A stretch of 64,000 nucleotides of DNA from positions 124,322-188,321 of the forward strand of contig NZ_LMQS01000005.1 in NCBI RefSeq assembly GCF_001424665.1. Direction: 5' to 3'. The DNA is from Methylophilus sp. Leaf416 (GTDB lineage: Bacteria; Pseudomonadota; Gammaproteobacteria; Burkholderiales; Methylophilaceae). The first letter of the stretch is position 1. The number at the start of each line of letters is the position of its first letter. The notes below the pieces were generated by a model. The model made no database searches. It was not told where the DNA came from and saw only the letters and a list, made by a program, of their open reading frames with translations. A program made the position numbers and the translations under genes. Positions 1 to 64,000 of the stretch are shown piece by piece.

Positions 1-563
1 ATCAGGTCAGTTTTATTCAGCAGTAGCACATCGCAAAACTCGATCTGGTCAACCAGTAAATCAACCACCGTACGCTGGTCTTCTTCACCCAGTGATTCGC
101 CACGCTCGCTGAGCAATGTTTGAGAACTATAGTCTTTGAGGAAGTGATAACCATCCACCACGGTGACCATGGTATCCAGCTGTGCAACATCCGCCAGCGA
201 AATGCCATCTTCATCGGCAAAGGTAAACGTCTCGGCAATCGGTAAAGGCTCTGAAATGCCGGTGGTTTCAATGAGCAGGTAATCAAAACGGTTCTCTTTC
301 GCCAGACGTGTGATTTCCACCAGCAAATCTTCACGTAAAGTACAGCAGATGCAACCATTACTCATTTCTACCAGCTTTTCTTCCTGGCGTGATAACTCAG
401 CACCGCCATCACGCACCAGTTGCGCGTCTATGTTCACATCCGACATATCGTTAACAATGACTGCCACCCGCTTGCCTTCGCGGTTATTGAGAATATGGTT
501 GAGCAGGGTGGTTTTGCCAGCACCTAGAAAGCCGGAGAGTACTGTCACAGGGAGTTTTTTCAT
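1..563 (-). CDS. zigA: CobW/G3E-family GTPase, zinc metallochaperone (ZigA-like), 3' part missing
   Basis: G3E P-loop GTPase of the COG0523 group, whose members insert metal into client proteins, often under zinc limitation. About 187 codons are present; the C-terminal CobW_C domain lies beyond the window edge. The N-terminus shows Walker A ([11 protein letters not shown]), the metal-binding CxCC motif in [11 protein letters not shown], and the base-specificity motif NKTD near the edge. Start ATG at 561-563 is preceded by an AAGGA-type ribosome site and lies 20 bp downstream of dksA2. The neighbours zur and a zinc-independent DksA paralogue point to zinc rather than cobalt or nitrile hydratase. 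This ORF was read directly from the reverse strand. Family assignment is firm; the zinc role is inferred from context. Confidence 0.88.
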
Positions 564-583
564 GGCGTTTTCCTTCATTGTTT

Positions 584-991
584 CTAGTGATTGAATTGCC
601 GTTCGCGGCGCTCATGGCGCTCTTGCGCTTCCAGACATAGTTTTGTGGTGGGCCGTGCAATCAGGCGTGCCAGGCCAATAGGCTCGCCGGTTTCTTCGCA
701 ATAACCATACTGGCGGGTGGCTATCCGCAACAAGGCAGACTGTATCGTTTTGATATGTTTGCGCTCCCGTTCCCGCGCGCGTAGTTCCAGGCCGTGTGTT
801 TCTTCCTGGGTGGCCCTGTCGGCCGGGTCCGGTGTTTCCTGCTGCTCGTGCAAATGCACGCTGGTGAGTTGCATATTGGCTTGCAAGGTTTCTAGTTCCG
901 TGAGCAACAGTGTTTTAAAGAATGCGAGTTGTCCGGCATTCATATAGGCAGTTTCAGGCATGGAAAGTAATTCAGCAGGAGTCAACATCAT
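584..991 (-). CDS. dksA2: DksA-family transcription factor lacking two zinc-finger cysteines (DksA2-like)
   Basis: DksA/TraR family protein of about 135 residues that acts with RNA polymerase through the secondary channel. It has an N-terminal coiled coil and the C-terminal finger [12 protein letters not shown]...[12 protein letters not shown]. The four-cysteine finger is reduced to Cys-Thr-Cys-Ala, the arrangement known for Pseudomonas aeruginosa DksA2, which works without zinc and is made under zinc shortage. An upstream TTG (1009) is possible, but the tandem ATGs at 991 and 988 fit better, since the longer start would lie inside an operator-like palindrome. It lies between zur and zigA on the same strand, as expected for a zinc-sparing operon. 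Confidence 0.9.
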
Positions 992-1007
992 TACGCAACT
1001 TGGTTGC

Positions 1008-1026
1008 AATGCAATTTTGTTGCATT
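1008..1026. promoter_or_regulatory. Palindrome AATGCAA-N5-TTGCATT, probable Zur box 1
   Basis: Perfect 7-bp arms separated by 5 bp, just upstream of dksA2. It has the same 7-5-7 layout as the second palindrome 38 bp away (centre to centre). Position next to zur and zinc-sparing genes suggests a Zur operator; the binding protein is inferred. Confidence 0.6.
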
Positions 1027-1044
1027 TTAAGTTGATATGGAATT

Positions 1045-1065
1045 AATTGCAACTATGTTGCAATT
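1045..1065. promoter_or_regulatory. Palindrome AATTGCAAC-TAT-GTTGCAATT, probable Zur box 2
   Basis: Perfect 9-bp arms around a 3-bp centre, between zur and dksA2. It shares the core TGCAA-N5-TTGCA with box 1. Two such palindromes in under 60 bp is strong evidence of an operator. It lies in the promoter region of dksA2-zigA and downstream of zur. Confidence 0.68.
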
Positions 1066-1124
1066 TAAGTATTAACTCTAACGTGTTTAGTATCTAGAGG
1101 TTTAAATGTGGAAGCGTGAAACAG

Positions 1125-1577
1125 TCAGGATTGCTGGCAATCCAGGCAAAGCCCTTTCAGGCTGATTTCGATATTGGATACACAGTAAGTATCAAATAAT
1201 GATTGCGGAATGTGCGCCGCCAGCTCGTGTATGCACAATACAGTCCCGCATTGCTGGCAGTGCAAATGTGCGTGACCGTGGTTATTTAGTAGGCCTAGAT
1301 GGGCTGTGTCTGCACTGCGGTAGTTGCGTTTAGGCGCGTTCAGCTGGAATTTCCAGGCGCGGTCATCGCTGGAAATTTTATGAATCAAGCTATTTTCCAG
1401 CAACCAATCAAGCACTCTGTATACCGTCACGCGGTCTATCTCTACGCCTTGCAAAGCCGCCAGAATATCCGGGTGACTAAGTGCGTTGGTGGATGTTAAC
1501 AGGGTATTCAATACAGCAACCCTCGCTTTAGTCGGGCGCAAGCCAGCATCGGTGATTAATTGTTCAGCAGTCAGCAT
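1125..1577 (-). CDS. zur: Fur-family zinc uptake regulator Zur
   Basis: 150-residue Fur-superfamily repressor: N-terminal winged helix (residues about 1-85; VTVYRVLDWLLENSLI is the recognition region), then a metal and dimer domain with the HAHLHCQQC segment and a second CxxC (CLDC) near the C-terminus forming a structural zinc site. Short C-terminus and neighbours (DksA2, CobW GTPase) favour Zur over Fur or PerR. It starts 7 bp after selO, so it can be cotranscribed with it. Two palindromes immediately downstream, in front of dksA2, are its likely targets. Confidence 0.88.
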   Translation of the reverse strand: MLTAEQLITDAGLRPTKARVAVLNTLLTSTNALSHPDILAALQGVEIDRVTVYRVLDWLLENSLIHKISSDDRAWKFQLNAPKRNYRSADTAHLGLLNNHGHAHLHCQQCGTVLCIHELAAHIPQSLFDTYCVSNIEISLKGLCLDCQQS

Positions 1578-1584
1578 TTTTCAA

Positions 1585-3171
1585 TTATGAGCTACAGGAT
1601 AACATCGAGCAACCGGCTTTTTGCCTGGCCCAGTCCGGGCGTTTTTGTGCGAATGCAGACATGCCAGGCTGCTCGGTGTATGGGTTACGCAATACTTCAA
1701 GCAAGGTCAGCAGCCGTGAATTATCGCCCTGGGTGGCGAGGTCAATCGCCTCCTGAGCAAGGTAGTTACGCAACACATAAATCGGGTTATTTTCTGACAT
1801 GCGTTGCAGCCGTTTTTCTGGCGAAAGTGTTGATTGCTGCAAACGCTGGCTATAGCGATGCAACCAGCTTTGGATATCTTCCCCAAATTGTTTCAAGCCT
1901 TGTTCCGTGTAGAAAGCTTCCGCAAGCACGGCGACTTGCGGTTGGTTGATGTCCAGCTGCTTGAGCTGGGTAAAAAATAAAGTCTGGTCAACTTCTGCGC
2001 GCTGCATCAGCTCAAAGATGTCGTTGATCAACTCGCCATCGCCGTTTTGCCAGGTATCCAGGCCAAATTTGCCAGCCAGCGATGTCGTCAGTGCATCAAA
2101 ATACACCGTGTCAAAATGATTGAGTCCATTTGATAGACCATTGTTTTCGGGCAGCACAGTTGCTAGTGCGTCTGCTAACCTCTCAAGATTCCAGCGCGCG
2201 ATATCCGGTTGGCGACCAAAACAGTAGCGACGACCTTGTGCGTCAGTAGTATTCGGTGTCCATCCCGGGTCAAAATTATCTACCCAGCCATATGGGCCAT
2301 AATCAATGGTCAGGCCGAGAATAGACATGTTGTCGGTGTTCATGACGCCATGCACAAAGCCAACCCGCATCCAGTGCGCGACCATGATCGCTGTGCGGGC
2401 GCATATTTCGCTGAACCACGCTTCAATCATCCCTGGGCCTGGATTATCTACATCCAGTAGCAAACCTGTGCTGGGCCACCAATCGGCATAATCCCTGTCT
2501 ATCGTAAACCCGATAAAATGCTTGAGTAACGGCAACTCATTGCGGCTGGCAAGTATTTCAAAGTGGCCGAAACGGATAAATGAAGGCGCTACCCGGCAAA
2601 CAATCGCACCTGGCTCGAACTCAGGGTTACCGTCATAAAACATATCCCGCACCACGGAATCGCCAGTCGTGACCAGGCTCAAGGCGCGAGTGGTGGGGAT
2701 GCCCAGGTGATGCATGGCTTCGGAGCATAAAAATTCACGCAGGCTGGAGCGCAATACAGCGCGGCCATCAGCGCGGCGAGAGTAAGGCGTTTCGCCTGCA
2801 CCTTTGAGTTGCAGCTCAAAACGATTTTGCTGATGAACTAACTCACCCAGATAGATAGCACGTCCATCTCCCAGTTGCCCGGCCCAGTTGCCAAACTGAT
2901 GGCCACCGTATCGCGTCGCATAGGTAAACATGCCTTGCAAGGCACCGTTGCCGCCTAGCGTTTGTACCATCTCCGGATCATGCATATCAGCTTCGCTCAG
3001 GCCCAGCATGGCAGCTACCTCCGGACTGTAAGCAAGTAATTTGGGTTGCTTGACCGGCGTCGGTTGCACGGCTGACCACAGGCAATCGCTTACCTGGCGG
3101 GTGTAGTTATCGGTAATGCGGTCACCGGGTAGTTCACGAATAAAACGGTTATCAAATATCAGCGGTTTCAT
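1585..3171 (-). CDS. selO: Protein adenylyltransferase SelO (YdiU family)
   Basis: 528-residue SelO pseudokinase that transfers AMP from ATP to protein Ser/Thr/Tyr residues, linked to redox homeostasis in bacteria. Family blocks seen: QFGNWAGQLGDGRAI near residue 92, GRAVLRSSLREFLCSEA, HGVMNTDNMSILG with the metal-binding Asn/Asp, and DYGPYGWVDNFDP. It keeps the typical SCSS C-terminus, where eukaryotic homologues carry selenocysteine. Length is normal for betaproteobacteria. It is the first gene of the selO-zur-dksA2-zigA series on the minus strand. Confidence 0.93.
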   Translation of the reverse strand: MKPLIFDNRFIRELPGDRITDNYTRQVSDCLWSAVQPTPVKQPKLLAYSPEVAAMLGLSEADMHDPEMVQTLGGNGALQGMFTYATRYGGHQFGNWAGQLGDGRAIYLGELVHQQNRFELQLKGAGETPYSRRADGRAVLRSSLREFLCSEAMHHLGIPTTRALSLVTTGDSVVRDMFYDGNPEFEPGAIVCRVAPSFIRFGHFEILASRNELPLLKHFIGFTIDRDYADWWPSTGLLLDVDNPGPGMIEAWFSEICARTAIMVAHWMRVGFVHGVMNTDNMSILGLTIDYGPYGWVDNFDPGWTPNTTDAQGRRYCFGRQPDIARWNLERLADALATVLPENNGLSNGLNHFDTVYFDALTTSLAGKFGLDTWQNGDGELINDIFELMQRAEVDQTLFFTQLKQLDINQPQVAVLAEAFYTEQGLKQFGEDIQSWLHRYSQRLQQSTLSPEKRLQRMSENNPIYVLRNYLAQEAIDLATQGDNSRLLTLLEVLRNPYTEQPGMSAFAQKRPDWARQKAGCSMLSCSS

Positions 3172-3342
3172 ATGCTCTATTGTAGAGGGTATCCCTTTAT
3201 GACGACTATGTTAATTAACACCTGGCTTAATTTAGTCACCGCAACCGGCTAAAGTTCAATCTCTGCCAAAAAGTACATGCTTCTCGGGTAAAATAGCGTT
3301 TTGAATTCAATCGTGTGTCATCCACACCTCAAATCTCCCGCA

Positions 3343-5256
3343 ATGAATGTTTTTTACGAAGAAGACGGTGGCTTCAAAGTCGCTTCCATCATGACTGAAG
3401 CTGACAGCAGCATGCAAGTCGAGGCCAGCACTGGCAAACGCAGCAAGATCAAAACCGCCAATGTGTTAATGCGCTTTGAGGGCAGCCTTTCCGGTTTTCT
3501 TGAGGCCGCACAAACTGAAGCAGAAACCCTGGATACTGATTTTTTATGGGAATGCAGCGGTGAATCAGAATTCGGTTTTGAGTCACTGGCGCAAGAATAC
3601 TATGGCGGCAAACCCAGCCGCCAGCAAGCAGCGGCGATTGCGATCAAACTGCACAGTGCACCCATGTATTTTTATCGCAAGGGTAAAGGGCAGTATAAAG
3701 CCGCGCCGGAAGAAACCTTGAAAGCTGCCATGGCTGGCGTCGAGAAAAAACGCCAGCAAGCCGAGCTGATGGCGTTGATGACCGCGCAGCTGACTTCCGG
3801 ACAGTTACCTGAAAGCTTCTCTGCCAAGCTCGACCAGCTGTTGTATGCTCCGGATAAAAACGCCATGGAATGGAAAGCGCTGGAGCAGGCGGCCACCGAG
3901 CTCAAAAAGTTACCGGTGCAGGTGCTGTACGATGCTGGGGCGATCCCGTCTATCCACGATTATCACCTCGGCGCTTTTTTGCGTGAGTATTTTGCCAATG
4001 GCACTGCGTTCCCTGAGTTCTCATTGGGTGCTTTGCCTGCGGATCTGCTAATATCAACAGTGCAGGCATTCAGTATCGATGACAGCACGACTACCGAGAT
4101 TGATGATGCTTTATCCGTGACAACCTTGCCAAACGGCAATACGCAAGTAGGTATTCATATTGCCGCGCCAGCATTGGGGGTGACGCCGCGTGAGTCACTA
4201 GATCACGAAGTCATGAAGCGTTTGTCTACCGTGTATATGCCTGGTCATAAAATCACCATGCTGCCCGAAACCGCCATCCGCCCGTTCAGCCTCGATGCCG
4301 GCGAAACCAAGCCTGCCTTGTCGCTGTATCTAGAAGTTGCCGCTGATTTCAGCGTTGTCCAACGGCATAGCCGCCTGGAACGCGTGCAGATCGCGCACAA
4401 CTTGCGCCATGACACTTTAGAGCCTTATTTTAACGAGAATACTCTGGAGACCGATAGCGGCCACCCGTTGTGGCAGCCGCTGGTGTTCCTGTTCCACTTT
4501 GCTGAAAGCCTGGAAAAAGCGCGTGGCAAATACGACCCGACCAGGCCGCAACCGGTAGATTACAATTTCTACGTTACCGATGGGATCGTCAGCATCATCA
4601 ACCGCCAGCGCGGTTCGCCTATGGATAAACTGGTGGCTGAATTAATGATTGCCGCGAATAGCCAGTGGGGTTTATTGCTGGCTGAGCATAATGTGCCGGG
4701 GATTTACCGTGCACAGAATGGCGGCAAAGTGTATATGACAACCAAGGCCGAGGGTCACCAGGGGTTAGGTGTGGCGCAATATGCCTGGTGTACTTCTCCG
4801 CTGCGACGTGCGGTTGATTTAATCAATCAACGCCAGATTATCAGCGTATTGACGATGCAGGAACCAGTCTACGCCGTCAATGGCGATGAAATCGTCGGTC
4901 ATATGCGCAATTTTGACCAGACTTACAATGCCTATAACGAATTCCAGACCCGTATGGAGCGTTACTGGTGCCTGCAATACCTGGTACAGGAAAACATCCA
5001 GGAAGTGGAAGCCACCGTCTGGCGCGAGAACCTGGTCCGCCTCAGCGGCTTGCCTTACATGACCAAAGTCTATGGCATGCCGGTATTAAAGCCTGGCAGC
5101 AAAGTGCAATTGTCAGTGCAAAAAATAGATACTTTGCTGATGGAACTTGAGTCCAAGTTCTTGCGCGTGATTGAAGAAACGGTCGCTGACAACACTGAAA
5201 TAGCCTCAGTCCCCGAAACAGGCGACGCGCCTGCAGATGCGGCGGAAAACGCATAA
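3343..5256 (+). CDS. RNB-domain (RNase II family) exoribonuclease
   Basis: About 637 residues; hydrolytic 3'-5' exoribonuclease of the RNase II/R superfamily. The catalytic RNB signature SIDDSTTTEIDDALS, with the acidic metal ligands, lies near residue 245; the C-terminal part carries the CTSPLRRAVDLINQRQ motif. A TTG 42 bp upstream would give a longer frame, but ATG 3343 begins the conserved protein (MNVFYEEDGGFKV). The stop overlaps the ATG of the next gene (TAATG), so the two are translationally coupled. It differs from the rnr gene at the right end of the window. Confidence 0.88.
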   Translation: MNVFYEEDGGFKVASIMTEADSSMQVEASTGKRSKIKTANVLMRFEGSLSGFLEAAQTEAETLDTDFLWECSGESEFGFESLAQEYYGGKPSRQQAAAIAIKLHSAPMYFYRKGKGQYKAAPEETLKAAMAGVEKKRQQAELMALMTAQLTSGQLPESFSAKLDQLLYAPDKNAMEWKALEQAATELKKLPVQVLYDAGAIPSIHDYHLGAFLREYFANGTAFPEFSLGALPADLLISTVQAFSIDDSTTTEIDDALSVTTLPNGNTQVGIHIAAPALGVTPRESLDHEVMKRLSTVYMPGHKITMLPETAIRPFSLDAGETKPALSLYLEVAADFSVVQRHSRLERVQIAHNLRHDTLEPYFNENTLETDSGHPLWQPLVFLFHFAESLEKARGKYDPTRPQPVDYNFYVTDGIVSIINRQRGSPMDKLVAELMIAANSQWGLLLAEHNVPGIYRAQNGGKVYMTTKAEGHQGLGVAQYAWCTSPLRRAVDLINQRQIISVLTMQEPVYAVNGDEIVGHMRNFDQTYNAYNEFQTRMERYWCLQYLVQENIQEVEATVWRENLVRLSGLPYMTKVYGMPVLKPGSKVQLSVQKIDTLLMELESKFLRVIEETVADNTEIASVPETGDAPADAAENA

Positions 5257-6050
5257 TGTTTAAATTTAACCGCAAAATTCATAAAGCGATTTCTGATCTC
5301 GAAATGGTCGAAGTCACCGAAGTCGATGGCGTGCGCTCTATGCACCTGGGTTCGCCGACGATTCAAAGCAGCATGAAGGTGAAAGACCCGTTTGCGCTGG
5401 TACTGGCGTATTCGTGGGGTATGCTGAGCAGCCTATTGTTCAAGCCGGATGTCCGCAATGCCGTACTCGTAGGGCTGGGCGGCGGATCGATTGCCAAATA
5501 TGTCTGGCAAGCCTGCCCACAGATTAAACAAACTGTCATTGAACTGAACCCGCAAGTTATCCAGGTCGCGCGCAGCCATTTTTTTGTGCCGGAGAATGAT
5601 GCGCGGCTGAACATTATTGAAGGTGACGGTATTGCCTATATTCAGCAGCATCTTGGGAGTTGTGACTGGCTCATGATGGATGCGTTTGGCAGCAACGGCC
5701 TGCCGCCTGACTTTTGCACGCAGGCATTTTTTGACGATTGCGCCGAGGCATTGACGCCGGATGGCCTGTTTGCCATTAACTTATGGGGTTCAGACAAAAA
5801 GTTTGATATCTACATGCAGCGCATCGAGCAAACATTTGACCAGCGCGTGTTGATGATGCCTACCGGCAAACCGGGCAATATCATTGTGTTTGGCTTTAAG
5901 CCTGAACTGGCCATGCCGGATTTAATCACACTGCGGAAACGTGCGCAGGAAGCCATGCAAACGCATGCAATCCAGTTCCTGGATTTAATTGACCGTTTAC
6001 AGGGCGCAAACCCAAATGACGGCAAAGTATTCACATTGAGCAGAGATTAG
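5256..6050 (+). CDS. Spermidine synthase-like class I methyltransferase-fold protein
   Basis: 264 residues with the spermidine-synthase Rossmann core: LVGLGGGSIAKYVW (motif I), VIELNPQVIQVA (acidic residue that binds the ribose) and DWLMMDAFGSNGLPPDF. The N-terminal tetramerisation domain of true SpeE is reduced, so this is probably one of the fused or short spermidine-synthase-like proteins rather than SpeE itself. Translation is coupled to the RNB exonuclease by a TAATG overlap. Substrate unknown. Confidence 0.78.
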   Translation: MFKFNRKIHKAISDLEMVEVTEVDGVRSMHLGSPTIQSSMKVKDPFALVLAYSWGMLSSLLFKPDVRNAVLVGLGGGSIAKYVWQACPQIKQTVIELNPQVIQVARSHFFVPENDARLNIIEGDGIAYIQQHLGSCDWLMMDAFGSNGLPPDFCTQAFFDDCAEALTPDGLFAINLWGSDKKFDIYMQRIEQTFDQRVLMMPTGKPGNIIVFGFKPELAMPDLITLRKRAQEAMQTHAIQFLDLIDRLQGANPNDGKVFTLSRD

Positions 6051-6120
6051 TTAAAGCCTGCAACAGCGGCTCACTGCTCAACCATTAAGTTGATATTCAA
6101 CTAGAAAATCAGAGATAAAA

Positions 6121-7272
6121 ATGCGTAACCATTATTTTGCAACCTGTCCGCGCGGTTTAGAAACCTTACTTGTTGAGGAATTGACGCTAAGCGGCGCCAA
6201 TGACATCAAACCTACCGATGGCGGTGCCAGCTTTAGCGGTGACCTGGGCGTGTGTTACCAGATCAACCTGCATTCACGCGTGGCCACCCGTGTGCTCATG
6301 CAAGTCGGCAACGGACAGTACGCAACGGAAGAAGACATTTACCAAGGTGCACTTAAAGTGAATTGGCCGAACTGGTTCAATGTGAAATACAGCATGATGG
6401 TGAAAGTCACCGCGGTGCGCAGCCCGTTAAAAAGCCTGGAATTCATTACATTGCGCGTCAAGGATGCCATTTGCGATAAATTCCGCCAGGCCGTGGGTAG
6501 CCGACCCAATATTGACACACGTGAGCCGGATATCCGTGTACATGTCTATTTAACCAGTGACCGTTTTCTCCTGTATGTAGATACATCAGGCAACCCGTTA
6601 TACCAGCGCGGCAACCGTAAAAATACCATTGAAGCGCCTCTGCGTGAAAACCTGGCGGCTGGTATTTTAAAGCTTTCCGGCTGGCAACCAGGCCAGGCAC
6701 TGCTGGACCCGATGTGTGGTAGCGGTACCTTCCTGCAGGAAGCGGTAATGATGGCGCTGAATATTGCGCCAGGCCTGAACCGCAATTTCGGTTTTGAAAA
6801 ACTCAAAAACTTTGAATCAGATACTTTCAAGAAAATCCGCAATGCGGCCGCCAAAGCCGTGAAACCTGTCAGCTTCCAGAAGATTTATGGTTCAGATATG
6901 GATCTTAGAGCCGTGCGTGTCACCAAACAAAACCTGGAAATGGCCGGCTGGAGCGAAGCGGTACAACTGAGCCATATCGAATTTACCAAACTCACTCCAC
7001 CCGCCGACAGCGGCGTACTGGTGGCGAATCCACCATATGGTGTACGCATCGGTGAAGATGAAACACTGGCCGAGTTATATCCACAAATGGCTGCCACACT
7101 TAAACAGCAATTCAGTGGCTGGAATACGTACTTCCTGACCAACGATTTACGTATGCCCAAACTGATGCGCTTAAGCCCAAGCAAAAAAACACCATTGTTC
7201 AACGGCCCGCTCGAATGCCGTTTATTTGAAATCAAGATGGTGGCAGGTAGCAACCGTAAGCAGGTCTCTTAG
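6121..7272 (+). CDS. THUMP-domain class I RNA methyltransferase (RlmL N-half-like)
   Basis: 383 residues. The N-terminal ferredoxin-like/THUMP part (FATCPRGLETLLVEEL to about residue 160) binds RNA; the C-terminal SAM-dependent domain has LDPMCGSGTFLQEA and the N6/N2-methylase motif NPPYG. It matches the first half of E. coli RlmL/YcbY, which makes m2G2445 in 23S rRNA; the RlmK half is absent, as is common outside enterics. Own ribosome site; likely its own unit or the last gene of the RNB operon. Confidence 0.87.
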   Translation: MRNHYFATCPRGLETLLVEELTLSGANDIKPTDGGASFSGDLGVCYQINLHSRVATRVLMQVGNGQYATEEDIYQGALKVNWPNWFNVKYSMMVKVTAVRSPLKSLEFITLRVKDAICDKFRQAVGSRPNIDTREPDIRVHVYLTSDRFLLYVDTSGNPLYQRGNRKNTIEAPLRENLAAGILKLSGWQPGQALLDPMCGSGTFLQEAVMMALNIAPGLNRNFGFEKLKNFESDTFKKIRNAAAKAVKPVSFQKIYGSDMDLRAVRVTKQNLEMAGWSEAVQLSHIEFTKLTPPADSGVLVANPPYGVRIGEDETLAELYPQMAATLKQQFSGWNTYFLTNDLRMPKLMRLSPSKKTPLFNGPLECRLFEIKMVAGSNRKQVS

Positions 7273-7513
7273 TATTCTATATCCGCCAATATGTTAGCCA
7301 TGCATGTGATGGCGCATTCAAGCATGCAATACAACGTTGAAGCGGATGCTTTGTTGAAATGTTAATCATTGTTTTATTTGAGTCACATATCTATATTTTA
7401 GTATAAATTATAGTCGTAAATATTATCGCTATATCATTTCCTGCATTTACTGTGGGAACCCAGCTTTAACCATTACATTTCACCAATACTAAGAATCAAC
7501 GAAGAGGCTTTGT

Positions 7514-9757
7514 ATGGATGCTTTATTGAGTTGGTTGGTCCCTGGCGACTTTATGCCGCATGGTCATTGCTATTTATGGACGCCCGTCCTGCTGTGGATG
7601 TATGTTGTCTCCGACACTGTCATAGCAATTTCCTACTACACGATCCCGATTGCATTGCTCTACCTGGTTAAAAAACGCGCTGATCTCGAGTTTAACTGGG
7701 TATTCGTCATGTTTTCAGTGTTCATCTTTGCCTGTGGAACGACGCATTTGATTGCGATTGCAACCATTTGGGAGCCTGCCTATTGGCTAGATGCCGCTAT
7801 GAAAAGCGTGACGGCTGTGGCTTCAGGGATTACCGCAATCATGCTGTGGCGTTTGATGCCGGTTGCCTTGACGATTACCAGCACAAAACAGCTGAAAACA
7901 ACCATTGCCAGGCTGGAATCTGAAGTACAGAAACGATTACTGGCAGAACAGGCGCTGGCAAAATTAAATTTGAATCTTGAACATCTGGTTAAAGAACGCA
8001 CTGAAGATTTGAGCAATATCAATGTGAGTTTGCGTCAGGAGATAGAACAAAGAAAACACACGGAGCTGGAGCTGTTTAACCAGAGGCAACTGGCGATTGT
8101 CACGCTGGAATCTATCGGGGATGCGGTAATTACCACCAATATGCAGTCCGAGGTGACTTATCTTAATCCGGTGGCCGAAAAAATGACTGGCTGGAGCAAA
8201 GGAGAGGCGATGGGGCGTCCTATTCTGGAAATATTCAGGATTTTGAATGAAAGCACCCGCAAGCTGGCAGCCAACCCGGTAGATGTGGTGCTGGCACACA
8301 ACAAAGTTTGCGGGCTGGCCAATCATACCTTGCTGATTGCCAAATCAGGCGCTGAATATGCCATTGAGGATTCAGCAGCGCCGATTCGCGATCAGAATGG
8401 CGCCATTTTAGGCGTGGTGCTGGTGTTTCATGATGTGAGTGATGCACGCCAGATGGCACAAAAAATGACTTATCTTGCCGAGCATGATTACCTGACCGAT
8501 TTGCCGAATCGATTGTTGCTGACAGACCGTATCACGTAAGCGATTAGTGCGGCGAAAAGAAGGGATTCCAAGCTTGCGATTCTGTTTTTTGACATAGATC
8601 ATTTTAAACGGGTGAATGATACCCTGGGCCATGAAGTTGGCGATCAATTGCTCAAAGTCATGAGTAAAAAGCTTCAAATGTGCATTCGAGCCTCTGACAC
8701 ACTCAGTCGCCAGGGCGGAGACGAGTTTGTCGTGTTATTGCCCGAATTAAATGATGACACGGTGCCTGCCGAAATCGCACAAAAAATACTTTCTGCCATT
8801 AAAGACCCGATCAACATCGCTAATCACGAGTTGTATATTACCGCCAGTATTGGTATTGCCGTTTATCCTGATGATGGCGATAGTGTGGATGTGTTAACGA
8901 GACATGCAGATGCTGCGATGTATCATGCTAAAAATTCAGGTAGAAATAATTACCAATTTTTTACCAAAGAAATGAGTGCGCGTGTTGCGGCCCAGCTCAC
9001 GATGGAAAACAGTCTACAAAAAGCCATTTCAAACAATGAGTTACTGTTGTTTTATCAGCCTAAAGTCAGTATCAAAACTGGCAAGATTATTGGCGCTGAA
9101 GCGCTTATCCGTTGGTCGCACCCGGAATGGGGGCTGATGATGCCAGATCGCTTTATCAAGATTGCTGAAGAGTCTGGCTTGATCAAGGGCATTGGTCACT
9201 GGGTATTACGGGAAGCTTGTACGCAAAATAAAAAATGGCAAGATGCCGGCTTGCCCGAGATTCCGATTGCGATTAATGTTTCTGTGGTGGAATTACATCA
9301 CGCTCACTTCACGCAGGAAGTCATGAAAGTGTTATTACAAACCGGTCTGCAACCCTATAATCTTGAACTCGAAGTGACTGAAAGCGTTGCGTTTCAGAGT
9401 GAGGCGACTGTGATTCATGATTTGAATAAATTAAAAGAGATGGGGGTCCGGCTATCGGTAGATGATTTTGGAACTGGATACTCCAGCCTCTCGTATCTCA
9501 AGCTGCTGCCAGTGAATACCATTAAAATTGATAAAAGCTTTATTCGTGATATACAAATTGATATCAACGATGCGGCAATTGTCACTGCCATCATCAAAAT
9601 GTCCCAAAGTCTGGGGTTAACCGTCATTGCCGAGGGCGTTGAAACTCAGGCACAACTAGAGTTCTTGAAATCGCATGATTGTGATGAGATGCAAGGTTAC
9701 CTGTTTAGTCGGCCTTTGCCTGCAGATGAATTTGAAGCCTTGCTTGCACAGCAATAA
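7514..9757 (+). pseudogene. Ethylene-receptor-like sensor with PAS, GGDEF and EAL domains, interrupted by in-frame TAA
   Basis: One reading frame of 747 codons encodes the protein, but codon 342 (8537-8539) is TAA; the frame continues unchanged on both sides (LTDRIT, stop, AISAAKRRDSK). Domain order: three membrane segments resembling the plant ETR1 ethylene-binding domain (residues 25-110), coiled coil (about 120-185), PAS (about 190-315), GGDEF (from about 325, signature GGDEF intact) and EAL (EALIRW intact). In the sensor, Asp34, Tyr41, Ile71, Cys74 and His78 correspond to ETR1 D25, Y32, I62, C65, H69, which bind the copper cofactor and ethylene. The full protein would make and/or break cyclic-di-GMP. 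The stop lies inside the GGDEF fold, so the upstream product is a sensor stub. A GTG at 8612 could start an EAL-containing fragment but has no clear ribosome site. CAA to TAA is the simplest origin. Confidence 0.85.
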
Positions 9758-9793
9758 ACCTTGCCGCCCTTTTATTTTTGAATAATTTTATTT

Positions 9794-10168
9794 ATGACCG
9801 AACCCGAAAACCAGACTACTGATTCTTTGCTGACTTTACGTCGACGTATCAATGCATTTGTGGAGGCGCGTGACTGGGCACAGTTTCATTCCCCCAAAAA
9901 TCTGGCGATGGCGATGATCGTGGAAGCGGCTGAAGTGGTAGAGCATTTCCAGTGGATGACTGAGCAGGAAAGCCACCAGCTGGATGAAGCAACCAAAGAA
10001 AAAGTTGGGCATGAGCTGGCGGATACCTTTGTTTATCTGATGCGCATCGCCGAAGTCTGCGGAATTGATTTGATTGCTGCGACTAATGCCAAAATCGATC
10101 TGAATGCCCAGAAATATCCGATAGAAAAATGTAAAGGTAGTAACGATAAATACACTAAATATCAATGA
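9794..10168 (+). CDS. MazG-like nucleotide pyrophosphohydrolase
   Basis: 124 residues; all-alpha NTP-PPase of the RS21-C6/iMazG type, which hydrolyses (d)NTPs such as dCTP to the monophosphate. The helix motifs EAAEVVEHFQW and ELADTFVYLMRIAE carry the ExxE...ExxD magnesium-binding residues. It follows the GGDEF-EAL frame by 36 bp. Housecleaning role inferred from the family. Confidence 0.87.
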   Translation: MTEPENQTTDSLLTLRRRINAFVEARDWAQFHSPKNLAMAMIVEAAEVVEHFQWMTEQESHQLDEATKEKVGHELADTFVYLMRIAEVCGIDLIAATNAKIDLNAQKYPIEKCKGSNDKYTKYQ

Positions 10169-10213
10169 TTTGAGTTAAATACTTAAACTAATTTATAATT
10201 AAGGATGCCGCCA

Positions 10214-10714
10214 ATGACCTCCAGTTTTAAATCTGCTGTGACCAACCTGCTACAACAGCAAGGCATTCAATTCCAGGTCATTCAAATTCCTCTGAGTGAA
10301 GATAAAAAACCCATCCGCAGCCTTGAAGAATTGCTTTCTGGCCAAGGATTGCAACCGCAATCAGTGGTGCGCAGCATAGTTTTTAAAGGCGAAAACAGCG
10401 GGTTCAGTTTACTGGCGGTAGCCGGTAGTGGCCGTGCAGACTGGGCTTTATTACGCAAACACCTGAATGAGCGTAAATGCCGTATGGCAGAGTATGACGA
10501 AGTGCCAGAAGTGACTGGCTATGTAGTTGGCGCAGTACCACCGATAGCTTTGCCGGACGATTTGCGCGTGCTGGTGGACAGCAGTATTGCAGAATATGAA
10601 ACTGTAGTGATAGGCAGCGGGGTACTGGGTTATGCGCTGGCATTGCGCTCAGCAGATTTGCTGAGCTTGCTGAATGATAAAGAAAGTGGCAGTTTTGTGA
10701 AGCCTGAAGCTTAA
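10214..10714 (+). CDS. YbaK/ProX-like aminoacyl-tRNA deacylase-fold protein
   Basis: About 166 residues of the YbaK fold, which hydrolyses mischarged tRNAs (for example Cys-tRNAPro). Segments KPIRSLEELLSGQG, VVRSIVFKG and ALLRKHL match the family. Start ATG 10214 is preferred over ATG 10205, because AAGGA lies directly against the earlier ATG but 8 bp before this one. The lysine usual in the active site is probably that of VFKGE. Substrate specificity unknown. Confidence 0.78.
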   Translation: MTSSFKSAVTNLLQQQGIQFQVIQIPLSEDKKPIRSLEELLSGQGLQPQSVVRSIVFKGENSGFSLLAVAGSGRADWALLRKHLNERKCRMAEYDEVPEVTGYVVGAVPPIALPDDLRVLVDSSIAEYETVVIGSGVLGYALALRSADLLSLLNDKESGSFVKPEA

Positions 10715-10768
10715 GATTCTTCTCGAACCTTACAATGTAAAGAAACAAAAAAAGCTAGCTAAGCTGAC

Positions 10769-11248
10769 TTAACCACCCAGCATGGTCTTAATCGAACTAT
10801 TCTTGGCCTTTTCAACCATTATCGCGGCTTTATCCGGCTGTTGGCTAATGGACTCGGTCCAATCGCTTTCCCCTTCAGTATCACCTTCACTGCCAAACAT
10901 GCCCATTAAGCCGGTACTGTCTTCGGCATTTTCTTCTTCACTGCCAAACAGCAGCATGGTATTGCTGAGCTGAATCTGCCGCATTTGCTGTAACAGGCCT
11001 TGTGCGGTATAGATTTCTGTTGTGTTGCCCGATTGTCCTAATGTCACCTGCGCACTGGCGCCAGCTGGGTTGTCTGTTGCGGTATCGGCAGCAGTCGTGG
11101 CATCTTTCTGAGCGCTAGCCGCGGTTTTGGCTGTGCTCGCTGTTGCGCTAGCCTGTGTGGATGCAGCGGACTTCGTTGCGCTATTGTCAGCGCTATATGC
11201 TTTGTTGATCAATGCGGCCAGGTTAGTCTGGATGCTGGACAATGACAT
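10769..11248 (-). CDS. Alanine/threonine-rich hypothetical protein
   Basis: About 159 residues, not recognised. The first 90 residues are very rich in Ala, Ser and Thr (low complexity); then comes an amphipathic segment (LLQQMRQIQLSNTML) and an acidic Glu/Gly-rich tail. No membrane segment or signal peptide. GGGAGG seven bases before ATG 11248 decides the start, although an in-frame ATG lies at 11263. It is convergent with the YbaK-like gene. Composition is loosely like that of flagellar or secreted proteins, but no function can be given. Confidence 0.6.
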   Translation of the reverse strand: MSLSSIQTNLAALINKAYSADNSATKSAASTQASATASTAKTAASAQKDATTAADTATDNPAGASAQVTLGQSGNTTEIYTAQGLLQQMRQIQLSNTMLLFGSEEENAEDSTGLMGMFGSEGDTEGESDWTESISQQPDKAAIMVEKAKNSSIKTMLGG

Positions 11249-11447
11249 GCTGATGCCTCCCATAATATTGCAGATACAATACGCCTCATCTTGTTAACGG
11301 CATCCAACCATTAAACTTTAGAAAATTGTTCAATTCTTTGTAACGCTACTCCTTCATGGTTGATTTATGCCGTTAGGTGCGTGGTTTTTTCCGGTTTTAT
11401 GGTAAGGTTTCAGCCTTGTTCAGACACATCAATTTTCCCTTCTCAAG

Positions 11448-12287
11448 ATGACAACTGTCCGCTATTGCATCAATGGCAAACTGGTCAATGGCATCGCGCC
11501 GACCAACCGTGGCTTTGCTTATGGCGATGGTGTTTTTCGCACCATGCGTTTGTTGAATGGTGAGCTGCAAGACTGGCCTTTGCATTACCAGACCCTGGTG
11601 GCAGATTGCAGCAAAATCCAGATTGTGTGTCCTTCTGCCGAATTACTGATGCAGGAATTCAAATACTTGATGGCGTCTGCCAGTGAAGAAGATACGCAGT
11701 TCAGTATCCTCAAGATTATGATTACGCGTGGCGAGGGCGCGCGTGGCTATGCGCCACCGGCAGTGAGTGAACCCACACGGGTGCTGATACAGAGCCCGTT
11801 ACCAAATTATCCGCCGGAGATTTATGCGAATGGTGTGGCGCTATATACCTGCCAGACGCGGCTGGCGCATCAGCCTTTACTGGCCGGTATCAAGCATTTA
11901 AACCGCCTGGAAAACGTCCTCGCGCGTGGCGAGCTGAAAGACCCGCAATTTTTTGACGGTTTATTGCGCGACTATGATGACCATGTCATTGAGGCGGTAA
12001 GCGGTAACCTGTTTATCCGCAAGGATGGCGTGGTGATGACGCCAGTGCTGGAGAGTTGCGGTGTGGCAGGTGTGATGCGGCAGAAAATACTGGATTGGTA
12101 TAAAACGCAACGCCAGACCGTGCTGGTAAGCACATTAACCATGGACGATTTGCTCAATGCAGAAGCGATTGTCATCGTGAATAGTGTTTATGGTGTGTTG
12201 CAGGTGTCGCATATTGACGATCAGCCGGTTGCGACCAATCACTGGGCGAAAGAGCTCCGGTCACAGCTGCATTATGTAACGCATTAA
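11448..12287 (+). CDS. pabC: Aminodeoxychorismate lyase PabC
   Basis: 279 residues, class IV PLP aminotransferase fold; converts 4-amino-4-deoxychorismate to p-aminobenzoate and pyruvate in folate synthesis. Seen: NRGFAYGDGVFRTMR near the N-terminus, the PLP lysine in AGIKHLNRLENV, and EAVSGNLFI. The gene order pabC-mltG-tmk-holB is conserved in proteobacteria and supports PabC over IlvE or D-amino acid aminotransferase. Confidence 0.9.
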   Translation: MTTVRYCINGKLVNGIAPTNRGFAYGDGVFRTMRLLNGELQDWPLHYQTLVADCSKIQIVCPSAELLMQEFKYLMASASEEDTQFSILKIMITRGEGARGYAPPAVSEPTRVLIQSPLPNYPPEIYANGVALYTCQTRLAHQPLLAGIKHLNRLENVLARGELKDPQFFDGLLRDYDDHVIEAVSGNLFIRKDGVVMTPVLESCGVAGVMRQKILDWYKTQRQTVLVSTLTMDDLLNAEAIVIVNSVYGVLQVSHIDDQPVATNHWAKELRSQLHYVTH

Positions 12288-12308
12288 AAGATTTTTATCA
12301 GGCACTAC

Positions 12309-13310
12309 ATGTTTAAGAAAAGCTTCAAATACGGGTTAGCGGTTCTGGGGTCATGCGGACTGGCGCTCACGCTCTGGCTAGTCATTTATATGATACGGCC
12401 ATTGCCTATGGTTTCTGAAACCATAGGCTTGCAGATTCCCGCCGGCGCCAGTGTGCGCGGCATTGCAGACCAACTGGTGTCGGCAGGGGTGTTGAAAGAG
12501 CCTTATAGTTTCCTGGCGGTGGTCAAACTGACAGGGAGCGGCAGCCGACTTCAGGCCGGTGATTATGCTTTAAATGCGCCTTTGCAAGTGCTGGGCCTGA
12601 TTGACGTACTCAAGCATGGCACATTTAATCAGCTTAAACTTCAGTTGACTGAAGGCAAGACCTTTAGCGACTTCAGGCAGAAGCTGGCGCAAATGCCTGG
12701 CATACGGCATGAGACACAACATTTATCTGATAGTGAGTTAATGGAACTGGTTAGCGGTGAAGCCAAGCCTCCTGAAGGCTGGTTTTTTCCGGACACCTAT
12801 TTTATTGACAAGCAAAGCAGTGATACGGAAATGTATAAGCGTGCTTACCAGAAAATGACGCAGTATTTATCTGCTGCGTGGGAGACACGTCAATCCGGCT
12901 TGCCTTATAAAACGCCATACGAAGCACTGATCATGGCCTCCATCGTTGAGAAAGAAACTGGCGTTGAAGTGGAGCGTCCGCAAATCGCCGGTGTGTTTGT
13001 CAATCGTTTGCGGCTGGGCATGCGTTTGCAGACTGACCCGACCGTGATTTATGGCATGGGCAGCCGGTATCGTGGCAATATCACGCGACGGGATTTACTG
13101 ACGGATACCGCTTTCAATACTTATACGCGCAGTGGCTTACCGCCAACGCCAATTGCTTTGCCAGGCCTGGCGTCTATTCAAGCGGCATTACATCCCGCCA
13201 ATACCAAGGCGTTGTATTTCGTGGCAAACGGGCAGGGCAGGCATGTATTTACCAGTACGCTGGAAGACCATAACAAGGCCGTGCGCGCCTATCAATTAAA
13301 GAAACACTAA
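12309..13310 (+). CDS. mltG: Endolytic murein transglycosylase MltG (YceG family)
   Basis: 333 residues; single N-terminal membrane anchor (residues about 9-31), then a periplasmic YceG/LysM-like domain that cleaves nascent glycan strands and so ends peptidoglycan polymerisation. Diagnostic blocks: GWFFPDTYF, the catalytic Glu in MASIVEKETG, RLRLGMRLQTDPTVIYG and YTRSGLPPTPI. It sits 21 bp after pabC in the standard operon. Confidence 0.94.
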   Translation: MFKKSFKYGLAVLGSCGLALTLWLVIYMIRPLPMVSETIGLQIPAGASVRGIADQLVSAGVLKEPYSFLAVVKLTGSGSRLQAGDYALNAPLQVLGLIDVLKHGTFNQLKLQLTEGKTFSDFRQKLAQMPGIRHETQHLSDSELMELVSGEAKPPEGWFFPDTYFIDKQSSDTEMYKRAYQKMTQYLSAAWETRQSGLPYKTPYEALIMASIVEKETGVEVERPQIAGVFVNRLRLGMRLQTDPTVIYGMGSRYRGNITRRDLLTDTAFNTYTRSGLPPTPIALPGLASIQAALHPANTKALYFVANGQGRHVFTSTLEDHNKAVRAYQLKKH

Positions 13311-13340
13311 TGACAACAGCATGAGTTGGGAAATAAAGTA

Positions 13341-13946
13341 ATGGCAGGTTTGTTTATTACACTTGAAGGCATGGATGGCGCGGGTAAAAGTACGCATATT
13401 CCCACCATACTGGCATTGCTGGCAAAGTCTGGCCGTGAAGTGGTTTCTACCCGCGAGCCCGGCGGCACCCCGTTGGGTGAAGAGTTGCGTGAACTGCTCT
13501 TGCATAAAGAGATGCATGTGGAAACCGAATCATTACTGATGTTCGCTGCCCGTGCGGAACATCTGCAGCAGGTAATCCTTCCGGCATTGGCACGCGGCGC
13601 GATTGTTTTGTCTGACCGGTTTACCGATGCTTCCTATGCTTATCAATGTGGCGCACGCGGATTGCCTTTAGCTAAAATGCAGTCTCTTGAAAAATGGGTG
13701 CAGGGTGACTTGCAGCCAGATATCACCTTGCTGTTCGATGTGCCGGTAGAGGTTAGTATGCAGCGCCTGGCTGGGGCACGCACACCTGATAAATTTGAAG
13801 CGCAGGGGATTGAATTTTTTGCCAAATTACGCGCCCAATATCTTGCGCGTGCGACTGAATATCCACAACGTTTCCGCGTGATTGATGCCAACAGGTCTTT
13901 GGAAGAAGTAAAGAAATCAGTTGAAGAAATTATCATATCATTATGA
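13341..13946 (+). CDS. tmk: Thymidylate kinase
   Basis: 201 residues from ATG 13341 (an in-frame TTG at 13326 is less likely). Phosphorylates dTMP to dTDP. The P-loop EGMDGAGKST, the DRF motif DRFTDASYAYQ and TREPGGTPLGE are typical. The stop overlaps the holB start (ATGA), showing translational coupling. Confidence 0.95.
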   Translation: MAGLFITLEGMDGAGKSTHIPTILALLAKSGREVVSTREPGGTPLGEELRELLLHKEMHVETESLLMFAARAEHLQQVILPALARGAIVLSDRFTDASYAYQCGARGLPLAKMQSLEKWVQGDLQPDITLLFDVPVEVSMQRLAGARTPDKFEAQGIEFFAKLRAQYLARATEYPQRFRVIDANRSLEEVKKSVEEIIISL

Positions 13947-14938
13947 TTAATAATGTATATCCATGGCAAGAATCGCTGTATACACATTGGGTGCATGCAG
14001 GCGAGAGCCGCCACCATGCCTTGCTGTTTCATGGCAAGGCCGGGATAGGCAAACTGGCATTTGCAAATACACTGGCAGCAGGACTGTTATGCTCGCAACC
14101 ACAGCAAAACGGGATTGCCTGCGGTCAATGTCAGTCATGTCACTGGCTATCAGAGGGGGCGCATCCTGATTTCAGGGAAATCACGCCGGAAGATGACGAA
14201 GTCGCAGATAGCGCAAAAAAGAAAACCCGTAAACGCCAGCAGATCCTGATTGACCAGATTCGTGCATTGAATGATTACCTGGCCCTGACCAGCCACCAGG
14301 CAGGAGGCATACGTGTGGTACTCATTCACCCCCTGGAAGCAATGAATGTTGCGGCTTCCAACGCATTGTTGAAATTACTGGAAGAACCTCCGCAGCGTAC
14401 GCAATTCCTGCTGGTTTCGCATCAGCGCCAGGCCTTATTACCCACCATTTTAAGTCGTTGCATGCAGGTGGATATGCCGGTGCCAACGCATGAGCAGGGC
14501 TTGCAATGGTTGCAGTTACAATCGGTCGCGCAGGCCGAATGGCTCTGGCACTATAGTGGTGGTGCACCGACGACTATTCAGCAGGATGACCTGGATTGGT
14601 ATGGCTGGTACCAGCAGTGGAGCCCGCACCTTTCGCGTGGTGCTGCCATGGATAGTGCGCTGGCAGGTGGTATATTGATCAAACAAGGGATGAGCGCAGC
14701 CATTCAGGTGCTGCAAAAATGGCTGCTGGATTTATGGCTGTCGCGGCATCAACTGCCCTTACGCTACCATCCGGCCGAGTCAGCTACTTTACAAACACTT
14801 GCATCGAAACTTGAGTTAGCACGCCTGCTGGCATTTCAACAGCAGTTAAATCGTTTTAAAATGACCGCACAGCACCCGTTAAACCAGGAATTGCAATTGG
14901 AGCAATTATTGCTCCAATACAAGAAGATGTTTGGCTAA
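13943..14938 (+). CDS. holB: DNA polymerase III delta' subunit
   Basis: 331 residues, AAA+ clamp-loader subunit. P-loop GKAGIGKLAFANTLA, a zinc-binding cysteine cluster (CGQCQSCHWL), and the NALLKLLEEPP plus ILSRC (SRC arginine finger) motifs. Overlaps tmk by 4 bp and is followed by pilZ, as in most proteobacteria. Confidence 0.94.
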   Translation: MINNVYPWQESLYTHWVHAGESRHHALLFHGKAGIGKLAFANTLAAGLLCSQPQQNGIACGQCQSCHWLSEGAHPDFREITPEDDEVADSAKKKTRKRQQILIDQIRALNDYLALTSHQAGGIRVVLIHPLEAMNVAASNALLKLLEEPPQRTQFLLVSHQRQALLPTILSRCMQVDMPVPTHEQGLQWLQLQSVAQAEWLWHYSGGAPTTIQQDDLDWYGWYQQWSPHLSRGAAMDSALAGGILIKQGMSAAIQVLQKWLLDLWLSRHQLPLRYHPAESATLQTLASKLELARLLAFQQQLNRFKMTAQHPLNQELQLEQLLLQYKKMFG

Positions 14939-14961
14939 TAGATTAGCCCAGGAGTCCATGC

Positions 14962-15333
14962 ATGACTGACACCCAACCACCATCGACGATGAGCCCTGCC
15001 AAGCCAGGCGTGCTGTCACTGGCTATCCGTGAAAAAGCTGCCTTGTTTGCTGCTTACATGCCTTTTGTCAAAGGTGGCGGACTATTTATCCCAACCAGCA
15101 AACCCTTCAAAATGGGCGAGGAAGTATTCATGCTACTGACCTTGCTGGATGACCCGCACAAGCTGAAGATTGTCGGTAAAGTGATCTGGATCACGCCACA
15201 GGCAGTGAATAATAAACCGCAGGGCATAGGCATCCAGTTCAGTGACCGCGATGGCGGCGTAGAGGCCAAGAAACGCATTGAAACCATACTCGGCGCAGCG
15301 CTTAAATCCAGTCGCGCAACCCATACTATCTAG
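14962..15333 (+). CDS. pilZ: PilZ-domain type IV pilus protein
   Basis: 123 residues, a stand-alone PilZ domain. It lacks the N-terminal RxxxR motif that binds cyclic-di-GMP, as in the P. aeruginosa type IV pilus assembly protein PilZ, whose gene also follows holB. Core strands FVKGGGLFIPT, MLLTLLDDP and GIGIQFSD are recognisable. Likely needed for pilus biogenesis; inferred from family and position. Confidence 0.87.
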   Translation: MTDTQPPSTMSPAKPGVLSLAIREKAALFAAYMPFVKGGGLFIPTSKPFKMGEEVFMLLTLLDDPHKLKIVGKVIWITPQAVNNKPQGIGIQFSDRDGGVEAKKRIETILGAALKSSRATHTI

Positions 15334-15351
15334 CAGGTTTTTGGATTATTC

Positions 15352-16128
15352 ATGTTTGTAGATTCGCATTGCCATATTAACTTTCCCGAACTGGCGCAAA
15401 ACATCGACCAGGTACGCGCCAGCATGCTTACCAATGAGGTCGGTCATGCCTTGTGTGTATCGGTCACACTGGATAAGTTTCCCGAAGTATTGGCGCTTGC
15501 CGAGCAGTACCCGAATATATATGCTTCTGTTGGCGTGCATCCTGACTATGAAGATATCCAGGAGCCAACCGTAGCCGAATTGGTCTCGCTGGCCGATAAT
15601 CCGCGCGTGGTGGCCATCGGTGAAACCGGACTGGATTATTTCAGGCTGACTGGTGACCTGAACTGGCAACGTGAACGCTTCCGCACCCATATCCGCGCTG
15701 CCAGGGCCACTGGTAAACCGCTGATCATTCATACCCGCAATGCAGCCGAAGATACCTTGCGTATCATGCAGGAAGAGGGCGCAGCAGAAGTGGGCGGCGT
15801 GATGCATTGTTTTACCGAAAGTTGGGAAGTGGCGCAAGGCGCCATCGAAATGGGGTTTTATATTTCATTTTCCGGGATTGTCACTTTTAAAAATGCCGTC
15901 GCCTTGAAAGAAGTGGCGCAGAAAGTGCCACTGGCATCGATGCTGATCGAGACTGATTCACCTTATCTGGCGCCTATTCCTTTCCGCGGCAAAACCAACC
16001 AGCCTGCCTATGTGCGCCACGTAGCTGAAGAAATCGCCAGGTTACGCGATATTCCATTGCAACAAGTAATGGATGCCACTACCAGCAACTTTTTCAGCCT
16101 GTTTAAGCACGCGCAGCCATGCAACTAA
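15352..16128 (+). CDS. tatD: TatD-family metal-dependent hydrolase/DNase
   Basis: 258 residues, TIM-barrel amidohydrolase. Metal ligands are in DSHCHINFP, the GETGLDYF Glu, IIHTRNA, MHCFTES and ETDSPYLAP. It lies in the pabC-tatD operon and overlaps the next gene by 10 bp. Related to YcfH in E. coli, in the same neighbourhood. Confidence 0.92.
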   Translation: MFVDSHCHINFPELAQNIDQVRASMLTNEVGHALCVSVTLDKFPEVLALAEQYPNIYASVGVHPDYEDIQEPTVAELVSLADNPRVVAIGETGLDYFRLTGDLNWQRERFRTHIRAARATGKPLIIHTRNAAEDTLRIMQEEGAAEVGGVMHCFTESWEVAQGAIEMGFYISFSGIVTFKNAVALKEVAQKVPLASMLIETDSPYLAPIPFRGKTNQPAYVRHVAEEIARLRDIPLQQVMDATTSNFFSLFKHAQPCN

Positions 16129-16880
16129 CCATACTTGGTGCAGGTTCCAGTGCAGGCACTCCCGCGGTGGGTTGCCCTTGTGCCACTTGTGTCTCCACTG
16201 ACCACCGCAACAAGCGCACACGTTGTTCCAGCATGGTGACGCTGGATGATGGTCATGTGATCCTGATTGATACTTCGCCCGATTTACGCCAGCAGGCACT
16301 GCGTGAAAATATGCAGCGGGTCGATGCAGTGTTGTTTACCCATACCCATGCCGACCATCTACATGGTATTGATGACTTGCGTGCTTTTTGCCAGATCAAC
16401 CGTTGCCAGATTCCCCTGTATAGCTATCCTGAAGCGATCAGCCATATCCAGGATAAATTTGGCTATACCTTACGCGAGCCCAGTAACTTCTGGGATTTGC
16501 CCGTGCTGGCAGCCCATGTGGTAGAAACACCGTTTGAAGTGGCGGGGCAGGCCGTGACGCCCATCCCGGTGATGCACGGCAAGATACGTATTTATGCTTA
16601 TCGTATAGGGAATCTGGTGTACATGACGGATGTGTCCAGTATCCCCGAATCTTCTTACGAGTTGCTCAAGGATGTGGATCTGTTACTCATAGATTGCCTG
16701 CGTGAAACCCCGCACCCCACCCATGTCAGCCTCAGTGAATCTCTGGCGCTGATCAGCCGCATAGGTGCCAAACGCAATGTGCTGATTCATATGACCCACG
16801 AGCTGGAATATCATGCGCTACAGGCAACACTGCCGGCCAATGTTGAAGTGGGTTACGATGGCTTGCAGCTAACCATCTGA
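16119..16880 (+). CDS. MBL-fold metallohydrolase, PhnP-like phosphodiesterase
   Basis: 253 residues. Metallo-beta-lactamase fold with the metal motif THTHADHLHGIDD and an N-terminal GCPCATC cysteine cluster, as in PhnP-type cyclic phosphodiesterases, which bind a structural zinc there. It overlaps tatD by 10 bp, so it is the last gene of the operon. No phn genes are nearby; the natural substrate is unknown. Confidence 0.85.
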   Translation: MQLTILGAGSSAGTPAVGCPCATCVSTDHRNKRTRCSSMVTLDDGHVILIDTSPDLRQQALRENMQRVDAVLFTHTHADHLHGIDDLRAFCQINRCQIPLYSYPEAISHIQDKFGYTLREPSNFWDLPVLAAHVVETPFEVAGQAVTPIPVMHGKIRIYAYRIGNLVYMTDVSSIPESSYELLKDVDLLLIDCLRETPHPTHVSLSESLALISRIGAKRNVLIHMTHELEYHALQATLPANVEVGYDGLQLTI

Positions 16881-16993
16881 CCAGGACGTGAACAAGTTTA
16901 CCGTGGTTGCAGTCAACCAAATAAGGTGATAAACAGTTATACTTTCACAAACACGATAATTGTAAAATTGAATTTGGATCACAGGGAATAAAC

Positions 16994-17362
16994 ATGAAGT
17001 TTTATGCAAAGATTTCGGCTGTTGTTATGGCACTGGTGATGTTCAGCAACGTGGCATCAGCCTTCGCTGGCAAAACCTACAATGAAAACGAATTCATTGA
17101 TAATTTTAGCGGCAAGTCAAAAAAAGTAGTGTTGGAAAAACTGGGCCAACCCTTCAAGAAACAGCAATCAGTAAAGCCTAGCAATGCGAGTAACATGATT
17201 GCAGGCGTGGGTGGGCAAGAGAAAAGCTCCAAGCCGGTACAAGTGGAAATGTGGTACTACAAAAACATCGTTAAATATGATGCCAAAAATACCTATAAAG
17301 AAACCGAAGTGACTTTTGTGAACGATAGAGTGATGAATATTGGATATTTCAATAATCGTTAA
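16994..17362 (+). CDS. Periplasmic hypothetical protein, possibly BamE/SmpA-like fold
   Basis: 122 residues with a signal peptide ending near SAFA (residue 24). The mature part has KKVVLEKLGQPFKKQ, then WYYKN and a final strand VTFVNDRVMNIGYF. That order (helix with LG.P, then strands) resembles small SmpA/OmlA-type periplasmic domains, but no lipobox cysteine is present. Function unknown. A strong terminator follows. Confidence 0.68.
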   Translation: MKFYAKISAVVMALVMFSNVASAFAGKTYNENEFIDNFSGKSKKVVLEKLGQPFKKQQSVKPSNASNMIAGVGGQEKSSKPVQVEMWYYKNIVKYDAKNTYKETEVTFVNDRVMNIGYFNNR

Positions 17363-17376
17363 TTCCCTGGATGATT

Positions 17377-17408
17377 AAAAAAGCTGTGTCTGTGGACACA
17401 GCTTTTTT
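17377..17408 (+). terminator. Rho-independent terminator
   Basis: Perfect stem AAGCTGTGTC / GACACAGCTT with a 4-base loop, with T-run on one side and A-run on the other. It can serve both the plus-strand gene before it and the minus-strand efflux operon that converges on it. Confidence 0.92.
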
Positions 17409-17437
17409 ATTTGTAACTTCCACAAACTCTCAAATAG

Positions 17438-18832
17438 CTAATGTACGCCGCCTAACGCAATCATGAGTGCCACAGAAGCATTAAATCTCCGGCCGGTAAT
17501 AGTGAGCAAATTGCGCTCTGCATTCAATAATGCCGATTGAACAATCACTACATTCTGGTATTCACTGATACCCGCGCGATAGCGGTTTTCAGTTTGTTCA
17601 ACTGCCTCACGCGCGAATTTTACGGCGATTTCCTGTTCCACCGCTTCCGCTTCCAGAATACGCAGCAACGCCATATTGTCCTCTACTTCACGTATCCCGT
17701 TGATAACTGTCTGTTTGTAGCTGGCAACGCTGGCGTCATAACGGGCAATCGCTGCATCCGTTTGCGATTGACGTAGTTGATTGTCAAAGATAGGGCCCGC
17801 CAATGCCGGGCCTAGCGACCATACGCGGTTCGGCAGCGATAACAGGTTGCCCAGCGTATCGTTGCTGTAACCCAGGCCTGCACCCAGGCTCAGGGTCGGG
17901 AATAGTGCCGCTCGTGCAACGCCGATCTGCGCATTAGCCAAGGCAATGCGGCGTTCGGCAGCCGCAATATCCGGTCTTCTTTCCAGCAGGCTGGAAGGCA
18001 AGCTGGCTTCTGCAATCGGAAAAGCAATACCAGTCACTTGCTTGTAGGGGCTAGACGGGATCGATAGCTCGGCCGGGACTTTTCCTATCAAGACTGCTAT
18101 TGCGTGTTCCAGTTGCGCACGCGCTGCAGTGATGTCGATTGCTTGCGCCCGGGTATTGCGTAATTGTGTTTCGGCCTGGGCGATTTCGGTACGGGAGGCT
18201 AATCCGACGTTGTAACGGTTGATGGTAAGTTTCAATGAACGCTCGAAACTTTGCGCCGTGGTATCCAGCAATAATTTTTGCGAATCCAGTATGCGTAACT
18301 GAAAATAGGTTTGTGCAAGTGCGGATTGTACGGATAGTTTCACGGCAGCCAGGTCTGCTGCATTAGCTTCCGCATTTGCCTCACCTGCCAATATGCTGTT
18401 GCGTATCCTGCCCCATAAATCGATTTCCCAGCTGGCACTAATGCCTATACTAAGCTCAGTGCTTGCGCCCGAATTGCTGTTATTGCCACGGATAATGGCT
18501 GATTGCCCGTTGATTGCCGGCAACAGGGGGGCGCGGCTGCCTCTCGCCAGTGCAAGGCCCTGGCGGTAATTGGCTTCAGCAATCAGGATCGAGTAATTTG
18601 CCTGGTTAGCTGACAGTAACAGTTGAGTGAGCTGTGCATCCTGGTAGCGATCCCACCATTTGTCAGACAATGCAGGGCTACCTGGCGTCGCCGCTTTCCA
18701 GCCGGCAAACGCACTCGCTTCTTTATATTGCTCGGGGATCACCATTGTGGGTCGGATATAGGCTTCCCATACGCTGCAGCCTTCCAGCAACAGGCCAGCG
18801 ATTACCAGAAAGCTCAATTTGATATTTTTCAT
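17438..18832 (-). CDS. RND efflux outer-membrane lipoprotein (NodT/OprM family)
   Basis: 464 residues. Lipoprotein signal with lipobox LLEGC at about residue 19, then two OEP (TolC-like) repeats: coiled-coil helices such as ARAQLEHAIAVLIGK and LERRPDIAAAERRIALANAQIGVARAALFPT, the NodT family signature. It forms the outer-membrane exit duct of the tripartite pump encoded upstream; its start overlaps the end of mdtC by 4 bp. Confidence 0.93.
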   Translation of the reverse strand: MKNIKLSFLVIAGLLLEGCSVWEAYIRPTMVIPEQYKEASAFAGWKAATPGSPALSDKWWDRYQDAQLTQLLLSANQANYSILIAEANYRQGLALARGSRAPLLPAINGQSAIIRGNNSNSGASTELSIGISASWEIDLWGRIRNSILAGEANAEANAADLAAVKLSVQSALAQTYFQLRILDSQKLLLDTTAQSFERSLKLTINRYNVGLASRTEIAQAETQLRNTRAQAIDITAARAQLEHAIAVLIGKVPAELSIPSSPYKQVTGIAFPIAEASLPSSLLERRPDIAAAERRIALANAQIGVARAALFPTLSLGAGLGYSNDTLGNLLSLPNRVWSLGPALAGPIFDNQLRQSQTDAAIARYDASVASYKQTVINGIREVEDNMALLRILEAEAVEQEIAVKFAREAVEQTENRYRAGISEYQNVVIVQSALLNAERNLLTITGRRFNASVALMIALGGVH

Positions 18833-21800
18833 ACAGATGTGATATTTGTTGAAACAGGTGTTGTTCGTTGTGTTTTTTTTGTTCTAAACTGATTCAGCTT
18901 GTCCAGATACAAGTAAATGACCGGGGTAGTGAATAAGGTTAAAACTTGCCCTAACAGTAAACCGCCCACAATCGAAATACCTAGTGGCTGGCGAATTTCG
19001 GCGCCATCGCCTACGCCAAAAAGCAGGGGCAGTGCGCCCAGCACAGCCGCAAATGTAGTCATTAAAATCGGCCGGAAGCGTTGCATGCAGGCTTCTACAA
19101 TCGCTTTATCAGGAGAGGTGCCTCGGTGCTGGATGATGTAGCGCGCAGCATCTATCATGATGATGGCGTTTTTCATCACGATGCCGATGAGGAGCACGAT
19201 GCCTATCATGGCGATAATCGTCAACTCACTGTCAAATAGCAATAAGGCCATTAATGCTCCAATCCCGGCCGAGGGCAGGGTGGAAAGTATCGTGATGGGA
19301 TGTATCAGACTCTCGTAAAGTATTCCCAACACGATATAAATTGTGACTAGTGCAGTCAAAATCAGCCAGGGCTGGCTATCCATGGATTCTTTAAATGCTT
19401 TTGCTTTACCTGAGAATGATCCATGTATGCTTTCTGGTGGGTCCAGGGATACAAAAGCTGCTTCAATCGCCTGGCTGGCTGCATCCAGTGCATAGCCTTC
19501 CGCAATATTGAAGGAAATGGTGGCGGCGGCAAACTGCCCCTCATGATTGACTGCCAGCGGGGTATTGACCAGCTCCCAGCGCGCTATGCTGGACAAGGGT
19601 ATACGCTGGTTCTGGAGGCTGTTTAAATAAATATGGTTTAATGATTCCGGTCCTTCTGCAAACCGTGGTGCCAGCGTCAGCACAATAAAGTACTGGTTCA
19701 ATGGTTCATAAATGGTAGACACTAATCGTTGGCCGAAGGCATCGTTTAATGAAGCATCAATCTGGCGCTGGGTAATACCTAGCCGTGCCGCAGCATCACG
19801 GTCTATCACCAGGTTTGCCTGTAAACCCTTATCTTGTGCATCACTGCTCACATCGGTCAGTTGCGGCAGTTTAGTTAGTGCATCTCTCAATTGCGGCGAG
19901 AATCTACGCAAATCCTCGATGTTGCTGGAGAGCAGGGTATATTGAAATTCAGCCGAACCGGGTCGTACGCCAATATTAAATTCCTGCTGCGGCCGTAAAC
20001 GAAGCGAAGCACCGGCTACCCTGTCCAGTTGCGGGCGTAGTCTGTCCACAATCTCCTGTGCGGATGCTTCGCGCTCTTTCCTGGGTTTAAGGCGAGCATT
20101 CAACATGCCGGTATTGGACTGTCCGCCGCCAAAGCCACCGGTGTATTCATAATAAGTTTCTATATCCGGGTCACTGGCAATCACGCGCATGAACTGGTCG
20201 ACTTTTTCACGCATTGCCCAGAACGACAGGTTCTGATCACCTTCAAAGTTGCCTTGCAACCTGCCGGTATCCTGTAACGGGAAGAAGCCTTTGGGCACGA
20301 TGGAATACAGGTAGACATTGCTGCCTATCGCCACAAAAAACAGCACCAGGATAAGCGCGGAATGGCGGATCGCCCACTGCAATGCCTTGTAGTAAGCCCG
20401 GTGCGGAATATCGAAAATGCTCGCCAGCGCGCGTGACAGCCTGTTGGGTGAAGGATCGGATTTCAGTAATCGTGAGGATAGTACCGGGGTAAGCGTCAAT
20501 GTAATCAGCAATGACAGTACCACTGCACTGGCCAGGGTGATGGAGAATTCGCGGAAAATACGCCCGATCACGCCATCCATGAACAGCAAGGGGATAAAGG
20601 CAGCAATCAGCGACAGGCTCATGGCAATAATGGTAAAAGATACTTCATGCACCGCCTGGAACGCCGCCTGCAACGGCTTTAACCCATGTTCAATATGACG
20701 CATAGTGTTTTCAACCACCACAATCGCATCATCCACAATAAAACCGGTGGCAATAATCAGCGCCATCAGCGTTAAGTTATTCAGGCTGAAGCCACATAAA
20801 TAAATCACTGCCAGGGTACCCAGCAGTGAAACCGGGATGGCGATACTTGGAATCAGCGCAGCGCGGCCACTGCGTAAAAACACGAAAGTCACCAGGATCA
20901 CCAGCACGATGGAAATCAACAGCGTATGTTCCACTTCCTGCAGTGACTTCCTGACGATGGTACTCCTGTCAATCAGCACTTCCATTTCAATGCCGGGCGG
21001 CAGCAAGGGTTTCAGTTTTGGCAATAAGGCCTTGATGCCATCCACGGTGGCGACAATATTGGTGCCGGGAATATTATTGACTGAGATCACTACCCCTGGC
21101 TTGCCATTGACACTGCCCGTGCTGCGTAGCTCTTGTACCGAGTCCTTGACATCGGCAATGTCGTGCAGGCGGATAGGGGCGCCATTGCGCCAGGCCACGA
21201 TTAAATCTTCAAAGTCGGCGGCTTTATTGCCACTGTCATTCACATCAAGCTGCCAGCGCTTGTCATCATTTTCAACAAAGCCTTTCGGCAGATGCGCGTT
21301 GGTATTTGCGATCACATTGCGTATCTGCTCCAGGGCAATACCATATTGATGCGCAGTGAGCGGGTTAACTTCAACGCGCACCGATCGCAGGGCACTGCCA
21401 TTCACATTCACCTGGCCTACACCATCGACCTGGGAAATACGCTGACCGATCAGTGACAGGCCAATATCGTACAGTTCGCGTCGACTGTAGCGCTCCGAAG
21501 TCAATGCAATATGCATAATCATGTTGGAGCCGCTTTTGCGCCAGGTCGGGTTGCTTTGCATGCCGGCAGGCAGCAAAGGCACCGCTGCGTTAATGGCTGC
21601 CTGCACATCACGTGCTGCGCCATCTGCATTTCGGTCCAGGTCAAATTGCAAACTGACCCGGGTTTGCCCTTTGGAACTGCTGGATGTCATTTCATTGACA
21701 CCGGCGATATTGCCCAGGGAGCGTTCCAGTGGCGATGCTACCGCAGAAGCCATGGTTTCTGCGCTGGCCCCCGGCAATCTTGCAAATACATCAATACTGG

Positions 21801-21927
21801 GCATTTCAACTTGCGGGAGGGACGCGATAGGCAAGGCAAAATAAGCTGCAATCCCCGGCAACGCGATTGCCACCGCCAGTAAGGTGGTGGCAATCGGTCG
21901 TCGCAGGAACAAGGTCAACCATGCCAT
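18829..21927 (-). CDS. mdtC: RND multidrug efflux permease MdtC-type
   Basis: 1032 residues, HAE1-type inner-membrane proton antiporter with 12 membrane helices and two large periplasmic loops. The N-terminus (RRPIATTLLAVAIALPGIAAY, then ASAVASPLERSLG) is MdtC-like, and the pair of adjacent RND permeases is the hallmark of MdtBC, which work as a heteromultimer. The TM4 relay segment ATGFIVDDAIVVVEN has the conserved Asp pair. It starts one base before mdtB ends (TGATG). Confidence 0.94.
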   Translation of the reverse strand: MAWLTLFLRRPIATTLLAVAIALPGIAAYFALPIASLPQVEMPSIDVFARLPGASAETMASAVASPLERSLGNIAGVNEMTSSSSKGQTRVSLQFDLDRNADGAARDVQAAINAAVPLLPAGMQSNPTWRKSGSNMIMHIALTSERYSRRELYDIGLSLIGQRISQVDGVGQVNVNGSALRSVRVEVNPLTAHQYGIALEQIRNVIANTNAHLPKGFVENDDKRWQLDVNDSGNKAADFEDLIVAWRNGAPIRLHDIADVKDSVQELRSTGSVNGKPGVVISVNNIPGTNIVATVDGIKALLPKLKPLLPPGIEMEVLIDRSTIVRKSLQEVEHTLLISIVLVILVTFVFLRSGRAALIPSIAIPVSLLGTLAVIYLCGFSLNNLTLMALIIATGFIVDDAIVVVENTMRHIEHGLKPLQAAFQAVHEVSFTIIAMSLSLIAAFIPLLFMDGVIGRIFREFSITLASAVVLSLLITLTLTPVLSSRLLKSDPSPNRLSRALASIFDIPHRAYYKALQWAIRHSALILVLFFVAIGSNVYLYSIVPKGFFPLQDTGRLQGNFEGDQNLSFWAMREKVDQFMRVIASDPDIETYYEYTGGFGGGQSNTGMLNARLKPRKEREASAQEIVDRLRPQLDRVAGASLRLRPQQEFNIGVRPGSAEFQYTLLSSNIEDLRRFSPQLRDALTKLPQLTDVSSDAQDKGLQANLVIDRDAAARLGITQRQIDASLNDAFGQRLVSTIYEPLNQYFIVLTLAPRFAEGPESLNHIYLNSLQNQRIPLSSIARWELVNTPLAVNHEGQFAAATISFNIAEGYALDAASQAIEAAFVSLDPPESIHGSFSGKAKAFKESMDSQPWLILTALVTIYIVLGILYESLIHPITILSTLPSAGIGALMALLLFDSELTIIAMIGIVLLIGIVMKNAIIMIDAARYIIQHRGTSPDKAIVEACMQRFRPILMTTFAAVLGALPLLFGVGDGAEIRQPLGISIVGGLLLGQVLTLFTTPVIYLYLDKLNQFRTKKTQRTTPVSTNITSV

Positions 21928-24900
21928 CAGGTTGGCCTCGCCGTTTTCTGCTTTGCTGTCTGCCAGGTTTTGGCAAGGCGATCAAAAGTCAGGTAAACCA
22001 CCGGTGTGGTAAATAAGGTCAGCAGCTGGCTCAAGAGCAAGCCACCTATCATCGCAATTCCCAGCGGCGCGCGTAACTCTGAGCCGGGGCTATCGCCCAG
22101 AACCAGTGGTACGGCGCTGAACAGCGCTGCCAGGGTAGTCATCAGGATAGGCCGGAAGCGTAACAGGCAGGCCTGGTAGATGGCTTCCAGAGGGGATTTG
22201 CCATGCTCGCGCTCAGCCTCGAGTGCAAAATCAATCATCATGATGGCATTTTTCTGCACAATACCAATCAGCAGAATAATCCCTATGATCGCGATCACGC
22301 TTAATGGATGATTGGTCACCATCAGGCCCAGCAAAGCACCTACGCCTGCAGTGGGGAGTGTTGACAATATGGTTAGGGGATGAATATAACTTTCGTACAA
22401 AATGCCGAGCACGATGTACATGGTAGTGATTGCCGCCAGCGTTAAAAATAACTCGTTATCCAGTGCGGCAATAAATGCCGATGCCGCACCCTGAAAACGG
22501 CTAATGATTGTTGCCGGAAATTGCATCTGCTGCCTGACCCTTGTAATCGCAGACACAGCGTCACCCAGCGCATAGTCCGCGGCCAGGTTAAAGCCGATTT
22601 CAATCGAAGGCAGCTGGTCTTCTCGGTATATCACCAGGGAAGCAGGTTTTTCGCTGACAGTCGCGATACTTGCCAGTGGCACTTGCCGACCGTTGCTGCT
22701 GGAAACAAATACTTGTTCCAGCGCAGCCAGCCCCGGGCTTTGGGAGGGCTGCGCTTCCAGGATCACGCGGTATTGATTTGCCTGTGTGAAAATAGTAGTA
22801 ATCATGCGTTGGCCGAATGCACTGTATAAAGCATTGTCAACATCCGCCATGGTGATGCCAAGACGGCCGGCATTGTCCCTGTCCACGACAATGGCGGCGC
22901 GTAATCCGTCATCGTGCTGATTGCTGGCTACGTCTGTGATTTGCGGCAGGCTGCGTAGTTTTTCAAGAAACGCAGGCAGTATCTGGGTTAATGCATCCGG
23001 ATCGGTACTAGTCAACAGGTATTGATACTGGGTACGGCTGATACGGTCTGACAGCGTCAGGTCCTGCACCGGCTGCATATGCAGGATAAGCGGTGAGGTT
23101 TCATCCAGGGTACGCTTTAATCTGCTGATTACTGCTGTGGCTGATGATTGCCTCAGGGGATAAGGTTTGAGGTTAACCAACAGGCGGCCACTGTTATGGG
23201 TGGTATTCACGCCATCAATGCCCACCACTGATGACACGCTGTCTACATCCGGGTCACGCAGGATTTCATCTACAACCTGCTGTTGCTTCAGGCTGACTTG
23301 CCTGAAGGCATCCCAACCTGGTGTTTCGGTAATTACCTGGATAAAACCGGTGTCCTGTACCGGAAACAGGCCTTTTGGAATCACGATCGCCAGCGCAACC
23401 GTCAGTAGGAATGATAGCCCTGCAATAGCCAGCACCCAAGGTTGATGATTTAAGGAAATCTTCAGGTAACGACCGTAAATCTCGATCACCTTATCGCTGA
23501 ATGTTGGGCGCTTATCATGCTGCGGTGGGGCGGCCTTGAGTAAACGTGCGCATAGCATAGGGGTAAGCGTTAATGACACCACCGCTGAAATCAAAATGGC
23601 TACCGCCAGTGTCACGGCAAATTCCCGGAACAGACGCCCGATCACGTCGCCCATAAAAAGCAGTGGTATCAGTACCGCAATCAGTGAAAATGTCAGCGAG
23701 ATAATGGTAAAACCAATCTGGCGGGCACCTTTCAATGCAGCCTCAAGTGGGCTTTCACCTTCTTCAATGTGTCGGGCGATGTTTTCAATCATCACAATCG
23801 CATCATCCACCACAAAACCGGTGGCGATGGTGAGTGCCATCAATGTCAGATTGTTGATACTAAAGCCAGCGGCATACATGACACCAAAGGTACCCACCAA
23901 AGATAGCGGAACAGTCAGGCTGGGAATCAGGGTGCCGGCTGCGGTGCGCAAGAAAAGAAAAATCACCATCACCACCAAACCGACTGCCAGCATCAGCTCA
24001 AACTGCACATCGTGCAGTGCGCTACGGATGGTATGGGTGCGGTTAGTTAACTCCTTGATTTCAACATCGGCAGGTAATCCCGCAGTCAATGAGGGCAATC
24101 TGGCCTGTATCTGTTCAACCACCTCAATGACATTGGCACCCGGCTGGCGCTTGATATTGACGAGTACAGCTGGGGTTTTATTCGCCCAGGCAGCAAGATA
24201 CATGTCTTCCTGTGCTTCTTTAATGTCTGCGACATCGCTTAACCTTACCGGCCTGTCGTTGACATTAGCAACAATCAATTGACGGTATTCCTCTGCAGAG
24301 CGCAGCTGGCTGTTGGCATCCAGTTCATAAGCCAGTAGTGGGCCATCAATATTGCCTTTGGCCTGGTTAGAGTTGGCGCTATCAATCAGGGTACGCAAGT
24401 CATTCAAGCCCAGGCCGTAGGCGGCTAAAGCGGATTGATTTACCTGAATACGAATAGCCGGTTTTTGACCGCCATCGACACTGACCAGTCCGACACCATT
24501 CACTTGCGCAATTTTCTGCGCCATACGGGTATCCACAAGATCACGCAATTTTGGTAACGGCAAAGTGGAGGAGGTTACCGCCAGTGTTAATACCGGTGCA
24601 TCGGCAGGATTAACTTTGTTATAGATCGGTGGCGCTGGCAGGTCGGCAGGTAAAAAGCTGCTGGCGGCATTCATGGCTGCCTGCACAGATTGAACAGCCA
24701 CATCCAGGCTGGTTTTCAGGCTGAATTGCAGCGTGATCACCGAGGCACCGCCAGAGCTGGCAGAAGACATGTGAGCCAGGCCGGACATAGAGCCAAACTG
24801 CCTTTCCAGCGGTGAAGTGACATTCATTGCCATTACTTCAGCACTAGCGCCAGGGTACAAAGTCACCACCTGGATGATCGGGTAATCAACTTGCGGTAAA

Positions 24901-25013
24901 GCGGACTTGGGTAACAGGCTGTATGACAGAATGCCAGCCAGCAAGATGGCCAGCATCAGCAGCGAGGTCGCCACCGGGCGCAAAATAAAAATTCGAGACG
25001 GATTCATCATCAA
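21927..25013 (-). CDS. mdtB: RND multidrug efflux permease MdtB-type
   Basis: 1028 residues, second HAE1 RND subunit. The N-terminal block [20 protein letters not shown] and [15 protein letters not shown] is MdtB-like, with TM4 [12 protein letters not shown]. It follows mdtA by 12 bp and is coupled to mdtC by a 1-bp overlap, so adaptor, two permeases and outer-membrane factor form one operon. Confidence 0.94.
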
Positions 25014-25025
25014 CCAGTGCGCTGC

Positions 25026-26351
25026 TTAAGCAGGCGCATCCGAACGGCGTTTATGTGTCTGGTCCGGAGAGCCAGCACCGTGAGGACGCCTGGATTTTTT
25101 TTCGGCACCTGGCTCGTCTTTATCGTCAAATGCATTGGCCGGATTTTTAATTTTTACTTTGGCATTCTGTTTCAGTTTATCTATGCCGCTGCTGACTACC
25201 TGGTCATTTACAGCGAGACCATTTGTGATGGCTGCAATTTCACCGGTAGTGTGACCAACGGTGACCGGCTGCAGGATGACCTTGTCGCCTTTCTCGTCAC
25301 GCACAATCTTGTAAACAAAGGCGCCGTCCGGCCCATGCTGTAAAGCATTGACTGGAATAACACTGGCATTCCGTATGGTGTCGCTATACAGGCGGACATT
25401 GATGAACTGGTTGGGAAACAGGCGATTGTCTTCATTGGAAAATTCCGCCTTGAGTTTCAGCGTGCCAGAGGTGGTGTCAATCTGGTTATCAATACTGGTC
25501 AAAAAGCCGTTGGCCAGCCTGGTATTATTTGCTTTGTCCCAGGCTTCCACCTTGAATTTATGATGGCTGCCTGGTGTATGTGTCTGTTGGACCAGCTGCG
25601 TGATTTTGTCTTCAGGCAGTGTAAACACCACATGAATCGGGTGGATAGCGTTAATAACTGCAATCGGGTTTGTGGTAGTGATATTGTTGCCGCTATCTAC
25701 CTGGCGTAAACCGATACGGCCACTGACCGGAGCAATAATATTGGTATAACCGAGTTGCAGCCTGGCATTCTCCACCGAGGCGTGGTCAGCTTGTACCGTA
25801 CCCTGGTATTGTTGTACCAGTGAAGCCTGTGAGTCTACCTGCTGTGACGCAATCGAATCTTGCGATTGCAGCGTTTTAAAACGCTCCAGGTCAATCTGGC
25901 TGTTTTTCAGCAATGCCTGGTTGCGTACGGCCTGGCCCTGGATTTGTGCCAGCGCCGTTTCAAATGGTTTCGGGTCTATCTTTGCCAGCAACTGCCCTTG
26001 TTTGACCAGTTCACCTTCTTTAAAAGCCACCTGTATCAGCTGACCGTTGACACGGCTGGTAACAGCGACTACCGCGGAGGGAATTGCAGTGCCCAAGGCC
26101 GAATGGATGATAGGCACATCGGCTTTGACAACTGCTGTCACCAACACTGGCACAGGTTTGTCACCACGATGGCGACCACTGCCCGGCCCATGTTTACCTC
26201 CATTCTTATGGTCTGCATCATGAGATGCGGCAGGGTCTGCTTCATCCGCAACAACTCCGTTCCGTTCTTCATAAGCCCGCCAAAGCCACATGGAACCCCC
26301 GATCAGGATCACACTGAATAAGGCTAGAAATATTAGTTTTTTAAAAGACAT
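25026..26351 (-). CDS. mdtA: RND efflux periplasmic adaptor MdtA-type
   Basis: 441 residues. N-terminal membrane anchor (about residues 5-25), a His/Gly/Lys-rich linker, then the membrane-fusion domains: lipoyl halves around VAFKEGELVKQGQLLAKIDP, an alpha hairpin (residues about 150-215), beta barrel, and a charged C-terminal tail rich in Lys/Arg. It is the first gene of the four-gene efflux operon. The His-rich linker (HDADHKNGGKHGPGSGRHRGD) is longer than usual. Confidence 0.93.
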   Translation of the reverse strand: MSFKKLIFLALFSVILIGGSMWLWRAYEERNGVVADEADPAASHDADHKNGGKHGPGSGRHRGDKPVPVLVTAVVKADVPIIHSALGTAIPSAVVAVTSRVNGQLIQVAFKEGELVKQGQLLAKIDPKPFETALAQIQGQAVRNQALLKNSQIDLERFKTLQSQDSIASQQVDSQASLVQQYQGTVQADHASVENARLQLGYTNIIAPVSGRIGLRQVDSGNNITTTNPIAVINAIHPIHVVFTLPEDKITQLVQQTHTPGSHHKFKVEAWDKANNTRLANGFLTSIDNQIDTTSGTLKLKAEFSNEDNRLFPNQFINVRLYSDTIRNASVIPVNALQHGPDGAFVYKIVRDEKGDKVILQPVTVGHTTGEIAAITNGLAVNDQVVSSGIDKLKQNAKVKIKNPANAFDDKDEPGAEKKSRRPHGAGSPDQTHKRRSDAPA

Positions 26352-26466
26352 ACTGGCTCATGCATCTACAGGCGGTTAAGGGGTTTGTTTAATTGCTATA
26401 CATACGCACGGCGGCTGACAAATGCCAGCCGCCGTGCATGTTCAAAATAGAAATAAACAGTAATGC

Positions 26467-26931
26467 TTATTTCACATCTTTTTCTCTGAAGCTGTCATGG
26501 CAGGATTTGCACGACTGCGTCAGTTTGCCAAACTTGGCTTTGATCTGGCCTACATCGCCAGTGGCTGCTACCTTGGCAAACTCATTGGCTTCCAGGTTGA
26601 ACTGCAAGGCTGCTTTTTTTGCTTCTTCAGGTTTTTCAAAGAACTCAGATTTTAACCTGGATTTCTTCCAGCCTTCGCCTTTGTCCGTCCCCGGGCCATA
26701 TAGCGCGCCCAGTCCCGAATTCGCAGCAGCAGCAATGGCATTCGCTGCGGCAACTATTTCTTCTTTTGACAGTGTATCCGGATTGTCCAGTTGGGTTTTG
26801 ATTTTGTTGGTATTCCAGCCAATAAAGCTGTAAGCAGATTGACGGAACTTGATCTGATCTTCAATCGGGCCAGCAGAGGCTGCTGCTCCTTGCAACATCA
26901 AAAACGCGCACAGGATTGTCTGAATTTTCAT
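26467..26931 (-). CDS. Cytochrome c' (CytC')
   Basis: 154 residues with a signal peptide cut near ASA (residue 19). Four-helix bundle of the cytochrome c' family with the heme motif CKSCH close to the C-terminus (QSCKSCHDSFREK), the usual place for this class. High-spin c' cytochromes bind NO and CO and protect against nitrosative stress. Adjacent to cytochrome b561, which may reduce it. Confidence 0.92.
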   Translation of the reverse strand: MKIQTILCAFLMLQGAAASAGPIEDQIKFRQSAYSFIGWNTNKIKTQLDNPDTLSKEEIVAAANAIAAAANSGLGALYGPGTDKGEGWKKSRLKSEFFEKPEEAKKAALQFNLEANEFAKVAATGDVGQIKAKFGKLTQSCKSCHDSFREKDVK

Positions 26932-26970
26932 GTATTTTTTCCTTGAAATTGATGATAAAAACGCCTGTCG

Positions 26971-27693
26971 TTACCATGCATGCTGTGAAGCAGGCACAAC
27001 TGGGGCAGGCGGGGGCTGGTAAAAAAAGGTATGCGCTTGCGGGCTGAACAGCAGCCAGGTCAATGCGCCAGCAGTGATTACACTAAACAGTAAGCGCCAT
27101 CCCAGCCTTTTACCGATAGGCGGAAGCGTTAATGATGCGGCAAGGGGCACGGACTTTTTCCCACTGATCATTGGTTTTAACAGGTTGTCTTTTTTGAATA
27201 ACCCGTAGAAAACGATAGCGAGGACATGCAAAACGATCAGGCCCAGCAATACATTAAACAGCAGGGAATGTAATTCGGACATCTGGTCGCTCAGTGCTTC
27301 ATCTGCATATTTGGCTAACGGACCTTGCAGCGTGATGTCATCACTTGCAATTACGCCGGTCGCAACCATCCCCGCCAGTAATAACAGGAGCGCAATCACT
27401 GACAATGCTCCGGTTGGTGTGTGTCCAACGCCCTGCCACGAACTTTTAAAGTAATTCAGCAGCTTGCGCGGGGTAGGGAAGAACTGTGTAAATCTGGCGG
27501 TGTGTGTGCCAACAATCCCCCAACTTAAACGGAATAACACCAGGAAAGTAATGGACAGACCCGCATACCAGTGGATATCCACATCCAGCCAGTCGGTTTT
27601 CACAGACAGATATGAGATTGTGACTGTAATGACTAATAGCCAATGAAAAAGTCGTAGTGGAAGGTCCCAGACTTTTATGGTGGTGTCTTGCAT
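26971..27693 (-). CDS. Cytochrome b561-family membrane protein
   Basis: 240 residues, four membrane helices with histidines expected to hold two b hemes (RLFHWLLVITVT, DIHWYAGLSI, HSLLFNVLLGLIVLHVLAI). Family: Ni,Fe-hydrogenase/cytochrome b561 type. A proline-rich C-terminal tail follows a last membrane segment. It lies 39 bp upstream of cytochrome c', a pairing common in betaproteobacteria, where the b561 passes electrons from quinol to the c'. Confidence 0.9.
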   Translation of the reverse strand: MQDTTIKVWDLPLRLFHWLLVITVTISYLSVKTDWLDVDIHWYAGLSITFLVLFRLSWGIVGTHTARFTQFFPTPRKLLNYFKSSWQGVGHTPTGALSVIALLLLLAGMVATGVIASDDITLQGPLAKYADEALSDQMSELHSLLFNVLLGLIVLHVLAIVFYGLFKKDNLLKPMISGKKSVPLAASLTLPPIGKRLGWRLLFSVITAGALTWLLFSPQAHTFFYQPPPAPVVPASQHAW

Positions 27694-28010
27694 GTGTCGC
27701 TTAAATTCCAGTTGCTTTAATTAATAGACAAATAAGTCCGGATAAAAAAGTTAGTCATCAATAAGGGTGATGCTTTCAGCGATGACTATTAGCAGAAAAT
27801 ATGCCATGTTGTTTTGCCGCCCATCTGATTGGATGATTTATGCAGTACATGTTTTAACATGATGATTTTTATATACAAATTTTTTAAAGGGGGTTATCTC
27901 AAAATCGCGATATTTTGTGTTCTGAGTTAATACTGTTTGTATCTGAGCAGTTTTAAAAACAAACTGTTGATATAGAAGCAGCTTCACGTGTGCTTTGAAA
28001 ATTGACGATT

Positions 28011-28057
28011 TGTTTCAATGGCAACAGTCTGTTCTGGCAAGTGTTGAAATTTAAACA
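28011..28057 (+). promoter_or_regulatory. Two upstream activator sites, TGTT-N8-AACA
   Basis: TGTTTCAATGGCAACA (28011) and TGTTGAAATTTAAACA (28042), starts 31 bp apart. Centres lie 169.5 and 138.5 bp before the -24 element, close to 16 and 13 helical turns. The same pair, with the same 31-bp spacing, occurs before the gene at 39408. Confidence 0.72.
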
Positions 28058-28187
28058 GCTGTTTTAAATATAAATAGAATTCGAAATAATTTCTTATTAA
28101 TTTATTGGTTAAAGTTTTTCCGATAATGCATTGATTTTAATAAATTAAAATTTATTTTTTTTACTTCAAACAAGGTTTCTTAATGAT

Positions 28188-28202
28188 TGGCATAGCAATT
28201 GC
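28188..28202 (+). promoter_or_regulatory. Sigma-54 promoter of the TonB-dependent receptor
   Basis: TGGCAT-N5-TTGC with GG and GC at the exact -24/-12 spacing, 48 bp before the ATG. Confidence 0.78.
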
Positions 28203-28249
28203 CAATACGGTCCCTGAGTTTATAAGCATAAATAACCAGGGAGACCTTA

Positions 28250-30994
28250 ATGACTGTACTAAAAGTCAGAAGAGCAATAAGAGCTGTTGATAATAAAACA
28301 GCCATCGTATTTAAAAGAAAAGTGCTGCAATCTGCAGTGAGTCTGGCCATTGGTGCAACACTAGTAGTCCCAGGCCTTTCAATGGCTGCGGATCCTACAG
28401 TAGCTGATTTGCAAGCGGAGAATGAACGCCTTAAAAAAGAACTTGAAAGCCTGAAGCAAAGCCTGAATTCAAAAAAAACAGATAGCACTGCGGCGAGTAA
28501 TGAAGAAGCTGATTCAGCAGCAGACGCCGCACCAGCACCAAAAACCAAGCAAGCAGCAAAAGCAGAGGAAGAAGAGCGCATTACACAAAATGTGCTGGAT
28601 TCGCTGATCGTCACTGCACGTGCGCGTGAAGAAATCGCACAAGATGTACCGCTACCGGTTGAGGTAATTGGCGGCAAGCGTCTGGATCGCGACAATATCG
28701 TCACGATTAATGAGTTGGTAAAGGCAGTCCCTAACCTGGGTGTGTTTGGCAGTAATCCACGCCAGACTAGTATTTCGATTCGTGGTATCGGTAAAAACAG
28801 TGCTAACGACACCTTGGAACCTGGGGTCGGCGTCATTGTTGACGGTGTTGTGAGTTCTTATGTAGGTCAGTCATGGAACGACTTTAACGACCTGGACCGT
28901 ATTGAAGTATTGCGCGGCCCTCAAGGAACCTTGCTCGGTAAAAACACTACTTTGGGTGCGATCAATATCACCACTAAAGCCCCAAGTTTTACACCCGGTT
29001 ATAACGTAGAGGGCCGTGTGGGCGAGTATGACCAGATGATAGGTAAGTTCTCTGCCACAGGGCCGTTAGTAGATGACCTGCTGGCCTACCGCGCTTCATT
29101 CTTTTTTAATAAACAAAACGGGATACTAGATAACGCTTGGCAAAGTAATGGCCCTTCCAGCAATGAAACATGGAATGAGACCAACCGTATAGGCGGGCGG
29201 GTACAATTTCTGCTGACACCAACGGAGAACTTGTCTATTCGTACTATTTTGGATAGAACGCAGACGGTGGAAAATGGGAACAAATCAGTGCTAATTTCTG
29301 ATCCAGCCACTTTTGCAGATGGCACACCTAGAACAAACTCATTCACGAGAAGAATATCTCGCTCTTACTTTAATAACGCAGATGGCACGCCATATCAGCC
29401 TAGATACGGCAGTAACTCTATTGAGGATTCTCAAGCCCGACCACAACGTACTGACCAAGGTGGTGCTTCAGTGCAAGTCAATTGGGATATAAACGATGAA
29501 TATAAGCTCACCTCTATTACTGCTTATCGTGGCCAGGAGTTTGACATCAAAAATGGTGGAGCAACCCGATTTGATATCAATAATGGTGGTCAACAATTAT
29601 CAAATCGTCAATTTTCACAAGAGTTACGACTGAATTTTGTTGGTGACAAATCTTATGATTACCAAGTAGGTATGTACTATTTGGATGCCGAAGTCTTCTC
29701 TGATGATCCGAGTTACTTTGGTCCCGATGGCGGTGCATTTAACGCTAGCAACGCTCAATACACTGCATTATCGGCCGATCCAAGATACTTGGGGTTATTG
29801 AAAGATTCGCAAAATGGTGTTTACCGTTCTTACGTGTTAAATCCTACAACCAAGAGTTATGCTGCCTTTGGTCAAGTCAATTGGCATTTGACTGAAAAGG
29901 CAACATTAACTTTGGGGCTTCGCAATACCTTGGAATTTAAGGATGGTCGAAACAAACGAGAGTTGGATAGGGCCGGAAAAGCCATTACAAATGCGGATGG
30001 TACGGATGATTCTAAAGCAGCTAGTTATGGTCTGAACTTGGGAAATGCTGCTGATTTGGCGGCCTGGAATGCAGCAAAAGGACTTTACCAGCAGGCGATT
30101 GGCACCAATGCTGCAGGATTTAACGGTATTTATGACTGGAGAAATGGACAAAGCATCCGCGATAATTCGATTGGATGGCTGATTAATCCTAGTTACAAGC
30201 TTACGGATTCAACCTTGTTGTATGCATCAGCTGCCCGCGGTGAAAAGTCAGGGGCTGTTGAATTCAATAATGATGCATCCAGTGCTGACTATGGCAGGCC
30301 ACTCAACGTAAAGCCGGAGCAGGCACTCGACTTCGAGTTGGGTTTCAAAACGCTTTTGTTTGATAACCGCTTGCTATTGAATGCGAACTTGTACTACACG
30401 CAAATCAAGGACTACCAGGGCAACGTCACTGTTCCGGATCCAACCCCCACTAACCTGAACAATACGCGTGGTTTCTTGGGGAATATTCCGGAAGTCATTG
30501 CACGTGGCCTGGAATTCACCACAGCCTTTGCCGCGACGCCCAACCTGCGCCTGAATTTCAGTGGCGCTTACAACGATGCATTCTATAAAGAGTTTGACAG
30601 TGTAACGACAGATGTCGCTAACCCGGTGCTGGTAGATTTCTCTGGCCGCCAATTGCATGGAGCGCCAAAAGTGACTCTGAGTTATGGCGCTGATTACAAC
30701 TACTTCTTTGGTGCCGGTTACCGTGCACATTTCTTTGTTAACAATGCTTATCGTTCCGGTACCTACATTGGAGCAACTCAGGCGGCAAGTACTTACCAGG
30801 ATGCTTACAACATCACTGATGGTGGTGTGGGCATCGGCAGCGCTAGCGACAAGTGGGAGTTCACTGTGATTGCCAGAAATATCTTTGATAAAGATTATAA
30901 AACCGGCGCTAGCTCCTTTGGTAATACCGGCCCCATTACCGAGCAGCCAGGTTATGGACGCACACTTGGCATTGCTTTCCGCGCCAGGATGTAA
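28250..30994 (+). CDS. TonB-dependent receptor with N-terminal coiled coil (paralogue of the receptor at 54465)
   Basis: 914 residues. Long signal peptide (about 47 residues, ending SMAA), then a short Leu/Glu/Lys coiled coil (residues about 50-75), an Ala/Glu linker, a TonB-box-like LDSLIVTA, plug domain (DVPLPVEVIGG ... VLRGPQGTLLGKNTTLGAINI) and a 22-strand barrel ending in an aromatic-rich strand (GIAFRARM). It imports an unknown substrate across the outer membrane with TonB energy. The coiled-coil extension is unusual and is shared with the paralogue. Preceded by a sigma-54 promoter and two activator sites. The next gene, a GlcG/HbpS protein, may serve the same uptake. Confidence 0.92.
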   Translation: MTVLKVRRAIRAVDNKTAIVFKRKVLQSAVSLAIGATLVVPGLSMAADPTVADLQAENERLKKELESLKQSLNSKKTDSTAASNEEADSAADAAPAPKTKQAAKAEEEERITQNVLDSLIVTARAREEIAQDVPLPVEVIGGKRLDRDNIVTINELVKAVPNLGVFGSNPRQTSISIRGIGKNSANDTLEPGVGVIVDGVVSSYVGQSWNDFNDLDRIEVLRGPQGTLLGKNTTLGAINITTKAPSFTPGYNVEGRVGEYDQMIGKFSATGPLVDDLLAYRASFFFNKQNGILDNAWQSNGPSSNETWNETNRIGGRVQFLLTPTENLSIRTILDRTQTVENGNKSVLISDPATFADGTPRTNSFTRRISRSYFNNADGTPYQPRYGSNSIEDSQARPQRTDQGGASVQVNWDINDEYKLTSITAYRGQEFDIKNGGATRFDINNGGQQLSNRQFSQELRLNFVGDKSYDYQVGMYYLDAEVFSDDPSYFGPDGGAFNASNAQYTALSADPRYLGLLKDSQNGVYRSYVLNPTTKSYAAFGQVNWHLTEKATLTLGLRNTLEFKDGRNKRELDRAGKAITNADGTDDSKAASYGLNLGNAADLAAWNAAKGLYQQAIGTNAAGFNGIYDWRNGQSIRDNSIGWLINPSYKLTDSTLLYASAARGEKSGAVEFNNDASSADYGRPLNVKPEQALDFELGFKTLLFDNRLLLNANLYYTQIKDYQGNVTVPDPTPTNLNNTRGFLGNIPEVIARGLEFTTAFAATPNLRLNFSGAYNDAFYKEFDSVTTDVANPVLVDFSGRQLHGAPKVTLSYGADYNYFFGAGYRAHFFVNNAYRSGTYIGATQAASTYQDAYNITDGGVGIGSASDKWEFTVIARNIFDKDYKTGASSFGNTGPITEQPGYGRTLGIAFRARM

Positions 30995-31028
30995 ATGGAT
31001 GACTACCTAATTATTTAGCCAGATATGC

Positions 31029-31058
31029 TGCGTCGCTTTCTCAAAGAGAGGTGACGCT
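31029..31058 (+). other. Hairpin between receptor and GlcG-like gene
   Basis: GCGTC...GACGC stem continued by a partly paired CTTTCTC/GAGAG segment with an AAA loop. There is no T-run, so it is more likely an mRNA-stabilising or processing hairpin than a full terminator. Confidence 0.4.
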
Positions 31059-31088
31059 TAAGCATTTATAAGACTTAGAAAGAATGTT

Positions 31089-31619
31089 ATGAAAAAATTA
31101 TCAGTAAGTGTTTTTCTGGTTTTGTTGTACGCAGGTCTGGCGAATCCGGTGATGGCCGAAGATCCTCCCTCACCCCCAGCCAATACGCCTGCCAGGGTGC
31201 CTGCCGCCAAAGGGCCATCACTTACGCTGGCAGTTGAAGCAGCAAAAGTTGCCGTTGAAGCCTGTGCCGCAGATGGTGCGCAAACTGTCGCTGCCAGTGT
31301 GGTCGATTCTGCAGGCGTGTTAAAAGCTTTGCTGGCAGCAGATGGCACTTCACCACGAGGCGTCAGTTCCAGCACAGTCAAGGCGCAGACCGCGCTGCAA
31401 TACAAGAAAAGTACCAGCGCTTTGTTCGAGCAGGCAAAAACAGATAAGGCATTTGCTGATGCTGTCGCTGCTAACCCCAATATCAATGGTCGTCCCGGCG
31501 GTATCCTGATTAAGGTTGGTGACGAAATTATCGGCGCAATTGGTGTAGGTGGTGGCCGTACGGATGAGCCTTGCGCCATTGCCGGTTTACAGAAAATCCA
31601 GGCCAGGCTCGCACAATGA
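31089..31619 (+). CDS. Exported GlcG/HbpS-family protein
   Basis: 176 residues with a signal peptide (cut after VMA, residue about 22) and a Pro-rich start. The GlcG/HbpS domain shows LAVEAAKVAVEACAADGAQ, VVDSAGVLKALLAADG and INGRPGGILIKVGDEIIGAIGVGGG. HbpS of Streptomyces binds heme and senses redox; other members are of unknown role and often sit beside TonB-dependent receptors. Overlaps the dsbD start (ATGA). Confidence 0.85.
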   Translation: MKKLSVSVFLVLLYAGLANPVMAEDPPSPPANTPARVPAAKGPSLTLAVEAAKVAVEACAADGAQTVAASVVDSAGVLKALLAADGTSPRGVSSSTVKAQTALQYKKSTSALFEQAKTDKAFADAVAANPNINGRPGGILIKVGDEIIGAIGVGGGRTDEPCAIAGLQKIQARLAQ

Positions 31620-33724
31620 TGTTTAAAGGTTATTCCATCAGAAACCTGATGTTGTGGGTCCTCTGGATGGGATTAAGCCTGCCTGTCATGGCGGCTTCAA
31701 ATCAGGCCAGCACACCGCAGGTGACAGCCACCTTGATTTCTTCACATAGCCACATTGCGCCAGGTGAGCAAATTATTTTGGGGATCAAACTCGATATTCT
31801 GCCTCACTGGCATACCTATTGGCGTAACCCTGGGGACTCCGGAACGGTGACTACCATAGGCTGGAAGTTTTCCCAGCCAGTAGAAGCGGGTGATGTGGTC
31901 TGGCCGTTGCCGGATCGTTTCAAAATGGGCCCGATTGTGAATTACGGCTATGAAAATAGCGTGACATTACCCACGCCGTTGAAATTGCCAGCCGATTTAA
32001 AACCTGGCAAACCGCTGAAAGTTCAGGCGGTGGTCGACTGGCTGGTGTGCAAGGAAGAATGTATTCCACAGCAAGTTGTTTTATCGCTGGATTTGCCAGT
32101 GGTAGCCGCTGGCCAAGGGCAGAAAACTGCTGCCCCCGATATCGATCTGGCATTGGAAAGACAGCCTGCCAAAGTAAGCTGGCCTGTCCGTTTGCAAGGC
32201 AGTGATGGTTCATTGACATTACTGGTGGATGCGCCCGAACTGGCTGATTCAGCAGTGAAGGATATCTGGTTTTATCCTTACGAATGGGGAAAGATTGCCC
32301 AAAGCCATGAGCAGGTAGTTACAAAAACCGCTACTGGCATCGCCATAGAATTGCATGCCGGAGATATGCCGCTGCAACCCGGCGAAGCACTGGAAGGCGT
32401 GTTAATTGCAAAGGAGCAGAGCACTGAAACCAGCGGTTATTTACTGAACCCCAAACTGCAAACCGTGACTGAATCCAGTCCCGCTGAAACAGGCACTGAC
32501 AGCCTGTTGCTGGCGATTTTTCTGGCGTTCGCAGGCGGCATGGTCCTCAACCTGATGCCTTGTGTGTTTCCGGTACTGTCTATCAAAGCACTTTCTCTCA
32601 TCTCGCATTCCAGTCTCGGTCGCGGTGAGCTGATCAGGCAAGGGCTTGTTTATACCCTTGGTGTGGTTGTCAGCTTCGTTGCGCTAGCCCTGGTTCTGGT
32701 TTTGTTAAAAGCGGGTGGGGCACAGGTGGGCTGGGGCTTCCAGTTCCAGTCAGCATGGTTTGTGTTCCTGATGACTTACCTGATGTTTACTGTCGGCTTG
32801 AATTTATCCGGCGTGTTTACCATTGGTGGCGGTATCAGTGGCGTAGGCAGTCATCTGGCGGATAAGCCTGGCTATTGGGGCAGTTTCTTTACCGGTGTAC
32901 TCGCCACCATAGTGGCGACGCCTTGTACTGCACCATTTATGGCCGCTGCCTTAGGGTTTGCGCTGGCGCGCCCAGCACCTGAATTGATAGTGATTTTTAT
33001 CAGTCTCGGTCTGGGCCTGGCATTTCCTTATCTGCTGCTCACCAGTTGGCCTGGCCTGCAAAAAGTATTGCCAAAACCGGGTATATGGATGGAATACACC
33101 AAGCAGTTTTTTGCATTCCCCATGTATGCAGCCGCCGTATGGCTGGTGTGGGTGCTGGCCCAGCAGCAAGGCGAGCTGGCGGTAGTCCTGGTCCTCAGTG
33201 GTTTTGTATTGATTGCATTGGCTGCATGGATCTATGCCATCAGCAGGGGCGCTTCATCCACCAGGCTTAAATTTGCAAATGCTGGCGTAGTGCTGGTGGT
33301 GGGACTTGCTATCGGGCTGGTCACTTTACTGGCCGAAACTCCCACTGAAGCTTTGCCTGATAAACAGGCTAAATCCCTAAAACAAAATTGGCAGCCGTAT
33401 TCGGCCGAAAAACTTGAGTCGCTGCTGGCAGAAGGCAAACCGGTGTTCCTGAATTTTACTGCGGCCTGGTGCATCAGTTGCCTGGTCAATGAGAAGGTCG
33501 CGCTTAGCCAGCCCGAAGTCGTACAGGCATTCGAACAACAGGGAATTACGTATTTAAAAGGCGACTGGACCAACAAAGATGCCGAAATCACCAAAATTCT
33601 GACTAAGTTCGGGCGCAGTGGTGTGCCCTTGTACGTGTTTTATCCCGCGGGACATGCCGGTAAGCCGATTGAGCTGCCACAGATACTGACGCCAGCCAGT
33701 GTGCTTTCCCATATCCAACCTTAA
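31616..33724 (+). CDS. DsbD/ScsB-type thiol:disulfide interchange protein
   Basis: About 702 residues from ATG 31616, which overlaps the previous stop. Signal peptide; an N-terminal periplasmic domain with a cysteine pair in LVCKEECIPQQ; eight membrane helices with the cysteine-bearing segments LNLMPCVFPVLS and ATPCTAPFMAAAL; and a C-terminal thioredoxin domain with WCISC. It carries electrons from cytoplasmic thioredoxin to the periplasm. The large N-terminal domain is ScsB/DipZ-like rather than E. coli DsbD. It presumably reduces the redoxin encoded next. Confidence 0.92.
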   Translation: MMFKGYSIRNLMLWVLWMGLSLPVMAASNQASTPQVTATLISSHSHIAPGEQIILGIKLDILPHWHTYWRNPGDSGTVTTIGWKFSQPVEAGDVVWPLPDRFKMGPIVNYGYENSVTLPTPLKLPADLKPGKPLKVQAVVDWLVCKEECIPQQVVLSLDLPVVAAGQGQKTAAPDIDLALERQPAKVSWPVRLQGSDGSLTLLVDAPELADSAVKDIWFYPYEWGKIAQSHEQVVTKTATGIAIELHAGDMPLQPGEALEGVLIAKEQSTETSGYLLNPKLQTVTESSPAETGTDSLLLAIFLAFAGGMVLNLMPCVFPVLSIKALSLISHSSLGRGELIRQGLVYTLGVVVSFVALALVLVLLKAGGAQVGWGFQFQSAWFVFLMTYLMFTVGLNLSGVFTIGGGISGVGSHLADKPGYWGSFFTGVLATIVATPCTAPFMAAALGFALARPAPELIVIFISLGLGLAFPYLLLTSWPGLQKVLPKPGIWMEYTKQFFAFPMYAAAVWLVWVLAQQQGELAVVLVLSGFVLIALAAWIYAISRGASSTRLKFANAGVVLVVGLAIGLVTLLAETPTEALPDKQAKSLKQNWQPYSAEKLESLLAEGKPVFLNFTAAWCISCLVNEKVALSQPEVVQAFEQQGITYLKGDWTNKDAEITKILTKFGRSGVPLYVFYPAGHAGKPIELPQILTPASVLSHIQP

Positions 33725-33758
33725 TTAACCACAACTTTTATACAACCCAGGAGCTATC

Positions 33759-34379
33759 ATGCAAATTAAGCAAATTTTTACTCATACCTTGATCGGTTTG
33801 GCGATTGGCGTATTCAGCCAGTCAGTTTCTGCAGAAGCCATTATAGATAAACCGGCACCGGCATTCACTGGCACTACAGCAGATGGCGGCAAGCTCAGCC
33901 TGGATTCGCTGAAAGGCAAAACAGTGGTGCTGGAGTGGACCAACCACGAATGCCCGTTTGTAAAAAAACACTATGAAAGTGGTAATATTCCACAACTGCA
34001 AAAAGACGCAGCCGCTAAGAATATTGTATGGGTACAAGTAAACTCATCCGCAGAAGGTAAACAAGGCCATGTGAGTGGTGCAGAAGCCACCAAACTGAAT
34101 GAATCCAGAAGCGCAAAACCTGCTTATGTGGTGCTGGATGCGAATGGAAAAATTGGCCAGGCTTACGGCGCACAGACGACACCGCACATTTACATTGTTG
34201 ATCCTAAAGGCATCCTGGTCTACAAAGGCGGCATTGATGACATTCCAACTGCCAAAGTAGAAGATCTGCCAAAAGCAAACAACTACGTGCGCGAAGTATG
34301 GGCAGCATTGGCTGATGGCAAGAAAGTGCCGCACGCTAGCACCAAGCCTTATGGTTGCTCAATTAAGTATTCAAGCTAA
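33759..34379 (+). CDS. Periplasmic thioredoxin-fold redoxin (AhpC/TSA-like)
   Basis: 206 residues with a signal peptide (cut near VSA, residue 25). Redoxin domain: PAPAFTGTTADGGKLSLDSLKGK, then the active-site segment WTNHECPFVKKHY, which has one cysteine instead of CxxC, so it is peroxiredoxin-like rather than a disulfide reductase. TTPHIYIVDPKG contains the cis-proline. An extra cysteine, YGCSIKY, lies at the C-terminus. Likely partner of the DsbD protein 35 bp upstream. Confidence 0.87.
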   Translation: MQIKQIFTHTLIGLAIGVFSQSVSAEAIIDKPAPAFTGTTADGGKLSLDSLKGKTVVLEWTNHECPFVKKHYESGNIPQLQKDAAAKNIVWVQVNSSAEGKQGHVSGAEATKLNESRSAKPAYVVLDANGKIGQAYGAQTTPHIYIVDPKGILVYKGGIDDIPTAKVEDLPKANNYVREVWAALADGKKVPHASTKPYGCSIKYSS

Positions 34380-34398
34380 TTCTCTCGACTTGACCATC

Positions 34399-34437
34399 AA
34401 TGCCGGGAGCCAGTTATTCTGCCCCGGCATTATTTTT
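34399..34437 (+). terminator. Rho-independent terminator after the redoxin gene
   Basis: Stem ATGCCGGG / CCCCGGCAT with a 14-base loop followed by TATTTTT. It separates the redoxin unit from the RcnR-like gene. Confidence 0.8.
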
Positions 34438-34447
34438 AAGGAACACC

Positions 34448-34732
34448 ATGTCTCACATCACGGAAAATAATAAAAAACTTGGCCTGCGCATTAACCGTAT
34501 CAAAGGTCAAATCGATGCGCTGGAAAAGTCACTGTATAACGGTGTGGCATGCGCTAATTTTCTGCACCAGGTTGCCTCCGTGCGTGGCGCAATTGACGGT
34601 TTGATGTCTGAAGCGCTGGAAGGGCATATCCGCGAGCATCTGGGGTATGCACATCAAGGCGATGAAGCCGGACACAATCATCAGGAAGATCTCGACGAAG
34701 TAATCAATGTGCTAAAGACGTATTTGAAATAA
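34448..34732 (+). CDS. RcnR/FrmR-type (CsoR family) metal-sensing repressor
   Basis: 94 residues, all-helical CsoR/RcnR-family repressor that binds G/C-tract operators as a tetramer and releases DNA on binding metal or formaldehyde. Signature RINRIKGQIDALEKSL. His3, Cys35, His60 and His64 match the Ni/Co ligands of E. coli RcnR; FrmR has Glu at 64, so the metal-type set is favoured. The C-terminal HQGDE...DLDEVINVLKTYLK also resembles RcnR. An in-frame ATG at 34400 is inside the terminator and is rejected. No exporter gene lies next to it; targets may be elsewhere in the window (ATAGG-N7-CCTAT sites). Confidence 0.9.
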   Translation: MSHITENNKKLGLRINRIKGQIDALEKSLYNGVACANFLHQVASVRGAIDGLMSEALEGHIREHLGYAHQGDEAGHNHQEDLDEVINVLKTYLK

Positions 34733-35010
34733 ACCTCTCGCGAGTGCGCGCCGGTCATATTAAATTAAAAGAGTGACAAAAATTTACGCCAGCATTTCCG
34801 CTTTTTTACCGTTAAACAGTCGTGATTTGCCTTGTTTCATTCTGTGATGGATAGGCTGTGCTGGAGGGTGTAGGTATTCCTGAGCAGACTCTAGTCCACA
34901 GCAGTCTCGCTTGAAAGAAACGGTCTTAAGCTAAAAGTCAGTGTCAGTGGCAAAACTGAGAATATTCAATTATAAAGTTTAATCCGACAGCATAAAAATA
35001 CTAAATCGCT

Positions 35011-36801
35011 ATGACATCGTTAAAAAATTCTCTCATACGTTTGACTACTCCCAAATTTCTGCTGGCATGTATCTGCCTATTGTTATCCACTACCAGCCAG
35101 GCCGAAGTCGCGGCAAATATTTTTTCAATGGCGCTTGTGGATCATACAATAACCCAGCCCATCCCTGTATATCCCGCAGAATCGCTTAAATCCCGAGAAG
35201 ATGGTATCACGGTACTCAAGGTCCTGGTTGCAGCCTCAGGCGAAGTGAAAGAGATTGCCGTAGAAAAATCCAGCAATCACAAAAACCTGGATCAAGCCGC
35301 ACTGGAAGGTGTAAAGCAATGGAAGTTCATTCCCAAGCAGGCCCATGGTGTAGCCGTGGAAGACTGGGTCAGTGTCTCCATCTGCTTCTCCGGAAAAGAA
35401 GTGGTGGTACTTACTCCCAAACAAATCAACAAGCGCTATTGGGTCAAAGACCAAAACGGCTGCAAACTATTTGATAACTATTTGCAGCAATTGGCAAAGT
35501 ATGAATGGAATGGAGAGTGTCAAAACGGCTTTATAGAAGGCGCTGGCGAGGTCATCGCTGTGTACGAAGGAAAGACTGTCAATAAACTCAAAGGAACGTT
35601 CCATAAAGGATTGCTGTATGGTGAGGCTTATGCGCAGACGCTGGATAGCGAATTTAACGGTATGTTTGTACATGGCCTTAAAAATGGAAAAGGAACCCTG
35701 GTATGGAATTATGGCATGCGCTATGAAGGAGATTTCCTTAACAGCTTAATGAATGGCCATGCAATCATTTCCTGGCCAAATGGCGTAAGAGTCGAGGGTG
35801 AGTTTGACAAGGGAAATCCCGTCGGTAATAAATTTACCCCACCCAGGTTCACACATAGGGCGCGTCTCAAATTTCCGGAAACTTTGGCTGGCTTCCACAA
35901 AAGCGGGGCCGTCACCTTGCAGGCTTTGGTGGATGAAAAAGGCGAGATTTCCCAGATTGAGGTAATAAGGTCCGATCACCCGGCTTTTGAAAGAGAAGTA
36001 TTTAAAGTGGTAGCTTCATCAGAAATAAAACCGGCGATGGTTAACGGGAAAGCTGTGCCTTCTTTATTCAGATACCCCTTCAGGTTTGGTTCGAATAGTG
36101 AGGATAACAAGCCTTACAGTATAGGTCTCGATCCTGAAGTTGAAACCACTGGAGATGTCCCGGAGCAGGTCAAGCTGGATGCTTTGCCTACCTTTAAAGT
36201 TGTTGCACCGCTGGTTTATCCGTTTGAATTGTTCCAAAAAAAAGTGACGGGAAAAGTGGCGGCGACAGTGCTGATTGATCCTACTGGCCATCCGGCGGAC
36301 ATCAATATAACAGAAGCCAGTCACCAGGATTTTGCAGCGGCGACACGGGCGATGCTGGCTTCATGCGTGTTCACTCCGGCTATCAAGGAGCAGGTAGGGG
36401 CATGGGCTAGCCTGAAGATAGGGTATGAATTTTCCAGGAATAGCAAGGATACGCTTTACGACAGCGATGTTTACCGGATATTGCGGCACTCTAAAGAAGT
36501 CAAAGCACCTGTTTACAAACTCGCACACCTGGACCAAAAACCGCAAGCGATTTATTCACCTGTTGCAGAATTGCCTTATGGTTATGAGGTTAAAAGTGCT
36601 GAAAAAGTGCTGGTGGAATTCACCATCGATAAAAATGGGGCGGTGCAGTTACCACATATACTCAAATCTACTAACCCTGAGCTGGACTGGCTCGCCATGA
36701 CCACCGTCTCACGCTGGTTTTTCAAACCTCCTACTGTTAAGGGTGAGCCGGTGGATGTGTTGGTAAGTATTCCGGTAATCTACTCGGCAGCCAATAATTA
36801 A
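35011..36801 (+). CDS. Exported protein with four TonB_C-like domains and inserted MORN repeats
   Basis: 596 residues. Signal peptide (ends near SQA, residue 31). TonB C-terminal-like domain 1 at about 50-135 (TVLKVLVAASGEVKEIAVEKSS, QAALEGVKQWKFIP), MORN repeats at about 165-275 (YEGDFLNSLMNGHAIISWPNG), then three further TonB_C-like units near 290-365, 395-480 and 510-590. No membrane anchor and no Pro-rich spanner, so it is not a normal TonB; it may bind TonB boxes or cell-wall material in the periplasm. Neither sigma-54 nor activator sites were seen upstream. Function unknown. Confidence 0.8.
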   Translation: MTSLKNSLIRLTTPKFLLACICLLLSTTSQAEVAANIFSMALVDHTITQPIPVYPAESLKSREDGITVLKVLVAASGEVKEIAVEKSSNHKNLDQAALEGVKQWKFIPKQAHGVAVEDWVSVSICFSGKEVVVLTPKQINKRYWVKDQNGCKLFDNYLQQLAKYEWNGECQNGFIEGAGEVIAVYEGKTVNKLKGTFHKGLLYGEAYAQTLDSEFNGMFVHGLKNGKGTLVWNYGMRYEGDFLNSLMNGHAIISWPNGVRVEGEFDKGNPVGNKFTPPRFTHRARLKFPETLAGFHKSGAVTLQALVDEKGEISQIEVIRSDHPAFEREVFKVVASSEIKPAMVNGKAVPSLFRYPFRFGSNSEDNKPYSIGLDPEVETTGDVPEQVKLDALPTFKVVAPLVYPFELFQKKVTGKVAATVLIDPTGHPADINITEASHQDFAAATRAMLASCVFTPAIKEQVGAWASLKIGYEFSRNSKDTLYDSDVYRILRHSKEVKAPVYKLAHLDQKPQAIYSPVAELPYGYEVKSAEKVLVEFTIDKNGAVQLPHILKSTNPELDWLAMTTVSRWFFKPPTVKGEPVDVLVSIPVIYSAANN

Positions 36802-36942
36802 ACAGCATTTTTTAGCTTTTCCGGTATTTGGCTGCTTCATGGCGAGCAATTGTTAGAAAAATGTGTATATAACAGCACATGCTTTTTGTCTGCTTACCAT
36901 TTTTATCGGCTAACTATTTGATTTCAATCATATGTCAGGAAT

Positions 36943-36957
36943 GGGCATAACTCCTGT
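36943..36957 (+). promoter_or_regulatory. Weak sigma-54-like element
   Basis: GGGCAT-N5-CTGT: the GG is present but -12 reads GT. It has the right distance to the ATAGG-N7-CCTAT palindrome for the arrangement seen at two other promoters. No TGTT-N8-AACA site was found upstream. Candidate only. Confidence 0.25.
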
Positions 36958-36972
36958 TATGTAAATCCCCTG

Positions 36973-36989
36973 ATAGGGAAGCCCCCTAT
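36973..36989. promoter_or_regulatory. Operator-like palindrome ATAGG-N7-CCTAT (copy 1)
   Basis: ATAGGGAAGCCCCCTAT, with flanking G and C extending the arms to six. It lies 51 bp before the broken receptor gene. Same arms and spacing as the copies at 41984, 48040 and 48061. Confidence 0.65.
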
Positions 36990-37040
36990 CCATTATTATC
37001 GTCGTCGCTTTTGTCTTAACGAAATAAATAAGGGATTTAG

Positions 37041-39125
37041 ATGTATAAGAAGAATAATGGCTGGTGCTGGTTGATGGCACTATTGGCGACCGCATGGACA
37101 ACTTCCGTAAATGCTGAAGCCAAAGATACATTACCGGCCATTGAAGTCAGAGCCGAAATCCATGCATTGATTGGGGTTGCGGATTCTGCTTCAGATGGAA
37201 AAGTGACTGAAAAGCAGTTGGCACACCGGCCATTCCTGCGTCCGGGTGAAGTGCTGGAAACCGTGCCGGGACTCATCGTGACGCAGCATTCTGGTGATGG
37301 CAAGGCCAACCAGTATTTCCTGCGCGGCTTTAATCTGGATCATGGCAGTGACTTTGCTACTTATGTGAACGGTATGCCTATCAATATGGTCAGCCATGCT
37401 CACGGCCAGGGCTATATGGACCTTAATTTCCTGATTCCGGAACTGATAGGAGGCCTGCGTTACCAGAAAGGCCCATATGCCGCTGAAGATGGGGATTTTA
37501 ATACCACTGGTTCGGCGCGTATCCAGTACAAACGCTCGCTCAAAACGCCTTTCGCAGCATTGACCGTTGGTGAATACCAGTACCAGCGTTTTTTGACAGC
37601 CGGAAGTGCCGAGTGGAACGGCCGCCAGCTGTTGGGTGCTGCTGAACTGGTTGGGTATGATGGCCCTTGGGACCAGTCGCAAAACCTGAACAAGGTCAAT
37701 CTGCATGGCAGTATCAGTGAAGGGACAGCCAGTGACGGTTACATCATTACTGCCATGGCCTATAAAAGCACCTGGGTAGCCAGCGAGCATGTACCGCAAC
37801 GGGCCATTGATAGCGGCGAGATTGGCCGCTTTGGTACATTGGTTCCCAATGATGGCGGCAAAACTCATCGCATCAGTTTGTCAGGTGAATGGAACCAGAG
37901 TGATGAGCATTCTTACCGGAAAATCAATGCCTGGGTGATCGACTATGGCTTAAACCTTTTCAGCGCACCATCAGGTTATATCAATGGCCCTGATGGCGAC
38001 CAGCATGAGCAGGAAGATCACAGGATTCTGTTTGGCGGCCAGGCCGAAAAGCATTGGTTATTACCTGAGGGCTGGTTTAATACCGAAGTGATTGCCGGTG
38101 CGCAGTTGCGCCATGACCGCATCGGAGCTCTGGGTTTGTATGACACCGTCAATCGTGTGCGTACCAATACAGTCAGTCAAAATAAGGTTAACCAGACCGG
38201 CAGCGCTCTTTATACTGAACTGAAAACGCCTTGGTTATCTTGGCTGCGCACTAATGTCGGCTTACGGTATGACACCATTTCTGCCGATGTAAATGCCCGT
38301 GGCGGCCAATTCAACCTGGCGAATGGCGGCAGTGAGACTGCACATCAGGTCAGCCCTAAGTTGGGTTTAGCGATTGCACCATTCAATTAACTTGAATTTT
38401 ATGCTAACTGGGGCCGCGGTTTCCATAGTAATGATATCCGTGGTGCCGTCATCACCAATAATGCAGTTGATGGCTTGCCAGCCGAGCGGGTGCCATTACT
38501 CGCCAAAAGTACAGGCGGTGAATTAGGACTGCGTGCAGCACCATTTGAAGGTTGGCAAACAGCATTGGCAGTGTGGCAGGTAAAATCTGCTTCCGAATTG
38601 GTGTTTGTTGGCGACGAAGGAATCACTGAACCACGCGGTAGTTCACATCGCTACGGGGTTGAGTGGACTAACCATCTGACTTTGTCAGATTATTTCTTCC
38701 TGGATGCCGATCTGGCGTTATCAAAAGCCAGGTTTGACCGCGAAGAAAACGGTGGCCGTCATGTGCCTAACGCTATCCCGGTAAGTGCATCGCTGGCGGC
38801 TAACTATGATGATGGCAGCCATTGGTCCGGCGGCATCAGGGTACGTTATATCGGTTCTTATGCATTGGAAGAAACCGGTACGCAAACATCATCTTCATTT
38901 TTGACAGCAAACGCCAGGCTGGACTATCAATTCAACCCACACTGGCAACTGTCTGCCAGCATCCTTAATCTGTTGAATCGCAAGGCAAATGACATCGAGT
39001 ATTGGGGCGGCGCCTGCTCGCGTCAGGATGGGGCAGGTTGCGGCGGTGGACAGGGCATTGATGGACGTCTGGTTCATCCGCTGGAACCACGCACATTACG
39101 CGTAGGTTTGCGCTACAACTTTTAA
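37041..39125 (+). pseudogene. TonB-dependent receptor interrupted by in-frame TAA
   Basis: One frame of 695 codons encodes a normal-length receptor, but codon 450 (38388-38390) is TAA; the barrel continues in the same frame straight after it (APFN, stop, LEFYANWGRGFHSND). Signal peptide ends near VNA; plug (LRPGEVLETVPGLIVTQHSGDGKANQYFLRGF, MVSHAHGQGYMDLNFLIPEL) and the final aromatic strand (LRVGLRYNF) are intact. It lacks a clear sigma-54 promoter but has an ATAGG-N7-CCTAT palindrome upstream. The truncated product lacks the last third of the barrel and should not fold. Whether this is a real mutation, a sequencing error or read-through cannot be settled from one sequence. Confidence 0.88.
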
Positions 39126-39135
39126 GACTAATGAT

Positions 39136-39182
39136 TGTTTCTAATGCAACATGCTGATACGGCAACTGTTGCATAGTAAACA
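39136..39182 (+). promoter_or_regulatory. Two upstream activator sites, TGTT-N8-AACA
   Basis: TGTTTCTAATGCAACA (39136) and TGTTGCATAGTAAACA (39167), starts 31 bp apart. Centres lie 167.5 and 136.5 bp before the -24 element (about 16 and 13 turns). Confidence 0.75.
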
Positions 39183-39200
39183 GCCTGGTAAATCCCTTTG

Positions 39201-39227
39201 AATGGCACGTGATTAACGTGCCATTTT
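39201..39227 (+). terminator. Hairpin terminator after the broken receptor
   Basis: Stem AATGGCACGT / ACGTGCCATT with a short loop followed by TTTCATTTT. It ends the receptor unit before the next sigma-54 promoter. Confidence 0.75.
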
Positions 39228-39310
39228 CATTTTATAAAATTCCTTTTTAGATCAATTGATTAGATAGAAAAACTCCAGGCCTGAAGCTAGTCATCCCACA
39301 CTTCAAAAGC

Positions 39311-39325
39311 TGGCACGCAGGTTGC
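39311..39325 (+). promoter_or_regulatory. Consensus sigma-54 promoter
   Basis: TGGCACG-N4-TTGC followed by A, a full match to the classical consensus, 83 bp before the ATG of the rhodanese-gluconolactonase gene. The best sigma-54 site in the window. Confidence 0.88.
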
Positions 39326-39407
39326 AATAGTAATGGCCGATATCGCATGTCATGGTCACGGCTATGCATGTATTGCATCACTCTGTTAGACCTATAAAAG
39401 GATTACA

Positions 39408-40760
39408 ATGAAAAAAATTCATCTGGTAGTGGCTTCACTATTTCTTTCTGCGGCAACGTTATCTTATGCCGGCGGTGTAAGTAACACTGGCGCAACAAAT
39501 ACTGCACCAGCCAATACACAAGAAGCGAAAAAACCACCTATCTCAAAAAAACTGGATAAAGCGGATGTGGATGCCATCCTTGCCAAACCTAGCGACTACG
39601 TGCTGATCGATCTTCGTCGCCCTGATGAGCTGATCAAGATTGGCGGCTTTCCTGTATACCTGAACATCCAGTCCAAAGAACTTGAACAGTACCTGGATTA
39701 CATCCCTAAAGATAAACAGATCGCTACTATTTCCAACCATGCCGGTCGAGCCCATGCAGCTGCTGATTTGCTGATTGGGAAAGGCTACAAAGTAGTGGGT
39801 GCGATTGGCGTGCAGGATTACGAAGCACAGGGCGGTGCACTGACTCGCATCACACCGCCAACGCCGAAGTATGAAGTAAATGCCGATATTCCTGGCGTAG
39901 TCGCCAAAGGCACGAAATACGAGTTTCTTTATGAAGGTTTTGAAGGCACTGAAGGTCCTATCACTTTGCCTGACGGTTCGGCGATCTTTACTGAAACTCG
40001 CGCCAACCGCATTACACAATTAAAAGAAGACCGTGGTGTTTCGATTTTCCTGCAGAACAGTAACGGTTCTAATGGCCTGGCATTTACACCAAAGGGTGAC
40101 CTGATCTCGGTGCAAAACCTGAAACCGCAAGTAGGTATCGTTTATCCGGCCGGCCATGAAAAAGTGCTGTCTAACAACTTTGAGGGCAAACCTTTCCAGC
40201 GTCCGAATGATTTGGTGCTGGACAAAAAAGGCGGAATTTACTTCACTGACATCGGTGTGATACCCAAGCCTGAAGAAAAAGATGCGGAAGCAGCCCGCCC
40301 TGCTGTTTACTACATCACGCCTGATGGGAAAACTACCCGTGTTATCAATGACCTCAAGCGTCCTAACGGTGTACAGTTGAGCACAGACGAAAAAGTATTG
40401 TACGTGGCTGATACTGCCAACCAATTCCTGATCGCCTACGACATCAAGGCTGATGGCTCATTGTCCAACAAGCGTGATTTCGCCAAGCTGGATGGTTACC
40501 AGAAAAACCCGGCAGGTGAGTTTGCCAGTGGTGCAGATGGTATTGCGATTGACGCTGAAAACCGTGTCTATGTGGCTACCAACTCCGGTGTAGAGGTATT
40601 TTCTGCCAAAGGTGAGAAGCTGGGTATTATTGCTTTGCCTAACAAACCACAGAATTTGGCTTTTGCCGGCAAGGACAAGAAAACCCTGGTGGTAGTTGGC
40701 CGTGGCGCCGCTTACCGTATCCCATTGCTGGCGCAAGGCTTCCTTGGCCGCGCTAAATAA
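39408..40760 (+). CDS. Exported rhodanese-like / SMP-30-gluconolactonase fusion
   Basis: 450 residues. Signal peptide (ends SYA, residue 21), rhodanese-like domain (about 47-150; VLIDLRRPDEL, then ISNHAGRAHAAADLL where the catalytic cysteine should be, so it is probably inactive), then a six-bladed SGL beta-propeller (about 175-445) with metal-binding-type motifs EGPITLPDGSAIF, RPNDLVLDKKGGIYFTD, RPNGVQLSTDEKVLYVAD and GADGIAIDAENRVYVAT. Possibly a periplasmic lactonase. Fusion of these two domains is uncommon. Driven by a consensus sigma-54 promoter, with the dienelactone hydrolase 31 bp downstream in the same operon. Confidence 0.87.
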   Translation: MKKIHLVVASLFLSAATLSYAGGVSNTGATNTAPANTQEAKKPPISKKLDKADVDAILAKPSDYVLIDLRRPDELIKIGGFPVYLNIQSKELEQYLDYIPKDKQIATISNHAGRAHAAADLLIGKGYKVVGAIGVQDYEAQGGALTRITPPTPKYEVNADIPGVVAKGTKYEFLYEGFEGTEGPITLPDGSAIFTETRANRITQLKEDRGVSIFLQNSNGSNGLAFTPKGDLISVQNLKPQVGIVYPAGHEKVLSNNFEGKPFQRPNDLVLDKKGGIYFTDIGVIPKPEEKDAEAARPAVYYITPDGKTTRVINDLKRPNGVQLSTDEKVLYVADTANQFLIAYDIKADGSLSNKRDFAKLDGYQKNPAGEFASGADGIAIDAENRVYVATNSGVEVFSAKGEKLGIIALPNKPQNLAFAGKDKKTLVVVGRGAAYRIPLLAQGFLGRAK

Positions 40761-40791
40761 CCATTGATCACTGACATTACGGAGAATTTGA

Positions 40792-41679
40792 ATGACGCAA
40801 AAAACAGCGAAGGATTTTCATCCGGAAGTATTGGGGCTGTTTGAAAAGTTTGTGCACGGGGATATCAGTCGGCGTGACTTTCTGAACCAGGCTGGTAAAT
40901 ATACAGTTGCTGGGGTGACTGCCAGCGGCCTGCTGGCGGCTTTGACGCCCAAATTTGCCCAGGCCAGGCAAGTCGAAGAGTCTGATGTGCGGATCAAGGC
41001 AGAGTACATTGAAATTGATTCGCCCAATGGTTACGGCAAAGTGCGCGGCTATCTGGTCACGCCTGCCAATGCCAAAGGCAAGTTGCCGACTGTGCTGGTT
41101 GTGCATGAAAACCGCGGCTTGAACCCGCATATTGAAGATATCGCGCGCCGTCTGGCTGTGGATGGCTTTATCGCATTTGCCCCTGATGCCTTATTCCCGC
41201 TCGGTGGATATCCTGGCGATGAAGACAAGGCGCGTGAACTTTTCCAGAAGCTGGACCAGGCTAAAAGCCGTGAAGATTTTATTGCCTCAGCGACTGCACT
41301 GAAAAAACTGCCGCAAGGTAATGGCAAAGTTGGCGTGGTCGGCTTTTGTTATGGCGGCGGTATTTCCAATTTCCTGGCGACTAAAGTCTCCGATCTTGGG
41401 GCAGCCGTTCCTTTCTATGGTGGGCAGCCTGCTGATGAAGAAGTCGCCAAAATCAAGGCGCCTTTATTGCTGCATTATGCAGGCCAGGATGAACGCATCA
41501 ATGCTGGTTGGCCTAAATATGAGGCCGCACTAAAAGCCGCAAAAGTGAATTATCAGGCGTTTATTTACCCTGATGTCCAGCATGGTTTCAATAACGATAC
41601 AACGCCGCGATACGACGCGGAAGCTGCAAAGTTAGCCTGGGGAAGGACGGTGCAGTTTTTCCGTCAACACCTGGCCTGA
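40792..41679 (+). CDS. Dienelactone hydrolase family protein with Tat-like signal
   Basis: 295 residues, alpha/beta hydrolase of the DLH type. Nucleophile segment GFCYGGG (Cys), VLVVHENRGLNPHIEDIARRLA, and the late Asp and His (AGQDERINAGW, HGFNNDT) complete the triad. Residues about 27-58 (SRRDFLNQAGKYTVAGVTASGLLAAL) look like a Tat signal placed after a short N-terminal extension, so the enzyme is likely periplasmic. Together with the upstream SGL protein it suggests lactone or ester hydrolysis outside the cytoplasm. Confidence 0.85.
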   Translation: MTQKTAKDFHPEVLGLFEKFVHGDISRRDFLNQAGKYTVAGVTASGLLAALTPKFAQARQVEESDVRIKAEYIEIDSPNGYGKVRGYLVTPANAKGKLPTVLVVHENRGLNPHIEDIARRLAVDGFIAFAPDALFPLGGYPGDEDKARELFQKLDQAKSREDFIASATALKKLPQGNGKVGVVGFCYGGGISNFLATKVSDLGAAVPFYGGQPADEEVAKIKAPLLLHYAGQDERINAGWPKYEAALKAAKVNYQAFIYPDVQHGFNNDTTPRYDAEAAKLAWGRTVQFFRQHLA

Positions 41680-41849
41680 CTATCTCCCCGCAGCAATTAA
41701 GCTGACATCAGTAAATTGCTGCAATCTCTGTGTATGTTATGCCCTGATTAAATCCCTCTTTAATGGGGGCAGGGCGTAGCATACCTTTCTTTTTTGTAGT
41801 CCTTCTATTTTCACTCATTGCTGGGTAATCAACACCCTCTCGAGCCATT

Positions 41850-41865
41850 TGTTGCGCAGGCAACA
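41850..41865 (+). promoter_or_regulatory. Upstream activator site, TGTT-N8-AACA
   Basis: TGTTGCGCAGGCAACA, with arms TGTTGC / GCAACA perfectly palindromic. Centre 104.5 bp before the -24 element (10 turns). Confidence 0.75.
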
Positions 41866-41961
41866 GCCGCTTCCTGGTATCACCATCAATCATTGTGCGG
41901 TTTGTTGATAAATCATATATAAATCATATACTTAAATAAGTATTTTGCTTGGGCTAATAGA

Positions 41962-41976
41962 TGGCATGGAGTCTGC
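41962..41976 (+). promoter_or_regulatory. Sigma-54 promoter of the DUF6644-like operon
   Basis: TGGCAT-N5-CTGC with correct GG/GC spacing. Confidence 0.65.
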
Positions 41977-41983
41977 TACAGCC

Positions 41984-42000
41984 ATAGGGGATAAGCCTAT
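41984..42000. promoter_or_regulatory. Operator-like palindrome ATAGG-N7-CCTAT (copy 2)
   Basis: ATAGGGGATAAGCCTAT, beginning 8 bp after the -12 element and so covering the expected transcription start, a typical repressor position. Confidence 0.68.
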
Positions 42001-42084
42001 AAAAACAAGTATTGAAGCGGATGATAGCTACTAAATACTGAGATTTGGGCCTAATCGTATCAGCTACTATTTTTAGGGACATTC

Positions 42085-42594
42085 ATGACCATTATTCAAT
42101 TTCTACAAATTCTGCATGACTCAGAGTTTGGTACCAGTGTGCGCGAATCACTATATCTGTTTCCGTTGCTGGAAGGCATTCATTTGATCGGGCTGGCACT
42201 ATCGTTGGGCTTGATTATAGCAACTGATCTACGGCTGATTGGGGTATTCCTCAAGCAAGTGCCCGTCAATGAAGTGCTACATAATTTCAGGCCTTATGTA
42301 TTGGTGGGTTTCCTGATCACCTTTGTCACCGGCATTATTTTGTTATGGGCTGAAGGCCCGCGTATCTGGGAAATACCGGTTTTCCCACTCAAACTGGCAC
42401 TCATTGTGGTCGCCGGTTTCAATGCACTTTGGTTTGAACTGAAGTTTGGCAGGACTGTACAAGTATGGGGTCAGCAGGCTCAATTTCCGGCAGGCGCCAA
42501 GCTGGCAGGCTGGGTTTCGCTGATTTCATGGAGCGGCGTCGTTATATTGGGGCGGTTGATTCCATACCTTGAAGCAACCCAATCCAGATTCTAA
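42085..42594 (+). CDS. Small membrane protein (DUF6644-like)
   Basis: 169 residues, four to five predicted membrane helices (for example LEGIHLIGLALSLGLIIATDLRLIG, then YVLVGFLITFVTGIILL). The histidine in EGIHLIG and the LRLIG motif recur in the next protein (QLFHILGFLLILTAVLIVNLRLIG), so the two are paralogous or form a pair. No known function; conserved histidines in membrane helices could bind metal or heme. First gene of a sigma-54-type operon. Confidence 0.72.
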   Translation: MTIIQFLQILHDSEFGTSVRESLYLFPLLEGIHLIGLALSLGLIIATDLRLIGVFLKQVPVNEVLHNFRPYVLVGFLITFVTGIILLWAEGPRIWEIPVFPLKLALIVVAGFNALWFELKFGRTVQVWGQQAQFPAGAKLAGWVSLISWSGVVILGRLIPYLEATQSRF

Positions 42595-42619
42595 TCTAAG
42601 TAATTGCGAGAACCAGATC

Positions 42620-43096
42620 ATGACCACAGAAGCTTTTTTTAATGAACTACAAACCAATCAGGTAAGCCTGTATATTTCGCAGTTGAATGCATTTGCCGGT
42701 GCAGTTGCACAACTATTTCATATACTGGGATTCCTGCTGATTTTAACTGCCGTATTAATCGTAAACCTGCGCCTGATTGGGTTTGGATTGCGCAAGCAAC
42801 CCATCCCTTATCTGGCTAAAGTCACTAATCCCTTGATCCTGGCTGGATTGGTACTGGTTGCCATATCCGGCTTGTTTATTCTTCTGCCGAGCGCGTCATT
42901 GTATTACCCGAATCCTGCATTCTGGCTGAAGTTCTATCTGCTGGCCGCGGTGCTGGTAGTGCATTTCACGATCACAAGGCTGGTGACGCGTAAAGAGAAT
43001 CCAAAACCTGTGGTCGCAATATCCGCAGCAACACTGAGCCTCACCCTGTGGTTTGGGGTTGCATTTGCAGGACGTGCAATCGGTTTTTTGAATTAG
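42620..43096 (+). CDS. Small membrane protein, partner of the preceding one
   Basis: 158 residues from ATG 42620 (an upstream in-frame ATG at 42569 lies inside the previous gene). Four membrane helices, sharing the H...LRLIG helix with the gene before it. Followed 31 bp later by a c'-like lipoprotein, which suggests a membrane-bound redox or metal function for the three genes. Function unknown. Confidence 0.72.
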   Translation: MTTEAFFNELQTNQVSLYISQLNAFAGAVAQLFHILGFLLILTAVLIVNLRLIGFGLRKQPIPYLAKVTNPLILAGLVLVAISGLFILLPSASLYYPNPAFWLKFYLLAAVLVVHFTITRLVTRKENPKPVVAISAATLSLTLWFGVAFAGRAIGFLN

Positions 43097-43127
43097 ACTT
43101 CAATCGCAATAGAAAGCAAGTTTATAC

Positions 43128-43742
43128 ATGAATGTAAAGGTAGTGTTTTTAACCACGTTTTATCTGGTGATTACTGCGTGCAGTAAACAAACAACAGAAA
43201 TTCCGGACGGAATCAAGCCATTTGGCACCTTGCAGGAGCTGATGCTTTCGGTGATTGACCCTCATGTGGACCCTATCTGGAATTCCGTCTCCACTACGGT
43301 CACAAAAGAGGGGGTTGAGGAAAAAGCACCTGCTACAGATGCAGAGTGGGCTGTACTCAGGCAGCATGCCATTGCGTTGATAGAGGCAGGTAATTTATTG
43401 CAGATCCCTGACCGGCAGGTTGCGGTGACCGGGGCCAGTACTTCCATACACCCTGTTGAAGAAGACCCCAAAAAGATTGAGGAGCTTATCCGCAATAATC
43501 ACGCTGATTTTGCCTTAAAAGCTCAGGGGCTACAGGAAGCAACCAAAATTGCGCTAATCGCAATTGATGAGAAAAATCCTGAGGCTTTGCTTAAAGCTGG
43601 CGAGGGTATAGAAAAAGCTTGTGAAGCTTGCCACTCTGCCTATTGGTACCCGAATGATAAGCGCCCTGTTTCATGGAAGCCATTAGGTCAGGCTGAGTCA
43701 GGGCTATTCGCACGTTTAATCAAGCTTGCAGATGTAAGTTAG
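43128..43742 (+). CDS. c-type cytochrome lipoprotein (cytochrome c'-like)
   Basis: 204 residues. Lipoprotein signal with lipobox VITAC (Cys18) and one heme motif CEACH near the C-terminus (EKACEACHSAYWYP), preceded by helices as in the cytochrome c' bundle. Likely anchored to the inner or outer membrane. Last gene of the DUF6644-like operon, followed by a strong terminator. Could carry electrons to the two membrane proteins before it. Confidence 0.82.
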   Translation: MNVKVVFLTTFYLVITACSKQTTEIPDGIKPFGTLQELMLSVIDPHVDPIWNSVSTTVTKEGVEEKAPATDAEWAVLRQHAIALIEAGNLLQIPDRQVAVTGASTSIHPVEEDPKKIEELIRNNHADFALKAQGLQEATKIALIAIDEKNPEALLKAGEGIEKACEACHSAYWYPNDKRPVSWKPLGQAESGLFARLIKLADVS

Positions 43743-43760
43743 CAATTCACTGATTGGCTC

Positions 43761-43806
43761 AACCGGAATAGCTTCTGCTTTTTCAGAAGGCTATTCCGGT
43801 TTTTTT
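43761..43806 (+). terminator. Strong rho-independent terminator
   Basis: Long stem AACCGGAATAGCcTTCTG / CAGAAGGCTATTCCGGTT (small mismatch) and a T7 run. Confidence 0.92.
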
Positions 43807-43856
43807 GTTTCAGCTAAACTCATTGATGAACCCACTGTTAAAGCGGAGTCAATACC

Positions 43857-44429
43857 ATGTCAAAAAATATCGTGGATGCCAATTACCGGTTTATTTCTGC
43901 TTCGCAAGAGGTCAATGCCCGCATTACGCAACGGCAGCAGGCCCTGACCCTGTATGTGACGCTGACAGTCAGTTTGCTTGCAGCCCTGGTGGCACTTAAA
44001 CCTTCTGGTGTAGCGAGTGACCCTTTACCAATAGAATGGTTGGTGCTTGGATTCCCCGTGGCTTCCACTAGTCTTGCATTCCTGGATTACAAATCAGAAC
44101 GAGCAATTACCAATCTGCGCCGTTTCCTGTCCGAGCTTGAGAGGCTGGATAATGCCCATACGCATATGCCAAGCTATAACACTGACCCGAAATGGGCGAT
44201 GGGGGCCAATAAGGCCCGCCGCTTTCATGATTATGCTGCGGCAGTGTTAGTAGCAGGCGGAAATGCCATAGGCTTGGGCGCGTTTGTCAGTATTTATCCG
44301 GAGCAGATTGTTGAGCATCCGGCTATGATATTTATTGCGATAGCAGGGGCGATAGGGTCTTTAATCGCTTTGCTGTGGATTCCCAAATGGAGTTATATTC
44401 CTTCTGAGTTGCGCCGCAATCATTATTAG
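43857..44429 (+). CDS. Membrane protein of unknown function
   Basis: 190 residues with four predicted membrane helices (ALTLYVTLTVSLLAALVAL, LVLGFPVASTSLAFLDY, AAAVLVAGGNAIGLGAFVSI, MIFIAIAGAIGSLIALLWI) and a charged central loop (about 85-125). No family recognised. It stands alone between a terminator and the convergent PepSY gene. Confidence 0.7.
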   Translation: MSKNIVDANYRFISASQEVNARITQRQQALTLYVTLTVSLLAALVALKPSGVASDPLPIEWLVLGFPVASTSLAFLDYKSERAITNLRRFLSELERLDNAHTHMPSYNTDPKWAMGANKARRFHDYAAAVLVAGGNAIGLGAFVSIYPEQIVEHPAMIFIAIAGAIGSLIALLWIPKWSYIPSELRRNHY

Positions 44430-44431
44430 GT

Positions 44432-45850
44432 TTAACGCTGCAATGACAAACGTTTAAAGCCATAGTAAAGGCCAGTCAGACTAATAGTCAGCCCGGCGAT
44501 AGATAGCAGAATAATTAACAACCTGCGCCAGAATTGCGGTTCAATCCCTGGGAAGTTCCATGTGTGCAGTGCCGTAAACAGCCATCGATAAGATCGGCTA
44601 CGTGTATCCTGGCTGGAAACGATTTCCCCTGTGACTGCATTGATGTAATAGCTCACATTAGAATCACACGCAAAACTGGCACGCGCGATAGGAAGGTGCT
44701 TGTTATGCGTTGTGTAATAGGCGTCTCCTTGTTCAGGGAGCCATTCGATAGATGTCAGAGATGCTGTTTGTAAATCCCTGACAGCTGCCTGTAATTGTTG
44801 CAGTGTGTATGCTGGCAATGCATTGCCGCTCACCGGCTCTAGCCTTTGGGTCTTATCTAAATGATGGCTAATGACACCTACCTTTCCCGAAAATGAGGTC
44901 CATTCAAGGAGTTTTGTCTCGGCCGAAAAATGGTCTGGTAGTCGGTAATCATCTAAAGAAACCGGCTGGCCTTGCCAGTTATGTAATTCTTGATCGGATA
45001 AACTGCGGTCAGACAGCCAGTTCATCGGTGTCATCGAAAGCCAGCCGCTGAATAACCAGGTAAATAAAATCAACCCCAGTGTATAACCCGCAACATGATG
45101 TATACGCATAAGGCCGCGATAGGGGGTATGTCGATTTCGGCTATAACGTGAAGCCAGCCGCATTCTTAATATGCCTATCCAGATGCCAATCGCCGATAAC
45201 GCAATAGCAAAACCGGCGGGCCATAAAATCACTTGCCGCCAGACCTCTCTGTTAGCGCGCAACTCTGTGAAGTAAACCCAGTGGGTGATTGAACCCAGCC
45301 AGTTCCAGAATCTTTCATGCCGGCTGGTTTCAAGCACTATTTGTCCGGTGCGGCTGGAGATATATATTTCGGACTTGTTTTCGTCATTCAGCGAGACTTT
45401 ATAAAGCGGGCGATGGGGATTCAGCCTGCCGGAAAAAGACCACTGATCAAGTGCAATCAAACTCACTTTACTAACGTGTTCCGCCGGTTGGAAAGCCAGT
45501 GCATTTCGGATAGCCATCTCACGATCAATGAAAACTCTACTCGCGGAGTCGGCCCAGACCGCACGCCAGTGATCTGTTAAAAAATAGTATACCGGTCGGC
45601 TTTGTTGCATCTCCAGCTGGATTTTTATTGGAGTTGTCTCTAGAGATTGTCCAGAAATTGAATGCCAGGCGGTTTCGGGTGAAACCTTTACCAAATCGCG
45701 CTGTAATGTCTGCAGGTGACCCAGCTGTTCTTCATTTGTGAGAGAGGGATAGCTGACAAATAACATCACTACCCCGGATAACAGCCAGAGCACGACGAGT
45801 GGGCCAAGAATAAGGCCCAGCCATCGATGGGTAAGATACAGATATCGCAC
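44432..45850 (-). CDS. PepSY-associated TM-helix protein (possible siderophore-iron reductase)
   Basis: 472 residues with four to five membrane helices: an N-terminal one in HRWLGLILGPLVVLWLLSGVVML, others near 205 and 255, and a C-terminal one. Periplasmic PepSY segments lie between them (KVSLNDENKSEIYISSRTGQIV, YINAVTGEIVSSQDT). Proteins of this build are commonly encoded next to TonB-dependent siderophore receptors, and some (FoxB/PiuB type) act in siderophore reduction. It is 20 bp downstream of such a receptor, in one operon. Confidence 0.85.
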   Translation of the reverse strand: MRYLYLTHRWLGLILGPLVVLWLLSGVVMLFVSYPSLTNEEQLGHLQTLQRDLVKVSPETAWHSISGQSLETTPIKIQLEMQQSRPVYYFLTDHWRAVWADSASRVFIDREMAIRNALAFQPAEHVSKVSLIALDQWSFSGRLNPHRPLYKVSLNDENKSEIYISSRTGQIVLETSRHERFWNWLGSITHWVYFTELRANREVWRQVILWPAGFAIALSAIGIWIGILRMRLASRYSRNRHTPYRGLMRIHHVAGYTLGLILFTWLFSGWLSMTPMNWLSDRSLSDQELHNWQGQPVSLDDYRLPDHFSAETKLLEWTSFSGKVGVISHHLDKTQRLEPVSGNALPAYTLQQLQAAVRDLQTASLTSIEWLPEQGDAYYTTHNKHLPIARASFACDSNVSYYINAVTGEIVSSQDTRSRSYRWLFTALHTWNFPGIEPQFWRRLLIILLSIAGLTISLTGLYYGFKRLSLQR

Positions 45851-45870
45851 AACTAACTCAAGATGCTTGC

Positions 45871-48003
45871 TTAAAAGTTAAACTCGCCCCTAATTTCGGC
45901 ACGGCGAGATTCACCAATGAGAAACTGCTCGGTATCGTAAGAGACAGCCGCATAAAGCTTGTTGGTCAAATTGCGGATGCTGCCACGCAGTGTGACATTT
46001 TTATTAATGTGCCAAGCTACATTAGCGTCATAAACGGTATAGCCAGGCAATTTTGTCGTATTTGCATTATTCGAATAACGTTCACCAACGAAACGTGCAC
46101 CTAGTCCGGCTTGCCACAATGGTTGCTGGTAATAGACCCACGCATTAGCTCCACGCTCCGGAACATCAACTGGGGTGTTGCCTGCACGCGAAATACCCGC
46201 ACTACCTTCACGCAATTCGTCATATTGAGCATCCAGAATAGCAAGGTTAAAGTCTGTGCGCCAATGATCAAGCGGTAATAATGAAGCAGAAAACTCTATG
46301 CCCCTGGATGATTGCTTGCCCCCCTGTACCGTCTGCGTTGGGTTGCTGGGATCACGCGTGAGAATATCATCCTTGCTGATATCGTAGATAGCCACAGTAA
46401 ACTCGCCTTTTCGATTATCGAGCACATGCTTGATACCAATTTCAGCCTGCTCTGCCGAGGTAAGTTTAAAGTTGCGATTGTTTGAACGTGTGCTAACAAT
46501 CGTAGAGACAGGGTCAGAACCTTGACTCCATTGACCATATAGTGATGTGTTCGGTGAGAACAGGTAAGTAGCACCCAGACGGAATGAGAAGGGAGAGAAC
46601 TGCTTGTTGTAATCAGTGGTTCTGTAAGGAAGGGTGGCAGTATGATCAAGGTCGATCCAGTCTTGGCGAAGACCTGCACTTAAGGTTAGGTCAGGCGTAA
46701 TGCGAAAAGCGTCTTCTACGAACAAGGCTTGTTGCACTGTCTTGGAGGTAAATTCCTTTAGCGTTGGGTCTATGGTTTGAAACAAGCCAGGATTGCTGTT
46801 GCTAATATCAACCGTACTACTCGGGTCATTGCCCAAGTAGAAGTTGTCAAAATACTGGAAATCAACTCGAGCAACTTCATAGCCAATAGACCATTTGTTT
46901 TCATGATTCCAAAGCTCACTCGTGCCGGCGAGAATAGTCTGGTTACCCAGTTGCCTTTGTTTGTGCTGTATCTCGGTATAAGTGTTCCTGTCGACGGTAT
47001 TAGGAGTAGCGCCTAAAGCGTACAATTCAACTCCACGCCAATGCCTGCGTGAGTTAAACCAGTAGGCTGTGTTAGTAAGTTTCAGAGAGTCTGAAATATC
47101 CCAGTCCAACTTGGCTTTCAATCTGTCATCCAGGAATTCTTGAATAGCATTGTCTACATTGTAATTCTCGTCACGCAGCTCACTTTTAATCCGGCCATTC
47201 TTTAATGGGATGCCAGTGTAATTCATAGGATTTTCATCACTATGATCATAGATAAAGTTCAGCTTGAGCGTATCACTTGGCTTGATCTCAAAATTAGTCA
47301 TTAACTTGTGACTGTAATAACGTCCATCATCCACATGTCCCTGACCGCCCGAAGCCGATGCATCAATACGTACGGCCCCCACTTCACCCACCGGTGCTGT
47401 ACCGCCTATCCCTAAACGATAGGCTCCTTGTGTGCCACCACTTACCAGGCCTTGCAATGAAAATTCACGACTAGGTGCTTTGCGGATGCTGTTCACAATG
47501 CCGCCGACTGAAGCGTCACCGAACAATACTGATGCCGGGCCACGCAATACTTCGAATCTTTCATAGCCCCAACTATCGGAGGGGTAGGTGATGGTCGTAG
47601 CCGCGACTAGCAAACGTATCCCATCTTCTGCTTGAGCTACAGAGTTATTGCCGGTGAAGCCACGGGCAGAGTAAGCAACACCGGTGCCCAGGTTGCTAAT
47701 ATCTGTGAAACCTGTAGTTCGGGAAACAGCTTCGCGTATGCTGAAATCGCCACGAAGTTTCACTGTTTCGGCATCCAGTGTTTCAACACTGGCGGGTGTT
47801 TCCAAATTGGTTAATCCAAGGCGGCTACCAGTACTGGTTTTCGCTTTCAAATTAATAGACGACTCTTGTTCTTGTTTACCTTTCACTTCTACAGCGGGTA
47901 ACTCCTCTTCAGCAGCCATTGCTTGTTGAAATTCTGTTAAAGCTGCCAGTGATAAAAATAATGCAGATAAATACGAATATGAGGGCTTAGCTCGGCGTGA
48001 CAT
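45871..48003 (-). CDS. TonB-dependent siderophore-type receptor
   Basis: 710 residues. Signal peptide (ends near AMA, residue 30), TonB-box-like ELPAVEVKG, plug (GSRLGLTNLETPASVETLDAE; FEVLRGPASVLFGDASVGGIVN) and barrel ending in the canonical aromatic FNF. The layout is of the TIGR01783 siderophore-receptor class. Cotranscribed with the PepSY protein. Its upstream region holds a sigma-54 promoter, two activator sites and two ATAGG-N7-CCTAT palindromes; no Fur-box-like sequence was obvious. Confidence 0.93.
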   Translation of the reverse strand: MSRRAKPSYSYLSALFLSLAALTEFQQAMAAEEELPAVEVKGKQEQESSINLKAKTSTGSRLGLTNLETPASVETLDAETVKLRGDFSIREAVSRTTGFTDISNLGTGVAYSARGFTGNNSVAQAEDGIRLLVAATTITYPSDSWGYERFEVLRGPASVLFGDASVGGIVNSIRKAPSREFSLQGLVSGGTQGAYRLGIGGTAPVGEVGAVRIDASASGGQGHVDDGRYYSHKLMTNFEIKPSDTLKLNFIYDHSDENPMNYTGIPLKNGRIKSELRDENYNVDNAIQEFLDDRLKAKLDWDISDSLKLTNTAYWFNSRRHWRGVELYALGATPNTVDRNTYTEIQHKQRQLGNQTILAGTSELWNHENKWSIGYEVARVDFQYFDNFYLGNDPSSTVDISNSNPGLFQTIDPTLKEFTSKTVQQALFVEDAFRITPDLTLSAGLRQDWIDLDHTATLPYRTTDYNKQFSPFSFRLGATYLFSPNTSLYGQWSQGSDPVSTIVSTRSNNRNFKLTSAEQAEIGIKHVLDNRKGEFTVAIYDISKDDILTRDPSNPTQTVQGGKQSSRGIEFSASLLPLDHWRTDFNLAILDAQYDELREGSAGISRAGNTPVDVPERGANAWVYYQQPLWQAGLGARFVGERYSNNANTTKLPGYTVYDANVAWHINKNVTLRGSIRNLTNKLYAAVSYDTEQFLIGESRRAEIRGEFNF

Positions 48004-48039
48004 GAATCAATTCTTTCTAGTTATAAATACAGTTATTTT

Positions 48040-48056
48040 ATAGGGGGGTGGCCTAT
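48040..48056. promoter_or_regulatory. Operator-like palindrome ATAGG-N7-CCTAT (copy 3)
   Basis: ATAGGGGGGTGGCCTAT, with a G6 tract as in operators of the CsoR/RcnR/FrmR family. Exactly 21 bp (two turns) from copy 4. Confidence 0.68.
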
Positions 48057-48060
48057 ATAA

Positions 48061-48077
48061 ATAGGGGAGGCGCCTAT
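48061..48077. promoter_or_regulatory. Operator-like palindrome ATAGG-N7-CCTAT (copy 4)
   Basis: ATAGGGGAGGCGCCTAT, 15 bp beyond the -12 element of the minus-strand sigma-54 promoter, just downstream of the expected start of the receptor transcript. Confidence 0.68.
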
Positions 48078-48092
48078 AGTACCCGATTCATA

Positions 48093-48107
48093 GCAGAATG
48101 TGTGCCA
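48093..48107 (-). promoter_or_regulatory. Sigma-54 promoter of the siderophore-type receptor
   Basis: On the minus strand: TGGCAC-N5-CTGC with correct -24/-12 spacing, about 90 bp before the ATG at 48003. Confidence 0.68.
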
Positions 48108-48172
48108 TCTTATTAAAAACTCTTTTAATCAATGGCTTGTATGATTTTCGCTTTTTATTTTAATGTTGCCTC

Positions 48173-48220
48173 TGTTGATTTTGCAGCAATTGACTATTGA
48201 GAACTGTTGCAGCGCAAGCA
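48173..48220. promoter_or_regulatory. Two upstream activator sites, variant TGTT-N8-RGCA/AGCA
   Basis: TGTTGATTTTGCAGCA (48173) and TGTTGCAGCGCAAGCA (48205), each one base off in the right half-site. Centres are 73.5 and 105.5 bp from the minus-strand -24 element (7 and 10 turns). Confidence 0.6.
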
Positions 48221-48345
48221 GTAGAATTGCCGATTTTTTAATAACTATTTGATATAAGTGAATGACAAAATGTTATTTGTAATTATTATGTAGCAAGCGT
48301 ATCTTTCACGTTTTTGAAAATAAATACCACGTGACGGATACATAA

Positions 48346-49461
48346 ATGGCGAGAAATGATCGTGACAATGCGGGCGAGGGAGTATGGACAGCATCCGAGT
48401 TTGATGAAAACCTTTCGGGAGAGGACAAGATTGTTCTTTTTCCCAATCCACAACGTTTAAGTTTATCCGTTAGAGCAAGCGCACTTATTTATTCTGATGA
48501 GAAATCCAAGCAGTTACTTTCTTTGATTGAAAAGGTAGCGCCAAGTGATGCTACTGCTTTGATCAAAGGTGAAACTGGCACGGGCAAGGAGTTGGTAGCA
48601 AGACACATCCATAATTTAAGCCCAAGAAAAGCGGGCCCATTTGCGGCCATCAATTGCGGTGCCTTTTCAGAAACATTGGTTGAAAGTGAATTATTCGGTT
48701 ACGAGCGAGGTGCGTTTACCGGCGCCGTCGGTTCCAAAAAAGGATGGTTCGAGACTGCCAACGGCGGGACCTTATTCCTGGATGAAATCGGAGATTTACC
48801 TCTCTCCACCCAGGTGAAGTTGCTCAGGGTTTTACAGGAGCGTGAAGTGACGCCGATAGGTTCCCGAAAACCGGTTCCAATTGATGTGCGGCTGATAGCT
48901 GCGACCAATGTGAACCTGGTGGAAGCCGTGAATGCAGGCAGGTTCAGGGAAGACTTGTACTACCGGATTAAAGTGGTCCCCATTGAGATCCCGCCTTTGC
49001 GAGATCGTAAGGGGGATATTTTGCCTCTGGTTGAACATTTTCTGGAGGTCTATCGCAATCGCTTGCATACGGTGAAGCCGCAGCTGACATCAGACACAAT
49101 TAAATTGATGAATGATTATCCATGGCCGGGAAATATCCGTGAACTGGAAAATGTCATTCACCGGGCATTACTGGTGTGCGACGGCAAATTGCTGAAGCCA
49201 TCGGATTTGAACTTGCCAAGTTTGCAAAGTCTTGCAGGCTCCGGGGTAAGCAATAGTTTGTCACTTGAAGATCAGATGGATGCTTTGCTGAGTGAATATT
49301 TCAAACTGGAGCCAGATGAATTGCTTGAGAATTGCGTTAAAAGAATAGTGCTCAAAGCTTATGAATATTCACACCAGAACCAAGTGCAAACGGCGCGGGT
49401 GCTGGGGATTAGCCGTAATGTGTTAAGGGCTTATTTAAAGCAATACGGGATTATCCAGTAA
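48346..49461 (+). CDS. Sigma-54-dependent enhancer-binding activator without sensory domain (SfnR-like build)
   Basis: 371 residues. Only about 45 residues precede the AAA+ domain (about 45-290), so there is no receiver, PAS, GAF or V4R domain. Walker A GETGTGKE, the sigma-54 contact loop GAFTGA (ESELFGYERGAFTGA), Walker B GGTLFLDEIGDL and the R-finger region REDLYYRIKVVPI are intact. The C-terminal Fis-type helix-turn-helix (VQTARVLGISRNVLRAYLKQYG) binds DNA. Activators of this build (PspF, SfnR) are controlled by abundance or a partner protein. It lies among six sigma-54-type promoters with shared upstream sites and is their best candidate regulator. Followed by a terminator. Confidence 0.93.
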   Translation: MARNDRDNAGEGVWTASEFDENLSGEDKIVLFPNPQRLSLSVRASALIYSDEKSKQLLSLIEKVAPSDATALIKGETGTGKELVARHIHNLSPRKAGPFAAINCGAFSETLVESELFGYERGAFTGAVGSKKGWFETANGGTLFLDEIGDLPLSTQVKLLRVLQEREVTPIGSRKPVPIDVRLIAATNVNLVEAVNAGRFREDLYYRIKVVPIEIPPLRDRKGDILPLVEHFLEVYRNRLHTVKPQLTSDTIKLMNDYPWPGNIRELENVIHRALLVCDGKLLKPSDLNLPSLQSLAGSGVSNSLSLEDQMDALLSEYFKLEPDELLENCVKRIVLKAYEYSHQNQVQTARVLGISRNVLRAYLKQYGIIQ

Positions 49462-49497
49462 TTAACTTTTGCTAGTTTTTAACAGGTAGTCTCAAAC

Positions 49498-49525
49498 GCC
49501 ACTCAAAACAACGAGTGGCTTTTTT
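49498..49525 (+). terminator. Rho-independent terminator after the activator gene
   Basis: Stem GCCACTC / GAGTGGC, 8-base loop, T6 run. Confidence 0.9.
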
Positions 49526-49539
49526 GTAGCCATGAGGAC

Positions 49540-49576
49540 TGTTTGCCACGCAACAGTAGTTGTTTCTACAGAGACA
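49540..49576 (+). promoter_or_regulatory. Two upstream activator sites, TGTT-N8-AACA
   Basis: TGTTTGCCACGCAACA (49540) and TGTTTCTACAGAGACA (49561, one base off), starts 21 bp apart. Centres are 92.5 and 71.5 bp before the -24-like element. Confidence 0.68.
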
Positions 49577-49639
49577 GTTAACCATTGGAAGAAATGCGAT
49601 TTATGTCTTAACCAATTGAATATTAATAGTTTTTTATGT

Positions 49640-49654
49640 TGGCACAAAAATTGT
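49640..49654 (+). promoter_or_regulatory. Sigma-54-like promoter of the tonB operon
   Basis: TGGCAC-N5-TTGT: perfect -24, but -12 reads GT instead of GC. Spacing is right and the activator sites are in phase, so it is likely functional but weaker. Confidence 0.5.
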
Positions 49655-49729
49655 ATATATAAAGCAATATTTCATGGATGTACAAAGCAAGAGATTATGC
49701 ATATGTACGCTTGCTTAAGGGAATAATTG

Positions 49730-50575
49730 ATGTCGAGTTCACTAAGTCGTTATGTAGTTGATGCATTTGATGACAAAACTTTTAGCCAGTTGGCAAAGCC
49801 AACGGCACAATTGGCTGCAAAACTGGAGCGGATTGCTATCAAGCAAGGGTTGCAGTTTGATGGCGAGCTAAAAAAGAGTGTTTACATTTGGGCTGGTACA
49901 GGCATTGTTTTACTGCACCTGGCTGCCGTATGGGCATATCTTAATTACGAGCAGCCTCCTTTGGTTGTTGAACCTAAGCATGAGGTGGCGATTGAGTTTA
50001 TCAAACCTGAAATTCCACCGCCGGTGGTAGAGCCGCCTCCGCCACCACCGCCTCCGCCGCCACCAAAAATACAGAAAGTAGCACCGCCGCCACCCCAGCC
50101 CATCGCAGCACTTAAAACGGCGCCTGCGGTTGAAAATGTGGCGCCGACTGATTTGACCGTGCAAGAAAACACCAAGGCAGAGGCAACCAGTGCGCCGGTG
50201 ATGGCAGCCAGCGGTCCGCTGGACAAAAGCGCACCGATACCCGAAGTAGCGCCACCACCAGCACCGCCTGCACCCAAGGTTGAAGAACCTGTAACAGAAG
50301 CTTCTGCTAACGCAGGCTATTTGAATAACCCCAAACCTGATTATCCCGGTGCGGCATTAAGAAACGGGTGGGGTGGAACAGTCATATTGCGTGTACGAGT
50401 GTTGGCAAGCGGAGCCCCTGAGAGTGCAACAGTCAAAAAATCAACCGGTAAGAAAGTACTTGATGATGCGGCTGTAAATACTGTCATGAAATGGACTTTC
50501 GTACCCTCTAAGCGTGGCAGCACACCTATCGATGGCTGGGCTACTGTGCCAATTATTTTTAATCCTGAACAATAA
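49730..50575 (+). CDS. tonB: TonB energy transducer
   Basis: 281 residues from ATG 49730 (a TTG one codon earlier is ignored; AAGGGA lies upstream). A cytoplasmic N-terminal tail of about 48 residues, longer than usual, precedes the single membrane helix (YIWAGTGIVLLHLAAVWAYL). Then a Pro-rich periplasmic spanner with an 11-proline run, an Ala/Pro linker, and a TonB_C domain (NPKPDYPGAALRNGWGGTVILRV ... VMKWTFVPSKRG). It transmits proton-motive force to outer-membrane receptors; exbB and exbD follow directly. Confidence 0.93.
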   Translation: MSSSLSRYVVDAFDDKTFSQLAKPTAQLAAKLERIAIKQGLQFDGELKKSVYIWAGTGIVLLHLAAVWAYLNYEQPPLVVEPKHEVAIEFIKPEIPPPVVEPPPPPPPPPPPKIQKVAPPPPQPIAALKTAPAVENVAPTDLTVQENTKAEATSAPVMAASGPLDKSAPIPEVAPPPAPPAPKVEEPVTEASANAGYLNNPKPDYPGAALRNGWGGTVILRVRVLASGAPESATVKKSTGKKVLDDAAVNTVMKWTFVPSKRGSTPIDGWATVPIIFNPEQ

Positions 50576-50587
50576 GGAATTTAGATT

Positions 50588-51316
50588 ATGTTAGAAGTAT
50601 CTTCATCAACATCTGCAGTCGTACAAGGCGTATTGATTGTATTAGTCATCGGCTCAATTTTCACCTGGGTTTTGATTTTAATTAAGGCCTATCAGGTGTG
50701 GCTGATCCGCCGTCAAAACGTTAAATTCCGTGGCGCATTCTGGTCTGCGTCCGATTTGAATGCAGCTTCTAAGTTAGAAGGGCATGCAGGCCCTGCTTAT
50801 CGTGTCGCCCAAGTGGGTTTTCATGCACTGAAAGAGTTTGATGCTTCATCAGGCGCTGGTGGTGATCTACAGCACTCCGGTGACCGCCAGGATGTACTGG
50901 AGCGTGCGTTAAAACAGCAGATTAAAAAAGAGCGTTTTATCCGTGAAGCCGGCCTGGTAGTGCTGGCTAGTATTGGTAGTACTGCGCCATTCGTCGGTCT
51001 GTTTGGTACGGTGTGGGGCATTATGCACGCGCTGACTGACATCAGCCGTCTGGGCTCTGCCAGCTTGGAAGTCGTTGCAGGCCCGATTGGTGAAGCATTG
51101 ATTGCGACTGCAATTGGTATTGCTGTAGCGGTACCGGCGGTGCTTGCCTATAACTTCTTCCTGCGCCGCTTGAAGACCAGCAGCGACAACCTGGATGATT
51201 TTGCCGCAGACTTGATCAAAGTATCCCGTCGCGTGACTTTCCAGCCACGTATTGAAACTGGCAGTACAACTCAAGAAGCTAATGTAGTGCGTAACCTGAA
51301 AGGAGCGATAGCTTAA
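50588..51316 (+). CDS. exbB: ExbB/TolQ-family proton channel subunit
   Basis: 242 residues with three membrane helices: VVQGVLIVLVIGSIFTWVLI, then the pair LVVLASIGSTAPFVGLFGTVWGIM and GPIGEALIATAIGIAVAVPAVLAYN. The GSTAPFVGLFGTVWGI block is diagnostic. It energises TonB with ExbD. 12 bp after tonB, one-base overlap with exbD. Confidence 0.95.
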   Translation: MLEVSSSTSAVVQGVLIVLVIGSIFTWVLILIKAYQVWLIRRQNVKFRGAFWSASDLNAASKLEGHAGPAYRVAQVGFHALKEFDASSGAGGDLQHSGDRQDVLERALKQQIKKERFIREAGLVVLASIGSTAPFVGLFGTVWGIMHALTDISRLGSASLEVVAGPIGEALIATAIGIAVAVPAVLAYNFFLRRLKTSSDNLDDFAADLIKVSRRVTFQPRIETGSTTQEANVVRNLKGAIA

Positions 51317-51720
51317 TGTCTTTTAGTTCAAGCGATGGCGACGACGTCCTGAGTGAGATCAACGTAACCCCGTTAGTGGATGTGATGTTGGTATTGCTGG
51401 TGGCATTTATTGTGACTGCCCCGGTGATGACCAATGCAATCTCCGTGAATTTGCCTAAAACGGTTGCAACCAAACCTACCGACCAGCTTAAACCTGTGAC
51501 ACTAAGTGTAGACGCCAAAGGCGATGTTTACGTGGATAAAGATCAAGTGCCCTTGACCGAGCTTGAAAGCAAGTTGAAAACGATTTACCAGCAACGTCCG
51601 GAACAGGTGTTTCATCTGAGTTCAGACGATGAAGTGAATTACGGGTCTGTTGCAAAGGTGATGGCGATAGTGGAACGTGTAGGCATATCCAAATTGGCTG
51701 TGTTAACTAAAGCTGAGTAA
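51316..51720 (+). CDS. exbD: ExbD biopolymer transport subunit
   Basis: 134 residues. The single N-terminal helix VDVMLVLLVAFIVTAPVM contains the essential proton-carrying Asp (EINVTPLVDVMLVLL); the periplasmic domain follows. Forms the motor complex with ExbB and TonB. Confidence 0.95.
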   Translation: MSFSSSDGDDVLSEINVTPLVDVMLVLLVAFIVTAPVMTNAISVNLPKTVATKPTDQLKPVTLSVDAKGDVYVDKDQVPLTELESKLKTIYQQRPEQVFHLSSDDEVNYGSVAKVMAIVERVGISKLAVLTKAE

Positions 51721-51754
51721 TACAAGCGTAGAGAAAATAGTGGAGATTTAAAGA

Positions 51755-52198
51755 ATGACTAAATTAAATAGTTTTGTGTGCTTTAAGGGGACTTTAGCCG
51801 TAATAACAACCGGCTTAATGTTAAGTGCACAGAATGTGACTGCACACCATGCTTTTTCGGCAGAGTTTGATGCTTTGAAGCCGATTGAAATTAAAGGTGT
51901 GGTCACCAAAGCCGAGTGGGTGAACCCGCATAGCTGGGTATATGTTGATGTAAAAGAAGCCGATGGCACAGTCAGCAACTGGGGATTTGAGTTTGGGGCA
52001 CCTTTCAGCCTCAAACAAAAAGGCCTGACCAAAACTGTGTTGCCATCAGGTACTGAAGTAGTCATCAATGGTTATTTATCGAAGAATGGTAAGAAATTCG
52101 CCTATTCCACTTCTATCAAATTGGCCGATGGCCGGGTATTCCAGACTGGCGGTGCACAGGACGCACCAGCATTGCCGTCTGCAGGTACCACTAACTAA
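51755..52198 (+). CDS. Exported DUF6152-family protein
   Basis: 147 residues, signal peptide (ends VTA, residue 28), then HHAFSAEFDALKPIEIKGVVTKAEWVNPHSWVYVDVKE, the signature of DUF6152. A small beta-barrel (OB-like) domain is likely. The mature N-terminus begins with HH, a possible metal site. Often found beside TonB-dependent receptors and exported partners like the two genes after it. Function unknown. Confidence 0.82.
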   Translation: MTKLNSFVCFKGTLAVITTGLMLSAQNVTAHHAFSAEFDALKPIEIKGVVTKAEWVNPHSWVYVDVKEADGTVSNWGFEFGAPFSLKQKGLTKTVLPSGTEVVINGYLSKNGKKFAYSTSIKLADGRVFQTGGAQDAPALPSAGTTN

Positions 52199-52225
52199 TG
52201 TCACTGATGACAAAAAATTAAAAGA

Positions 52226-53041
52226 ATGGGATTTCAGTTGATGCCTTTAAGGATGCAATCCGGGCAACGTGTGAAAGAAATAGCGACTTTGCTGTCTTTC
52301 ATGGTGTTGGCCTTTTTTTTACCGGTTGATCATGTATTTGCCCACGATGCCAAAATTCCTCGCGGAGCTGACAAAAAACCGGATTTTTCCGGTATATGGG
52401 AGACCACCAGTTCGGCAGATGAAGATTTGGAGCCGCATATTGCACGCGCTGATGCTTCTTCTGGTGTGGGTGTGGTGGAGGGTGGAGAGATTCCGTACCT
52501 GCCGCAAGCTCTAGAGCAGCGAAAGAAGAATTTTGAAAACAGGTTCACCGCAGATCCACGCTTGAGAGGTGCCACGCTCGGCGTACCACGTGGCATCTAT
52601 TACCGTGAACCCATCCAGCTATTCCAGCGGCCACGTGATATCACTATCGTGCATCAATTTGGACACTCGGTACGCACTATACACACCAACAATACCGAGC
52701 ATCCTGATGATCCTAACGACTGGTGGTTAGGCGACTCCCGTGGTCATTGGGAAGGCGATACCCTGGTTGTTGACGTGAAGCACTTTAATGATAAAACCTG
52801 GCTGGATCGTTCAGGTAACTTTCACAGTGATGCACTGCACGTTGTGGAGCGCTGGAAGCTGGCTGATGCTAACACGATTGAATACAAGGCCACGATTGAA
52901 GACAAAAATGTGTTTAGCCGTCCATGGAACATTACTGTTTATTTGCATCGCCACCCAGAAAAAAACTTTCAGCTTATTGAAGATTACCGCCACACCCTCG
53001 AGTACGAGCAACATTACCCGCCAAAGCCGGACACTAAATAG
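52226..53041 (+). CDS. Exported protein with GDSRGHWEG motif (copy A)
   Basis: 271 residues; signal peptide ending near VFA (residue 39). The mature part has KPDFSGIWE and GDSRGHWEGDTLVVDVKHFN, both shared with the next protein (PDISGLWS; GDSRGHWEGNTLVVDVSNHN). The two are diverged tandem paralogues. An alternative start is ATG 52241. The role is not known; the conserved His/Glu/Asp-rich motif suggests a binding or catalytic surface. Part of the tonB-exbB-exbD-DUF6152 operon. Confidence 0.78.
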   Translation: MGFQLMPLRMQSGQRVKEIATLLSFMVLAFFLPVDHVFAHDAKIPRGADKKPDFSGIWETTSSADEDLEPHIARADASSGVGVVEGGEIPYLPQALEQRKKNFENRFTADPRLRGATLGVPRGIYYREPIQLFQRPRDITIVHQFGHSVRTIHTNNTEHPDDPNDWWLGDSRGHWEGDTLVVDVKHFNDKTWLDRSGNFHSDALHVVERWKLADANTIEYKATIEDKNVFSRPWNITVYLHRHPEKNFQLIEDYRHTLEYEQHYPPKPDTK

Positions 53042-53074
53042 CTCAGTAACTCAGTTAAAACAAATGAATGGTCA

Positions 53075-54106
53075 ATGAATCATATGATTAAACATGGTAT
53101 TAAGCGCTTTTCAGGGTACTCCAGTATTTTCCTTGCTTTGTGCGCAATGGCAGCGTCAGAGTCATCGCTGGCTGCCGATGAAGCTAAGAGCAAGGCTCAG
53201 CCAGTAGCTGCAACACCGGTTGTCACGCCACCTGGTCAGACCAGGATTGCCCGTGAAACTTCATTTCCTAAACTGGTCTCAGGAAAATGGAGTGGTCCGC
53301 GGTTGCCGGATGGCCAACCTGACATTAGTGGCTTGTGGTCGAACACGATTGGTAATCACAGCAATCTGGAAGACCCGCAAGCAGGGGTGATTTACGAAGC
53401 CAGAAAAAAACCACTGGGGCCACGTGAAGAGCGGGCACCAAGCCGAATCAGCGATCCTCAGGATGGCAAATTCCCTTTCCAGCCATGGGCCAAGGAAAAG
53501 GTGGAACAGTTCAGGATAGGCTTTCATAACCCCACCAACCCAGGTCATGTAGAGCCAAACGCACGATGCGCACCGGGTGGCGTACCAAAATCCTTTTACT
53601 GGCACGGTTATGATATTTTGCAATATCCAGGGTATGTATTGTTTGTATTTGATAACGGCAGCCGGATTATCCACCTGGATAACAAACCACATCTGCCTTC
53701 CAAATTAAAACTATGGAACGGTGATTCCAGAGGGCATTGGGAAGGCAATACGCTGGTAGTTGATGTGAGTAATCATAACGGAAAAGCACTGTTCGGACGC
53801 TCAGGTGAGTTCGTCAGTGAGAATGCCACTATCAAAGAAAAATATATTTTTTCAGACGATGGCAAACGTTTTAATTACGAAGGCACGTTTGATGATCCGA
53901 CCATCTATACACGGCCTTTCACCATCACCATTCCTGCCATTAAGTATACCGAAGCAGAGGATTCTGATGGCTGGAACCTGGAAGCCCGCTGGGCAAAAAC
54001 TAAAACCAGCGCCAAGTATTTGGAACATGATGAACGTATATGCTTTGAAAACAATGGTGGCTTCGGTTTAGGTGCAACAGACACGCCACAGGTGTTAGTT
54101 AAATAA
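53075..54106 (+). CDS. Exported protein with GDSRGHWEG motif (copy B)
   Basis: 343 residues; signal peptide ending near SLAA (residue 34), Ala/Pro linker, then a longer N-terminal part than copy A and the shared blocks GRSGEF and RPFTITIP. Cysteines at NARCAPGG and ERICFENN could pair. 33 bp after copy A. Followed by a terminator and then the sigma-54-driven receptor, so this is the last gene of the six-gene tonB operon. Confidence 0.78.
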   Translation: MNHMIKHGIKRFSGYSSIFLALCAMAASESSLAADEAKSKAQPVAATPVVTPPGQTRIARETSFPKLVSGKWSGPRLPDGQPDISGLWSNTIGNHSNLEDPQAGVIYEARKKPLGPREERAPSRISDPQDGKFPFQPWAKEKVEQFRIGFHNPTNPGHVEPNARCAPGGVPKSFYWHGYDILQYPGYVLFVFDNGSRIIHLDNKPHLPSKLKLWNGDSRGHWEGNTLVVDVSNHNGKALFGRSGEFVSENATIKEKYIFSDDGKRFNYEGTFDDPTIYTRPFTITIPAIKYTEAEDSDGWNLEARWAKTKTSAKYLEHDERICFENNGGFGLGATDTPQVLVK

Positions 54107-54136
54107 CAAATATTTCCAAGTTCATCGACTGATAAA

Positions 54137-54163
54137 GCCCGGTTAAAACTGGGTTTTTTTTTA
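54137..54163 (+). terminator. Rho-independent terminator after the tonB operon
   Basis: CCCGGTT / AACTGGG-type stem with an A-rich loop and a T9 run. Confidence 0.85.
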
Positions 54164-54254
54164 TGGTATTTGTAGCTTTATTCGATAGAAGGGAAATGAA
54201 TAAATGATCTTGATCTTAGTAAAATTTTATACATAACTCAGGGTGAAAAAAAGC

Positions 54255-54270
54255 TGTTTCCACAGCAACA
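54255..54270 (+). promoter_or_regulatory. Upstream activator site, TGTT-N8-AACA
   Basis: TGTTTCCACAGCAACA; centre 136.5 bp before the -24 element, exactly 13 turns. A degenerate half-site (TGTTG) follows at 54285. Confidence 0.72.
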
Positions 54271-54398
54271 ATCGCTAAAGATTATGTTGGGTGAGATGCA
54301 GTATTTTTAAATTTACAAAGATATTATTTTATTAAAATGAAAAATAAATTTCAATAAAATCAAATAGATAAAAGATTATATAACAGCATTCTTTTGTA

Positions 54399-54413
54399 TG
54401 GTACGCATCTTGC
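54399..54413 (+). promoter_or_regulatory. Sigma-54 promoter of the second coiled-coil receptor
   Basis: TGGTACG-N4-TTGC with correct spacing; one mismatch (C to T) in the -24 box. 52 bp before the ATG. Confidence 0.78.
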
Positions 54414-54464
54414 GATAAGGCATGCGTGACAAAGTTTTAAAACTTATATAAAAGGGATGATGTA

Positions 54465-57119
54465 ATGCAAGACATTAATACAGGGACACACGCCAGACCC
54501 AAGATTATTGCCAAACTGCTTTCCACAATGGTGTTTGGAAAACACCATTCGACAGCAGTTTTCCGCGGCACCGCATTTACTGTATTGGCTGGACTTTCAC
54601 TAGCAGGTTCTCTGGATGCATACGCGGCTGAGAAAGACTCTAAAGAGATCAGAGATAAAATCATTCAGCTTGAACAAGCGCTTGAAGATGCCAAAAGAGA
54701 ATTGAAAGACCAGACTGGTGAAGAGTCTGCAAGCTCCGCAGAAGCTACTGCTAAAACAGAAACTGCCAAAAAAGCTGAGCCTGAAGATCAAAATTTGCTG
54801 GGTTCTGTTGTGGTGACTTCACGTAACCGTGCAGAAATTGCGCAGGATGTGCCGATCCCGGAGACGATTATCAGCGGTAAACAAATTGACCGCGATCGTA
54901 TATTTACCATTGATGACTTGACCAGGGTTACCCCAGGTTTAACGGCTACAACACCAAATGCACGCCGTTCAGGTATTTCGATCCGCGGCATCGGTAAATC
55001 CACTGGTAACGAAAATCAAGAAGCGGCTGTGGGTATCGTGGTGGATGATATTTACCTAAGCCAGGTTGGTATGTCTTTCCAGAATTTTACTGATTTAGAT
55101 CGTGTGGAAGTATTGCGTGGTCCTCAAGGGACATTAAAGGGTAAAAATACGACTTTGGGCGTGATTAATTATGTAAGCCGCGCGCCAAGCTTTACACAGC
55201 AAGGTTGGTTAGAGCTAGAAGCTGGTGGTCGTATGGGTGAAGATGCTTCACCTGGAGGTCAGAAAGCACGTGGTTCTTATAGCAACGCGATTGTGGATGA
55301 CTTACTGGCGTGGCGAGGGTCTTTCATCGTGGATAAGCAGGATGGTGACCGTGAAAACGTATTCACCGAAGGCGGACGCTGGCATGAAAAAAATCGCCTT
55401 GGTGGTCGCATACAGTTTTTGTTAACACCGACCGAAAATATTACAGCTAAATTAAATTTAGACTCTGCAGTTGCGAATGAGCGAAGCAACACGAAAGCAA
55501 AAATTATAGACCCGCAAGGTGGGCATACTTCTAGATTGTCACGTCAGTACTTTGATAATGGTAATTACAGGCCTATTATTGGTATCGATAATGCAGATAA
55601 AGTAGAGTTAAACTCAGCTCAACCACTTCAAACTTATAATCGCGGTGCTTCTGCAACGGTTGATTGGAATCTTGGTCCGGTGACATTGAGTTCAATTACG
55701 GGTACCAGAAAGTATCATTTTGATGCAAGGAATGATGCTGAAGAAACCAAGTTCGATATTCAACGTGGCGGCACACTGGTTGATGCCAAACAATTTTCGC
55801 AAGAGTTTCGTTTGACATCTGAACCAGGTGGTTTGCTAGATTATCAAACCGGTTTGTACTATTTAAAGGCGGAAGCTGATACGACCTCGCGTAACTTATA
55901 TGGCGAGGATGCTGGCGCATATTTTGCAAGCACGGGAAACTTCAATACACTCTTCGCAGATGCTGCAGGTCGAGAGCTTTTAAAAAATTCTTTGAATAAC
56001 GTATACGCCACCAATAATCAAATTTCTAAGACTGATAGCAAAGCATTATTCGGACAAATCAACTGGCATTTGACTGATAAAACTGATCTGACAACTGGAT
56101 TAAGGTTTACACATGAAAAGCGTAGCAACAGCATTTCTAAAAGCAATACTTTCTATGATGGCTCAGACCTAACAGCATTGACAAACGCAAACGGAGCTTC
56201 AGCGGCCCAAGTAACCGCGGCCAATACTATTCGCAATGGTCAAACTGGTAATTCGTATGGCTACAGAGATGGGGATCTGACCGAAAATTCAATTTCATGG
56301 TTATTAAGTCCAAGTTACAAATACAATGAAAACGTCATGTTTTACGCATCTGCGGCCGGTGGTGAAAAATCAAGTGTAGTTGCGTTTAGAACAACAAACG
56401 GTGAACGTCAGGATGCCAAACCTGAAAAGTCTCTGGATTTCGAGCTAGGTTTCAAAAGTGTGTTATTTGATCGTCGTTTGCTATTAAACGTGAACTTTTA
56501 TAATACCGTGGTTAAGGATTACCAGGCGACTACGAGTACCTTTGTTGGTACTACTGGGCCTAATGCAACTACGACAGGATATCGTTCTGACTTTGGTAAT
56601 ATCCCTGAAATTACTGCACGAGGCGTTGAATTGGATGGTGCATTTAGTGCAACTTCTAACTTGATATTTAACTTCGGTGCAGCTTACAACCATGCAGTAT
56701 ATACTGACTGGAAAGAAGCCACTTGCCCGACAGAAAATACGGCACCTATTTGCGATAACACGGGCAAACAGATTGTAGGTGCTCCGAGACTGACTGGGAT
56801 TATCGGCGCTGATTACCGTCTGCCGCTTGCTTATGGATTCACTGGGCATGCATTCTTTAGCACAGTATTCCGCTCCAAGCAGAATTTGGAGTCTCAACTA
56901 TCTGAATATGGTGAGGTCAGTGGTTATTCAGTGACAGATGGCGGTATTGGAATTATTACCAACACCAAGAACAAGTTTGAAATTAACCTGGTGGCCAAAA
57001 ATCTGTTCGATAAAAGGTATACAACAAGTGTGAATAACTTTACCAATAATTATCCTGTTGGCTGGGATGGGTTAGGTACGTTCCGTTATATCGGGTTGGT
57101 GCTAAAAGGAACGCTATAA
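54465..57119 (+). CDS. TonB-dependent receptor with N-terminal coiled coil (paralogue of the receptor at 28250)
   Basis: 884 residues. Unusually long signal peptide (about 54 residues, ending AYAA), coiled coil (about 55-85; IIQLEQALEDAKRELKDQ), Glu/Ala linker, TonB-box-like LLGSVVVTS, then plug (DVPIPETIISGKQIDRDRI; VLRGPQGTLKGKNTTLGVINY) and barrel (ending GLVLKGTL). Paralogous throughout to the receptor at 28250, including GNIPEITARGVEL versus GNIPEVIARGLEF. Own sigma-54 promoter with an activator site; it directly follows the tonB operon. Confidence 0.92.
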   Translation: MQDINTGTHARPKIIAKLLSTMVFGKHHSTAVFRGTAFTVLAGLSLAGSLDAYAAEKDSKEIRDKIIQLEQALEDAKRELKDQTGEESASSAEATAKTETAKKAEPEDQNLLGSVVVTSRNRAEIAQDVPIPETIISGKQIDRDRIFTIDDLTRVTPGLTATTPNARRSGISIRGIGKSTGNENQEAAVGIVVDDIYLSQVGMSFQNFTDLDRVEVLRGPQGTLKGKNTTLGVINYVSRAPSFTQQGWLELEAGGRMGEDASPGGQKARGSYSNAIVDDLLAWRGSFIVDKQDGDRENVFTEGGRWHEKNRLGGRIQFLLTPTENITAKLNLDSAVANERSNTKAKIIDPQGGHTSRLSRQYFDNGNYRPIIGIDNADKVELNSAQPLQTYNRGASATVDWNLGPVTLSSITGTRKYHFDARNDAEETKFDIQRGGTLVDAKQFSQEFRLTSEPGGLLDYQTGLYYLKAEADTTSRNLYGEDAGAYFASTGNFNTLFADAAGRELLKNSLNNVYATNNQISKTDSKALFGQINWHLTDKTDLTTGLRFTHEKRSNSISKSNTFYDGSDLTALTNANGASAAQVTAANTIRNGQTGNSYGYRDGDLTENSISWLLSPSYKYNENVMFYASAAGGEKSSVVAFRTTNGERQDAKPEKSLDFELGFKSVLFDRRLLLNVNFYNTVVKDYQATTSTFVGTTGPNATTTGYRSDFGNIPEITARGVELDGAFSATSNLIFNFGAAYNHAVYTDWKEATCPTENTAPICDNTGKQIVGAPRLTGIIGADYRLPLAYGFTGHAFFSTVFRSKQNLESQLSEYGEVSGYSVTDGGIGIITNTKNKFEINLVAKNLFDKRYTTSVNNFTNNYPVGWDGLGTFRYIGLVLKGTL

Positions 57120-57140
57120 CAAAAAAGTCAACATTTAACA

Positions 57141-57170
57141 AAAAATCGCCCATATAGGGCGATTTTTTTT
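57141..57170. terminator. Rho-independent terminator
   Basis: Stem AATCGCCC / GGGCGATT with an ATATA-type loop, A-run before and T8 after, so usable in both directions (receptor on plus, unknown gene on minus). Confidence 0.92.
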
Positions 57171-57244
57171 GTTTATCCATAGGTTGGATTGTCAGATATT
57201 TTTGCGGTTTTTGTCTTTATAAAGCCAAGCTAAACTTAAAATAA

Positions 57245-58033
57245 TTAAGAAACACTCATACCCAACTCATTTAATCTGTTCAATTCTGTCGTATTTTCTG
57301 AAGTATGGCACTCTAAAATTTCCACATCTTTATCTTTAAAAGTCAATTTCTCGACTGTATTGATATTGCTGGCAAACTTGCTATTGAGTTCGCCGCATTT
57401 GTGGCTTCTTTTATTGACAAAGCTGAGATACTCTTTTTTTCTAGACTCCAAAATTGAGGCAGAGGCTGAGCTATCATTGATTAGCTTTGTGAAAGCACTG
57501 CGCAATCTCAGTTCAGAAACGCTCCAGATATTAAACACTAGCATGTTTTTTTGTGGCTCTTTCAGAGTTGGTTGTTCTGCTTCATGATTAGCTGCAGTCT
57601 CTGTGTTTGCTTCGGTATGCTGAACTTGGTTACCCGCTGCTGATTCAGGTTGCTGAGTGCGAGTCACAATCACTGTAGCGTTTGTTTCGTTTTTCTTACG
57701 TTTTTTGGGCGAGGGTTTTGACTCGGGTAAAGGAGCCTCAGGCTGTTCTTCTGAGGGAGTATCTATTTTTGGCGTTTCAATAGCGGCAATTTCAGGTGTA
57801 GTCACCGTTTGGACACGCATATCCTGCGTAGATAGTAGCGTGCTCCCATCTTCCTGCGCAATCAAGCCAAATATGATCACTCCAATCACGCCGATGAGAA
57901 AAATATTTAGTTTGCCAATTTCTACCAGGCCTTTTTCACAATGAAAAGGTTTTAAGGAGGCGTTATTTCCTTTTACAAACTTTGTATGATCAACCTTGAT
58001 ATGAGATTTTTCAGGGTGAAACGTGCTGCTCAT
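57245..58033 (-). CDS. Single-pass membrane protein of unknown function
   Basis: 262 residues, not recognised. One membrane helix at about 40-60 (LNIFLIGVIGVIIFGLIA), then a Pro/Glu/Lys-rich spacer (about 85-165, with the basic stretch PKKRKK) and a charged C-terminal domain with two cysteines (HKCGEL and LECHT). The layout (cytoplasmic N-terminus, one helix, low-complexity spacer, small domain) recalls TonB/TolA-type spanning proteins but no TonB_C motif is visible. Start supported by a GGAACA ribosome site. Confidence 0.65.
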   Translation of the reverse strand: MSSTFHPEKSHIKVDHTKFVKGNNASLKPFHCEKGLVEIGKLNIFLIGVIGVIIFGLIAQEDGSTLLSTQDMRVQTVTTPEIAAIETPKIDTPSEEQPEAPLPESKPSPKKRKKNETNATVIVTRTQQPESAAGNQVQHTEANTETAANHEAEQPTLKEPQKNMLVFNIWSVSELRLRSAFTKLINDSSASASILESRKKEYLSFVNKRSHKCGELNSKFASNINTVEKLTFKDKDVEILECHTSENTTELNRLNELGMSVS

Positions 58034-58310
58034 TCATTTGTTCCAATGTATCTTCGTTCAATGTCGCCACAATGCCTTAAAAGTCTTCAAGACTCAAGGT
58101 TTTCGCACTTGATTACCAGTCAAATGCTGCGTGGATACCTGATTGAATTAATCGATAGGTAAACAACTTTTGGTCTTTTATTGTAAATGATTTAGTGAAA
58201 TATTGATGCCTGGAATAAGATTGGAAATAGGCTTCAAACTATGTATCTGTGATAAACCTGAAATACACCATTAGAGGGCCTTTTTAATAATAAAGGCGAT
58301 TGACGCGATT

Positions 58311-58775
58311 TTATTTTGAGATTGAAAGTTCTACACCGCTTGCTTCAGCAAGGCGGATAATGGAAACATGCTCCCGCTCAAACGCGCTGAGCAGTTCTTT
58401 CAGAGTTGCATTTGATAGTGCTTCATCAATATTTAAAGACAGGAATTGCAAGTCTGCCAAGACGCCGAGCACGACTAGGGAGTGACGTTCTTTGAAGTTA
58501 ATGCGGTCAATAAATATGGCCTGGATATTTTTTACGGAATTGCAAGCTCGGCCAACTGCTGAAAGCAGGTCCCAACCCACTTCACGGATAGCGAAATCAT
58601 AATTGGCGCCATCGGCGATGGCTTCAACTTCAGCACGGTCAGTAAATAAATAATCGACGCTACGATATTTGCTGGAAAAGGCTACATGGGGTGCTTTAAT
58701 TGTTTCGGCTGCTAATAACAAATCAGCAGTTAAAAAACTGCTGATGATTAGTAAACTTTGAATCAGCCTGCGCAT
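58311..58775 (-). CDS. Exported protein of unknown function
   Basis: 154 residues with a signal peptide ending near LLAA (residue 22). The mature part is alpha/beta with SAVGRACNSVKNIQAIFIDRINFKER in the middle; no known motif. 12 bp downstream of the next-listed gene, so the two form one operon. Weak ribosome site. Confidence 0.62.
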   Translation of the reverse strand: MRRLIQSLLIISSFLTADLLLAAETIKAPHVAFSSKYRSVDYLFTDRAEVEAIADGANYDFAIREVGWDLLSAVGRACNSVKNIQAIFIDRINFKERHSLVVLGVLADLQFLSLNIDEALSNATLKELLSAFEREHVSIIRLAEASGVELSISK

Positions 58776-58787
58776 TTGAAATTTTGA

Positions 58788-59234
58788 TTATGCTGCGGCA
58801 ACTAAGGTTTGTGTTTGTTTAGCATTCAAGCTGGCGAAAACGTGATTACCTTTAACCGAAAGTTTAGGTTGCTGCTCTTTTGGCTCAGTATTGGACTGTT
58901 GTGAATCAGGTGAAATAGTGTGTGAATCTTCACGTAAAATGGCATCAATATAAAAGCTTTTGTTCTTGTTATTCTTTTTAACTTTGTAAAAGTTACCAGC
59001 TTTGGTGGTTTGCATTTCAACTGGCAATACAGCTACGTTACGAATTCCAGCAGTACTATCAATAAAGTTAGATGCTGTTTGTTGCGTTCCTGGGTTGATG
59101 GATGCACCAATAGATATGATGGTAACGATAGAGCCGATTGACATAATCACTACTGCGGCAGCTACAGCGCCAGCAGTAATAGCAGCTAGTGAGATCGCGC
59201 TTGTAGCGCTGTTTGTACCTGAAGATTGTGACAT
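58788..59234 (-). CDS. Membrane protein of unknown function with Gly/Ala/Ile-rich helix
   Basis: 148 residues. A long hydrophobic stretch at about 12-47 (AISLAAITAGAVAAAVVIM and IGSIVTIISIGASI) could form two helices or a hairpin, followed by a polar tail. A GGAGG ribosome site 8 bases before ATG marks a well-translated gene. It is first of three unknown minus-strand genes. The small hydrophobic head with polar tail is unlike its neighbours; no function proposed. Confidence 0.68.
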   Translation of the reverse strand: MSQSSGTNSATSAISLAAITAGAVAAAVVIMSIGSIVTIISIGASINPGTQQTASNFIDSTAGIRNVAVLPVEMQTTKAGNFYKVKKNNKNKSFYIDAILREDSHTISPDSQQSNTEPKEQQPKLSVKGNHVFASLNAKQTQTLVAAA

Positions 59235-59653
59235 TGTGTGTCCTCCCTCTAATTTCTAATTTGGTTTAATGCATTTATTTCAATGAAGGCTCAATAATGC
59301 TGATTAATCAAATTAGGCTCCATACATCTTTGGCTGAATCTCGTGTAGGAATATTCGTACAAAAACCTACATTTACTACAGAAGATAAAACCTTGTTTTT
59401 TATTGAATTTACAATCACTTAGCTAATGTTTTAACTAGAAAGAGGGCGCGCAAATAAAAGTTCCGGATGATACTGATTGTGAGATGTAAGCTCTTTTTTT
59501 TGAGCTTAATTTAACGATGGGTTTATGAGGTTGAAATACACGGATGTTTAAGCAACTTCTTTACAGATATGGCGTCTGTGGTTTATGTAATTTGCAGAAT
59601 CCAGTTTAATATCATTGGATATCAATTTAAAGCCTTAGAATCGGAGAAGAAGT
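59235..59653. other. 419-bp divergent intergenic region
   Basis: AT-rich, no ORF. Only an imperfect 6-bp inverted repeat TGTAGG ... CCTACA (about 59353-59380) stands out. No sigma-54 or TGTT-N8-AACA element was found. Confidence 0.5.
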
Positions 59654-60463
59654 TTGAATAAGACAGGCAAAAAAGCATTAGCACCATTCAATCACGCACT
59701 CGGGCTTGTCAGCATGTTGCTAGTGAGTCCCGGAGTAATGGCAGAAACCAATATTGACAGGCAAACCGAAACCGCCATGCCTCGACAGAAAAACATGTAT
59801 GGCCTGGGCGTTGGGGTGATTCCAAAAACTTCGGGCTCCAAAGACCAGCGCATGCTGATCTTGCCTGTCATCAACGCCAACTATGGCGAGCGCTTTTATA
59901 TCAATGGTTTGCAGGCAGGTGTCTGGTTATTGGAGTCGGATGACAAACGTATCCGCATGGGTTTGTCTGCCGATGCCAGGTTTGGCTGGGATGCCGATGA
60001 CAGCAGCCGTACCAAAGGCATGAATGACCGTGATTTTTCTGTAGATGTCGGCCCAGTACTGCGCTGGCAGACTGATTATGGCACCATTAATGCACAATGG
60101 GGATTCGATGCCGGTGGTGCCAGCAACGGCCAGAATGTGCAGCTACAATTTATCCGCAGTCTTTACCGGTCTGAACGGTTCCGCGTGAATGGCCTGGTTG
60201 GCGTGCAGTGGAATAACCGAAAATTTAATGATTATTACTTTGGCGTCGATGCCGATGAAGTTCGCGCCGATCGCCCAGCCTATCAGGCTAAGGCCGGCAC
60301 GCAGTTGCAACTGGGCGTTAATGGGATTTATAGTGTGACTGCTGATCAGGCGGTGTTTTTCGGGCTGATTGCCAATCGCCTTGGCAACCAGCAGGCCGAT
60401 AGCCCGATCGTCGAAACTCGTTTTCAGCCGTTGGGTTATGTAGGTTATTCAATAGGCTTCTAA
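59654..60463 (+). CDS. MipA/OmpV-family outer-membrane protein
   Basis: 269 residues. TTG start with a GGAGAAG ribosome site 6-7 bases before it; no ATG fits, and the signal peptide (ends VMA, residue 30) starts here. Family features: GLGVGVIPKTSGSKD (opening strand), INGLQAGVWLL and a final strand GYVGYSIGF with C-terminal Phe. Beta-barrel scaffolding protein; MipA links murein enzymes in E. coli, but many members are of unknown role. Confidence 0.85.
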   Translation: MNKTGKKALAPFNHALGLVSMLLVSPGVMAETNIDRQTETAMPRQKNMYGLGVGVIPKTSGSKDQRMLILPVINANYGERFYINGLQAGVWLLESDDKRIRMGLSADARFGWDADDSSRTKGMNDRDFSVDVGPVLRWQTDYGTINAQWGFDAGGASNGQNVQLQFIRSLYRSERFRVNGLVGVQWNNRKFNDYYFGVDADEVRADRPAYQAKAGTQLQLGVNGIYSVTADQAVFFGLIANRLGNQQADSPIVETRFQPLGYVGYSIGF

Positions 60464-60516
60464 AGCTTTATAGTTTTATAAATGACAAAAACTGCTAATC
60501 CACTCAGGAGATTGAA

Positions 60517-60996
60517 ATGAGCTCAACCCCATCTATTCGCCCACCTGTTCCGCCGTTCACACGCGAAACAGCCATTGAAAAGGTGCGGCTGGCTGAAGAT
60601 GGTTGGAATTCAAGGGACGCAGCCAAAGTTGCCATGGCATATTCTTTGGATACGCAATGGAGAAACCGGGCAGAATTTGTAAAGGGCCGCGACCAGGCGC
60701 AGGCATTTCTTGAGCGTAAATGGAACAAAGAGCTGGAGTACCGCCTGATCAAGGAGTTGTGGGCTTTTACTGAAAACCGCATTGCGGTTCGCTACGCCTA
60801 TGAGTCGAAAGATGACTCGGGAAACTGGTTTCGCTCTTACGGTAATGAAAACTGGGAGTTCGGGCCGGACGGACTGATGATCAATCGTTTTTCATCTATC
60901 AATGATTTACCGATTAAAGAGAGTGAACGGTTATTCCGCTGGCCTCTGGGTCGACGCCCGGATGACCATCCTGGCTTGAGTGAGTTAGGTCTTTAA
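60517..60996 (+). CDS. DUF1348 / NTF2-like (SnoaL-type) protein
   Basis: 159 residues, one cone-shaped NTF2-like domain: [63 protein letters not shown]. Matches the DUF1348 family of cytosolic proteins of unknown substrate. 53 bp after the MipA-like gene; followed by a terminator. Confidence 0.87.
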
Positions 60997-61014
60997 GCAA
61001 ATTAGAGATTTAAA

Positions 61015-61042
61015 AAAACCGGCAAAAACTAATTTGCCGGTT
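61015..61042. terminator. Rho-independent terminator
   Basis: Stem AAACCGGCAAA / TTTGCCGGTTT with A-run before and T-rich tail after; shared by the convergent genes on both sides. Confidence 0.92.
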
Positions 61043-61073
61043 TTGTTTTATAAAAGGTAAATACCAACCATCA

Positions 61074-61601
61074 TTACCTGCCTTCAGATATTTTCTTCAA
61101 ATTATCTAGGCCAGATCTATAAACCACAGTCATGGTTTTAATCGCATCATCATCGGTCTGGTTAGCGACTGGCTTATCCGAAAGGTCTTTGCGTTTAAAG
61201 TCACCACTCCAGGACACTTTGGATTTTGTTGCAGAGATCGCTTTCACACTAATGGTTGAGCGATAGTTACTGACTGGCAACACGCCATCCAGGATTTTAT
61301 AGCTAAAGGTTTTTTGCGCCGGGCTGAAGGTCAGCAACTCTTCTTTTACCTGGCTGTTATCTTGTAATGTCAGCAAGCGGATGGCGCCAGGAAGGTTAGG
61401 CGTACCACTTAAAATATGCGTAGTCTTGATGGCTGGGTGCCACAAGCCCAAGTCGCCAAAGTTGCTGACATTTGCCCAGACTGTATCTGCGTTAGCATTA
61501 ATTTCCACTGACTCATCCAGTTTCAGTGTCTCTGCTGCTGCATGGCTAGCCGCCGGAATAAATCCGGCCATCAATACCAACGACGTGAATAAAGCCCTCA
61601 T
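61074..61601 (-). CDS. Exported SRPBCC-family (START-like) protein
   Basis: 175 residues, signal peptide ending near SHA (residue 21), then a polyketide-cyclase/START-type fold: ESVEINANADTVWANVSNFGDLGLWHPAIKTTHI. Binds a small hydrophobic ligand in most families; an exported version is less common. Ligand unknown. Confidence 0.85.
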   Translation of the reverse strand: MRALFTSLVLMAGFIPAASHAAAETLKLDESVEINANADTVWANVSNFGDLGLWHPAIKTTHILSGTPNLPGAIRLLTLQDNSQVKEELLTFSPAQKTFSYKILDGVLPVSNYRSTISVKAISATKSKVSWSGDFKRKDLSDKPVANQTDDDAIKTMTVVYRSGLDNLKKISEGR

Positions 61602-61651
61602 TCATTTCTCCTTTTAAATTATTCTGATTTATTGATTGATAAATTGATTAT

Positions 61652-61987
61652 CTATCCATGAGAGACTGTTTTAGAGAATAAATTCATAATAAGTACGCCA
61701 GCCAGGATAAAACCTATGCCGACGATGGCTGCAGTATCAAGTTTTTGTCCATAAAATACCCAGCCAACAATGGCAAGCAGCACAATGCCCAGACCTGCCC
61801 ATATTGCGTAAGTGATCCCGATTGGAATGACTTTGAGCGTCAGTGACAGGAAGTAAAACGATAGCCCATAGCCAATGACCACCGCCATTGAAGGTAATAG
61901 TCTGGTAAAGCCTTCGCTGGCTTTCAGGCTTGATGTGGCCGTAATTTCGGAAATGATTGCGATTGCTAGATAAAGCCAGTACTTCAT
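61652..61987 (-). CDS. Small multidrug resistance (SMR) family transporter, EmrE-like
   Basis: 111 residues, four membrane helices. The essential Glu14 of SMR pumps is present (AIAIISEITATSSLKAS), with YAIWAGLGIV and GVLIMNLFSK as in EmrE. Exports lipophilic cations in exchange for protons as a dimer. Confidence 0.92.
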   Translation of the reverse strand: MKYWLYLAIAIISEITATSSLKASEGFTRLLPSMAVVIGYGLSFYFLSLTLKVIPIGITYAIWAGLGIVLLAIVGWVFYGQKLDTAAIVGIGFILAGVLIMNLFSKTVSHG

Positions 61988-62089
61988 AGGGGTTCTCCGG
62001 AAAAGCTTGTATGGATGGGGCGTGCTTAAGTCAAATGTTAGATAGTGATTGCGTGGGTAAAGACAAGCTTAGATAAAGCAAATATCCCA

Positions 62090-63244
62090 TCAATCAAAAT
62101 TAAACGTAAATTGCTCTGAGGCTTTACTTGCCTGGACACCAGGCCGTTCAAGGCCGCTGGCTTTTACACCAAGCAAACGTATCGTGCGATTAAGATCTAT
62201 GCGCTTTAAACATTTGCCCGCAGCCCGGCGTATCGATTGTGCATCTGCGATCGGTTTGGGTAGCGTCAGGTCACGGGTGACTGTTTTAAAATCATCGAAA
62301 CGCAGCTTGAGGCCTATCTTGCGGCAGACATAGCCTTTACGTTGCAGGTCATCCGCGACACGCTCACACAAATGGGTAAAGCTTGCACTCAAAGTTTGCT
62401 TGTCGCGCACTGCATGCAGGTTTTGTTCAAAGGTTGTTTCGCGGCTCATGGAAACCGGCTCGCTCTCGGTTACGACCGGCCGGTCATCCAGCCCGCGAGA
62501 GACGCGATAGAGCCATTTACCGTAACTTTGTCCAAAATGTGAGATCAGCCAGGCTTCATGCAGTGTGGCAATCTCACCAATCGTGTGGATTCCCAGTGAC
62601 TCAAGCTTGGCGCTGGCTTTAGGGCCTATGCCATTGATTTTGCGTGCCGGCATGGGCCATATACGGGAAGGCAGATCGTCCATGCTGATAATGGTGATGC
62701 CATCCGGTTTTTGGATATCGGAACAAAGTTTGGCTAATAACTTATTGGGCGCAATGCCGACAGAGCAAGTGAGGCTGGTGGCCTCCAATACGGCCGCCTT
62801 TAGCCTTTTTGCGATAGTCAGGGAATCCTCATCCAGCATGGTGATATCCACATAGACTTCATCAATGCCAATATCTTGAATGACCGGGCTGATCGACTGT
62901 ATAGCCTCTTTAAATAGCCTTGAATAGCGACGATATAAATTAAAATTGACAGGCAGGATAATCGCATCTGGCGCCAGTTTGGCAGCACGCATGGTAGGCA
63001 TGGCAGAATGCAAGCCCAGCGCGCGGGCTTCGTAAGTGGCAGTGGTTAACACGCCACGGCCGACATAATCCCGCAGTCGCGAGAAAATATGCGTGCCATC
63101 ATCATTCAATTTAGGGGTATCCGAAGCGCGTCCGCCTACCACTACCGGCAAACCGCGGAGTTCCGGATATTGTGATAATTCGCAGGAAGCAAAAAATGCG
63201 TCCATATCGATATGCGCAATCCGGCGTGAATTTGCATCGCTCAT
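62090..63244 (-). CDS. dinB: DNA polymerase IV
   Basis: 384 residues, Y-family translesion polymerase. Catalytic residues in HIDMDAFFASCE (N-terminus) and GIDEVYVDI; helix-hairpin-helix INGIGPKASAKLESLGI; little-finger domain to the end. Slightly longer than E. coli DinB (351) and without a clear C-terminal clamp motif beyond EQFTFNFD, whose QFTF part may be the clamp-binding peptide. Confidence 0.94.
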   Translation of the reverse strand: MSDANSRRIAHIDMDAFFASCELSQYPELRGLPVVVGGRASDTPKLNDDGTHIFSRLRDYVGRGVLTTATYEARALGLHSAMPTMRAAKLAPDAIILPVNFNLYRRYSRLFKEAIQSISPVIQDIGIDEVYVDITMLDEDSLTIAKRLKAAVLEATSLTCSVGIAPNKLLAKLCSDIQKPDGITIISMDDLPSRIWPMPARKINGIGPKASAKLESLGIHTIGEIATLHEAWLISHFGQSYGKWLYRVSRGLDDRPVVTESEPVSMSRETTFEQNLHAVRDKQTLSASFTHLCERVADDLQRKGYVCRKIGLKLRFDDFKTVTRDLTLPKPIADAQSIRRAAGKCLKRIDLNRTIRLLGVKASGLERPGVQASKASEQFTFNFD

Positions 63245-63572
63245 GCTTAGCTGTAAAAAACTGAAATCATTCGAGCGAATTGTAGCGTTTTTAAAACCGG
63301 TTTAATGTAGGAATATTGAATTAAAACTAATTCGCGATGAGCAAATATTTCAAAAAATATGAATGAAATAAAAAAACTTGCGAATGACGAAACAGAAGTG
63401 ATGTTGTCGAATTTCTACCTGTAGTAAAACGGTAGATATTGGAAAGAGTGTTAAACTGACATTATGTTGTCTCAACACAGTCAGAATAAATTTTATGCGG
63501 GTAGTTTTTTTGGGTAGCTTAAAACAAAAAAATCCTAAGTTATTACTAACAAAGGATTATTTTATTCTTTAT
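63245..63572. other. 328-bp intergenic region
   Basis: AT-rich, between dinB and tRNA-Leu; no ORF or clear repeat. A likely place for dinB promoter elements on the minus strand, but no LexA box could be called with confidence. Confidence 0.4.
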
Positions 63573-63656
63573 GGTGCCCAAGAGAGGACTCGAACCTCCA
63601 CGTCGTTAAACACTAATACCTGAAACTAGCGCGTCTACCAATTCCGCCACCTGGGC
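63573..63656 (-). tRNA. tRNA-Leu (anticodon CAG)
   Basis: Full cloverleaf read on the minus strand: acceptor GCCCAGG / CTTGGGC, D arm GCGGAATTGGTAGACGC, anticodon loop TTCAGGT, a long variable arm typical of class II tRNAs, T loop GGTTCGAGTCC, and encoded CCA. Anticodon CAG reads CUG. Confidence 0.95.
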
Positions 63657-63691
63657 TAAAGAAGCTGTGCATTTTAAAGGAAGAATTAATA

Positions 63692-64000
63692 TTGTCAACA
63701 AGAAAAACTAAAACGCCTCTGCGGGCAAATGACCCGCAGGCGCAACGCGAAGCCGAGTTATATCAAACACCGTTACCAAGCCGTGAGCTGGTTCTGCAGC
63801 TTCTTTCCGATCAGGGTGTTCCCCTCAGTGCAGACCAGATATACCTGTTGCTAGACATCAGCCATGATGAGCGCGATAACTTTAACCGCCGCCTGGGCGC
63901 GATGGAGCGTGATGGTCAGTTAATGCGCAATCGTAAAAACGCGTTTTGCCTGCCGGACAAGATACATTTAATCGCCGGCACTATTTTCGGCCATACCGAT
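63692..64000 (+). CDS. rnr: Ribonuclease R, N-terminal fragment
   Basis: First 103 codons only; the gene continues beyond the window. TTG start with AAAGGAAG ribosome site. The helix-turn-helix and cold-shock domain region is visible: LPSRELVLQLLSDQ, DNFNRRLGAMERDGQLMRNRKNAFCLPD, LIAGTIFGHTD. These match RNase R (VacB). It is distinct from the RNB gene at 3343. Confidence 0.85.
   Translation, partial: MSTRKTKTPLRANDPQAQREAELYQTPLPSRELVLQLLSDQGVPLSADQIYLLLDISHDERDNFNRRLGAMERDGQLMRNRKNAFCLPDKIHLIAGTIFGHTD

Follow-up and report, generated by a model that had tools for sequence, protein, structure and literature searches.

The regulators of the CsoR/RcnR/FrmR family (DUF156) described in the cited portions of the literature control exporters or detoxification genes (PMC3902906, PMC7055735, PMC5146963). 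RcnR, for example, controls an exporter via type-1 sites of the form TACT-G6-N-AGTA (PMC7055735, in the part cited). The type-2 operators of the family, as the relevant section of PMC3902906 presents them, have inverted repeats rich in A and T, spaced about 11 bp apart, and two short G/C tracts with 2-4 bases between the tracts. A formaldehyde sensor requires Pro2 and Cys35, and in CstR positions X and Z are both Cys (PMC5146963, in the part cited). A search of the open-licence literature gave no matching system that pairs TonB receptors or sigma-54 with this sensor family, nor one for Methylotenera with nickel and TonB. The combination of sigma-54, enhancer- and IHF-like sites and a sensor site over the start was not found there for the family either.

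The stretch of Methylophilus sp. Leaf416 DNA analysed here (64,000 nt, "the window") contained four exact copies of ATAGG-N7-CCTAT, compared to 0.03 expected; none of 100 shuffles had at least four. The pattern search placed all four, with identical arms and spacing, where the first-pass annotation had reported them. That annotation had noticed no further copies, and the search of the window gave none either, the sole copy with one mismatch being at 12393. It had assigned the copies to the promoters of a broken receptor (receptor A), a DUF6644-like operon and a siderophore-type receptor, and indeed they lie 36-84 bp before these genes. The centres had been called G-rich. Their G+C content was high (mean 63% for 18 copies in this and related genomes), but on the coding strand most centres at the receptor genes were rich in C, and most of those at the DUF6644 operon were rich in G. 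Copy 4 is in tandem with copy 3 and lies 21 bp further downstream, towards the receptor gene; such a second copy was observed in this genome only.

In the whole genome, the bare pattern was not enriched, with six copies compared to eight for the reversed control pattern. Therefore, the claim of a shared operator rests on clustering and orthology. Four of the six copies fall inside 11.1 kb of 2.94 Mb, a cluster that has a chance of about 3e-6 by a simple formula and that did not arise in 200,000 simulated placements (contig ends were not considered). The first-pass annotation had proposed that three uptake or redox promoters share one operator, to be doubted if many coding copies existed genome-wide or if relatives lacked the sites. 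The genome-wide search gave just two coding copies (C1:860785 in a secD-like gene and C2:261816 in a 94-aa ORF), and copies precede orthologous genes in seven other genomes, so the proposal of a shared operator is supported. We read ATAGG-N7-CCTAT, with a probability of roughly 0.7, as the operator of a DUF156 regulator that would block metal-receptor and redox promoters at the start site. The features are listed in the Table.

Table. Coordinates of features in the window
Feature	Position	Strand	Remark
DUF156 (CsoR/RcnR/FrmR family) regulator, proposed binder	34448..34732	+	Pfam PF02583 2.7e-19
IHF-like site, receptor A	36911..36923	+	9/9
Weak sigma-54 -24/-12 element, receptor A	36943..36958	+	7/12, GT replacing GC
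Putative operator copy 1	36973..36989	+	exact match; 51 bp before receptor A
Receptor A, TonB-dependent	37041..39125	+	single in-frame TAA at 38388-38390, else full length
Enhancer-like palindrome pair, DUF6644 operon	41819..41865	.	9/12 and 12/12; offsets -165, -134
Sigma-54 -24/-12 element, DUF6644 operon	41962..41977	+	10/12
Putative operator copy 2	41984..42000	+	exact match; 84 bp before DUF6644-like gene pair
Two DUF6644-like membrane proteins and cytochrome c'-like protein	42085..43742	+	Pfam; first DUF6644 and cytochrome c'-like matches slightly under cut-off
PepSY_TM protein, after CrtA-like receptor	44432..45850	-	Pfam
CrtA-like (siderophore-type) TonB-dependent receptor	45871..48003	-	phmmer to 9rvq 5e-91
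Putative operator copy 4	48040..48056	-	exact match; 36 bp before CrtA-like receptor
Putative operator copy 3	48061..48077	-	exact match; 57 bp before CrtA-like receptor, over predicted start site
Sigma-54 -24/-12 element, CrtA-like receptor	48092..48107	-	10/12
IHF-like site, CrtA-like receptor	48127..48139	-	9/9
Enhancer-like palindrome pair, CrtA-like receptor	48173..48220	.	10/12 and 9/12; offsets -111, -143
Sigma-54 activator	48346..49461	+	Pfam; AAA+ domain from residue 48

The gene of the proposed binder is the only family member in the genome and lies 2.2 kb from operator copy 1; its product scored 69.8 bits against PF02583 (cut-off 22.8). Its own operon had no motif copy, neither upstream of HbpS nor elsewhere in the window search. 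Judged by sequence, the geometry of the motif fits the type-2 operators of the CsoR/RcnR family. The spacing ATA-11 bp-TAT was present in 18/18 copies, being fixed by the search pattern, while two G/C tracts were seen in most centres, not all, some of the DUF6644 copies having one long tract. The type-2 operators of streptomycete CsoR share the AT arms 11 bp apart and the two inner G/C tracts; on the other hand, in the consensus given in the cited part of PMC3902906 the inner bases are CC...GG, not GG...CC as here, and the regulator belongs to a different branch.

The Ni(II)/Co(II) sensors RcnR and DmeR have the same DUF156 fold, and the RcnR ligands His3, Cys35, Glu63 and His64 are shared, yet we observed a type-2-like site with receptor and redox genes rather than a type-1 operator with an exporter (compared with the cited part of PMC7055735). 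Control of importers would be unusual for the CsoR/RcnR family. All eight close orthologs keep C35 (X) and H60 (Y), the conserved Cys and His of the family, as well as His3, Glu63 and His64, and have Ser or Ala at position 2 (with inferred start codons). Position 34, a further RcnR ligand, is Glu in four, Asp in one and Ala in three of them. The NCBIfam scores were below the cut-offs both for RcnR (80.3 bits, equivalog cut-off 138) and for FrmR (87, cut-off 133). The residues H3/C35/H60/H64 appear to favour a Ni/Co-type sensor over a formaldehyde sensor.

An unlikely alternative is a DUF156 protein that does bind the motif but responds to formaldehyde or persulfide instead of a metal. The best solved-structure match is the formaldehyde sensor FrmR (8.6e-17), methylotrophs produce formaldehyde, and sulfonate-type genes were seen near the activator in 3/5 relatives examined, while G210 has such genes near its DUF6644 operon. 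Still, the Ser or Ala at position 2 and the His at 3, 60 and 64 in every ortholog stand against the requirements given in the cited part of PMC5146963, and formaldehyde sensing is rejected because Pro2 is missing.

We compared 187 Methylophilaceae genomes. A close DUF156 ortholog (at least 62% identity) was present in eight, and in 8/8 the nearest motif copy was 0.15-3.0 kb from DUF156, the sole gene that adjoined the sites in all eight; these genomes are related, so the counts are not independent. In seven genomes with DUF156 homologs of 31-53% identity, the contig of the homolog carried no copies, any copy being elsewhere. Near the relatives of 45-53% identity, type-1-like sites were found in 7/11 loci examined (3/3 and 4/8), and the motif was absent from all stretches searched.

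The eight genomes had 27 copies in total, of which 18 preceded receptor A, the DUF6644/cytochrome operon, the CrtA-like receptor or one further receptor and were used in the analysis. One G142 copy (L060:13215) was considered as an operator and set aside, since it is inside an RND efflux gene. The other eight lay elsewhere (two in this genome, four in G136, one of them 34 kb from DUF156, and one each in G142 and G200); those checked were the two of this genome, the coding copies given above. The motif occupied the same position before receptor A in 7/7 genomes with a true ortholog, and G200, which is missing receptor A, is missing the site there too. It preceded the DUF6644/cytochrome operon in five genomes (this one, G009, G017, G199 and G200) and the CrtA-like receptor in four (the same without G017); G199 has the extra motif-bearing receptor, and the diverged DUF6644 operon of G210 had no motif. 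As a regulator, NikR was also considered and rejected: it is absent from all eight motif genomes at E 0.001.

Naturally, linkage alone is no proof of binding, and the genomes hold many other regulators, so an unlinked transcription factor could bind the motif. However, the match of motif and DUF156 (8/8 compared to 0/7 genomes) and the family-type geometry would then be a coincidence, and we consider this quite improbable.

The sites, where no consistent sigma-70 element was found, were also scored for sigma-54 promoters (GG-N10-GC, TGGCAC-N5-TTGCW, out of 12). A score of at least 9 was obtained in 14/17 motif promoters compared to 155/3000 background windows; the poor elements were at receptor A of this genome (7) and of G136 (8) and at the extra receptor of G199 (7). 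An initial strict sigma-54 pattern and a GTTGC palindrome scan had missed most elements, and the patterns were then relaxed. Most of the sigma-54-scoring promoters had upstream enhancer-like and IHF-like sites. The enhancer-like palindrome, similar to TGTTGC-N4-GCAACA, is usually paired and about 90-190 bp upstream, with an exact core at 41851 in the DUF6644 operon; its scores are partly circular because the consensus had been derived from the very promoters that were scored.

Could the sigma-54 activator itself bind the motif? The motif is palindromic, is beside sigma-54 promoters and shares its island with the activator, which has orthologs in 37/187 genomes, including 6/8 motif genomes. On the other hand, the separate palindrome already sits where an enhancer is expected, and several other island promoters (scanned in longer stretches, without a background of their own) have sigma-54 and enhancer-like elements without the motif. 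Among 31 genomes with the activator but no close DUF156, 15 had zero motif copies, in 13 every copy was on another contig or at a distance of at least 142 kb, and three had none within about 10 kb. Conversely, G142 and G210 carry the motif and had no activator at E 1e-100. This makes the activator a very improbable binder.

The motif spans +2..+21 or -5..+13 relative to the predicted start in 16/16 promoters tested. It can hardly act in RNA as a hairpin at the 5' end of the transcript, as the position of about +2..+21 at receptor genes would allow, since the DUF6644 copies begin at -5 or -4, so that the 5' arm would not be fully transcribed, and the arms showed zero compensatory changes in 18 copies, a weak argument because the copies were found by that very pattern.

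Under the DUF156 reading, the regulator would bind over the predicted start site and block promoter opening or escape. The activator, in which Pfam recognised no sensor domain, would switch on the island, while DUF156 would veto the metal-receptor and electron-transfer operons that carry the motif. Less surely, the ligand would be a transition metal, presumably at a Ni/Co-type site, with Zn or Cu possible. By family precedent, metal-free DUF156 would repress and the metal would release it; for importer genes the polarity may be the opposite, with the metal-bound form repressing. More tentatively, at somewhat less than even odds, rewiring within one bacterial family may have given a CsoR/RcnR-family sensor a new operator and put outer-membrane metal importers under its control. 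By vetoing sigma-54 promoters at their start sites, the sensor would then let an enhancer-driven programme, possibly of sulfur starvation, open metal import only when the metal state is right, and its logic may be inverted.

The comparison ties a DUF156-family sensor to nickel- and copper-type TonB-dependent receptors, with a distinct operator, and raises the question of whether importers can come under the control of CsoR/RcnR sensors, and which metal polarity would then apply. The regulator gene, the sigma-54 promoters under the sites and these receptor relatives go beyond the first-pass annotation.

The CrtA-like receptor matched the TonB-dependent copper transporter CrtA (BfrG) over the full length, and a PepSY_TM gene follows it, as in >75% of crtA loci. 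The essential invariant His of CrtA (H358) is kept in 4/4 orthologs. In one alignment, however, only E337 of the conserved site Y130, W265, E337, Q356 and R395 was matched, which left 4/6 ligand-site residues unmatched. The control also differs, with DUF156 and sigma-54 proposed here and the CruR upstream ORF acting on CrtA.

Receptor A was 42-48% identical to NikR-linked TonB receptors of Methylophilaceae. Unlike receptor A, none of the 23 loci of that type examined had the motif; a nikR-like gene was found in 12 and a hupE-like gene in three, within about 1.5 kb. Linkage to nickel genes, not seen at the motif-bearing orthologs, was thus present at 15/23 loci of receptor A paralogs, with urease genes in G200.

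The first-pass annotation had placed four copies of ATAGG-N7-CCTAT in the window, and exactly these four were found there (0.03 expected). It had also proposed a genome-wide search; in the genome we counted six, two of them inside ORFs outside the window (one secD-like, one of 94 aa), while the four window copies stand just 5' of genes. The bare pattern is not enriched in the genome, because a reversed control pattern occurs eight times. Four of the six copies fall within 11.1 kb, for which a simple formula gives a chance of about 3e-6; this clustering, with all four copies just ahead of genes, is the distinctive feature of the motif.

The G/C-rich centres between AT arms hinted at a regulator of the CsoR/RcnR/FrmR (DUF156) family. 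The genome has exactly one DUF156 gene, 2.2 kb from the first motif copy. FrmR is the best solved-structure relative of its product, and matches to the NCBIfam FrmR and RcnR models were below their cut-offs. DUF156 matches were detected in 15 of 187 Methylophilaceae genomes, eight at 62-100% identity and seven at 31-53%; outside the family, none above 51% turned up when 399 genomes from the order were sampled. In all eight genomes with close orthologs the nearest motif copy lies 0.15-3.0 kb from the DUF156 gene, while in the other seven (several of them drafts) any copy present was on another contig. This evidence is comparative, and the genomes are related, so that the counts are not independent.

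Coordinates of the features discussed (window positions, except L numbers, which are DNA stretches of relatives)
Feature	Position	Remark
ATAGG-N7-CCTAT copies	36973, 41984, 48040, 48061	
DUF156 regulator gene	34448-34732	
596-aa protein	35011-36801	between regulator and receptor A
Receptor A (TonB-dependent)	37041-39125	36943-39125 with promoter
DUF6644/cytochrome operon	42085-43742	
CrtA-like receptor	45871-48003	(-) strand
Sigma-54 activator gene	48346-49461	
TGTTGC-N4-GCAACA-like palindromes	41819-41865, 48173-48220, 39136-39182, 28011-28057, 54255-54300	mostly as pairs, about 30 bp apart; upstream of island sigma-54 promoters
AGTATAC(C/T)CCAGTATAC	L062 about 9889, L063 about 2547, L040 about 6923	beside DUF156 genes of G138, G157, G005
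Motif copy in G199	L067:5157	247 bp 5' of a TonB receptor gene
Motif copy in G142	L060:13215	within an RND efflux gene

The motif is conserved in relatives. The eight close-DUF156 genomes together have 27 copies, and by the gene maps 18 of these lie 5' of receptor genes or the DUF6644/cytochrome operon. It precedes receptor A in 7/7 genomes with a true ortholog, the DUF6644/cytochrome operon in five genomes, and the CrtA-like receptor in four (five copies). The annotated stretches of G136 and G142 represent the island only by DUF156, the motif and receptor A; in G200 receptor A is lost and the interval from DUF156 to the next gene is free of the motif, and the diverged DUF6644 operon of G210 carries none. 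A fifth kind of target, a further TonB receptor, was seen in G199, where the promoter has no good sigma-54 element. The G142 copy inside the efflux gene, just upstream of DUF156, could be due to chance or functional.

Of the 17 motif promoters, 14 have a sigma-54 element (at least 9/12) at a nearly fixed offset, against 155 of 3000 background windows. A TGTTGC-N4-GCAACA-like palindrome (at least 10/12) lies upstream in 13, compared to 51 of 2000 in the background, its consensus having been derived from the same 17 promoters; palindrome matches are paired, 30-34 bp apart, in 14. A perfect IHF-like site is present in 10 of the 17 (33 of 3400 shuffles). Relative to a +1 predicted by convention, the motif spans +2 to +21 in receptor promoters and -5 to +13 in the DUF6644 operon (16 promoters), where a bound repressor would block promoter opening or escape. 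The Leaf416 receptor A promoter scores 7/12 for sigma-54 and at most 7/12 for the palindrome, with the IHF-like site and operator intact, and a single in-frame TAA interrupts the gene; receptor A may be decaying. The neighbouring 596-aa protein combines MORN repeats with several TonB C-terminal domains, and no ORF in the annotated stretches of relatives matched it.

The activator, of sigma-54 type with no sensor domain recognised, was considered as the motif binder and judged unlikely. An ortholog of it (E 1e-100) is present in 37 of 187 genomes, six of them with close DUF156. Among the other 31, the motif is absent from 15, confined in 13 to different contigs or to distances of 142 kb and more, and missing within about 10 kb in three; G142 and G210 carry it without an activator at E 1e-100. 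The site of the activator is likely the palindrome. Sigma-54 and enhancer-like elements are also present at most of the other island promoters, namely those of the SGL hydrolase (five genomes), receptors 28250 and 54465, cytochrome b561 and TonB. Since the 17 other island promoters tested all lack the motif, we infer that it signals a second layer of control. Sulfonate-type ABC transporter genes lie near activator orthologs in three of five relatives (G136, G022 and G103; not G155 or G204), and an alkanesulfonate monooxygenase gene lies near the G210 DUF6644 operon. The sulfonate-gene neighbours suggest that the activator responds to sulfur supply, in a layout that may resemble that of SfnR.

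Receptor copies of the motif read mostly ATAGG-(G/T)TACCC(A/C)-CCTAT on the coding strand, and those of the DUF6644 operon are mostly G-rich. According to PMC3902906, type-2 CsoR/RcnR operators have two G/C tracts inside AT arms 11 bp apart, which the motif shares, whereas its G/C polarity is opposite to the streptomycete CsoR consensus. Type-1-like sites accompany DUF156 relatives at 45-53% identity, whose loci contain no ATAGG-N7-CCTAT: AGTATAC(C/T)CCAGTATAC adjoins the gene in all three of G138, G157 and G005 (homologs about 50% identical), and TACT-G-tract-AGTA or similar lies at most about 50 bp from one end of the gene in four of eight order-level loci (L115, L116, L118, L120). The G138 gene neighbours a cation-efflux gene, the two forming a DmeRF-like pair. 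These sequences suggest that the regulator's move to new targets was accompanied by operator change.

Numbered from inferred start codons, H3, C35, H60, E63 and H64 are present in 8/8 close orthologs, and position 2 is Ser or Ala. The reported RcnR ligands are the N-terminus, H3, E34, C35, E63 and H64 (PMC7055735), formaldehyde sensing requires Pro2 and Cys35 (PMC5146963), and FrmR given His at 64 responds to cobalt and zinc (PMC4528141). Judged by its residues, the regulator is likeliest a Ni/Co-type sensor, possibly of Zn or Cu. By family precedent metal would release repression; with importer targets, the reverse is a live possibility.

The closest counterpart given for the CrtA-like receptor is Bordetella pertussis CrtA (9rvq, 5e-91), for which a copper-import function was published in January 2026 (PMC12914433); a PepSY_TM gene follows the receptor gene, like in most crtA loci. 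Copper is a plausible substrate: the essential His is kept in 4/4 orthologs, but four of six ligand-site residues are unmatched. For receptor A paralogs, 12 of 23 loci have an adjacent nikR-like gene and three a hupE-like gene, and the G200 paralog adjoins urease genes. The eight close-DUF156 genomes have no NikR, and six have urease.
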